DNA from: Alphaproteobacteria bacterium
Lineage (GTDB): Bacteria > Pseudomonadota > Alphaproteobacteria > Caulobacterales > Aquidulcibacteraceae
DNA: 35,788 nucleotides
Reading direction: 5' to 3'
NCBI GenBank assembly: GCA_027488965.1
Contig: JAIYAO010000059.1
Coordinates: 1-35,788, forward strand
The first letter of the stretch is position 1. The number at the start of each line of letters is the position of its first letter. The translations under genes and the position numbers were made by a program. The notes beneath the pieces were generated by a model. That model was not told the DNA's origin and did no database searches. It saw only the letters and a list, made by a program, of their open reading frames with translations. This document shows positions 1 through 35,788 of this stretch, in pieces.

Positions 1-218
1 AAAAGTGAGCCGTTGGTCGATAACGGTCTTGCTCCGCAGTCGCCGCGTCTGCGGTTGCGACCTCGACAAGGTGTTGGCCGTGTGGGCCATGCGAGCGGTG
101 GGTGAGCTGGGATGCTCGCTCTGTAGTGGAGCACTCTTCTGGACACCCGCTAGGGATGCGTGACCCATGCGCATGAGGCGCACACACTGCCTTCTGCAGG
201 GCGCGCCAGCGCGTCCGC
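1..218. other. Left edge, no supported gene
   Basis: One frame on the plus strand is open from the left edge to a TGA at 161-163, but the roughly 53-residue translation is Cys/Arg-rich and matches no family I recognise, so I do not call it. It could be the tail of a gene that starts outside the window. I see no tRNA, terminator or repeat here. Confidence 0.4.
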
Positions 219-431
219 TTACTGAACCTTTAGCCGTCTCGCCGCGACCGCGCATGCGCCAGCAAGCGCGCCTAGCCTTCGGGCGCTATGGCGGAGTGCC
301 GCCGCCGCGGCCGCTGTTGTCTCGGGTCCCCAGATCAGCGCGGTGCGGGCGGCTTCCTCTACGCCCCCATCGCCCTCGAGCCTCAGCGCCACCAGCGCAC
401 GCGCCACGTGCTGCGCGTCATCGTCTTCCAT
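219..431 (-). CDS. Small hypothetical protein, 70 aa
   Basis: This short gene has not been recognised as a member of any family. The predicted protein starts with an acidic stretch (Met-Glu-Asp-Asp-Asp) and continues as an Ala/Arg/Leu-rich sequence that should be mainly helical. I chose the ATG at 431 rather than the ATG four codons upstream because a strong GGAGG lies five bases before it. Third codon positions are strongly G/C, as in real genes of this replicon. It points away from the gene starting at 645, so the 213 bases between them would hold divergent promoters. The plus strand over the same stretch also stays open in several frames, which is expected at this GC content, so the call rests on the ribosome binding site and codon pattern only. 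Confidence 0.42.
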   Translation of the reverse strand: MEDDDAQHVARALVALRLEGDGGVEEAARTALIWGPETTAAAAAALRHSARRLGALAGACAVAARRLKVQ

Positions 432-644
432 TGCCGCCTCCATCTGTCCGGAGGGCTGCCCCGGAGGGGCTTTGGGTTCCCGTCCGGGGCACGCTGCGTG
501 TCGAGGACGAGGCGCGCCCGACTATGGGCAAGTTTCGCTATCAGCTTGCTGCGCGCCCGAGCGCACGGTGCTGGCGCCGAGGCGGGCTGCAGCGCGTTGA
601 CGATGGGAGGCCCGGCGCTGCACCCTAGGGCTCTGAGGGCCACC

Positions 645-935
645 ATGACCGTCGACGAACTCCTCGCCAGCCTTGAAAGCATCGCCGATGCCTCGCCGGT
701 GCGCATCGGAGCCCGCGGCCGCATCATCCCGGTGCGCCGCGCGACGCCCGAGCCCGGCGAGATCACCGCGGCCGTACTCGCCGTAGCCCTTGAGGGCGCG
801 CCGGGGCATCAGCGCGTGCTGGTGGAGGGGCGGGGACCGATCGACGAAATCGTCATCGACGGCGACGCGGGCGAGACCGATCCGGGCGGCACAGGCGAGG
901 TGGTCTGGATTCTCGGCCGCAACCTGCAGGAATAG
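645..935 (+). CDS. Hypothetical protein, 96 aa, coupled to SRAP gene
   Basis: Unknown function. The protein is acidic with short alternating hydrophobic stretches that suggest a small alpha/beta fold, and no signal peptide or membrane segment. The N-terminus (MTVDELLASLESIAD) reads as an amphipathic helix. The ATG at 645 has GAGGG five bases upstream; earlier starts in the same frame run through sequence with no coding character. Only three bases separate its stop from the ATG of the SRAP gene at 939, so the two are almost certainly co-transcribed and probably translationally coupled. A role beside SRAP in DNA damage handling is inference from position alone. Confidence 0.6.
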   Translation: MTVDELLASLESIADASPVRIGARGRIIPVRRATPEPGEITAAVLAVALEGAPGHQRVLVEGRGPIDEIVIDGDAGETDPGGTGEVVWILGRNLQE

Positions 936-938
936 GCT

Positions 939-1553
939 ATGTGCAATCGCTACCGCGCAGCCGCCATCAAAGCAGGCCTGCTTCCTGACGTGTTCGATCA
1001 CCGCAAGGTGAAGATCCGCTGGCCGGACATCTCCGAAGAGATGTTTCCGGACCGCGTCGGCCTGGTGGCCCGGCTTGATGAGAACGGCAAGATGGCCCCG
1101 GACGCGATGCGCTGGGGTTTCCCAAAGGTGCAGACGAGCTACGTCACCAATGTGCGCAACGCCGCAAGCGGGTACTGGAAGCCGTGGCTCAAGACGGAAT
1201 ACCGTTGCCTGGTGCCGGTGACGGAGTTCGCAGAGTGGAGCCCCGGACCGCCGAAGGGGGACCGCTGGTTTGCGCGCGCCGATGGCGACGTGATGATGTT
1301 TGCGGGGATCTGGCGGCCATGGACCGGGACGCGCGGAACGAAGGCTGCTCCTGCCGAGGGCGAGCACAGGCTGTTTGCCTTCCTGACCACGACGCCCAAC
1401 GCCGTCGTGGCGCCGATACATCCGAAAGCGATGCCAGTGGTGCTGGAACGAGCTGACTGGGATGCCTGGCTCACCGGGGCGCCGGAGGAGGCGCTTGCAC
1501 TTCAGCGGCCTGCGGGGGACGACGTACTTCGATTGCTTCCCCCCGCTGCTTAG
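939..1553 (+). CDS. SRAP-domain protein (YedK/HMCES type)
   Basis: SRAP proteins crosslink covalently to abasic sites in single-stranded DNA through the amino group and thiol of Cys2 and so shield them from cleavage. The 204-residue product starts MCNRY, giving Cys2 once Met1 is removed. The other active-site positions are visible by comparison with E. coli YedK: Asn71 in TNVRNA, Glu99 in the FAEW motif (YedK FEW, Glu105) and His161 in the PIHPKAMPVVL motif (YedK His160). The length is slightly short for the family. The ATG at 939 is fixed because Cys must be residue 2. It lies three bases after the unknown 96-residue gene. In a region that also holds a phage recombination cassette and two secreted nucleases, a role at damaged or foreign DNA is likely. 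Cytoplasmic. Confidence 0.93.
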   Translation: MCNRYRAAAIKAGLLPDVFDHRKVKIRWPDISEEMFPDRVGLVARLDENGKMAPDAMRWGFPKVQTSYVTNVRNAASGYWKPWLKTEYRCLVPVTEFAEWSPGPPKGDRWFARADGDVMMFAGIWRPWTGTRGTKAAPAEGEHRLFAFLTTTPNAVVAPIHPKAMPVVLERADWDAWLTGAPEEALALQRPAGDDVLRLLPPAA

Positions 1554-1892
1554 CAGGGCGCGGCTCATCCCCAAGCTGAGCGCGAAATCCGTCAGCGGGA
1601 TTTTCCGCCGGACGGTGCCGAGGGCGACGATGGCTCTGACGTCGCGGAGGTCCCGGACCTAAGCTGCCTCGACCCTGCTGCCGCAAAGGATTAGGCCAGA
1701 GCCGCCTCGCGCTTCACGGCGGCACAATGGATAGCCAGGGAAGCGGCTTCGGATGAAGAAGATGGCCGGCTAGGGCCATGTAACGAAGTAGATCGCAAGG
1801 CCTGCCTCGCGGTTGCACTCGACCTTTGGCCGTCACGTCATTGTCGCGAGAATGTGACACCGCCATAGGGTGGCGCTTTGGAGGATTCTCGC
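1554..1892. other. Intergenic stretch without a gene
   Basis: No frame on either strand looks like a real gene. Just before the nuclease gene, 1861-1875 can form a short hairpin (CGCCA, loop TAGGG, TGGCG), followed at once by the GGAGG ribosome binding site at 1879-1883. I see no confident promoter. Confidence 0.5.
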
Positions 1893-2663
1893 GTGCGTGT
1901 GTTTCTTGCAATCATCCTCCTCCTGGTGACGCCGGCGCCTGCCTTTGCCTGGGGCCAGATCGGCCATCGCGTGACCGGTGCGATCGCTCAGCCATTGCTG
2001 ACCCGCAAAGCCGCCCGTGCGATCTACGCAATCATCGGCGAGGAGACCCTTGCAGAGGCTTCCACCTGGGCCGACGAGATGCGATCCAACCCCGAGCCAT
2101 TCTGGCAGTCCACTGCCAATCCATGGCACTACGTGACGGTGCCAGTCGGGAAGACTTACGCAGATGTCGGCGCGCCTGCAGAAGGAGATGCGGTTACGGC
2201 GCTTGAGCGCTTTGCGCAGACCCTCAAGGATCCCAAGGCGCCTCTCGCGGACAAGCAACTCGCACTGCGCTTCACGGTGCACATTATCGGCGACCTTCAC
2301 CAGCCGCTGCACGCCGGCAACGGTACAGACAAGGGTGGCAACGACATTCGGGTGACGTTCTTCCGCGATCCCACAAACCTGCACGCGGTGTGGGACTCGG
2401 GACTGATTGATCGGCGGCAGCTCTCCTACAGCGAGTATGCCGCATTTTTGCGGAACCGACTTGATGACGACCTCCGGCGACAATGGTCGACGCCCGATCC
2501 GCGGGTCTGGATCGCCGAGAGCGCGAGCCTTCGAGATCGGATCTATCCTGCAGGCGATCAGCTCAGCTGGGACTACGCCTATCGCTCCAATCCCATCGTA
2601 GATGAACGCCTTTTGCAGGGTGGGGTGCGCGTGGCGGCATACTTCAACGAGCTCTTCCGGTAG
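1893..2663 (+). CDS. Secreted S1/P1-type zinc nuclease
   Basis: S1/P1 nucleases hydrolyse single-stranded DNA and RNA and 3'-nucleotides with a three-zinc centre. The 256-residue precursor has a signal peptide (residues 1-19, ending PAPAFA) and the mature protein would start with Trp20, the N-terminal zinc ligand of this family. The remaining ligands are all present: His25 (GQIGHR), Asp61 (WAD), His79 (NPWHY), His130, Asp134 and His140 (HIIGDLHQPLH), His164 and Asp168 (LHAVWDSG). I chose the GTG at 1893 because GGAGG lies nine bases upstream; the TTG at 1878 overlaps that ribosome binding site. The enzyme should act in the periplasm or outside the cell. The next secreted protein, an SH3/MBL hydrolase, lies about 300 bases downstream, and both may work on extracellular nucleic acid. 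Confidence 0.95.
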   Translation: MRVFLAIILLLVTPAPAFAWGQIGHRVTGAIAQPLLTRKAARAIYAIIGEETLAEASTWADEMRSNPEPFWQSTANPWHYVTVPVGKTYADVGAPAEGDAVTALERFAQTLKDPKAPLADKQLALRFTVHIIGDLHQPLHAGNGTDKGGNDIRVTFFRDPTNLHAVWDSGLIDRRQLSYSEYAAFLRNRLDDDLRRQWSTPDPRVWIAESASLRDRIYPAGDQLSWDYAYRSNPIVDERLLQGGVRVAAYFNELFR

Positions 2664-2665
2664 TC

Positions 2666-2947
2666 TTGTCCGCTCGACGTTGGGTCGAGGAAGCCTTGAA
2701 AGCAGAAGAGGTCTCCTCGGCACGGTACGCCGTGGAGCCCGGCGGACCGCCGCTGCTTGAAGCGCCTGTTCAAGAAAAACGACGCACTGTCGCGGTTGCC
2801 ACTGAGGTGGGGCTCAGCGTCGCCACCATTCGCCAGCGTGCGCACGCGTTGGGATTCTCCTTCCGGACCGCGAGGCGATGCGAGTTTGGTGCAATCGCCC
2901 CGTGGGTGAACGGCGCTCCTCAAACAGGTATTTCTGTGAGAAGGTAG
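2666..2947 (+). CDS. Doubtful ORF with HTH-like segment
   Basis: An open frame of 93 codons fills the gap between the nuclease gene and the MBL gene. It begins with TTG two bases after the previous stop and has no recognisable ribosome binding site. Residues about 42-65 (VAVATEVGLSVATIRQRAHA) read like a helix-turn-helix of the type that follows 'x-x-A-x-E-x-G-L-S-x-x-T-I-R'. The rest is not recognisable. It could be a small DNA-binding protein, a remnant of a longer regulator, or non-coding sequence that happens to stay open. Confidence 0.25.
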   Translation: MSARRWVEEALKAEEVSSARYAVEPGGPPLLEAPVQEKRRTVAVATEVGLSVATIRQRAHALGFSFRTARRCEFGAIAPWVNGAPQTGISVRR

Positions 2948-2969
2948 GAGCGTCCGGTGGGGATTCGCC

Positions 2970-4331
2970 ATGCTGAAAGCAGACCGCAACCTCGTCCGCG
3001 CTCTGCGCCCTTTACTGGTCGCCATTGGGCTCCTCTCGGCAGGAGAGGCGATTGCGGACGACGTAGTTCCCAGCGACCGCGTGGTTTCCGGAGTTCACGT
3101 CAGGCGACAGCCCGCCAGCAGCTCCACCTCCATAGACATCCTGGAACCCGGGGAGCGGCTCACGCTCATTGAACCAGCCGGCCGCTGGTACAAGGTGAAA
3201 TTGCCTGACGGGCGCGTCGGCTACGTGAGCCGTGCGTGGACTATGGTTGAGACTACGCCCGAGCCCGAACCTCTCTCGCCGACGGTCGATGGACCTCCAC
3301 CGACGCCCTCCACTGAAAGTGGCTCAACATTTACGGTGCACGCAATCGACGTCGGAACGGGGCTGGCGATCCTTGTGGAAGGCGCGGACTTCACGCTCTT
3401 GTACGACGGTGGCAGCAATGACGACCTAGCGCGCGGCGACGCCAACCGGCTGCTGGCCTATCTCCGCCACATCCGTCCCGACCTCACCCAGATCGACCAT
3501 CTCGTGCTCAGCCATCCGCACCGCGACCACGTCGAGCTCCTGCCCGACCTGTTTGATTCCTACGCGGTCAGGCACGTGTGGGATTCAGGCGCCGTGAACC
3601 CCATTTGTGGCTACCGTGCTTTCCTCAGGAAGATCGCGGACGAACCGGATGTCTCCTATCATGACGCGAGTGGCCTACAGGCGCCGCTCCGCGCCAGATT
3701 TGAGCGCAAGAGCTGCTACGGCGAAAGCTGGGGGCCGGAGACGATCGAAATTGATCGCGCCGACGGCATCTCTCCTGCGCCGGTGCCCCTGGGCGCAGAG
3801 GCGAGCATGGTCATCCTCCACGCTGATGCCGGCGATCACGGCGACTTCAATGAGAACACAGTGGTTGCGCGCCTGGCGCTCGGCAGCGTCAGCGTGCTGC
3901 TGGCAGGAGATGCAGAAGGCGGCGGTCGGCAGAAGCCGCAGGATCCGCCCGAAGCGGGGTCTGTCGAGCAGAAGCTCATTGAGTGCTGCGCCGCAGCTCT
4001 GACCTCCAACATCCTCATCGTCGGCCACCACGGGAGCAAGACTTCCTCTCGAGCGGCGTTTCTCGATGAAGTTCGTGCGACGATGTATGTCGTGTCCTCG
4101 GGGCCTAAGCGCTATGGTTCGGTGACATTGCCGGACAATGACGTGATCGAAGAGCTGGAGCGCCGCGGCGCGGTGTGGCGCACGAACGTATCGGACAGTG
4201 CTTGCGCTACTTTCGATCGCAAAATCGGCCCGGATGCGGATGGCCGCGCCGGCGGGTGCGACAATGTTCGGATCGAAATCTCCGCTGACGGACACTTCAG
4301 CGCGACTTACTTCCGGCCTGCAGACGAGTGA
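2970..4331 (+). CDS. Exported SH3 plus ComEC-like MBL hydrolase
   Basis: The 453-residue protein has an N-terminal signal peptide (about residues 1-29), a bacterial SH3 domain at about 34-92 (VHVRRQPASSSTSIDILEPG, then WYKVKLPDGRVGYV), a Pro/Thr/Ser linker at about 94-118, and a metallo-beta-lactamase domain from about 121 to the end. The metal motif HPHRDH gives His182, His184, Asp186 and His187; Asp314 lies in LLAGDAE and the histidine pair 353-354 in VGHHGSKTSS. The last two motifs are those of the ComEC/Rec2 C-terminal hydrolase, a proposed nuclease that degrades the non-transported DNA strand. There is no ComEC membrane channel here. The SH3 domain would tether the enzyme to the cell wall or another periplasmic partner. 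A nuclease or phosphodiesterase activity is inferred from the family. Confidence 0.88.
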   Translation: MLKADRNLVRALRPLLVAIGLLSAGEAIADDVVPSDRVVSGVHVRRQPASSSTSIDILEPGERLTLIEPAGRWYKVKLPDGRVGYVSRAWTMVETTPEPEPLSPTVDGPPPTPSTESGSTFTVHAIDVGTGLAILVEGADFTLLYDGGSNDDLARGDANRLLAYLRHIRPDLTQIDHLVLSHPHRDHVELLPDLFDSYAVRHVWDSGAVNPICGYRAFLRKIADEPDVSYHDASGLQAPLRARFERKSCYGESWGPETIEIDRADGISPAPVPLGAEASMVILHADAGDHGDFNENTVVARLALGSVSVLLAGDAEGGGRQKPQDPPEAGSVEQKLIECCAAALTSNILIVGHHGSKTSSRAAFLDEVRATMYVVSSGPKRYGSVTLPDNDVIEELERRGAVWRTNVSDSACATFDRKIGPDADGRAGGCDNVRIEISADGHFSATYFRPADE

Positions 4332-4595
4332 GCGAACTAGGGAACGGTGGGGGTTTGGTGAGTGCGTTGTTGCCGGTTCGCCTCCAAACTGGCTCTAACT
4401 GGTCTAGGCTGACGTCTGGTGCGGTAAGGCAGATTGCCGGGACTTGGCATAAATGACTTTTGGCGTGATAGATCGCGTCACTCACTTCGTGCAAACTGGG
4501 GTCAATCCGCAGGCACGCCGCGACCATAGCTGGCCAGGCGATTCGCCACCGGTGCAGTTTGCGCTCAGGTCACTTGCGCGGTTGCTTCCAACGCA

Positions 4596-4787
4596 ATGAG
4601 TGAGGATGCGGTCGTGCTGCGTGAAGTCCTCATCACCCTTATTGTCGCCGGACTGGCGGGTTTGATCGTGCCAGCGGATAGCAAATCCACGATGGGAAGA
4701 CTTGGGCTTTGGGTCCAGCGCCTTTCGGCAATGCTCGTAGTCGCTTGCCTTGTCGGGCTAGCGACCATTCTTGTCGGCGGGAAGTAG
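4596..4787 (+). CDS. Small two-TM membrane protein
   Basis: A protein of 63 residues with two hydrophobic segments, about 9-27 and 43-60, joined by a basic loop; it should sit in the inner membrane as a hairpin. I do not recognise the family. No clear ribosome binding site precedes the ATG at 4596. A GTG at 4614 has GAGG eight bases upstream and would give a 57-residue form that starts just before the first membrane segment, so the true start is uncertain. It is convergent with the DUF3489 gene and stands alone after a 264-base gap in which I see no gene. Confidence 0.5.
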   Translation: MSEDAVVLREVLITLIVAGLAGLIVPADSKSTMGRLGLWVQRLSAMLVVACLVGLATILVGGK

Positions 4788-4823
4788 GCCGGCAAGACGA
4801 GCTGGCGTGTAGGGCGCACTCTC

Positions 4824-5255
4824 CTAATCCAGCATGAGATCGGTCATGGTGGGGCGTCGCACGCGGTAAGCGCGATCGGCTCCATGAGCGCGCGAACTCA
4901 CGACCCAGCCTCGTTTCCGAGCGATGGCGCCGAAGATTGCGCCCCGGATCGAGTGTGGCTGCCATCCCGAGACCAGGCGGAGTTCCGCGATCGTCGCACC
5001 CTGACGACGCTTCATCAGAGCAATCATCGCGTCTGTCTTTGTAGACCCGGTGGGATCGGGCCCCTTGCGCGCAGCGCTGCCCTTGCCGCGGCGGGGTTCG
5101 GTGCGAAGGTCCTGGCGGGATGGTGTTGTCGGGTGACGTTTCTGAAGGGTTGCAGGATCTGGCTCGCTATCCGGCCAGACCATGAGGTCCAGAAGCTCTG
5201 GCGCGGGACATTTCGCTGGCCCGGGTCTGGGCGTGCGCTTAGTCGCTTTTCGCAC
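4824..5255 (-). CDS. DUF3489 domain protein
   Basis: The 143-residue protein has a basic, Pro-rich, low-complexity N-terminal half and a C-terminal DUF3489 domain (about residues 74-134): it starts KTDAMIALMKRRQGATIAEL and continues through a GWQPHSIRGAI segment and an RAYRV ending. The pattern resembles a winged helix-turn-helix, so DNA binding is likely, but the function is unknown. The start is decided by a GTG at 5255 that has GGGAGG six bases upstream and overlaps the end of the HNH gene by 17 bases. It is the last gene of the Gp157-RecT-HNH cassette. In my knowledge of alphaproteobacteria this domain turns up repeatedly next to phage-type recombination genes. Confidence 0.85.
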   Translation of the reverse strand: MRKATKRTPRPGPAKCPAPELLDLMVWPDSEPDPATLQKRHPTTPSRQDLRTEPRRGKGSAARKGPDPTGSTKTDAMIALMKRRQGATIAELRLVSGWQPHSIRGAIFGAIARKRGWVVSSRAHGADRAYRVRRPTMTDLMLD

Positions 5256-5610
5256 TGGGATCCTCCCGCGGTAGAACGAGCCCGTCCATTCGCTTTCTGA
5301 GGTGTTTTGCGAACCCCCTGGCGGGTGTGCGACGGGATCGACCAGTTTCGTGATGCAGGCGTTGGCGCTCAGCTTTTGCGATGCGTTTGAGATCGAGGCG
5401 CGTCTTGTCGCTATGGCAGGAAGCGCACAGCGCGACCAGATTTGTCCGCTCATTCCCGCCGCCCAGACCGAGCGGGATCACGTGGTCAATCTCCGCTTCG
5501 CTGAGCGCACATCTGCAGGCGAGACACAGGCCTCCTTGTTCTGTGAGGATTCTCCTGCGCAGCCATGGTGTGGGCTTGAGCCTTGGCGTCGGCACAAAGG
5601 GTGGCCTCAT
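5239..5610 (-). CDS. HNH endonuclease
   Basis: A 123-residue protein of the HNH nuclease family. After a basic N-terminus (about 1-25) come two CxxC-type zinc pairs (CLACRC at about 29-34 and CASC at about 62-65), with the core EIDHVIPLGLGGGNERTNLV between them, which carries the catalytic His of the beta-beta-alpha-metal fold. The C-terminus is basic. Its ATG overlaps the recT stop in an ATGA arrangement and its 3' end overlaps the DUF3489 gene, so it is translated as part of the cassette. Similar HNH enzymes nick or cut DNA during phage packaging or recombination. The substrate here is unknown. Confidence 0.92.
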   Translation of the reverse strand: MRPPFVPTPRLKPTPWLRRRILTEQGGLCLACRCALSEAEIDHVIPLGLGGGNERTNLVALCASCHSDKTRLDLKRIAKAERQRLHHETGRSRRTPARGFAKHLRKRMDGLVLPREDPSAKSD

Positions 5611-6659
5611 GATGCCCCCTCTTGGCTGGAAGCTTCATCGCCTTGTTCGGAGATCCGGCCTTCGCGGGCCTCGTGACGGCTTGGCGCTCTTGCGACGCCG
5701 CCGAGAGCTGTGATGCGATGGTCGATCGCTGCCTTGACGGCAAACGCAAGGCATTCGTCCCGGAGCCAAAGCGCGCCCCAGGTGGTGCGGTTCGACGTGA
5801 CAAAGGTTTGGACGGATCGGACGTCGGATAGGCCATCCAGATGGTGTTCAATTCGATCAAGAAGGTCGAGAAGCGCGACCCTCTCAGGGCCGCCCTCCAT
5901 GCACAACCAGAACGCGGCGCCGGACAATGCGCCGTCTCCGTGACCAGCCCCACCGGCACCCTGGGGGGAGTGGGTGCCGGGATCGAGCGCATCACCCTGG
6001 TCGGCGACATTGGGACGAGAAGTCGCAGGTGCGAATTCGGCGCCGGTCACCCGGGAGGCCAATCGCGCGCGGTCGCCTTCCTCACTGGCGTAGAGGCCCG
6101 AGAGGCGTTCGGGCCAGCCACGGCGCAAGGCCTGGGCCTCGGCGCACTTGGCGAGCATCAGCCGGCCCATTTTCTCCCATGAGTCCGGGAGGCGGGCGCC
6201 TGCGCCCCGCGCATCGGTTGAGGGGAGGGGCGCAAACTCGTCCCACCAGGCTTCGCCGCCCACGGCGTGCCATCGCCTCCCAGACTGTTTCCAGAGCGTG
6301 ACCTCCGCCCTGACCAGCCCGCTGGGGTTGGTCAGGGCATCGCGTCTGCGGCGGCTGATAACGATCTTCGGCGCCGTTTCCATGGGCCGGTAATCGCCAT
6401 CCCTTGCAGCGAGGCTCCGCAAGCCGTCGATGGTCGTGATGAAGAGGACGCTGCGCCCCGGGCCTGAGGGGTCGCGGACGACGGCGCTGAGCTGGCGGCG
6501 CAGCGGATCAAGCCCCGTTCGGTCCGCGATGGCCACAAGTTGCTCGAACTCTTCGGTCGTGAGCGTCGCCCCGACGGTCCTTCGAAGCAGGTCGCGTTGG
6601 GCGCTGGTGAGGGCTGGCGGAGCGCCGGCCGCCGCACCGCGGTTTTGGCGGACAGCCAT
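5607..6659 (-). CDS. recT: RecT/Redbeta-family single-strand annealing protein
   Basis: This protein anneals complementary single strands in phage-type recombination. The 350-residue product has the Bet-family core: an N-terminal segment with GLDPLRRQL and TTIDGLRSLAARDG motifs (about 49-91), a WWDEFAPL segment, and the conserved WEKMGRLMLAKCAEAQALRR block (about 162-181) followed by GLYASEE. The C-terminal 150 residues vary in this family and probably recruit partners. I chose the ATG at 6659 because AGGAGG lies six bases upstream; it overlaps the stop of the Gp157 gene as TAATG. No partner exonuclease (lambda Exo or RecE) is visible; the HNH protein follows directly. Cytoplasmic. Confidence 0.9.
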   Translation of the reverse strand: MAVRQNRGAAAGAPPALTSAQRDLLRRTVGATLTTEEFEQLVAIADRTGLDPLRRQLSAVVRDPSGPGRSVLFITTIDGLRSLAARDGDYRPMETAPKIVISRRRRDALTNPSGLVRAEVTLWKQSGRRWHAVGGEAWWDEFAPLPSTDARGAGARLPDSWEKMGRLMLAKCAEAQALRRGWPERLSGLYASEEGDRARLASRVTGAEFAPATSRPNVADQGDALDPGTHSPQGAGGAGHGDGALSGAAFWLCMEGGPERVALLDLLDRIEHHLDGLSDVRSVQTFVTSNRTTWGALWLRDECLAFAVKAAIDHRITALGGVARAPSRHEAREGRISEQGDEASSQEGAS

Positions 6660-7183
6660 TAGCGCCTCCTGATGGTGAGCGATTGCACACCGTTGGAGAG
6701 GCATGCGCCCTCGACCGTTTCCCCGGCCTCCAGCGCCGCCTTGAGGCCGCGACGGTCCAGGACCGGTTTGGTCAAGTAGAAGCGGGCGGGCAGGTCCGCT
6801 TCACTGTCGATGAGCAGGGCCGAAGGCCGGTGCACAAGCGACAATGTCGCTAGGGGGCGCTCGAGCTTTCGTGTTTCGAGCAGCATGAGCGCCTGCTCCA
6901 GTATGGCGCGGCGCGCTTCGCGGCGGCGAACGAAGCGGGACTGGCGGGCTTGCACCGCGGCCAGCGCCGTCTCGATCCCGGAAATGAGGCAGTCGTCGTC
7001 GAGGTCATCCGCGAGCAGACGGTCGATGGCCTCGAAGAGGGACGTGGCCCCCTCAGCGAGGTCGTTGATCAGCTGCTTGTCTTCAAGCAGGTCGCTGCGG
7101 CTGGCGAGGCTGTCCTTCAGGACAGCAAAAGCCCGCATTTCGGTCGCGATGCTGGCGGCGCTGGCATCTGCATGCTGGTACAT
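6659..7183 (-). CDS. Siphovirus Gp157-family protein
   Basis: The 174-residue protein matches the Gp157 family, first known from streptococcal phages where it was linked to phage resistance. The first half is helical and acidic with likely coiled-coil character; the C-terminal part shows the family signature of a KPVLDRRGLKAALEAGETVE stretch followed by GA-L and a short beta ending. The ATG at 7183 has GGAG eight bases upstream and is preferred to the ATG at 7213, which falls inside the loop of a perfect inverted repeat. It is the first gene of the four-gene cassette, and its stop overlaps the recT start. The molecular function is unknown. Confidence 0.85.
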   Translation of the reverse strand: MYQHADASAASIATEMRAFAVLKDSLASRSDLLEDKQLINDLAEGATSLFEAIDRLLADDLDDDCLISGIETALAAVQARQSRFVRRREARRAILEQALMLLETRKLERPLATLSLVHRPSALLIDSEADLPARFYLTKPVLDRRGLKAALEAGETVEGACLSNGVQSLTIRRR

Positions 7184-7193
7184 GAACCGGTCT

Positions 7194-7230
7194 CCGGCAG
7201 TGGGCGGCGACATGCTGCCCCCACTGCCGG
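7194..7230 (-). repeat. Perfect 11-bp inverted repeat in cassette leader
   Basis: Arms 7194-7204 (CCGGCAGTGGG) and 7220-7230 are exact reverse complements, separated by 15 bases. The inner edge on the minus strand covers part of the GGAG ribosome binding site of the Gp157 gene. It could be a repressor operator or an RNA hairpin that limits translation. Confidence 0.75.
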
Positions 7231-7232
7231 AA

Positions 7233-7248
7233 GCCCGCGGAAGCGGGC
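7233..7248. terminator. Short GC hairpin next to the inverted repeat
   Basis: GCCCGC (7233-7238), loop GGAA, GCGGGC (7243-7248), followed on the plus strand by CGTTTCTT. It may be a weak terminator on the plus strand or the first of two tandem hairpins in the minus-strand leader of the Gp157 gene. Confidence 0.4.
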
Positions 7249-7664
7249 CGTTTCTTCGTCGCTATACCCGCGCGCATCGTCCTCGGGGCCCCTGCCGCGC
7301 AGTACCGCTCCACTTCAGAAGAATGTCCACTCTTTCGTGCGACATCCTGAGCGACGTAGGGATGGCTGAAAGCTGGCTCGCGATGCATTGGGCGAGGCCC
7401 GGACATGCCGGGAGTGAGGCCGGTCATCAATGCGGCGGCTTTGGTGCGCCCTTTGGCACCTTTGTCGGAGCTAATCAGCCTCAGCGCCTTGCCTTGCGAA
7501 AGCTGTAGGTTACCGATACTGGCAGCGTGAAACGTTGGTTTTTGTGCGCACTACCGTCTCAATCGGCTCGGGCAGAAGGTGGGTCAAAAGTGACGAATTG
7601 GCTGACACTAGACCTGCTTGCTCAGGACGTGCTCTGCGGGTCGACATAGAATTAGGAGCGGACA
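7249..7664. other. Divergent intergenic region
   Basis: This stretch separates the minus-strand recombination cassette from the plus-strand polysaccharide operon and should hold both promoters. I find no convincing pair of -35 and -10 boxes. A 27-codon minus-strand frame at 7262-7345 is noted under rejected items. Confidence 0.5.
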
Positions 7665-8489
7665 GTGCGCGTTTCGGCAGTTCGAGCCCTGCTCGGAGCC
7701 CCGGTGCATGGCCTGATAGCCCATCGGGCGCTAATCATGCGCCTAGTCATTCGGGAATGGCAAGCGAAGTATCGCGGTGCCTACCTCGGGCTTGCATGGG
7801 CGATCCTTACGCCATTGCTGATGGTGGGAGTGTATGCATTTGTATTCTCCAACATTTTTAAGTCTCGTTGGACGGTCCCGCCTGATGCGCAGACAAACTT
7901 CGTACTTTTGCTTTACTCGGGCATTCTAATATTTGGCATTTTCAGCGAGTGCATCTCTCGGGCTCCCACACTCGTTCTTGAAAACGTGACGTACGTCAAG
8001 AAGGTGGTATTTCCGCTCGCGATATTGCCTGTCGTGGCGATGGGGGGCGCGCTGTTCAATTTCGCTCTAGGTTTTGGCGTCCTGCAAGCGATTGGCGTTG
8101 CCACGTTTGGACTGCCTCCGCTGACCACAATACTGTTGCCGGTCGTGCTTGCTCCGATGTTGCTTTTCACGCTGGGCATGAGTTGGGCGTTGGCCGCTAT
8201 TGGGGTGTACAATCGCGATTTGCGGCACATCGTGGGGGTGCTGGTGTCTCTAATCCTCTTTCTGAGTCCGATCTTCTATCCCGCGAGTGCGTTTCCCCTG
8301 GGATATGCGCACTTGTTGTCTCTGAACCCGATGACCGCAGTTCTTGAGGGCTCCAAGAGTGTCATGTTTTGGGGCGAGCTCCCGAAGTTGAGTGACCTCG
8401 CCTTCTCCTACCTTTGGGGTTTCTTGGTGGCGATTGGTGGGTATGGGGTGTTCGCTCGCCTCCGAGTAGGGTTCGCGGATGTCATCTGA
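7665..8489 (+). CDS. wzm: ABC-2 polysaccharide export permease (Wzm type)
   Basis: The 274-residue protein is the membrane half of an ABC exporter that moves a finished, lipid-linked polysaccharide across the inner membrane. It belongs to the ABC-2 family: a cytoplasmic N-terminal region with the LVIREWQAKYRGAYLGLAW segment leading into about six membrane segments, and the typical SPIFYPASAFP stretch before the last loop (about residues 203-213). The GTG at 7665 has AGGAG seven bases upstream. Its last 11 bases overlap the ATPase gene, which implies coupled synthesis of the two subunits. It opens an eight-gene operon of glycan genes. Confidence 0.95.
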   Translation: MRVSAVRALLGAPVHGLIAHRALIMRLVIREWQAKYRGAYLGLAWAILTPLLMVGVYAFVFSNIFKSRWTVPPDAQTNFVLLLYSGILIFGIFSECISRAPTLVLENVTYVKKVVFPLAILPVVAMGGALFNFALGFGVLQAIGVATFGLPPLTTILLPVVLAPMLLFTLGMSWALAAIGVYNRDLRHIVGVLVSLILFLSPIFYPASAFPLGYAHLLSLNPMTAVLEGSKSVMFWGELPKLSDLAFSYLWGFLVAIGGYGVFARLRVGFADVI

Positions 8490-9819
8490 AGAGACCATTC
8501 GCCTGGAGAACGTCGGCAAAACATACCGTATCTTCAAGCGGCCGGAAGACCGCCTGAGGCAAATGTTCGCCTTGGGGCGTCGAAAATACTACTCCGAGTA
8601 TGTCGCATTGAAGGATGTATCGTTCTCCGTTCGGCGGGGCGAGGCTGTCGGCATTGTCGGTCGCAATGGTGCGGGAAAATCGACGCTTCTCCAACTTATT
8701 TGCAACACAGCGAAGCCGACATCGGGCAGCATCCGGACGAATGGCCGGATTGCAGCTCTTCTGGAGCTTGGCGCGGGCTTCAATCCAGAGTTTACGGGTC
8801 GCGAGAATGTTTTTCTTGCCGCTACGATCCTCGGTCTCTCGACCGCACAGGTGCGCGAACGCTACGATCAAATTGTCGATTTCGCAGGAATTGGCGACTT
8901 CATTGATCAGCCGGTCAAGCTTTACTCGAGCGGCATGTATGCGCGCCTCGCCTTCGCAGTCGCCGCGCATGTCGACGCAAGCGTGCTGATCGTGGATGAA
9001 ATACTCTCGGTGGGAGACGCTGCGTTTACGCAGAAGTGCATGCGCTTTGTTCACGAGTTCAAGAAGACCGGGACGCTGCTCTTTGTGTCACACGATACGA
9101 GCGCCGTAACTGGGCTTTGTGACCGGGCGATTTGGATTGATCGTGGTGAGATGCGGGCCGAGGGGCCTGCATCTGACATTGTGCACCAGTATATCGCGTC
9201 GCTGTACGGTGAGGACGGTGGGGAAGACTTCAAAATCGGCGGGGAGCGAAAGCGGCGATTGCGGCCAGTGTCAGATCCGCGCGACAATGTCCTCAAGCAA
9301 TCGCGGTTTCGGAATGAAATCGAGGTTTTCGATTTTGATCCCGACGGGCCTTGGTTTGGGAAGCGAGGCGCTACGATCGTTGACGTGCGACTTCTGGACG
9401 AGCGGGGGGCGGCGGTAGCCGCTTTGGTAGGCAGTGAAGTATCCGTGCTCGAAGTGCGTGCGGTCGTTCACGCGACGCTGGATCGACCAATTATCGGCTT
9501 CTTCGTCAAGAACCAGCTCGGACAGAATCTTTTTGGCGACAATACGTTCCTGACCTACCGGAGCAATCCGCAGCCTGCGGTCGCGGGGCAATTGATCGTT
9601 GCTCGCTTTCGCTTTCAGATGCCGTATCTGCCGCAAGGAGACTATTCGGTTAACGCGGCGATCGCCAATGGCTCGCAGTGGGACCACGTCCAGCATCACT
9701 GGATAGATGACGCCGTGTTCTTTAGGGTGGACGCCTCGCATGTCGCAAAGGGTCTCGTGGGGATCCCAATGCTGGATATTGAGCTCAGTGTCAGCGCTCA
9801 GGGGGAAGTCGCTTCATGA
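8479..9819 (+). CDS. wzt: ABC exporter ATPase with cargo domain (Wzt type)
   Basis: The 446-residue protein has an N-terminal ATPase domain with Walker A GRNGAGKST (61-69), the H/KST-exporter hallmark LLELGAGFNPEFTGREN (94-110), the signature YSSGMYARL (149-157), Walker B LIVDE (170-174) and the switch His205. After a linker comes a C-terminal beta-sandwich of the Wzt_C type (about 285-440). In E. coli O8/O9a this domain binds the chemically capped non-reducing end of the O-antigen and selects finished chains for export. Its presence suggests that the glycan made here is also end-modified, and the next gene encodes a methyltransferase domain. Its stop overlaps the next start as ATGA. Confidence 0.95.
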   Translation: MSSEETIRLENVGKTYRIFKRPEDRLRQMFALGRRKYYSEYVALKDVSFSVRRGEAVGIVGRNGAGKSTLLQLICNTAKPTSGSIRTNGRIAALLELGAGFNPEFTGRENVFLAATILGLSTAQVRERYDQIVDFAGIGDFIDQPVKLYSSGMYARLAFAVAAHVDASVLIVDEILSVGDAAFTQKCMRFVHEFKKTGTLLFVSHDTSAVTGLCDRAIWIDRGEMRAEGPASDIVHQYIASLYGEDGGEDFKIGGERKRRLRPVSDPRDNVLKQSRFRNEIEVFDFDPDGPWFGKRGATIVDVRLLDERGAAVAALVGSEVSVLEVRAVVHATLDRPIIGFFVKNQLGQNLFGDNTFLTYRSNPQPAVAGQLIVARFRFQMPYLPQGDYSVNAAIANGSQWDHVQHHWIDDAVFFRVDASHVAKGLVGIPMLDIELSVSAQGEVAS

Positions 9820-12800
9820 GCGCGCATTCGACGTTGCGGTTTGAAAGTCCGGCGCAGGCCCAAGCGTATACCGGCGAGCGCTTCACCACGTCCATGACGG
9901 GACTAATCGAACATGAGCACAAGCATCGCTACCTGTTGGCCGCGCGGCTCTGCGAGGCCCGTACAGTGCTCGATGTGGCCTGCGGAGAGGGTTATGGATC
10001 TGCCCTTCTGTCGAGCGTGGCCGCCAAGGTTTTTGGTGTCGATATCTCGGAGGAATCAATTGCCTACGCAAAGAGCGCATACCCCAGAGAGAATCTCTCC
10101 TTCCTCTGCGCCAAGGCGACAGCCATACCGTTGCCGGACAGCAGTGTCGATGTCGTAGTCAGTTTCGAAACCCTTGAGCACTTCGTCGAGCATGACGACT
10201 TTATGAGAGAGATCCGCCGGGTGCTCATACCTGGCGGGTTGCTGATCATGTCATCCCCAATCAAGGGCGTATACTTCGAGGGGGACACCAATCACTTCCA
10301 CCTGCGCGAACTTACAGCCCCCGAGTTTGTTCGCTTCATCAGCGACTCTTTTCCGTTCGCCCGTTTCTGGGAGCAGAAGGCGACGATGGGCTCCGTCATC
10401 TCGGCCGTTGAGCCAAACGGCGATGGAGTGGTCTCCCATCGACGTCTGGACGACGAATCTTTTTCAATCCGTGAAGGTGGGCTGGACAGGGCAGTCTATC
10501 TGCTGGCGTTGGCGTCAGATGAACCCTTGACCGCCACGTTTGACTTTTCCGTCCTAGATGATGTCCGATACGCCGAAAGAATGGCGGGTATTATCGCGTA
10601 CAACGAGCACCTGCTTGGCGAACAACGTGCGGCGCTTGCGCGTGAAGAGGGCGCTCGGAACTCCGCCGAGGCTGAGTGCCGGGAACTGGAAACTAAAGTC
10701 GCCAGGCTCGAGAGTGACCGGCGTATTGAGAATGCGCGGCTGTCTAGCGATCTGAAGGCTTGTGAGCGAAAACTGGCAGTGGCCACGGCGGAGGCGGCAA
10801 AAGCGCTTGCATTGGCGGCCCAGGTGGCAAGCTTAGAAGCGCGGATTCGCGCGATCCATCATTCTACCAGCTGGACCGTTACCCGGCCGTTCCGCGCCGT
10901 TGGCCGGCTTCTCATGGCCGCGAAGTTCGTGGCGCGACATTCGACAAACTATGTCGCACGGCGAGGCATTCGTTCTGCAGTAGCGGATGTCCTAGATGTA
11001 AGGCGCTGGATGCGCCTCATTGTCGAGGGCCCGCGCGCCAGTCCGGTTCCAACAACTGCCCAAGAAACGCCCAAGGATGCGCTGCGATCTATGCGGCCAG
11101 CGGAAAGCGTTGCGGGCACCCTGCGTCCGCATATCGTCATTCTCGCCGAGCTGTCACTTCCGCAGTGTGCAAAATATCGAGTCTGGCAGAAGAAGGAGCA
11201 TCTCGAGCGTCTGGGCTTTGCTTGCACAGTCTTGAACTGGTGGGAGCATGGCGCTGCCAGGGATGCTCTGCAGACAGCAACTGGCGCAGTATTCTATCGG
11301 GCGCCCGGCTACCCTGATGTTGTTGCGCTGATTGAAGAAGCACGCCGGCTCCAAATCCCGACTTTTTGGGAGGTGGACGACCTCATCTTTGATCAGAAGT
11401 ACTACGAGGCGAATGGCAACCTGTACAGGTTGGATCCGAAGACTCGGCAGGAGATCCTTGAGGGCGTGCCGCTGTATCGACACGCGCTCCTGCGTTGCGA
11501 GTATGGCATCGCATCCACGGCCCGTTTGGCGTCAGCAATGGTGGAGGCCGGTAAAGAGCGGGCATTCGTTGTGGAGAATGCGCTTGATGAGGAAACGCTA
11601 GCGCTTGCCGAGGCAGTCCATGCGGCTCGGGTGACGAGGCCGAAGCGAGAGACCGTTCACATCGTTTATGGTTCTGGGTCGCGGGCGCATGATCGCGACT
11701 TTGAAGAGGCGGCGGAGGCTCTCGCAACGGTCCTCGCGTCGCGTCCGGAGGTCAGGCTCGATATCATAGGCGAGCTCACATTGCCTCAATCTCTCGCGCC
11801 TTTTGCGGACAGAATCAGCCGTCGCCCGCTCACAGCATTCCCTGCCTACCTTGCGCAGCTCGGCGAGGCTGACATTAGCATTGCGCCCTTGGAGGCCAGT
11901 GAGTTCAACGAGGCAAAGAGCAACATCAAGTTCCTTGAGGCTTCAGCGTTGGGATTGCCGTCCGTCTGCTCGTCACGTTCTGCGTTTGCCGGTGCAATTG
12001 AGCAAGGGACGACCGGCTTTCTCGCAGATGACTACCCAAGTTGGGTGAGTGCGCTCGAGCTGTTGGTGCGGGACCCACTGCTGCGCGAGAATGTTGGGGC
12101 GCACGCGAGACGCGCGGTTCTCGACAATTACTGCCCTCGGTCAATCGCACATCGTCAAGTGGCGCCTGTTCTAGAGCAGACGGCTTCTGGGCGACCCCGG
12201 TCTGCAGACGGGGCGCTGCGCGTTCTTGAGGCCAACGTCTTTTTCGCACCGCAGAGCTATGGTGGGGCGACAATTGTCGCGGAACAGGTGGCCGTCCGCT
12301 TGAAGGCGTTGGGAGCTGAGGTCGCGGTCTTCTCAACGTGTCCGGACCCTTTGCCGGCCTATAGTTTGCTTCGTCATCAATCGAAGGGCTTGAACTGCTT
12401 CGGCGTGGCGTTGCCTCAGTCGACAGAGCGAGAGCTCGACTACAAGAACCCGCAAGTGAAGCTTGTATTTTCGCGAGTGCTGGAGGCCGTGAATCCTCAT
12501 GTCGTGCATCTGCATTCCATACAGGGATTGAGCGCATCAGTCGCAGAAGCCTGCCGCGAGGCGGGTATCCCTTATGTTGTGACTTTGCACGATGCCTGGT
12601 GGATCTGCGAACGACAGTTCATGATTAAGGCAGATGGCCGCTATTGCTTTAACAGGCAAGTCTCGCCCGAGATCTGCGAAGGCTGCGTCAGCGACATCAC
12701 CTTCACCCGCGAGCGCACCACGTATCTGAAGTCGATCCTCGATGGTGCGGCGGCAGTGCTCACGCCAAGCGCCTTTCACCGGCAGCTGCACATAGAAAAT

Positions 12801-13451
12801 GGCGTCCCGGCAGATCGCATTCATGTGAACCGGAATGGCGTTCAGAAGCCGGCCGCCCCCTTGGTGAGGCCGATTGAGGGCCGGATCAGGTTCGGATTTG
12901 TCGGCGGGGGAGGGCCGATCAAGGGAGGGCCCCTCATTGTGCATGCGTTCCGTGACCTTCCCCACAAGAACTACACCCTGACTATCGTCGACAATACGCA
13001 GAACTTGGGTTTTTCGTCGATCAAAGAGGACGACTGGGCGGTGCCCGGAGAGCTTTCAATCGTGCCGGCGTACACGCAGGAGACCCTGGACGATTTTTTC
13101 CTCTCTATCGATGTGCTGCTGTTTCCGACCCGCTGGAAAGAGAGCTTCGGCTTGACGGTCCGCGAAGCGCTCGCTCGCAATGTCTGGGTTATCGCTACAG
13201 ATGCGGGCGGGGTGGTCGAAGACATCGTGGATGGGCAGAACGGGACTATCTTGCCCTTGACGGAGGAACTGGATCACGCTCCCCTGCGGGAAGCTGTCCG
13301 TCGTCTGCTGGATGACCCTGGGCAACTGGATCGTTTCGCGAACGCCACCGCGGGGTCCATTTTGGATTTTGAAGCCCAAACGAATGAATTGCTTCAGTTT
13401 TTGCGTGGAGTAGTGCGGGGTAGCCCCAACACTCCACCGCATTTCTCGTAG
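9816..13451 (+). CDS. Methyltransferase, coiled-coil, double glycosyltransferase fusion
   Basis: A 1211-residue multidomain protein. Residues about 30-160 form a class I SAM methyltransferase with VLDVACGEGYG (51-61) as the SAM-binding loop. Residues about 255-345 are a charged, Ala/Leu/Glu/Arg-rich coiled coil, closed by the STSWTVTRPFRAVGRLL motif that often joins coiled coils to glycosyltransferases. Residues about 435-790 form a first GT-B-like domain (FWEVDDLIFD; later KSNIKFLEASALGLPSV). Residues about 800-1205 form a second, GT4-like domain with SYGGATIVAEQVA at its start and the E-x7-E motif Glu1109/Glu1117 (ESFGLTVRE). Cytoplasmic, probably membrane-associated. It could elongate the glycan and methylate its end; domain roles are inferred. 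It sits between Wzt and a GT2 gene with an ATGA overlap upstream and a 14-base gap downstream. Confidence 0.92.
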   Translation: MSAHSTLRFESPAQAQAYTGERFTTSMTGLIEHEHKHRYLLAARLCEARTVLDVACGEGYGSALLSSVAAKVFGVDISEESIAYAKSAYPRENLSFLCAKATAIPLPDSSVDVVVSFETLEHFVEHDDFMREIRRVLIPGGLLIMSSPIKGVYFEGDTNHFHLRELTAPEFVRFISDSFPFARFWEQKATMGSVISAVEPNGDGVVSHRRLDDESFSIREGGLDRAVYLLALASDEPLTATFDFSVLDDVRYAERMAGIIAYNEHLLGEQRAALAREEGARNSAEAECRELETKVARLESDRRIENARLSSDLKACERKLAVATAEAAKALALAAQVASLEARIRAIHHSTSWTVTRPFRAVGRLLMAAKFVARHSTNYVARRGIRSAVADVLDVRRWMRLIVEGPRASPVPTTAQETPKDALRSMRPAESVAGTLRPHIVILAELSLPQCAKYRVWQKKEHLERLGFACTVLNWWEHGAARDALQTATGAVFYRAPGYPDVVALIEEARRLQIPTFWEVDDLIFDQKYYEANGNLYRLDPKTRQEILEGVPLYRHALLRCEYGIASTARLASAMVEAGKERAFVVENALDEETLALAEAVHAARVTRPKRETVHIVYGSGSRAHDRDFEEAAEALATVLASRPEVRLDIIGELTLPQSLAPFADRISRRPLTAFPAYLAQLGEADISIAPLEASEFNEAKSNIKFLEASALGLPSVCSSRSAFAGAIEQGTTGFLADDYPSWVSALELLVRDPLLRENVGAHARRAVLDNYCPRSIAHRQVAPVLEQTASGRPRSADGALRVLEANVFFAPQSYGGATIVAEQVAVRLKALGAEVAVFSTCPDPLPAYSLLRHQSKGLNCFGVALPQSTERELDYKNPQVKLVFSRVLEAVNPHVVHLHSIQGLSASVAEACREAGIPYVVTLHDAWWICERQFMIKADGRYCFNRQVSPEICEGCVSDITFTRERTTYLKSILDGAAAVLTPSAFHRQLHIENGVPADRIHVNRNGVQKPAAPLVRPIEGRIRFGFVGGGGPIKGGPLIVHAFRDLPHKNYTLTIVDNTQNLGFSSIKEDDWAVPGELSIVPAYTQETLDDFFLSIDVLLFPTRWKESFGLTVREALARNVWVIATDAGGVVEDIVDGQNGTILPLTEELDHAPLREAVRRLLDDPGQLDRFANATAGSILDFEAQTNELLQFLRGVVRGSPNTPPHFS

Positions 13452-13465
13452 GTGCGGGTGCCATT

Positions 13466-14548
13466 ATGGATGGTCATGAGCGACAGCAGGAGCAGTTACG
13501 CCAGTTAAGAGTGTGGCTGGTGGTGCCGATGTTTCGGGTGACTGCCCATATCGGGGCCGTGCTCCGGAAGGTTCCGCCCTGGGTCGAGGGGGTGGTCTGT
13601 GTTGATGATTGCTGTCCCGAGCGGTCCGGCGACATTGCGAGCGTTAGTCCCTGCTCGGTCGAGACCGTGATCCTGCGACATGAGGTCAACCAGGGTGTCG
13701 GGGGGGCTGTTCTCAGCGGTTATCGCTTTGCAGAGAGCCGTGGGGCCAAGATCATTGTAAAAGTCGATGGCGACGACCAGATGGACCTTCGGTGGCTGGG
13801 GTACCTCGTTCAGCCCATTGCGGCGGGACAGGCTGACTATACCAAAGGGAACAGGTTCTCGACGGCGTCGCACGTGGAAGGGATGCCGCCGCTTAGGATA
13901 TTCGGGAACTCGGTCCTTAGCTTGATGTCAAAATTCTCCAGCGGGTACTGGAAGACTTTTGATCCAACGAATGGTTATACGGCAATCTCGGCCAGAGTGG
14001 TTCGCGAGCTTCTCGGTCGGCGCATTGCGCACCGGTACTTTTTTGAATCTGATATGCTATACCACCTCGGATCGCTTCGCGCTGTGGTGCGCGATATCCC
14101 CATGCCGGCGCGGTATGCGGACGAGCGCAGCAATCTAAACATCATGAAGATCGCGCTCCCGTTTATGCTCTACCACATGCGTAACTCGGCGAAACGCTTT
14201 GTCGGCCAGTACATCGTTAGGGACTTCAACGTAGCGACTCTGGAAGTCGTTGTTGGCTTGGCTTTGCTATCGGCGGGACTTGGGTTCGGCGTGAGTTACC
14301 TCTTTAGTCGACCTGAAGCGGCGGCGGCGGCATCGGCAGGCGTGGTTATGCTCGCAGCCTTGCCCGTGATTCTTGGCGTTCAACTTCTGCTAGCGGCGCT
14401 CAATTTTGACGTGTTGAACGTACCGAAAGACCCCATTCATCCAATGTTGCTGGCGATGGATGCATTCCAGGAGCTCTCGGAGCTTGATTCTACACATGAG
14501 TTGCCCGCGCCTGTTCCGGCGATGCACTCCGCAGAACGGCAAGCGTAG
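13466..14548 (+). CDS. GT2 glycosyltransferase with two C-terminal TM segments
   Basis: The 360-residue protein belongs to the DPM1/GtrB-like branch of GT2, which transfers a sugar from a nucleotide donor to polyprenyl phosphate. The N-terminal GT-A domain shows VVPMF (19-23), the acidic pair in VCVDDCCP (Asp47, Asp48), VNQGVGGAV, and the metal-binding KVDGDDQMD (Asp101, Asp103, Asp104). PTNGYTAI and RYFFESDMLYH are typical of this branch. Two membrane segments follow at about 248-270 and 284-304. Together with the GtrA-like and DUF2142 genes of the same operon it could form a Gtr-type side-group pathway. The donor sugar cannot be told from the sequence. Confidence 0.9.
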   Translation: MDGHERQQEQLRQLRVWLVVPMFRVTAHIGAVLRKVPPWVEGVVCVDDCCPERSGDIASVSPCSVETVILRHEVNQGVGGAVLSGYRFAESRGAKIIVKVDGDDQMDLRWLGYLVQPIAAGQADYTKGNRFSTASHVEGMPPLRIFGNSVLSLMSKFSSGYWKTFDPTNGYTAISARVVRELLGRRIAHRYFFESDMLYHLGSLRAVVRDIPMPARYADERSNLNIMKIALPFMLYHMRNSAKRFVGQYIVRDFNVATLEVVVGLALLSAGLGFGVSYLFSRPEAAAAASAGVVMLAALPVILGVQLLLAALNFDVLNVPKDPIHPMLLAMDAFQELSELDSTHELPAPVPAMHSAERQA

Positions 14549-14625
14549 GCGTCCGAGGCTTCCATGGGGATGCTGTTTTCGATTTCGCCTATGCGTTGCC
14601 GGATGTATACGGGATACTTAACCCA

Positions 14626-16035
14626 ATGAGTGACGCTCGCCGGGTCGGCTGGATCGGCTCCTTTCTCGCGCTCTTTGGCTTGCTGGTGCTTTTCCTCACA
14701 CCGCCAATACAGAGTGCGGATGAGGACAGTCATTTCATTCGCGCCGTTATGGTGTCGCGGCTCGATCTCTCCCTTCATCGCGAGGGGGAGGTAGTCGGCC
14801 AACAGGTGCCGAAAAGCCTTGTGAACTATGTTGAGTCACATCGCTCTTTGGTCAGTGACCCCGACATGCGTTACAGTTATGCGCGCTGGTACCAGGAGAG
14901 CTTCGCGGCCGCCCAGACGGACACAAGCATACTTCACCGATACTCAGGCCAGTCTCTGTCCCCGCTATACTACATGCCTCAGGTGATTGGCGTTTGGGTG
15001 GGTAGGGCGGTTTACGCCCTGACTCCGGCGGACGTGCCTTTCAGCTGGTCTTCACAGTTGTACTTTGCTCGTTTGGGCAACCTTGTCTTTTATGTCTCTT
15101 GCTTCCTATGGGCGATAAAGACTGCTCTGCGCTTCAGGCACCTCTTGGCATTCCTCGCCGTCACTCCAATGGCGCTTAGCCTTGCGGCCTCAGCGAGCTA
15201 TGATGTTTTTGTTGTGTGCACGGCGGTGTGTTTTCTGGCAAAGTGCGTGCAGCTTTGGGATCAGCCTCGTTGGGGGTGGCGAGACTTGGCGGTCTTGGCG
15301 CTCTTGTCCTTCTTTCTTGGACACAACAAGGTAGTCTACGCGCCGTTGCTGCTTGTTCTTTTGGCGGCAGCTCCGTCGTTGGGATGGCGGCAGATCGTTC
15401 CTATTTCCATGGCTTGCGGCGGGCTTGCCTTGGCTGGGGCCGCCGTTAGTTCGGTTTTGTTTGGCTTGCCAGCAAATCCGGCGCTCGAGCAGGCGGTCGA
15501 CGCACAAGCGGCCTATGTTCTAGCAAACCTCCCGCAGATGCCGGGATTGATCCTCACGTCCATTGTCGACCAACGGCAGTATCTCTTCACGAGCACCCTT
15601 GGCAGTTTGGGTTGGTTGAACGCTAATTTTCCTGCTGCGGTCCTCGTTCTCTGGGGCGCCATAGGTGTTTTCGCGGCGACAGCGGACGGCCTAGGTAGCG
15701 CTCCGCTGCAGCGCGCCGTCCTGACCGGTGTGTTGATGTTGGCGGCAGCGGCGATCTCCGCCGCGTTACTGTTTGTCGCAATGTACATCTCGTGGACTTC
15801 TGTCACGACCGGCGTGGGGGTGCCCAAGATCGACAGTGTCCAGGGTAGGTACTTGCTTCCGATCCTGCCCTTCTTTTTGGGCGGAGGGGCCCTGGTGTTG
15901 GGTAAGCTGTCGGGGGGGATTGGGAGCCTGGGCGTCCCAACGCTCACGATCCAGTGCGATGAAGTCCTGCGGGTTGCGTCAACGGTGATGGCGTCCTTGA
16001 TGGTCTTCATGCTTGTGGTAAGATACTGGGTCTAG
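14626..16035 (+). CDS. DUF2142 polytopic membrane protein
   Basis: The 469-residue protein has about ten membrane segments. After the first one comes the family motif: two prolines, then a DEDSHFIRA stretch (in TPPIQSADEDSHFIRAVM), which matches the 'PP-x-x-x-x-DE-x-x-H' pattern of DUF2142. A long periplasmic loop follows. The acidic residues after the first membrane helix resemble the catalytic loop of GT-C glycosyltransferases, so transfer of a lipid-linked sugar in the periplasm is a reasonable inference, not proven. I chose the ATG at 14626; a TTG at 14596 is possible but would add ten non-conserved residues, and neither has a strong ribosome binding site. Confidence 0.85.
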   Translation: MSDARRVGWIGSFLALFGLLVLFLTPPIQSADEDSHFIRAVMVSRLDLSLHREGEVVGQQVPKSLVNYVESHRSLVSDPDMRYSYARWYQESFAAAQTDTSILHRYSGQSLSPLYYMPQVIGVWVGRAVYALTPADVPFSWSSQLYFARLGNLVFYVSCFLWAIKTALRFRHLLAFLAVTPMALSLAASASYDVFVVCTAVCFLAKCVQLWDQPRWGWRDLAVLALLSFFLGHNKVVYAPLLLVLLAAAPSLGWRQIVPISMACGGLALAGAAVSSVLFGLPANPALEQAVDAQAAYVLANLPQMPGLILTSIVDQRQYLFTSTLGSLGWLNANFPAAVLVLWGAIGVFAATADGLGSAPLQRAVLTGVLMLAAAAISAALLFVAMYISWTSVTTGVGVPKIDSVQGRYLLPILPFFLGGGALVLGKLSGGIGSLGVPTLTIQCDEVLRVASTVMASLMVFMLVVRYWV

Positions 16036-16068
16036 TTGTTCGAAATCGGCGTTGTCCGAGAGGGTACT

Positions 16069-17394
16069 ATGGCGGAGCTCAATGACGCTAAGCGAAGACT
16101 CCTGCTGATTGAGCTGAACGAGTTCGATCCGGACTTTCTGCTTGGTTCCAGTAAGAAGCTCGGCCTGCGGCGTGTGGAGGAGATCCTTTCCTTCAGGCGC
16201 GGCTCCACAACGACTGCCGATCAAGTTGAGCATCAAGGGCTGGATCCGTGGGTCCAGTGGGTCAACGTCCATTGCGGGCGGCCCAGCAGTGAGCATGGCA
16301 TCAAGCGACTTGGGGAGACAGAACGGCAGCGCCTGCCGCAGATTTGGACGGAGCTCGGCCGTGGTGGGCATACTTGGGGCGTGTGGGGGGCGATGAATGC
16401 CCCGCGCCAGGATGCGCAAGGCTGCAAGTTCTTCTTCCCGGACCCCTGGTCATTCGAAGAGGAGGCTTACCCGACTCGGTTGAATGACCTGCTGGCGCTG
16501 CCGCGCTACATGTCCAAGAACTATCTGGCTCCTGATGCGGGCGATCTCATTCGCGAGGCCCTTCGCCTGTGCTCTGTGATGGTCTCGCCCGAAATGTGGA
16601 GGGCTTGTCTTGCGTTCTCGACCGCCATGGCGCGGCAGGCGCTCAAGACGCACCTCTCTGTGCACACGATGGCAACGTTCCTCGACTACCTCTCGACTCT
16701 TGTATTTGTCGACCATCGAAACAAGCTGCGACCGGATTTCTCGCTCATTTTCCTGAACAACATTGCACACCTTCAACATCAGTTCTGGACGCGCGGGGAG
16801 AGGCTCCACCCTGAGATGGAGCTGGGTCTACGCCTCACGGACAAGATGCTTGGGATGATGCTTGATAGCGCTCCGGGCAATGAAGCGATCATCCTGATGA
16901 ACGGCTTGAAGCAGAAGAATGTGGAGGGGCAGGGGTTCTGCGTCTATCGTCAGACACGTCCTCAGCAGTTGCTTCAGGAGCTCGGGCTGCCGGGCGTGGT
17001 CGAACAGTGCATGACGCATGACGCCCATGTCCTGTGCGCTTCCGCGTCTGATGCAGAGGCTGTGCAGGCAGCGCTGGAGCAGTGTGTTTTGCGGAGCGGT
17101 CGCCGCGCGTTTTACGTCGAGCGCATCAGCGAATCGCGGGTGTTTTATCAGATTGACTTTGAGACGGAGGTTGCGCCTGACGAGTCGCTGGTGTGCGGCG
17201 ACAAGGTGTTGCCATTGGCCAGCGTTATTGAACTTTATGCACGGCGCACGGGCGCGCACGTCCCGGAGGCGGATATTTTTTGGCGGGGACTGGAGATGCC
17301 CAGTCACATGGGCAACCACGAGGTTTACCATTCAATCCTCAGGTTTTTTGGCTTGGCGGCCGGCGCGGGCGAGAGGATTGCTGTGTCCGCCTAA
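16069..17394 (+). CDS. Alkaline phosphatase superfamily-like protein, uncharacterised
   Basis: The 441-residue protein resembles a little-known family found in polysaccharide loci that looks like the alkaline phosphatase/phosphodiesterase fold: LLLIELNEFDPDFL near the N-terminus, then PWVQWVNVHCGRPSSEHGI, which lines up with the nucleophile region of phosphodiesterases (G-x-x-x-x-x-HGI), then a FLNNIAHLQHQFW segment, and IILMNGLKQ where active enzymes have the metal-binding S-DHG. The usual nucleophile Thr and the DHG metal ligands are not where they are expected, so the protein may be inactive, may use other residues, or may bind a phosphate-containing substrate. No signal peptide or membrane segment is visible. 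The ATG at 16069 is preferred to the TTG at 16036 because GAGAGGG lies just before it. Confidence 0.7.
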   Translation: MAELNDAKRRLLLIELNEFDPDFLLGSSKKLGLRRVEEILSFRRGSTTTADQVEHQGLDPWVQWVNVHCGRPSSEHGIKRLGETERQRLPQIWTELGRGGHTWGVWGAMNAPRQDAQGCKFFFPDPWSFEEEAYPTRLNDLLALPRYMSKNYLAPDAGDLIREALRLCSVMVSPEMWRACLAFSTAMARQALKTHLSVHTMATFLDYLSTLVFVDHRNKLRPDFSLIFLNNIAHLQHQFWTRGERLHPEMELGLRLTDKMLGMMLDSAPGNEAIILMNGLKQKNVEGQGFCVYRQTRPQQLLQELGLPGVVEQCMTHDAHVLCASASDAEAVQAALEQCVLRSGRRAFYVERISESRVFYQIDFETEVAPDESLVCGDKVLPLASVIELYARRTGAHVPEADIFWRGLEMPSHMGNHEVYHSILRFFGLAAGAGERIAVSA

Positions 17395-17400
17395 GGCGCA

Positions 17401-17784
17401 GTGGCTTGTGGAATGCTGAAGCAGCTTGGCTCTTTTGTTCTAGTCGGAGTTGCCGGCGTCGCCACCAACTTCTTGGTGTTTCAAGCTCTGTTGATATTCG
17501 GTGTGCATTACTTGTTGGCGTCTACCTTTGCGTGGCTGACCAGCATGGGGTTGGTTTTTCTACTCAATCGTCGCTTTACGTTTCGTAGTAGCAATTCGTT
17601 GGTTGGTGACCTTTGGCGAACGCTGGTGGTGTACTCCTTTCAACAAGGCGTGGTTCTTGCGGGCTTGTTCGTCAGCGTCAGCTGGGTAGGGTTGTCGCCA
17701 ACGCTTGGCTATTTCGCCGTGCTGCCGTTCGCGGTGCTGATCAGCTTTCTGGGCATGAGGCTGTTCGCCATGCGCCAAGCGTGA
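17401..17784 (+). CDS. GtrA-family membrane protein
   Basis: GtrA proteins are proposed flippases for polyprenyl-phosphate-linked sugars. The 127-residue product has four membrane segments and the family features: a start like FVLVGVAGVATNFLVF (about 11-26), SMGLVFLLNRRFTF (about 48-61) closing the second segment, and a basic C-terminus. The GTG at 17401 follows the previous stop by six bases and has AAGG four bases upstream; an ATG at 17413 is an alternative. Its partner for a Gtr pathway would be the GT2 with two membrane segments at 13466, with DUF2142 as the transferase candidate. Confidence 0.92.
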   Translation: MACGMLKQLGSFVLVGVAGVATNFLVFQALLIFGVHYLLASTFAWLTSMGLVFLLNRRFTFRSSNSLVGDLWRTLVVYSFQQGVVLAGLFVSVSWVGLSPTLGYFAVLPFAVLISFLGMRLFAMRQA

Positions 17785-17800
17785 CTGTTGCAGGACCCTC

Positions 17801-18895
17801 GTGGCGCACCTTAGCAGAGCAACCCTGAAAGCGTTTCTCCCAACGCCTGTTGTGGGTGCGGCGGTTTGGATCGTCGATAGGTCGCGGGGCGCCGTCAGAC
17901 GCTTTCATGTCGTCAGAGCGAGTGTGTTGGCGTTTGTCGACGCTTACGCATCAGCGGTGCTGGCGCTCGGGCGTAATGCCCCCGTGGAAGAAATTGTTGC
18001 GGGAAATGCGTCATTCGCGGGCGCAAAGAAGGTCGCTGTGTTCTGTCACTACGATGTTGCCGGCGATGTTAGCCCGGCCACAGTCCAGTATGTGGCGGCG
18101 CTGGCCGCGGCGCAGCACATTGTTGTTTTTGTTTCGACTGCCCCCGAGTTGGAGGAGCGCGCGCTGGAGGTTCTCAAGACGCACTGCGCACTGATCCTTC
18201 GGCGTAAGAATGTGGGCTACGACTTTGGATCTTGGAAAGTGGGACTTGAGCACGTACCGAGTAAAGCGGATCTCGATAGTTTGATTATTGCAAACGATAG
18301 CGTTCTAGGGCCCTTCGCTCCGCTGGAACCCTACATCGATCGTTGTGATGCGAGCTCAGACGTATGGGGCTTTACGGATTCAGGCGAGAGAGGGTGGCAC
18401 TTGCAAAGCTACTTTGTGCTATTCCGACAAACAGCGCTAAGGCATCCCGCATTTGCAAGGTTCTGGCGTGGAGTGCTAATGGCGCGCTCGAAGCATTGGG
18501 CGATCCGCGCTGGGGAGCTGCGGTTGTCCCGCGAGCTCATGCGCGCTGGTCTCCGGATGCGGGCGTTGTTTCCCACGGTGGAAGTCATTGGTCGCGAGGC
18601 ATCTTCATCGGCGCTGCCTGTTGAGGCAGTTCCCGTCGGTGAGTTGGATCAAGCTGGCAGGATTGTGTTGATGCGGCGGGGGGTGCGGCTTAACCCGAGT
18701 CATGCGCTCTGGCGTGTGCTCATTGAAGTGTGGGGTTTTCCGTTTATCAAGCGCGAGTTGATTGCCAAGAACCCGATGAAGCTTCTGGACGTCGATGATT
18801 GGCAGGACGTGGTCAGCAGGCGTTTTGGTGGAGATGTCTTGCCAGGGGCCGTGGCTGACGCAACGACACATTCGCCGGTGCGCGGAGGGCCCTGA
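17801..18895 (+). CDS. RgpF-like rhamnan synthesis glycosyltransferase
   Basis: The 364-residue protein matches the rhamnan synthesis F family (RgpF): FCHYDVAGDVS (about 81-91), the RRKNVGYDFGSWKVG core (about 134-148), the LIIANDSVLGPFAPLEP motif (about 160-176) and WHLQSYFVLF (about 200-209). RgpF proteins extend or branch rhamnose-containing cell-surface glycans. This agrees with the dTDP-rhamnose genes 1.2 kb downstream. The GTG at 17801 has AGGA six bases upstream and follows the GtrA stop by 16 bases. It is the last gene of the export operon before the pseudogene region. Confidence 0.9.
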   Translation: MAHLSRATLKAFLPTPVVGAAVWIVDRSRGAVRRFHVVRASVLAFVDAYASAVLALGRNAPVEEIVAGNASFAGAKKVAVFCHYDVAGDVSPATVQYVAALAAAQHIVVFVSTAPELEERALEVLKTHCALILRRKNVGYDFGSWKVGLEHVPSKADLDSLIIANDSVLGPFAPLEPYIDRCDASSDVWGFTDSGERGWHLQSYFVLFRQTALRHPAFARFWRGVLMARSKHWAIRAGELRLSRELMRAGLRMRALFPTVEVIGREASSSALPVEAVPVGELDQAGRIVLMRRGVRLNPSHALWRVLIEVWGFPFIKRELIAKNPMKLLDVDDWQDVVSRRFGGDVLPGAVADATTHSPVRGGP

Positions 18896-18963
18896 CGTTA
18901 CGGCTCGTATGTATGGGCTATTCAAGCCTTAGTAGGCCATTTGCATCTGAGGCTTTACCCCGC

Positions 18964-18994
18964 GGAACGGCCAGCCTAGAAGGCGGCCCGTTCC
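18964..18994 (+). terminator. Hairpin after the polysaccharide operon
   Basis: GGAACGG (18964-18970) pairs with CCGTTCC (18988-18994), with an inner GCC/GGC stem around TAGAA. It lies about 70 bases after the RgpF-like stop. There is no T-run, so an intrinsic terminator is possible but not certain. Confidence 0.4.
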
Positions 18995-19080
18995 TTACAA
19001 AGTTTCTGAGGCGCCCCCTCGGCGTCCCGCGCCGGAAGGTAGAATCAACGCTGTTTAGCCCGATCCTGTTTTCGATGGTA

Positions 19081-19123
19081 GCGGGCGGCTGGCTCGGCCG
19101 TCCGAGCCAGGCCAGTCGCCCGC
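19081..19123. repeat. Two-part GC-rich stem-loop at pseudogene breakpoint
   Basis: Inner stem CTGGCTCGG (19089-19097) with its complement at 19102-19110 and a four-base loop; outer stem GCGGGCG (19081-19087) with 19117-19123. It lies 13 bases from the point where similarity to the intact ELM1 gene stops. Confidence 0.65.
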
Positions 19124-19135
19124 GGCTTCAGCCCG

Positions 19136-19641
19136 CACCGGCTTGCCGGTGGCTGCGGCCTCCACCGCCATGTTAGCGCTTTCGGCGGTGACGAGGATCA
19201 CGTTGGCGGCGCCCAGCATGGCGAAGTAGGGGTTTTCGCCCGCGCCAGCGAAATAGAACTGCGTGAACGGGCGCAACTCGCGCTGGAAGACGGCGCGCGC
19301 GCGCGTTGGTGCGCCGCGACAGGGTCACCAGCAGGCTGCAACCGAGACTAAACACCTCGCGGCTGATCCGTCGCGCCGTTTCAACGGAAATGTCCTGCTG
19401 CCTCGAGCGCCCGCCTATCAGCAGCGCGATGGTGGGCGGCGGCATCGCGGAAAGATCCTGCGGCCAGCCCTTAGCAGCGGCGGCCGCGCGCTCCGGCGTC
19501 ACGCGGTGACAGAGGCCGAGGATCGGGAAGGCAGTGGCGCCTTCCAGATCGTCGTGCGCGGCCGGGATCACCAGGGTGAACTTCCGCGGGTCCTACAGTT
19601 GCACCACCACTGTCCTCGCCAGCGACAGGGCTCCATTGGGA
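19136..19641 (-). pseudogene. Broken ELM1-family (DUF1022) gene copy
   Basis: This stretch is a decayed relative of the intact gene at 31288-32337. On the minus strand it reads VVVQL, a stop, then a block starting VIPAAHDDLE and running through LCHRVTPERAAAAAKG, PPPTIALLIGGRS and SRRTNARAR; in another frame RPFTQFYF, ENPYFAMLGAANVILVTAES and ANMAVEAAATGKPV follow. Visible damage: the Gln codon after VVQL in the intact gene is here TAG (19595-19593); a 12-base in-frame deletion follows; a two-base shift occurs in the alternating GC run near 19290; the N-terminal third and the C-terminal end after GKPV are missing. No functional protein is expected. It marks the seam between the export operon and the rhamnose genes. 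Confidence 0.9.
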
Positions 19642-20104
19642 ACGTCCTGAACCGTGACCATGTGTAGCGGCCAGGACGTTGAGAAAAAAGTCCCCTGTCG
19701 CTCATCGGCCACCGCCAGCTGCACGGCATCTGCGGGTCTCCATTCAGCATGAGACGCGGCCGCACCAGGCGGGCGGTGCCCGGCGTCCGCTGCGGCCGGA
19801 TTTGGTAAATGCCCGGGCGACCTTCGCCACAAGGGGACGACGCGGTCGCCGCCCCGTCGTTGTTCGCCGCCAGCGTCCAAGGCCGAAACGGCGGCCAGCG
19901 GTCCAGCCCCGTCAGAAGCTGGGTGATCCAGGGAACGCGCGCGCGCCCTTGGTGAGCAAGCCCAGCCATGCGCACCTTCGTCTTTCTGCACCAATGCGGG
20001 CCCTCGTTTGACCCGGCGAGGCGCTGCGGTGTCAAGCCGGCGGCCGTTTACTTTACCCCCGCCCGAGGGCGGCTTAGAAAGCGGTGGAGTAGCGGAGAAA
20101 GTGT
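19642..20104. other. Stretch without an intact gene
   Basis: On the minus strand a frame starting near 19969 (MAGLAHQGRARVPWITQLL, followed by a Trp/Pro-rich piece) looks like coding sequence but then loses frame before meeting the ELM1 remnant. I cannot name it; it does not match the N-terminus of the intact ELM1 protein. It may be the remains of a second gene joined to the pseudogene by deletion. The last 70 bases should hold the rfbC ribosome binding region. Confidence 0.4.
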
Positions 20105-20665
20105 GTGTTCGAACGGTTGGCGATCCAAGCCGTCTTTCTCTACACGCCGAAGCGTCACGGCGACGCTCGGGGCTGGTTCACCGAAATCTGGAGCCAGGCG
20201 GCGCTGGAGCCCATGGTCGGCCCTCTGTCGTGGGTTCAGGACAACCACTCCTATTCCGCGCCGCAGGGCACGCTGCGCGGCCTGCACATGCAGGTTGGGC
20301 CCAATGCGCAGGACAAGCTCGTGCGCTGCGTGCGCGGATCCATCCTTGACGTCGCCGTGGACGTGCGCACAGGGTCGCCGACATACGGTCGGCATGTCTC
20401 GGCCGTGATCTCAAGCGCCAACGGCGCACAAATCTTTGTGCCCAAAGGGTTTGCGCACGGCTTCGTCACGTTGGAGCCCGATGTGGAGGTCGTCTACAAG
20501 GTCTCCGCGCCCCACGACAAAGCGGGCGAGCGCGGACTGATGTGGAATGATCCCGCCCTCGCCATTGACTGGGGCGTCGACCCCAGCACGGTGACGCTGT
20601 CGGACCGGGACAAGCACTGGCCCGCGCTTCACGAGGCGGGCGTCCTGTTCACCTGGCCAGTCTGA
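20105..20665 (+). CDS. rfbC: dTDP-4-dehydrorhamnose 3,5-epimerase
   Basis: RfbC/RmlC epimerises C3 and C5 of dTDP-4-dehydro-6-deoxy-D-glucose, the third step to dTDP-L-rhamnose. The 186-residue protein is of normal length. Conserved features are FTEIW (25-29), QDNHSYS (45-51), GTLRGLHMQ (55-63) with catalytic His61, the VAVDVR strand (83-88), VPKGFAHGF (112-120), Tyr131 in VVYKVS, and the LSDRDKHWP ending. The start is GTG at 20105. rfbB follows after eight bases. Cytoplasmic. Confidence 0.97.
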
Positions 20666-20673
20666 GGTTTTCG

Positions 20674-21732
20674 ATGCGTGTGATCGTCACCGGCGGGGCG
20701 GGATTCATCGGCTCGGCCTTGGCGCGTCTGCTCGTGGCGCGGGGCCATGAGGTGCTCGTGCTCGACAAGCTGACCTACGCCGGCAACCTGAGTTCGCTCG
20801 CGTCGGTGGCGGAGGCGCCCAACTTCGGGTTCGTGAAGGCCGACATCTGCGATGGCGCGGCGGTGAGCGCAGCAATCGGCGCTTTCGCCCCTGACGCTAT
20901 CACGCACCTCGCCGCCGAGAGCCACGTCGATCGCTCGATCACCGGCGCCGGGGCGTTCATCGAAACCAACATCCTCGGCACGTTCCGGCTGCTTGAGGCC
21001 GCGCGCCGCTATTGGGAAAGCCTGCCGCCCGCGCGGCGCGACGGATTCCGCTTCCTGCATGTCTCCACGGACGAGGTGTACGGCTCGCTCGGTGAGGAGG
21101 GTCTATTCAGCGAAACCACGCCGTACGATCCGCGCTCGCCATATTCGGCCAGCAAGGCCGCATCCGATCACCTCGCGCAGGCGTGGTGGCACACGTACGG
21201 CCTGCCAGTGCTGGTTTCCAATTGCTCCAATAACTACGGCCCGTACCACTTGCCGGAAAAACTAATCCCGCTGGTCATTCTCAATGGCCTGGAGGGCAAG
21301 CCGCTGCCGGTTTACGGCGACGGCGCCAACGTGCGCGACTGGCTGTACGTGGACGATCACGCCGCAGCGCTTGCGCTGATCGTGGAGAAGGGCGCGGTCG
21401 GGCGCACCTACAATGTCGGCGGCCGCAACGAGCGCACCAACCTCACCGTCGTGCATACGATCTGCGACCTGCTCGACGAACTCGCGCCGGCCAACCGTGC
21501 GCGCCGCGATCTCATCACGTTCGTGAAAGACCGACCCGGTCACGACCGGCGCTACGCCATCGACGCCACGCGTCTGGAGACGGAGCTTGGTTGGCGGGCG
21601 CAGCACGATTTTCAAAGCGGCATCCGCGCCACGGTCAAGTGGTATCTTGACAACGAGGCGTGGTGGCGTCCGCTGCGCGCCGCAGGCCATGGCGGAATGC
21701 GCCTCGGCCTCATCGATGGCAAGGCGCCATGA
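20674..21732 (+). CDS. rfbB: dTDP-glucose 4,6-dehydratase
   Basis: RfbB/RmlB converts dTDP-glucose to dTDP-4-dehydro-6-deoxy-glucose, the second step of the pathway. The 352-residue extended SDR has the NAD-binding TGGAGFIGS (6-14), the catalytic Thr132-Asp133-Glu134 in STDEVYG, Tyr157 and Lys161 in YSASK, the [14 protein letters not shown] block and [16 protein letters not shown]. It is eight bases after rfbC, and its TGA overlaps the rfbD start as ATGA. Confidence 0.98.
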
Positions 21733-22616
21733 AGCTGCTGGTCGTAGGGCGCACGGGTCAGGTGGCCCGGGCGCTGATCGCAGCGGGTGGCCGCGAGGTG
21801 ATCGCGATCGGTCGTCCCGACATCGATCTGGAGCACGTACATACGCTCAATTCGGCTCTCATCGCCCACGCCCCGGATGTGGTCGCGTGCGTCGGAGCTT
21901 ACACCGCAGTGGATCAAGCCGAGCGCGAGCCAGAGCTTGCGATGCGGATCAATGGACACGGGCCCGGACATCTGGCGGACGCTTGCGCGCGACATGCGAT
22001 CCCGATCATCCAAGTATCCACCGACTACGTCTTTGATGGCAAAAAGCAATCGCCCTACCTGGAGACAGATCCTGTCACCCCGCAGGGCGCCTATGGACGC
22101 AGCAAAGCTGAAGGTGAGGTGCGTGTCTCGGCGGCGGGGCCGCGCCACGTCATCGTGCGCACTGCCTGGGTGTTCGACGCGACCGGAAAAAATTTCGTCC
22201 GGACGATGCTTCGTCTCGCGAGAACGCGTGGTCGGGTCGGCGTGGTCGCCGACCAGGTCGGCGCACCGACCTTCGCCGCTCACATCGCGGACGGTCTGCT
22301 TACCATCGCTCGCAATCTTGCCACGGCGCCAACCGAGGAGGCGTACGGCGTCTTCCACATGGCGGCTGCAGATCACTGCGCGTGGGCCGACTTCGCAGAG
22401 GCCATCTTTGCAGAATCCGCGGCGCGTGGCGGCCCCTCTGCCACGGTCGACCGCATCACGACCGCCGCGTATCCCACCCCGGCGCGTCGCCCTGCCAACT
22501 CACGCCTCGCGTGCGCCAAGATTGATCGCGTCCACGGTGTGCGCCTGCCGCCGTGGCGCAATGGGCTCGCCACCTGCATGGACGCAATCGCCGATGCGGG
22601 GTGGTCCGTGGATTGA
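21729..22616 (+). CDS. rfbD: dTDP-4-dehydrorhamnose reductase
   Basis: RfbD/RmlD reduces dTDP-4-dehydro-L-rhamnose to dTDP-L-rhamnose with NAD(P)H, the last step. The 295-residue protein starts [16 protein letters not shown], a Rossmann loop, and has the VSTDYVFDG motif (96-104) and the Tyr122/Lys126 pair in YGRSKAEGE. The ATG at 21729 is preferred to an upstream in-frame start at 21660 because it gives the proper N-terminus and overlaps the rfbB stop. It is convergent with the Nudix gene, only 11 bases away. Confidence 0.97.
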
Positions 22617-22627
22617 CGTTTCAGGCA

Positions 22628-23182
22628 TCACGGAAGGCCCATTCGTACGCGGTAAAGAACGCCAATGTGAGCCAGATGGAGGAACGAACCGTCGCGGATG
22701 TAGCCGTCTATGTCTTCTGGCGTGGCGAAGTAAGCGCAGATGTCCTCAGTGAGGTCGGGAGAAGTCGCACCAAAGTCTCCGGTTGTGTCGCATTGGAAGA
22801 TGTGAACTTTGTTGGAGTGTGTGGCCGGGTTGGGACTATAGGCGCCGAGCGCGCGCCAGTTTGTGCCCTCAAGTCCCGTTTCTTCGCGTAGTTCTCGCAT
22901 GGCGCCTTGAATGGGCGATTCGCCTGCATCCAGCATCCCGCCCGGCAGTTCTCTGCTCACGGCGCGCGCACCATGGCGATACTGGTCAACGAGACAAACG
23001 CGACCTTCGGGATCCACGCACACCACATGGACCCACTCTGGATAGTTGAGCACGTAGTAAGGCGCGATGCGAACACCATCGGCGCGCAGGCAATCATCGG
23101 CTACGAGATCGATCCAGCAGTCTTTCACCACAGAACGCGAGTTCTCCACCTGCCAAAACCGCACATTGGGTCCATTGTTCAT
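22628..23182 (-). CDS. Nudix hydrolase
   Basis: Nudix enzymes hydrolyse nucleoside diphosphates linked to another group. The 184-residue protein has a perfect Nudix box: Gly82, Glu88 and RELREETGL (96-104), in the ELPGGMLDAGES context typical of ADP-ribose or sugar-nucleotide pyrophosphatases. The ATG at 23182 has AAAGGA six bases upstream and is chosen over longer starts. It is on the opposite strand to the rhamnose genes it interrupts. Action on a sugar nucleotide is possible, but ADP-ribose is as likely. Confidence 0.93.
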   Translation of the reverse strand: MNNGPNVRFWQVENSRSVVKDCWIDLVADDCLRADGVRIAPYYVLNYPEWVHVVCVDPEGRVCLVDQYRHGARAVSRELPGGMLDAGESPIQGAMRELREETGLEGTNWRALGAYSPNPATHSNKVHIFQCDTTGDFGATSPDLTEDICAYFATPEDIDGYIRDGSFLHLAHIGVLYRVRMGLP

Positions 23183-23350
23183 GTCGCGTCCTTTCATTCC
23201 TGCTAAGGAAATCGCAATGTACTTCCGCGGCGTCGCAAGCGGGCTCACCTCAGCGAGTAACGGATCGTACAGATCACCAGAGTGGACAATCCCGTCAGCC
23301 TAGGTGATTGGATCGCACCGCGGACTTCCGTATCTAGGGGAGAAGTTATC

Positions 23351-24115
23351 TTGCGTCATATTCTCGTCGCTATAGCGGGGTTTTTCCTTGCAAGTACGTC
23401 AGCGCACGCTGCGACATTCGAGCTGGAGTATGAGGCGTCGATTCTCAACATCGTCACCCTCGGCACGATGCAGATCAGTGGAAACACGAGTCCTACCGCC
23501 TACTCAGCCAACGCGTCGATGCAGACGTCCGGCCTCGCGCAACTGTTCGACGATACGCGCATCACAACGCGCTCGTCGGGGTCTATGGCCAACGGCGTGC
23601 TCGGCTGGATGCGCTATGACCTCGACCATGCCTATGCCAGAAAATCGCGCCGGGTGTCGATGACCCGGACCGGGTCAGGCGTTACGTCGCGGATCACGCC
23701 AATCCACCAGAACATGGGAACTCCGCCGGCCACGCCGGCGCAGCAAGCAGTTTCGTTCGATCCGCTCTCAGCGTTGCTGGCGCTGTCGACCGGCGTCGGC
23801 CGTGCGCGCGCGTGCACAGGGCGATACCTGGTTTTCGACGGCCGCCAGCACTTCGCCCTGGAACTCACGCCTGCCTCGCGCGGCACGTACAAGGGTGGGG
23901 GCTTTGACGGCCCGGCCGTGGTCTGCACCATGTCCTACGAACCAATAAGCGGCTTCAAGACCATGACGCCACTGGAGCGGGCGCGGATTCCCCGTGGTCA
24001 GGCTTGGTTTGCGGAGGCCCCGACGGGCGGGTTCGCCCAGTTGCTCCGCGTCGCGGTGCCCACCCCGTTGGGTGAAGGCAGGATCGATCTCAAACGGTTT
24101 ACGCTGGCGCCCTAA
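23351..24115 (+). CDS. DUF3108 exported protein
   Basis: The 254-residue protein has a signal peptide (about residues 1-20, ending SAHA) and then the pattern of DUF3108: [20 protein letters not shown], a beta-rich middle, [11 protein letters not shown] (about 135-145) and a [16 protein letters not shown] ending (about 232-247). DUF3108 proteins are periplasmic and of unknown function. The TTG at 23351 is the probable start since GGGGAG lies eight bases upstream and it gives a clean signal peptide; a GTG at 23282 would put 23 residues before it. It is divergent from the Nudix gene and 104 bases upstream of rfbA. Confidence 0.8.
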
Positions 24116-24219
24116 GGGCTATACCTGACCGATTGCGCGGGCCATGCCACTGCTTCTGGACTTCCGCGGCGCGCCGGGTCATGCCGGGTGCCGAGTGTCT
24201 AGGGAGCGGCGAGGGGACC

Positions 24220-25092
24220 ATGAAGGGTATCGTTTTGGCCGGCGGCAGTGGCACGCGGCTCTATCCGATGACCACGGCGACGTCGAAGCAACTTCTCCCG
24301 GTCTACGACAAGCCCATGATCTACTACCCGCTGGCGACCCTCATGCTCGCCGGCGTGCGGGAAATCCTCATTGTATCGACCCCCGACGATATCGGCGGAT
24401 TTAAGCGCCTACTAGGCGATGGAAAGCGCTGGGGGCTGGACTTCCATTACGCCGAACAGCCGAGCCCGGACGGACTGGCGCAGGCATATCATATCGGCGC
24501 CGATTTTGTTGCGGGAGGGCCCTCGGCACTCATTCTGGGCGACAACATTTTTTACGGCCATGGTCTGCCCGATGCGTTGCAGGGTGTGCGCGAGCGGGCC
24601 GGCGCCACAGTCTTTGCCTATCACGTCGCTGACCCCGAAAGGTATGGAGTCGTTAGCTTCGACAGTGCCGGGCGCGCCACTGACATCGAGGAAAAGCCCC
24701 GCCTGCCCAAGTCGAACTGGGCCGTTACAGGCCTCTATTTCTATGACGCCGACGTTGTGGAGATTGCGCGCGCCGTGAAACCGTCGGCGAGGGGCGAACT
24801 GGAGATCACCGACGTCAACCGTGTCTACCTCGAGCGGGGCGCACTTTCTGTGGAGCGCATCGGACGCGGCTATGCGTGGCTCGACACCGGCACGCCCGAC
24901 AGCCTCCTCGAGGCGGCCTCGTTCGTGCAGACCATGGAGCGCCGTCAGGGTCTGCGCATCGCATGCTTGGAGGAAATTGCCTTCAAGATGGGGTTCATTT
25001 CGCTCGATGCCCTACGCGATCTGGCAAGGCCCATCGCCAAGAGCGACTACGGCAAGTACCTGCTGCGCGTCGCCGACGAGATGCAGGGCTAG
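24220..25092 (+). CDS. rfbA: Glucose-1-phosphate thymidylyltransferase
   Basis: RfbA/RmlA makes dTDP-glucose from dTTP and glucose-1-phosphate, the first and controlled step of dTDP-rhamnose synthesis; dTDP-rhamnose normally inhibits it. The 290-residue protein has GGSGTRLYP (8-16), [18 protein letters not shown] with Lys24, the GDNIFYG metal-binding segment and [20 protein letters not shown]. The ATG at 24220 gives the family N-terminus MKGIVLAGG and has GAGGGG upstream. It is separated from rfbCBD by two unrelated genes, so it probably has its own promoter. Confidence 0.98.
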
Positions 25093-25206
25093 GCTAGGTC
25101 GCACGGACGCGGTGAACGGCGCTTGACCCGTTCGGGCAACTCTCCTTTGCTCCCACCGTCGCCAATGCGCCCCGACCGGCGTGAGGGGCGTCGCGGAGGC
25201 GTGGGA

Positions 25207-27507
25207 ATGCGGATCGAGGTCGTCCGGATCGTGCTGGCGGTGATGACCGCGGCGCTCGTGACCGCCTGCGCCGGCGGGGGCGGGGGAGGTGGCGGCGGAG
25301 TCGCCGTATCGCCGCCGCCTGCACCACCACCGCCGCCGCCGCCACCCCCACCGCCGCCGTCCCCGCCGCCGCCGCCCGGCACGGTGCCCAGCACGTCGTC
25401 GGCGGAGTACACCACGGGCTACGCCGTGGCCGACACCAAGGCGATCACCGCCTGGCAGAACGGCGCCACCGGGCAGGGCGTGCTCGTGGCGGTGATCGAC
25501 GACGGTGTGGACGCCTCGCACCCGGAACTCGCCGGCCGCATCTCGCCCGCCTCGCGCGACATCAACACGGCGCGCAACACGCTGTTCACCCAGTCGGAAA
25601 CCCACGGCAGCGAACTCGCGGCGATCATCGCCGGCAACTTCAATCTCAGCTCCACCATCGGGCTGGCGTACAACGCCACGATCCTCGCAGTGCGCGCGGA
25701 TTCCGGCGCCGGCACGTTCGGCACGACCGATCTCATCAACGGCGTGGATTACGCGATCGCGCAGAACGCCGATGTGATCAATTTCTCGCTCGGCAGCAGC
25801 ACGCCCTCCAGCCCCGGCTTCCAGGCGGCCATCGCGCGCGCCACGGCGGCGGGCATCATCGTGGTGGTGTCTGCGGGCAACGACGGGCCGAACGCGCCGG
25901 AGGTGAACTTCCCCGGCTTTCTCGCCACCGACACCGCCGTGTCCAACAACCTCATCGTCGTCGCCGGCGCCCATGACCGCAACGGCGCGCTGGTGAGCTT
26001 CTCCAACCGCGCCGGCGTCAACCAGAACTTCTACCTCACCGCCCCCGGCCTCGAGATCATCGTGCCGGACTTCGGCGCGCCCGGCGGGCCGGTGAACTTC
26101 CAGGCCTGCCCGCCGCCGGGCGGGCCGGCGATGACCTGCCAGGTCCAGGGCACCAGTTACTCCGCGCCCTATCTCACGGGCGCCATGGCTTTGCTGATCG
26201 GCGCCTTCCCCGGGCTGTCGCCGCAGCAGGTGGTGCAGCTCGTGCTCAACTCAGCCGACGACTTCGGCGCACCGGGCGTGGACGCGGTGACGGGCCGCGG
26301 CCGGCTCAACGTCGCGCGCGCCTTCCAGCCGGTGGGCACGGTGGCGGCGCCGCTCGCCGCGGGCGGCACGCTGCCGGTCTCGACGCCGCTCGGCGTCACG
26401 GGCGCGGCCTTCGGCGACGGTATGGTCACCGTTCCGCGCCTCTGGGCCACGGTGGGGTTCGACGACTACGACCGCACCTTCAACGTCGACCTGCGGCGCA
26501 ACTGGATGGCGGGCTCCCGGCTCGCCACGTTGCCCGATGCGCCCGGCCTGTGGCGCGACGCCGACAGCGGATTGGGCCGCATGTCGTTCACGCAGGCGGA
26601 TGCGGGCGCGCCGCAGTCCCTGCGCACGTCGTTCGACGCCCGCGACGCATCCGCCGCCGCCATGCGGGTGGACACCGCGCTGTCGCCGTCCACGCGGGTC
26701 TCGTTCGCCGCCAATACGCCGGCGCTGCCGTCACTGTCGGGCGCCGCGCGCGGCGGTTTGCTGGCCTTTGCGGGCGCCGATGTCTCGGCGGCGGTGGTGC
26801 AGGCGCTGGGGCCGGACACCGAACTCGCCTTCACCACGCAGAGCGGGGTGGGGCAGCTCGGTCCCTTCGGGCGCAGCGCGCGGCGCGCATTCGCGGCGCG
26901 GCTCGCCCACGACGCAGGCCCCGTGACGGCGGCGCTGACCACGGGGACGTTGCACGAGACAGGCGCGCGGCTGGGCCTTGCGTGGTCCAGCGCGCTCGGC
27001 GCGCAGCCTGACGGGGAAACCGGGTTCGTGGGGGCGGAGCTGCGCTGGCGCGCCACCTCTGCGCTCTCCTTTACGGCGGAGGGCGAGCTGGGACGTTCCG
27101 GCGGCGGCGATGCGGGGTGGCTGACGGTGGCCGCGCCGCTGGAGACCACCGCGTTCGGTCTCGCCGCCACGGTGGAGGTGGCGCCCAATTTTCTCGACGC
27201 CCTGGGCCCCGGCGCGGGCGGACGCTTCACGCTCGCGGTGCGCCAGCCCCTGCGCGTGGAGGGCGGCGCGCTGTCGGTGTCGCTGCCCACGGCCAACGCC
27301 TACGGGCGCCAGACCCTCGCCTTTGAGACCCGCGTGTTCGATCCCGCGCCCAGCGGTCGGGAGCTCGATGTGGAGGCGTCCTACGATCTCTTCGTGGCGG
27401 GCCGCTTCTCGGCGCGGGCGGGCCTCGCCTGGGTGCACGAGCCCGGCCACATCGCCGCCGCGGCCGACGAGACGCGCGCGCACCTGGGCTTCCGGCTGGC
27501 GTACTGA
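25207..27507 (+). CDS. Subtilase (S8) lipoprotein with probable C-terminal barrel
   Basis: The 766-residue protein has a lipoprotein signal (ALVTAC, Cys21), a run of nine glycines (23-31), a long proline-rich tract (to about 57), then a subtilisin-like protease domain of about 70-370 with Asp98 in VAVIDDGVD, His133 in THGSELAAIIAG and Ser317 in GTSYSAP. The last 350-odd residues are rich in alternating beta strands with conserved-looking aromatic ends and stop at FRLAY, as in autotransporter barrels. A lipid anchor plus a barrel suggests an outer-membrane protease facing the outside. The ATG at 25207 has GGAGG seven bases upstream. The homopolymer codons in the Gly/Pro tracts could be prone to length change. 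Confidence 0.88.
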   Translation: MRIEVVRIVLAVMTAALVTACAGGGGGGGGGVAVSPPPAPPPPPPPPPPPPSPPPPPGTVPSTSSAEYTTGYAVADTKAITAWQNGATGQGVLVAVIDDGVDASHPELAGRISPASRDINTARNTLFTQSETHGSELAAIIAGNFNLSSTIGLAYNATILAVRADSGAGTFGTTDLINGVDYAIAQNADVINFSLGSSTPSSPGFQAAIARATAAGIIVVVSAGNDGPNAPEVNFPGFLATDTAVSNNLIVVAGAHDRNGALVSFSNRAGVNQNFYLTAPGLEIIVPDFGAPGGPVNFQACPPPGGPAMTCQVQGTSYSAPYLTGAMALLIGAFPGLSPQQVVQLVLNSADDFGAPGVDAVTGRGRLNVARAFQPVGTVAAPLAAGGTLPVSTPLGVTGAAFGDGMVTVPRLWATVGFDDYDRTFNVDLRRNWMAGSRLATLPDAPGLWRDADSGLGRMSFTQADAGAPQSLRTSFDARDASAAAMRVDTALSPSTRVSFAANTPALPSLSGAARGGLLAFAGADVSAAVVQALGPDTELAFTTQSGVGQLGPFGRSARRAFAARLAHDAGPVTAALTTGTLHETGARLGLAWSSALGAQPDGETGFVGAELRWRATSALSFTAEGELGRSGGGDAGWLTVAAPLETTAFGLAATVEVAPNFLDALGPGAGGRFTLAVRQPLRVEGGALSVSLPTANAYGRQTLAFETRVFDPAPSGRELDVEASYDLFVAGRFSARAGLAWVHEPGHIAAAADETRAHLGFRLAY

Positions 27508-27518
27508 GGCAAGGCGGC

Positions 27519-28088
27519 TCAGTTCTTCGTGCGGTGCGCCTTGGCCTCGATCCAGTCCATGGCCGCAAACGCGATGCCCGAGAGCACGAACGTGACGTGG
27601 ATGACGGTGAGCCAGGTGAGCTGGCTGGCCGTGTAGTCCGCGACGTTCATGAACACCTTCAGCAGGTGGATGCCCGAGATCGCGACAATGGACGCGATCA
27701 GCTTGATCTTGAGGCCCGAGAAATCGAGCGTGCCCATCCAGGAGGGGCGGTCGCGGTCGCCGTGCGCGGCCTCGATCTTGGAGACGAAATTCTCGTACCC
27801 GGAGAACAGCACGATCAGCACGAGGTTGCCGGCCAGCGAGAGGTCGATCAGCGTCAGCACCAGCAGGATCACCTCGGTCTCGCCCATGGTGAGCAGGTTG
27901 GGGGCGGTGGTGATCAGTTCGCGGAAGAAGGTGACCAGCAGGATGGCCAGGCAGGCCACCAGGCCGAGGTACATCGGCGCCATCAGCCACCGGCTCTGGA
28001 AGATCACCGCCTCGATCGCGCGCTCCAGCGGCGGGGTCTCGTCCTGCCCGGGGCCGGGCGCAGGTGTCTTCAGGCTGCCGTCGGCCAT
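27519..28088 (-). CDS. UPF0114 (YqhA-like) membrane protein
   Basis: The 189-residue protein has four membrane segments and a conserved layout of the UPF0114/TIGR00645 family: FQSRWLMAPMYLGLV at the first segment (about 30-44), TLIDLSLAGNLVLIVLFSGYENFVS in the middle, and IHLLKVFMNV in the third. The function is unknown. It is convergent with the subtilase gene, 11 bases apart, and follows trxB on the same strand after a 100-base gap that contains a GC-rich stem (28128-28148). Confidence 0.93.
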   Translation of the reverse strand: MADGSLKTPAPGPGQDETPPLERAIEAVIFQSRWLMAPMYLGLVACLAILLVTFFRELITTAPNLLTMGETEVILLVLTLIDLSLAGNLVLIVLFSGYENFVSKIEAAHGDRDRPSWMGTLDFSGLKIKLIASIVAISGIHLLKVFMNVADYTASQLTWLTVIHVTFVLSGIAFAAMDWIEAKAHRTKN

Positions 28089-28188
28089 GGCGTTCCCTCA
28101 ACCAAATCCCGCGTCAGATGGCGCCTTTCGCCCCCGGTTCAACGGGGCGGCCGGTCACAAGTTCTTGGGGTGCAAGGGCCGGCGCGCA

Positions 28189-29160
28189 TCACGCCGCGTT
28201 GCTCGCCTTGGGGGCGTGTTCGATGGCGGCGATGTAGCGCTCGGCCTCCAGCGCCGCCATGCAGCCGAGGCCGGCGGCGGTGACGGCCTGGCGGAACGTC
28301 TCGTCGGCCACGTCGCCGGCGGCGAACACGCCGGGGATGCTGGTCCTGGTCGTGCCGGGCTCCACGATCAGGTAGCCGTTGTCCTTCATGGCCAGCTTGC
28401 CCTTGAAGAGCCCCGTGGCCGGCTCATGGCCGATGGCGATGAACACGCCGTCCACGGCCAGCTCCTGCTTTGCGCCGGTCTTGAGGTCATGCAGGCGCAC
28501 GCCGGTGACGCCGAGCGGTTCGCTTGTCCCCATCACCTCGTCGATGGCGGCGTTCCAGATCACCTCGATCTTGGGGTGGTGGAAGAGGCGGTCCTGCAGC
28601 ACGCGCTCGGCGCGCAGTTCGTCGCGGCGATGGATGAGCGTGACCTTGGAGGCGAAGTTGGTGAGGTAAAGCGCCTCCTCCACCGCCGTGTTGCCGCCGC
28701 CCACCACCGCCACGGCCTTGTTGCGGTAGAAAAAGCCGTCGCACGTGGCGCAAGCGGACACGCCGAACCCCTGGAATTTCTTCTCGCTGTCGATGCCCAG
28801 CCACTTGGCGGACGCGCCGGTGGCGACGATCACCGTGTCGGCGGTGTAGATCTGCCCGCCGTCGCCGGTGAGGCGGAAGGGGCGAGTGGTGAAATCCACA
28901 TCCATGATGTGGTCCTCCACGAACTCGGCGCCCACATGCACGGCCTGCGCCTTCATCTGCTCCATCAGCCACGGGCCCTGGATGACGTCGGCGAAGCCCG
29001 GGTAGTTCTCCACGTCGGTGGTGATGGTCAGCTGCCCGCCCGGCTGGATGCCGGCGATCACCAGCGGCTTGCGCATGGCGCGCGCGGCGTAGATCGCGGC
29101 GGTGTAGCCGGCGGGGCCGGAGCCGATGATGACGACGGGGGCGTGGCGCGGCGCAGACAC
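28189..29160 (-). CDS. trxB: Thioredoxin-disulfide reductase
   Basis: TrxB reduces thioredoxin with NADPH through FAD and a redox-active disulfide. The 323-residue protein has the FAD-binding GSGPAGYTAAIYAARA (13-28), the Cys137/Cys140 pair in CATCDG, the NADPH-binding VVGGGNTAVEEALYL, and the C-terminal GVFAAGDVADETFRQAVTAAG. The start is a GTG at 29160. It is divergent from the arsR-arsC-aqpS operon, 86 bases away. As the ArsC there is of the thioredoxin-coupled type, the pair may be functionally linked. Cytoplasmic. Confidence 0.98.
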   Translation of the reverse strand: MSAPRHAPVVIIGSGPAGYTAAIYAARAMRKPLVIAGIQPGGQLTITTDVENYPGFADVIQGPWLMEQMKAQAVHVGAEFVEDHIMDVDFTTRPFRLTGDGGQIYTADTVIVATGASAKWLGIDSEKKFQGFGVSACATCDGFFYRNKAVAVVGGGNTAVEEALYLTNFASKVTLIHRRDELRAERVLQDRLFHHPKIEVIWNAAIDEVMGTSEPLGVTGVRLHDLKTGAKQELAVDGVFIAIGHEPATGLFKGKLAMKDNGYLIVEPGTTRTSIPGVFAAGDVADETFRQAVTAAGLGCMAALEAERYIAAIEHAPKASNAA

Positions 29161-29162
29161 GG

Positions 29163-29197
29163 GGGGCGACTCCGACTCGGGGAATGGTTGTCGCCCC
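29163..29197 (-). repeat. Inverted repeat in trxB leader
   Basis: GGGGCGAC (29163-29170) and GTCGCCCC (29190-29197) are exact complements around 19 bases, just before the trxB GTG. A regulator site or leader hairpin is possible; function is not shown. Confidence 0.5.
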
Positions 29198-29210
29198 TAC
29201 ATAAGGGCGC

Positions 29211-29246
29211 TTGACGTCGCTTCAATATTTCCAGTATCGTCGAAGT
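29211..29246 (+). promoter_or_regulatory. Probable arsR promoter and operator
   Basis: TTGACG (29211-29216) and TATCGT (29235-29240) with an 18-base spacer would place the transcription start at about the A of the arsR ATG (29247). The imperfect palindrome 29220-29245 (CTTCAATA... to ...CGTCGAAG) overlaps both boxes and is a likely ArsR operator. Confidence 0.5.
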
Positions 29247-29585
29247 ATGGAAACGACAGACGCCATCGACGCCTTTGCAGCGCTCGCCCAGCCCACGCGG
29301 CTGGAGGCCTTCCGCCGCCTCGTGCGGGCGGGGCCGGAGGGGCTGCCGGCGGGCACGGTGGCGCGCGCGCTGGAGACGCCGGCCAACACCATGTCCACGC
29401 ACCTGGCGATCCTGGAGCGCTCCGGGCTCGTCACGTCGCGGCGGGAAGGGCGGCTCGTGTACTACGCCGCCTCGTTCGACCGCGTGCGCGATCTCGTCGG
29501 CTTCCTCATCGAGGACTGCTGCGCGGGCAACCCCGACATGTGCGACGCCATCACCGGCATCGCCGCCACGGCAAGGTGCTGCTGA
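29247..29585 (+). CDS. arsR: ArsR-family arsenic-responsive repressor
   Basis: The 112-residue winged-helix repressor has the ArsR pattern: ALAQPTRLEAFRRLV (about 10-24), the recognition region ETPANTMSTHLAILERSGLV and the wing SRREGRLVYY. The C-terminus carries Cys91, Cys92 and Cys99 and ends Cys111-Cys112. A C-terminal Cys trio of spacing C-C-x6-C resembles that of the Acidithiobacillus ferrooxidans ArsR, which binds As(III) through Cys95, Cys96 and Cys102. The ATG at 29247 is chosen because the TTG at 29211 is the -35 box itself. It has no clear ribosome binding site and may be leaderless. arsC starts two bases after its stop. Confidence 0.93.
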   Translation: METTDAIDAFAALAQPTRLEAFRRLVRAGPEGLPAGTVARALETPANTMSTHLAILERSGLVTSRREGRLVYYAASFDRVRDLVGFLIEDCCAGNPDMCDAITGIAATARCC

Positions 29586-29587
29586 CC

Positions 29588-30073
29588 ATGACCTACAACG
29601 TGCTTTTCCTGTGCACCGGCAACTCCGCGCGCTCGATCCTTGCGGAAGCGATCGTCAACCGCGTGGGCGCCGGAAAGTTTCGCGGCTTCAGCGCGGGCTC
29701 GATGCCGAAGGGGCAGGTCAACCCGCACGCGCTCACGCTGCTGGCGGCGCTGAAGCACGACGTGAGCGGCTTCCGCTCCAAGAGCTGGGACGAGTTTGCA
29801 GCACCCGGTGCGCCGGTGATGGATTTCATCTTCACCGTGTGTGACGACGCCGCCGGCGAGGTGTGCCCCGTGTGGCCCGGCCAGCCCGTCAGCGCGCATT
29901 GGGGCCAGCCCGATCCCGCCGCCGTCACCGGGACGGAAGCGGAAATCGCCGCTGCGTTCACCGAGGCCTACCGCATGCTCAACAACCGCATCACCGCGTT
30001 CGTGAACCTGCCGATGCAGAGCCTCGACCGCCTGAAGCTGCAGCAGAGCCTCGACGCCATCGGCGCATCGTGA
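29588..30073 (+). CDS. arsC: Arsenate reductase, thioredoxin-coupled LMW-PTP type
   Basis: The 161-residue enzyme reduces arsenate to arsenite. It has the P-loop CTGNSARS with Cys9 and Arg15, Asp109 in the QPDPA loop, and Cys85 and Cys93 in FTVCDDAAGEVCPVWPG, which correspond to the second and third redox cysteines of the staphylococcal thioredoxin-dependent ArsC. It lies in an operon with arsR upstream and an aquaporin gene downstream whose ATG overlaps its TGA. The reductant is probably thioredoxin, kept reduced by the divergent trxB product. Cytoplasmic. Confidence 0.97.
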   Translation: MTYNVLFLCTGNSARSILAEAIVNRVGAGKFRGFSAGSMPKGQVNPHALTLLAALKHDVSGFRSKSWDEFAAPGAPVMDFIFTVCDDAAGEVCPVWPGQPVSAHWGQPDPAAVTGTEAEIAAAFTEAYRMLNNRITAFVNLPMQSLDRLKLQQSLDAIGAS

Positions 30074-30747
30074 TGCTGGCGCGCAAGCTGCTGGCGGAGT
30101 TCGTGGGCGCGCTGCTGCTGACGGGCGTGGTGATCGGCTCCGGCATTCTCGCCGATCGCCTGTCAGGCGGAAACACCGCCATCGCGCTGCTGGGCAACAC
30201 CGCGGCCACCGGCGCCATCCTCTACGTGCTGATCCACGCGCTGGGCCCCATCTCCGGCGCGCATTTCAATCCCGCGGTGACGCTGGTGATGGCGCTGCGC
30301 CGGGAGATGACGGCGGCGTCGGCGCTGACGTATCCGGTCGTGCAGGTGGCCGGATGCGTCGCCGGCGCAGTGCTGGCGCATGCGATGTTTGCGTTGCCGC
30401 TGGTGCAGACGGGCCAGACCGTGCGCGAGGGGCTCGCGCTCTCCGAAGGTGTCGCGACGTTTGCATTGCTGTTCGCCATCCTCGGCGTGTCGCGCGCGAA
30501 GCCGGAGGCCGTGCCCGCCGCCGTCGCGCTGGTGATCTGCGCCGGCTACTGGTGGACGCCGTCCACCTCCTTCGCCAATCCCGCCATCACCGTCGCGCGC
30601 GCCATGACGGACACGTTCGCGGGCATACAGCCCTTGGATGCGCCGGTGTTCATCGCCAGCCAGGTCGCCGGCGCGCTCGCCGCGGGGGCCGTGGGGATGC
30701 TGCTGTTTCCCTCTGCGCGCGGGGCGGACGTGGTGAACACGCGTTGA
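30073..30747 (+). CDS. aqpS: Aquaglyceroporin, AqpS-like arsenite channel
   Basis: The 224-residue MIP-family protein has six membrane segments and both Asn-Pro-Ala motifs (66-68 in HFNPAVT and 169-171 in FANPAIT). After the second NPA there is Ile172 rather than the Arg that narrows water-selective aquaporins, which fits a wider pore, as in the Sinorhizobium meliloti AqpS that lets arsenite leave the cell. No ArsB or Acr3 pump gene is present here. The start overlaps the arsC stop as TGATG. Inner membrane. Confidence 0.93.
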   Translation: MLARKLLAEFVGALLLTGVVIGSGILADRLSGGNTAIALLGNTAATGAILYVLIHALGPISGAHFNPAVTLVMALRREMTAASALTYPVVQVAGCVAGAVLAHAMFALPLVQTGQTVREGLALSEGVATFALLFAILGVSRAKPEAVPAAVALVICAGYWWTPSTSFANPAITVARAMTDTFAGIQPLDAPVFIASQVAGALAAGAVGMLLFPSARGADVVNTR

Positions 30748-30796
30748 CGATCGCCGCGGCGCATTCACCAAGTATCAGGGTGTAATTGCCTATGAT

Positions 30797-30813
30797 GGTG
30801 CGAAGGACGCACC
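30797..30813 (+). promoter_or_regulatory. Start-site hairpin of BLUF gene
   Basis: GGTGCG (30797-30802), loop AAGGA, CGCACC (30808-30813), and then ATG at 30814. The ribosome binding sequence sits exactly in the loop of a perfect six-base stem that ends at the start codon. It may modulate translation. Confidence 0.5.
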
Positions 30814-31269
30814 ATGGACCAGTTCCGGCTACTCTATCTCTCGCAACCGCCCGCCGGTCTCGATGCCGACGGCGTGGAAGCCCTCGTGCGCGAGATCCGG
30901 ATCAAGAGCCTGCACAACAACGCCGCAAGACGCCTGACGGGCGTGCTGGCCTACTCGGAGCGCCTGTTCGCGCAGGCCCTGGAGGGCGACGAGGCCGATG
31001 TGAACGCCACCTTCGCCCGCATCTGCGCCGACGGTCGCCACCATGACGTGCATGTCGTGCACGCCGGTCGGGTCTTGGGCCGCGCCTTCGGGGACTGGTC
31101 GATGGCCTTCGCCCGCGTGCCGCCCGACGTCGACCTCCGCCACATGCGGCCGACCGCGATGGTGCGCTTCCTGCTGGAGGCGGCGCAGAACTGCGGCGGC
31201 GTGCGGGCCCTGCCGGGCCACGGCCTCGCGCCGGAGGCGCGCCGCAGGACCGATCTCGGCCTGTCCTGA
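30814..31269 (+). CDS. BLUF-domain blue-light sensor
   Basis: The 151-residue protein is a BLUF flavin photoreceptor with no output domain. Compared with AppA, the flavin-contacting residues are visible: Tyr8 in RLLYLS, Asn36 in HNNAARRLTGVL, Gln54 in LFAQALEG, Trp95 and Met97 in GDWSMAF. The spacing Asn-Gln-Trp is the same as in AppA. The C-terminal 45 residues should form the short helices seen in stand-alone BLUF proteins. It would act by protein-protein contact; the partner is unknown. It follows the ars operon after 66 bases and converges with the ELM1 gene. Confidence 0.95.
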   Translation: MDQFRLLYLSQPPAGLDADGVEALVREIRIKSLHNNAARRLTGVLAYSERLFAQALEGDEADVNATFARICADGRHHDVHVVHAGRVLGRAFGDWSMAFARVPPDVDLRHMRPTAMVRFLLEAAQNCGGVRALPGHGLAPEARRRTDLGLS

Positions 31270-31287
31270 CACACGCTACGCTCCGGC

Positions 31288-32337
31288 CTAGCGCCGGCGC
31301 ATTCCCAGCAGGCGCAGCACTTCCGCCGCCGCGCGGTCGGTCTCGCGCAGCGGTTCGGGCCGCCAGTTCTCCAGCCGTCCGCGGAACGGGCGCGCGGCGC
31401 CGCGCTCGAACAGGGCGCGGTGCAGTTTCATTATCTTGCCGGCGTCGCCGTCCACCGGAACGATGAGCACGGGCTTGCCTGTGGCGGCGGCCTCCACCGC
31501 CATGTTGGCGCTGTCGGCGGTGACCAGGATGATGTCGGCGGCGCCCAGCATGGCGAAGTAGGGGTTCTCGGCGCCGGGGTCGGGGCTGTGGGGATCGTAG
31601 TAGAGGCGGGTGAACGGCCGCAGCTCGCGGGCGAACACCGCGCGCGCCCGCGCGCCCGTGCGCCGCGACAGCGTGACCAGCAGGCTGCCGTCGAGGCCCG
31701 ACACCTCCCGGCTGATCTGGCGCGCCGTCTCCGGCGAGATGTCCTGCCGCTTGGAGCGCCCGCCGATGAGCAGCGCGATGGTGGGCGGCGGCAGGGCGGC
31801 CAGATCCTGCGGAAAGGCCTCGGCCGCCGCGGCGGCGCGCTCGGCGGTCACCCGGTGACAGGCGCCCACGATGGGAAACACGTTGGGCCCGTCGAGATCG
31901 TCATGCGCGGGCGGGATGACCATGTCGAACTCGCGCGGGTTCACCCGGGGGTCCTGCAGTTGCACCACCAGCGTCCGCGCGCGCGACCACAGCCGCACGC
32001 CCATGGAGAACGGCAGCGAGGCGCGCCCGCAGCCGATCCAGATGTCGGGCCATGGCCGGTCGAGATCGTCGGAGTCGATGGTCAGCGCCTGCCGCGGCGC
32101 GGGGATGAATGCCGGCGGCAGCCAGGACCATGGCGCCCGCAACTGCACGCGCTTGGTCACGATGCTGGCCGGCGCGCGCCGCGCGATGGCTTCCGCAAGG
32201 CCCAGCGCCTGGTTGGCGATGCCGGCGCGGCCGTCCGTCACGACCCAGACGCTGAGCGTGTCGGCCGGCTGGAACCCCACCGAGTCGGCGCGGTCGGGCC
32301 CGGGGCCGGGCTGGGGGCGGGGTTGCGCCTGCGGCAT
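31288..32337 (-). CDS. ELM1-family (DUF1022) protein
   Basis: The 349-residue protein belongs to the family named after plant mitochondrial fission factor ELM1; bacterial members have a glycosyltransferase-B-like fold and unknown function. Motifs are WVVTDGRAGIANQALGLAEA near the start, WIGCGRASLP, LVVQLQDPRVNPREFD, VIPPAHDDLDGPNV, PPPTIALLIGGRS, LLVTLSRRTG and NPYFAMLGAADIILVTADSA. The ATG at 32337 is a reasonable start, with a TTG at 32373 as an alternative; neither has a good ribosome binding site. A decayed copy lies at 19136-19641. A link to sugar metabolism is suggested by that copy sitting in a glycan locus. Confidence 0.92.
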   Translation of the reverse strand: MPQAQPRPQPGPGPDRADSVGFQPADTLSVWVVTDGRAGIANQALGLAEAIARRAPASIVTKRVQLRAPWSWLPPAFIPAPRQALTIDSDDLDRPWPDIWIGCGRASLPFSMGVRLWSRARTLVVQLQDPRVNPREFDMVIPPAHDDLDGPNVFPIVGACHRVTAERAAAAAEAFPQDLAALPPPTIALLIGGRSKRQDISPETARQISREVSGLDGSLLVTLSRRTGARARAVFARELRPFTRLYYDPHSPDPGAENPYFAMLGAADIILVTADSANMAVEAAATGKPVLIVPVDGDAGKIMKLHRALFERGAARPFRGRLENWRPEPLRETDRAAAEVLRLLGMRRR

Positions 32338-32392
32338 GGAGGCAATGTGGGGGCGGCGCCCGCGCGATGGCAATGCCCAGGCGCCGTCGCGC

Positions 32393-33139
32393 CTACCAGT
32401 GCCGGCTTGTCAGGTAGGGAATGACGAGACCCTGATCCCGGTGGCGCCCGCCGACGCCCGCCGTGAAGAACGCCGCCGCCGCACTCACGATCAACGACGC
32501 CGCTGCAACGAACGCCGCGATGATGCCCGCGCGCCGCGCCGCATCCGCCCGCGCTTCCTCGGCGGCGGTCAGTTCGGCGGCGACAGCCGTGCCTATCGGG
32601 GCGTCGCCTTCGCCGGCGGCCAAGGCGCCGGTGGCTTCGGTCAGCGTTTCGCTGATCGCTGCAGCCGTATCGACCGGCGCCGTTCTTGCGGCGATGTCGG
32701 CGCCGCCGCCCAGCGTCGCCGCTGCAAGCACTGCGCCCGCGAGCGCGCCTGTGGCCCAAACCAGCAGACCGTGGACGCCATCACGCACATCCACCTCATG
32801 TTCGCTGCAGTCATGGGCGCGCCGACGCATGCGGCCCGCGACGTAGCCGCCCGCCATGAACGAGAGAACCTGAACCCAGAGCACCCAGATCCCGGCCGCC
32901 ACCGCGAACGCCACGATGCTGATGCCCTCTCCGGAGAACGGGGAGGTCAGGCTGAGGCCGAGGGCGGCGCCGAAGGTGAAGAGGACGAACGATATGGCGG
33001 TCGCCAGCACCGCCCCGCCGAGGACGGCTGCCCAGTCCACGTAGGAATGCTCGGAGACGCGGCCAGCCTGGGGCGCCCCGAGGGCGGCCGATGTCTGGCC
33101 GACGGGAAGGTCGGCGATGGTGCGCTCCTGGATGGTCAT
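32393..33139 (-). CDS. Membrane protein, four TM, unknown
   Basis: The 248-residue protein has an N-terminal cytoplasmic tail, the SYVDWAAVLGGAVLATAISF segment (about 32-51) that opens a first hydrophobic helix, a second around 72-100 with GRMRRRAHDC after it, a third around 120-140, an Ala/Glu/Thr-rich low-complexity stretch (about 150-195), and a fourth around 200-225. I do not know the family, but similar proteins appear in many alphaproteobacteria. It lies seven bases downstream of a 24-codon gene on the same strand and would be translated with it. Confidence 0.85.
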   Translation of the reverse strand: MTIQERTIADLPVGQTSAALGAPQAGRVSEHSYVDWAAVLGGAVLATAISFVLFTFGAALGLSLTSPFSGEGISIVAFAVAAGIWVLWVQVLSFMAGGYVAGRMRRRAHDCSEHEVDVRDGVHGLLVWATGALAGAVLAAATLGGGADIAARTAPVDTAAAISETLTEATGALAAGEGDAPIGTAVAAELTAAEEARADAARRAGIIAAFVAAASLIVSAAAAFFTAGVGGRHRDQGLVIPYLTSRHW

Positions 33140-33146
33140 CGCAGGA

Positions 33147-33221
33147 TCAACGCAGGCCGACGAAGGACAGGATCGCGAGCACGATCACCACGGCGCCGAC
33201 AAGATAGACGATTGAGTTCAC
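33147..33221 (-). CDS. 24-residue membrane peptide
   Basis: A tiny gene with a GTG start and GGAGG five bases upstream encodes a single hydrophobic helix with the sequence pattern M-NSIVYLVGAVVIVL-AI-LSFVGLR (last residues polar and basic). Its stop is seven bases before the four-TM gene at 33139, so they form a unit. Single-helix proteins that end in FLGLR or FVGLR are, as far as I know, common but uncharacterised in this class. It is probably anchored in the inner membrane. Confidence 0.65.
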   Translation of the reverse strand: MNSIVYLVGAVVIVLAILSFVGLR

Positions 33222-33359
33222 AGGACCCTCCAGCGCAAAGAGCGGGGTTGTGGGCACAACGGCGGCCGACCTGTGGATGTTCCTCACGACCGCCGATGCC
33301 GCCCCCGTGCGCGGCCCGGAAGTTGTGCTATTGAGGCGCGACAAAGAGGGGAACCACCG

Positions 33360-34226
33360 ATGAAGCACCTGATGTTCGGAGCGGCCGCACTGGCGCTCGC
33401 CGCCTGCGGCCCGAAGGCCGAAGCGCCCGCGCCTGCGCCCACGGCGCCCGCCGTGAAGCTCTACGCCATCAACTGCGGGGAGATGGACCTGCGCGACGCC
33501 GACGCCTTTGCCGATGACGGCTCGCAGAAGGGCGTCGGCCACAAGATGGTGGATCCCTGCTACCTGATCCGGCACCCGTCGGGCGACCTCCTGTGGGATA
33601 CCGGCCTGCCGGAAGCGCTGGCGGATCTGCCCAACGGCCTCGAACCCCCCGGCTTCCCGGCCACCATCAAGGTGCCGAAAAAGCTCACGGCGTCGCTCGC
33701 CGATCTCAGCATGACGCCGGCCGACGTGGAGTTCGTCTCCTTCTCCCACCTGCACTCCGATCACACCGGCAACGGCAACCTGTTCGCCGCGGCCTCCACC
33801 TGGATCGTCGACAAGGACGAGCGCGATGCGATGTTCACGGACGCCGCGCGCAAGAGCGAGGACTTCGCCGGCTACAGCGCGCTGGAGAACGCCAAGACCA
33901 CGCTCATCGAGGGCGACGCCACGCACGATGTGTTCGGCGACGGCACAGTGATGATCCACCAGACGCCGGGCCACACGCCCGGCCACACGGTGCTGCTGGT
34001 GAAGACGGCGGGCGGGGGCAACGTGCTGCTGACCGGCGACATGTACCACCTGCCGCCGTCGCGCGAGAAACGCCTCGTGCCGCGCTTCAACGTCGATCGC
34101 GCGCAGACGCTCGTGGCGATGGACAAGGTGGACGCGCTCGAGACGGAGTTCAGCGCGAAAGTGATCCGCCAGCACGTGCCGGAGGATTTCGCCGCGCTGC
34201 CCGTGTTCCCGGCGGCGCTGGAGTAG
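33360..34226 (+). CDS. MBL-fold hydrolase lipoprotein (lactonase-like)
   Basis: The 288-residue protein has a lipoprotein signal (LALAAC, Cys16), an Ala/Pro linker, and a metallo-beta-lactamase domain. The metal motif SHLHSDHTG gives His130, His132, Asp134 and His135; further ligands lie in QTPGHTPGH and LTGDMYH. The LYAINCGEMDL and YLIRHPSGDLLWDTGLPE segments are those of AttM/AiiB-like N-acyl-homoserine lactonases and related hydrolases. A lipid anchor places it in the periplasm or outer membrane. Substrate is uncertain; quorum-signal lactones are one option. The ATG at 33360 is chosen since it starts the signal peptide. Confidence 0.92.
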   Translation: MKHLMFGAAALALAACGPKAEAPAPAPTAPAVKLYAINCGEMDLRDADAFADDGSQKGVGHKMVDPCYLIRHPSGDLLWDTGLPEALADLPNGLEPPGFPATIKVPKKLTASLADLSMTPADVEFVSFSHLHSDHTGNGNLFAAASTWIVDKDERDAMFTDAARKSEDFAGYSALENAKTTLIEGDATHDVFGDGTVMIHQTPGHTPGHTVLLVKTAGGGNVLLTGDMYHLPPSREKRLVPRFNVDRAQTLVAMDKVDALETEFSAKVIRQHVPEDFAALPVFPAALE

Positions 34227-34237
34227 CTGGGCAAAAT

Positions 34238-34383
34238 CCCTCCCCCGCACGCGGGGGAGGGCAGGCCGCGGCACGCGGCCGGGTGAGGGTGTGTGAGACG
34301 ACAGCGCTGTGGCGTCTCACTGGCCCTCGCCCTGACCTTCGCTGCGCTCAGGTCTGTCCCTCTCCCGCGGGCGGGAGAGGGAC
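34238..34383. repeat. Cluster of four GC-rich palindromes between convergent genes
   Basis: Four hairpins in a row: 34238-34261 (CCCTCCCCCGC/GCGGGGGAGGG), 34264-34280 (GGCCGCG/CGCGGCC), 34293-34320 (GTGAGACG around ACAGCGCTGT), 34356-34383 (GTCCCTCTCCCGC/GCGGGAGAGGGAC). It lies between the MBL gene and greA, which point at each other. It looks like a REP-type element and may act as a two-way terminator. Confidence 0.8.
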
Positions 34384-34388
34384 GATGC

Positions 34389-34862
34389 CTACTTCCATTT
34401 GATCTTGAGGATCTCGTAGCTCTTGGCGCCGCCGGGGGCGGCCACTTCCACCACGTCGCCCACTTCCTTGCCGATCATGGCGCGGGCGATGGGGGAGGAG
34501 ATGGAGATCTTGCCGGCGCGCACGTCGGCCTCGTCCTCGCCGACGATCTTGTAGACGGCCTTCTCCTCAGTGTCCTCGTCGAGCACCGTCACCGTCGCGC
34601 CGAACTTGATCGTGTCGCCCGAGAGGCGAGACACGTCGATCACCTGCGCGCGCGCGAGCTTGTCCTCAAGCTCGGCGAGGCGGCCCTCGATGAAGCTCTG
34701 CCGTTCCTTCGCGGCGTGATACTCGGCGTTCTCCGAGAGATCGCCGTGCGAGCGCGCTTCCGAAATCGCCTGGATCACGGTGGGTCTCTCCACCGTCTTC
34801 AGACGCTTCAATTCCGCGTCGAGCGCCGCGTGGCCCTCGGCCGTCATCGGTACCTTGTCCAT
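34389..34862 (-). CDS. greA: Transcription elongation factor GreA
   Basis: GreA helps stalled RNA polymerase cleave the 3' end of the transcript. The 157-residue protein has the normal length. The N-terminal coiled coil contains [37 protein letters not shown] (the tip loop with Asp and Glu) and [19 protein letters not shown]; the C-terminal domain has [30 protein letters not shown] and an ending of SYEILKIKW. The ATG at 34862 is chosen because upstream codons lack coding character. It follows carB on the same strand, the usual order in many alphaproteobacteria. Confidence 0.98.
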
Positions 34863-34923
34863 GAATCCGGAGCTTTCCGTCCTTCCAGAGGGGACGAAAT
34901 TCAGCCACGCAGGCGCCGCGCCG

Positions 34924-35788
34924 TCAAGCGTAGGCCTGTAGTGGACGAACTTCGAGGTCGCCGGTTCTGAGCCGGCGAATCGCCTGGATCGTCGCCTTCG
35001 CGCCGGCGACCGTGGTGTAATAGGGAATATCCTGCTGGAGCGCGGTCCGGCGGATGGAAAAACTGTCACGGTAGGACTGCGCGCCTTCGGTGGTGTTGAT
35101 CACCAGCTGCACGTCGCCGTTCTTCATGGCGTCGACCACGTGGGGGCGGCCCTCGGCCACCTTGTTGACCCGCGCCACCGCCACGCCCGCCGCGGCCAGA
35201 TGGTCGGCGGTGCCGCCGCTGGCGGTGATGGAAAAGCCCATGGCGATCAGCTCCTGCGCCGGCGCCACCATCAGCGGCTTGTCGCTGTCCTTCACGGAAA
35301 TGAACACCACGCCGCCGGTGGGCAGCGTGTCGCCCGCCGCGATCTGGGCCTTGGCGAACGCGGACTGGAAGTCCACGTCCAGCCCCATGACCTCGCCGGT
35401 GGAGCGCATCTCGGGGCCGAGGATGGGATCCACGCCCGGGAACCGCGCGAACGGGAACACCGCTTCCTTCACCGCCACATGCCCCCCGGTCAGCACCGGG
35501 CGGGGAATGTCGGCGAGGCGCGCGCCCGCCATCACCTTCGCTGCGATCGCCGCCACCGGCGCGCCGGTGGCCTTGGCCACGAACGGCACGGTGCGCGAGG
35601 CGCGCGGGTTGGCTTCAAGAATGTAGATGTCGCCGTCCTTGATCGCGAACTGGATGTTGATGAGGCCGCGCACGTTGAGCGCGCGCGCCAGCGTCTCGGT
35701 CTGCTTCTCGATCTCGGCGATGATTGTCTTCGACAGCGTGTAGGGCGGCAGCGCGCACGCACTGTCGCCGGAGTGGATGCCCGCCTCC
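34924..35788 (-). CDS. carB: Carbamoyl-phosphate synthase large subunit, 3' part
   Basis: Only the C-terminal 287 residues lie in the window; the gene continues past the right edge. CarB makes carbamoyl phosphate from bicarbonate, ammonia and two ATP for arginine and pyrimidine synthesis. At the edge the reading is [18 protein letters not shown], the conserved ATP-grasp region of the second synthetase half, followed by [24 protein letters not shown]. The last 130 residues are the allosteric domain ([13 protein letters not shown]; later [20 protein letters not shown]). It ends 61 bases before greA. Confidence 0.98.

What the first reader, a model, noticed from the sequence alone, without database searches (positions are those of the whole stretch)
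4824..7183. Isolated, tightly coupled Gp157-RecT-HNH-DUF3489 cassette
Seen: four genes with overlaps at every joint (TAATG, ATGA, 17 bases), no integrase, no structural phage genes, no partner exonuclease. Known: RecT/Redbeta proteins normally work with an exonuclease, and Gp157 has been linked to phage resistance. Inference: a domesticated recombination or anti-phage unit in which HNH and DUF3489 proteins replace the exonuclease.
Basis: partly seen in the sequence, partly recalled or inferred. Interest (0 to 1): 0.55.

Follow-up and report, generated by a model that had tools for sequence, protein, structure and literature searches.

The report
Phage recombination genes in sugar-coat locus
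Four tightly packed genes of phage type (a DNA-annealing protein, a usual partner of it, a DNA-cutting enzyme and a probable DNA-binding protein) sit on a bacterial chromosome with no phage seen around them, next to genes for the cell's sugar coat; the first three form a lineage kept intact in a few related bacteria, probably the recombination kit of a small mobile element.

Summary
In detail: Gp157, RecT/Bet, HNH and DUF3489 genes form one overlapping minus-strand run at 4824-7183. None of the scanned window genes is an integrase or capsid-type gene, and the genome has no YqaJ exonuclease. Gp157-annealase with HNH is a known phage arrangement, and genomes with prophage-type relatives also lack YqaJ, so nothing need 'replace' an exonuclease. 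DUF3489 is no fixed partner: in 26 of 29 sampled loci of the order it sits by a serine recombinase. The published resistance linked to Gp157 is tied to a noncoding origin. New here: the module belongs to one lineage, found in 6 of 60 genomes of the family, outside a recognisable prophage, beside or near surface-glycan or RTX-secretion genes, uninterrupted where complete, and with signs of purifying selection. In two genomes it adjoins a methyltransferase-DUF5681-terminase triad; a third has two of those genes, a fourth the triad about 14 kb off. Best reading: recombination kit of a prophage-derived mobile element parked in surface loci. Whether it works, or helps reshuffle surface genes, is untested.

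The parts
6659..7183 (-). Gp157 gene (174 aa; alternative start at 7213), related to a family named Mu Gam-like end protection
   Evidence: Pfam Sipho_Gp157 2e-13; PHROG 253 5.6e-15; low-confidence AlphaFold model with a long helix 63-104
5607..6659 (-). RecT/Bet single-strand annealing protein (350 aa)
   Evidence: Pfam RecT 1.6e-12; PHROG 2780 3.3e-20; NCBIfam bet_lambda 75.4 bits, just under its 76.95 cut-off
5239..5610 (-). HNH nuclease (123 aa); D42-H43, N57, H66 and C29/C32/C62/C65 invariant in the four sequences aligned
   Evidence: Pfam HNH 1.4e-9; alignment A2; the catalytic and zinc reading of these residues is recalled
4824..5255 (-). DUF3489 gene (143 aa, GTG start), probably a DNA-binding protein strayed from serine-recombinase elements
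   Evidence: Pfam DUF3489 1.3e-17; GGAGG before GTG; 26 of 29 relatives lie beside a serine recombinase; DNA binding is inferred (weak PaaX-like match of a relative below cut-off)
7665..9819 (+). Wzm/Wzt-type polysaccharide exporter next to the cassette (context)
   Evidence: Pfam ABC2_membrane, ABC_tran and Wzt_C
9816..25092 (+). mostly surface-glycan genes (methyltransferase/glycosyltransferase, GT2, GtrA, RgpF, dTDP-sugar enzymes, nucleotidyltransferase), with a NUDIX and a DUF3108 gene among them; lower in G+C to 19 kb (context)
   Evidence: Pfam; composition
939..4331 (+). left flank: SRAP, S1/P1 nuclease, SH3-metallo-beta-lactamase genes (context)
   Evidence: Pfam; PHROGs

Best explanation
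The run is a phage-type strand-annealing recombination operon that has become a chromosomal lineage outside recognisable prophages in this bacterial family, most likely as the recombination part of a small prophage-derived mobile element. Gp157 would bind or shield DNA ends (Gam-like), HNH would nick or cut, and the RecT/Bet protein would anneal complementary single strands, so that element DNA or incoming DNA recombines with homologous sequence without a dedicated YqaJ exonuclease. The element settles in surface-glycan or RTX-secretion loci, in some genomes beside a methyltransferase-DUF5681-terminase triad. In the window the partner genes are lost or elsewhere, and a DUF3489 gene, normally part of serine-recombinase elements, has been added. 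Shown: gene families, order, overlaps, one lineage, open frames, pN below pS, location. Inferred: biochemical steps, mobility, present activity.
For: Six of 60 family genomes carry this RecT. Gp157, RecT and HNH follow in this order in five; in G034 the contig ends inside RecT. RecT of five (G034 left out as truncated) and Gp157 of five form one group against ten and eight other sequences (support 99/99 and 100/98), with compatible branching. pN/pS is 0.34-0.62 in all 35 pairwise comparisons, pS near saturation. Nearest entries are about 31% identical in 50,697 phage records and 32% in 72,556 plasmid records; three pattern scans of IMG/VR gave no lineage member. In G657 and G022 six genes (MTase, DUF5681, TerL, HNH, RecT, Gp157) stand together behind the same host genes but are 36-59% identical, while those host genes are 79-92% identical: two divergent copies of one kind of element in one place. 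DUF3489 beside a serine recombinase in 26 of 29 loci, with the MTase in 9, DUF5681 in 3 and TerL in 1, ties DUF3489 to the same element world.
Against: No recombinase, convincing flanking repeat or empty site was found for the window copy, so mobility is not shown here. The triad is absent near G000 and G519. G022 has one more gene than G657 between the shared host genes and the element, and the right flanks differ, so the site is the same only on the left and approximately. G022 and G034 share MTase and TerL at 83% but HNH only at 57%, so the parts do not always travel together. Selection between divergent copies may have acted in an unsampled phage or donor. Structure models were too poor to test the Gam-like or DNA-binding readings.
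Confidence: 0.5

Rival explanations
1. Ordinary prophage remnant: the early recombination genes of a temperate siphophage were left behind after deletion of the rest and have no function now.
For: Related Gp157-RecT pairs lie in a temperate phage, Rhizobium phage RHph_N28_2, in G524 and G102 with Pfam-confirmed terminase and in IMG/VR contig L112. The MTase-DUF5681-TerL triad beside some cassettes is phage-like. G519 has a broken second HNH copy. The left flank has genes with phage-family matches.
Against: Genes uninterrupted in all six genomes as far as the contigs go, pN below pS, one lineage and repeated surface-locus position are more than random decay would give.
Confidence: 0.27
2. A resident module that promotes exchange or gene conversion of surface-glycan and S-layer genes: HNH starts the event, RecT anneals incoming homologous DNA, and strains thereby change phage receptors.
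For: All six cassettes lie beside or near surface genes. A GT2 gene is 1.7-10.2 kb away in 4 of 6, a strong CapD paralogue 0.5-6.3 kb away in 4 of 6; combined chance 0.009 and 3e-6 if independent. The low-G+C glycan block begins at the cassette's edge in the window.
Against: Five of six genomes are one genus, so the positions are not independent; in the two other genomes of each count no such gene is on the contig. Surface loci gather foreign genes anyway (recalled). No recombination event was observed.
Confidence: 0.12
3. An anti-phage defence unit.
For: The HNH domain has weak likeness to restriction and defence nucleases in PADLOC (best E 1.3e-6); a related serine-recombinase element in G053 carries a GajA/GajB pair.
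Against: Gp157, RecT and DUF3489 match no PADLOC model at E 0.001. The published Gp157 link rests on a noncoding element (PMC6356513, passages).
Confidence: 0.06

Closest known systems
Phage recombination modules with a Gp157 or Gam-like gene upstream of an annealase and HNH genes nearby, as described for Firmicutes (PMC8093625, passages)
   Same: Gene kinds and order; Gp157-RecT with NinB and/or HNH also in five alphaproteobacterial loci
   Different: Not in a recognisable prophage; no NinB in the overlapping run; DUF3489 added; own lineage of RecT and Gp157
Lambda Red (Bet-Exo-Gam) and RecET
   Same: Bet/RecT-type annealase (bet_lambda 75.4 bits) with a Gam-like upstream gene
   Different: No YqaJ exonuclease in the genome
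DUF3489-DUF2924-serine recombinase elements, some with MTase-DUF5681-TerL
   Same: Shares DUF3489 with the window; shares the triad with sister cassettes
   Different: The window cassette has no recombinase, DUF2924 or triad
duf1071 annealase genes in transposon-like regions of Gram-negative bacteria (PMC8093625, one passage)
   Same: Phage annealase outside prophages
   Different: Another annealase family; no surface-locus link in the passage seen

Membership tests
RecT/Bet single-strand annealing proteins | RecT domain above Pfam cut-off | tested here: met
   47.9 bits, cut-off 24
RecT/Bet single-strand annealing proteins | NCBIfam bet_lambda equivalog cut-off | tested here: not met
   75.4 bits, cut-off 76.95
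Red/RecET recombination system | partner exonuclease (YqaJ family) | tested here: not met
   0 of 14 genomes, controls E. coli and B. subtilis positive; other exonuclease families not searched
Phage Gp157-annealase-HNH module | gene kinds and order | tested here: met
Prophage | integrase and structural genes nearby | tested here: not met
   26 of 32 called window ORFs scanned; one PHROG 'tail protein' match of a lactamase-fold gene is noted; left side limited to 4.8 kb by the contig end
HNH nuclease | HNH domain with conserved motif residues | tested here: met
   catalysis itself not testable
DUF3489 serine-recombinase module | serine recombinase (and DUF2924) adjacent | tested here: not met
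   window locus L016 has none; 26 of 29 others have the recombinase
Known anti-phage systems | match to PADLOC system proteins | tested here: not met
   no match for Gp157, RecT, DUF3489 at E 0.001; HNH only over its short domain
Gam-like end protection | dsDNA-end binding | not testable with these tools
   only PHROG 253 similarity; model too weak

The most novel reading that the evidence does not exclude
A chromosomal lineage of phage annealase cassettes works as a resident exchange engine of surface-glycan and S-layer loci: HNH opens the locus, RecT anneals homologous DNA brought in by phage particles or transformation, and the linked methyltransferase and terminase (where present) protect and package the region, so that coat genes and the cassette spread together as a minimal element that needs no integrase.
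Probability: 0.1. Interest if true: 0.8.

Novelty: new variant of a known kind. Interest (0 to 1): 0.4.

Why it matters
If the lineage is active, it would be a phage recombination kit kept by bacteria outside prophages and tied to loci that can decide phage receptors, which gives a testable route for how surface coats are exchanged. If not, the work still shows what such a cassette is made of, that lack of a YqaJ partner is shared by its prophage-type relatives as sampled, and that DUF3489 belongs with a recurrent serine-recombinase element.

Tried and rejected
Replacement of the exonuclease by HNH/DUF3489: rejected, because genomes with the prophage-type relatives lack YqaJ too and DUF3489 was not found beside the other cassettes. 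RecE-type and other exonuclease families were not searched.

Attachment site or target duplication: the repeat search of 4200-7800 gave only imperfect pairs of 14-31 bases, none bracketing the cassette convincingly. Empty site: the lactamase gene left of the cassette has no match in one and a weak 79-residue match in the other of the two further genomes of the genus; its one good match (54%) is in G029; the other flank genes were not searched for. tRNA target: none in the window. Promoter-like sites: none; terminator-like: six, against 2.7 (sd 1.8) in shuffles.

Structure: DUF3489 model pLDDT 52, Gp157 model pLDDT 64; fold search of the latter gave no match with E under 1. PDB sequence search: none for RecT at E 0.01 or DUF3489 at E 1; for HNH 13 chains with HNH-type domains such as a maturase, Cas9 and McrA.

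Genes of the sister loci were sought by local tblastn, which would miss very divergent ones; only part of the flanking genes of the five sister cassettes was scanned with Pfam, the rest was read by eye. G514 has a tyrosine recombinase about 6.8 kb from its cassette; it scores best against the XerD/XerC-type families and I take it as a host gene.

For the RecT tree the truncated G034 row was dropped. In one search the G514 RecT match showed a stop; one search shows a 349-codon open frame there, so it was not counted as broken. The crude codon-usage caller did not call HNH and DUF3489 in the window, nor the three cassette genes in L006 and L009; this may mean foreign codon usage or a weak caller.

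Full report
What is there. On its minus strand gp157 (6659-7183), recT (5607-6659), an HNH gene (5239-5610) and a DUF3489 gene (4824-5255) follow one another with overlaps of 1, 4 and 17 bases. All four pass Pfam's cut-offs. The annealase is close to the Bet type: 75.4 bits against NCBIfam bet_lambda, 1.5 bits below its cut-off. Gp157 matches the PHROG named Mu Gam-like end protection. DUF3489 begins with GTG behind a GGAGG.

Surroundings. To the left lie SRAP, S1/P1 nuclease and SH3-metallo-beta-lactamase genes. To the right, 482 bases from gp157, begins a polysaccharide locus: Wzm, Wzt, methyltransferase/glycosyltransferase, GT2, GtrA, RgpF, dTDP-sugar enzymes and a nucleotidyltransferase, then subtilase, oxidoreductase, aquaporin-type, ELM1-type, lactamase-fold and GreA genes. 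G+C is 0.59-0.69 in the cassette's kilobase windows and 0.565-0.594 from 8 to 19 kb. Of 32 called ORFs 26 were scanned with Pfam; none is an integrase, terminase, portal, capsid or tail family. In PHROGs the SRAP gene and the left lactamase-fold gene match phage families, the latter among others one named tail protein. What lies left of base 1 is unknown.

Relatives. A search of the 60 genomes held for the family found this RecT in six: G000 (the window's), G022, G034, G514, G519 and G657. That MAG was also the only relative found by a pattern scan of genome contigs. In five of the six Gp157, RecT and HNH stand in this order; in G034 the contig ends within RecT. DUF3489 was not found next to any of the other five. 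G519 has a broken second HNH. A single-protein search of 385 genomes of the class found two genomes besides the window's, and an alignment search of 398 genomes of the order found 16 with any RecT match, six of them the family members above.

Phage relatives. More distant RecT genes come with Gp157 in Rhizobium phage RHph_N28_2, which has an integrase, and in G102, G392, G612, G524, G535, G673 and G581. Terminase was confirmed by Pfam in G524 and G102; the terminase guessed by eye in G612 had no Pfam match; the others were read as prophage-like by eye, and those of G673 and G581 lie on contigs under 7.1 kb. NinB follows RecT in G612, G524 and G581, HNH genes in G581 and G673 and, by tblastn, G535. 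Gp157 or Gam-like genes upstream of annealases, and HNH genes nearby, are described for Firmicutes phages (PMC8093625, passages); the same passages say that phage RecT in Firmicutes typically comes with an exonuclease. YqaJ is absent from 14 of 14 genomes searched, eight of them with the distant RecT; controls E. coli and B. subtilis were positive. So the missing YqaJ is a feature of the wider RecT group as sampled, not of this cassette alone.

One lineage. In maximum-likelihood trees the RecT of five (G034 left out as truncated) and the Gp157 of five surface-locus genomes form one group against ten and eight other sequences, with support 99/99 and 100/98 and compatible branching. The window's RecT is a long branch, which the program warns about. 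pN/pS lies between 0.34 and 0.62 in all 35 pairwise comparisons of the three genes, with pS near saturation: the proteins were under purifying selection somewhere along these lines. The nearest entries are about 31% identical in 50,697 phage records and 32% in 72,556 plasmid records. Three pattern scans of IMG/VR gave no lineage member: of the 81 loci of the last two (80 of the 96 HNH relatives, and one RecT hit) only one has a clear Gp157-RecT pair, of the distant type.

Surface loci. The six cassettes lie beside or near surface genes: Wzm/Wzt in the window; N-acylglucosamine epimerase and type I secretion in G657; an RTX protein in G022; a CapD-type gene in G034, G519 and G514, with glycosyltransferases in G519 and G514. 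Measured over the six genomes, a GT2 gene lies 1.7-10.2 kb away in 4 of 6 and a strong CapD paralogue 0.5-6.3 kb away in 4 of 6; in the other two of each count there is none on that contig. If independent, the combined chances are 0.009 and 3e-6. They are not independent: five of the six genomes are one genus. Orientation and distance to CapD differ among genomes.

An element. In G657 and G022 the cassette faces a ParB-N methyltransferase-DUF5681-terminase triad. Both stand behind glmM, glmS, an oxidoreductase and an aminotransferase gene (the gl names are my reading by eye); G022 has one further gene in between, and what follows on the right differs. The shared flanking genes are 79-92% identical between the two genomes, the six element genes only 36-59%. 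That fits two divergent copies of one kind of element in one place better than inheritance with the flanks, though very fast evolution is not excluded. In G034 the triad is close to that of G022 (MTase and TerL 83%) but HNH only 57%, and the cassette lies about 14 kb from it, so parts can separate. G514 has the methyltransferase and a short DUF5681 match but no terminase found; G000 and G519 have none of the three nearby.

DUF3489. Thirty-eight of 150 genomes of the order carry it. Of the 62 places listed there, 29 outside the window genome were fetched and examined: 26 have a serine recombinase within about 1.5 kb, nearly always with DUF2924, 9 the methyltransferase, 3 DUF5681 and 1 the terminase. 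Of the three without, one lies at a contig end. The window genome's other copy (contig 126) also has the recombinase, beside a tRNA-Met; the window's copy has not. DUF3489 is thus best read as a stray from a serine-recombinase element related to the triad. One paper in the library names DUF3489 (one passage); that passage says a fold was assigned by computation without naming it.

Function. The link of Gp157 to phage resistance is tied, in the passages of PMC6356513, to a 302-bp noncoding element that acts as a replication origin. PADLOC has no match for Gp157, RecT or DUF3489 at E 0.001. The best reading is therefore recombination: annealing by RecT, end binding by Gp157, nicking or cutting by HNH. 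This is inferred from the families; nothing was assayed.

Verdict. The exonuclease-replacement and anti-phage ideas are not supported. The survey adds a small, maintained lineage outside recognisable prophages, tied to surface loci, which I file as a new variant of a known phage module. Searches of the open-access library for Gp157 with RecT, DUF3489, DUF2924, DUF5681, Gp157 with phage resistance, annealases with HNH, and RecT with O-antigen and S-layer showed no description of it in the listings and passages seen.

Noticed in passing
L061 (G053:C1:3146000-3165500), 7748-17909: Methyltransferase-DUF5681-terminase, then a GajA/GajB (Gabija) pair, then DUF3489-DUF2924-serine recombinase: a recurrent element with a defence cargo.
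   Followed up: partly
L060 7096-19501 and L105 1-1086 (G052:C13): Methyltransferase-DUF5681-terminase-DUF2924-serine recombinase-primase/helicase-major head protein-portal, followed by host-like genes with no tail genes seen by eye: may be a capsid-forming satellite or a cut-down prophage.
   Followed up: partly
G023 contigs C1, C4, C5, C6 (ends): Two near-identically scoring sets of terminase fragments and DUF3489 at contig ends, suggesting a duplicated element.
   Followed up: no
L021 15062-17876 (G000:C126): Serine recombinase, DUF2924 and DUF3489 beside a tRNA-Met in the window's own genome.
   Followed up: partly
window 7200-19000: Lower-G+C polysaccharide block (0.565-0.594 against 0.60-0.75 in the other kilobase windows) that begins at the edge of the cassette.
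   Followed up: partly
L063 18105-18395 and L066 1006-1293: Two small proteins (96 and 95 aa) without any Pfam or PHROG match directly downstream of HNH in G519 and G514, in the place that DUF3489 has in the window.
   Followed up: no
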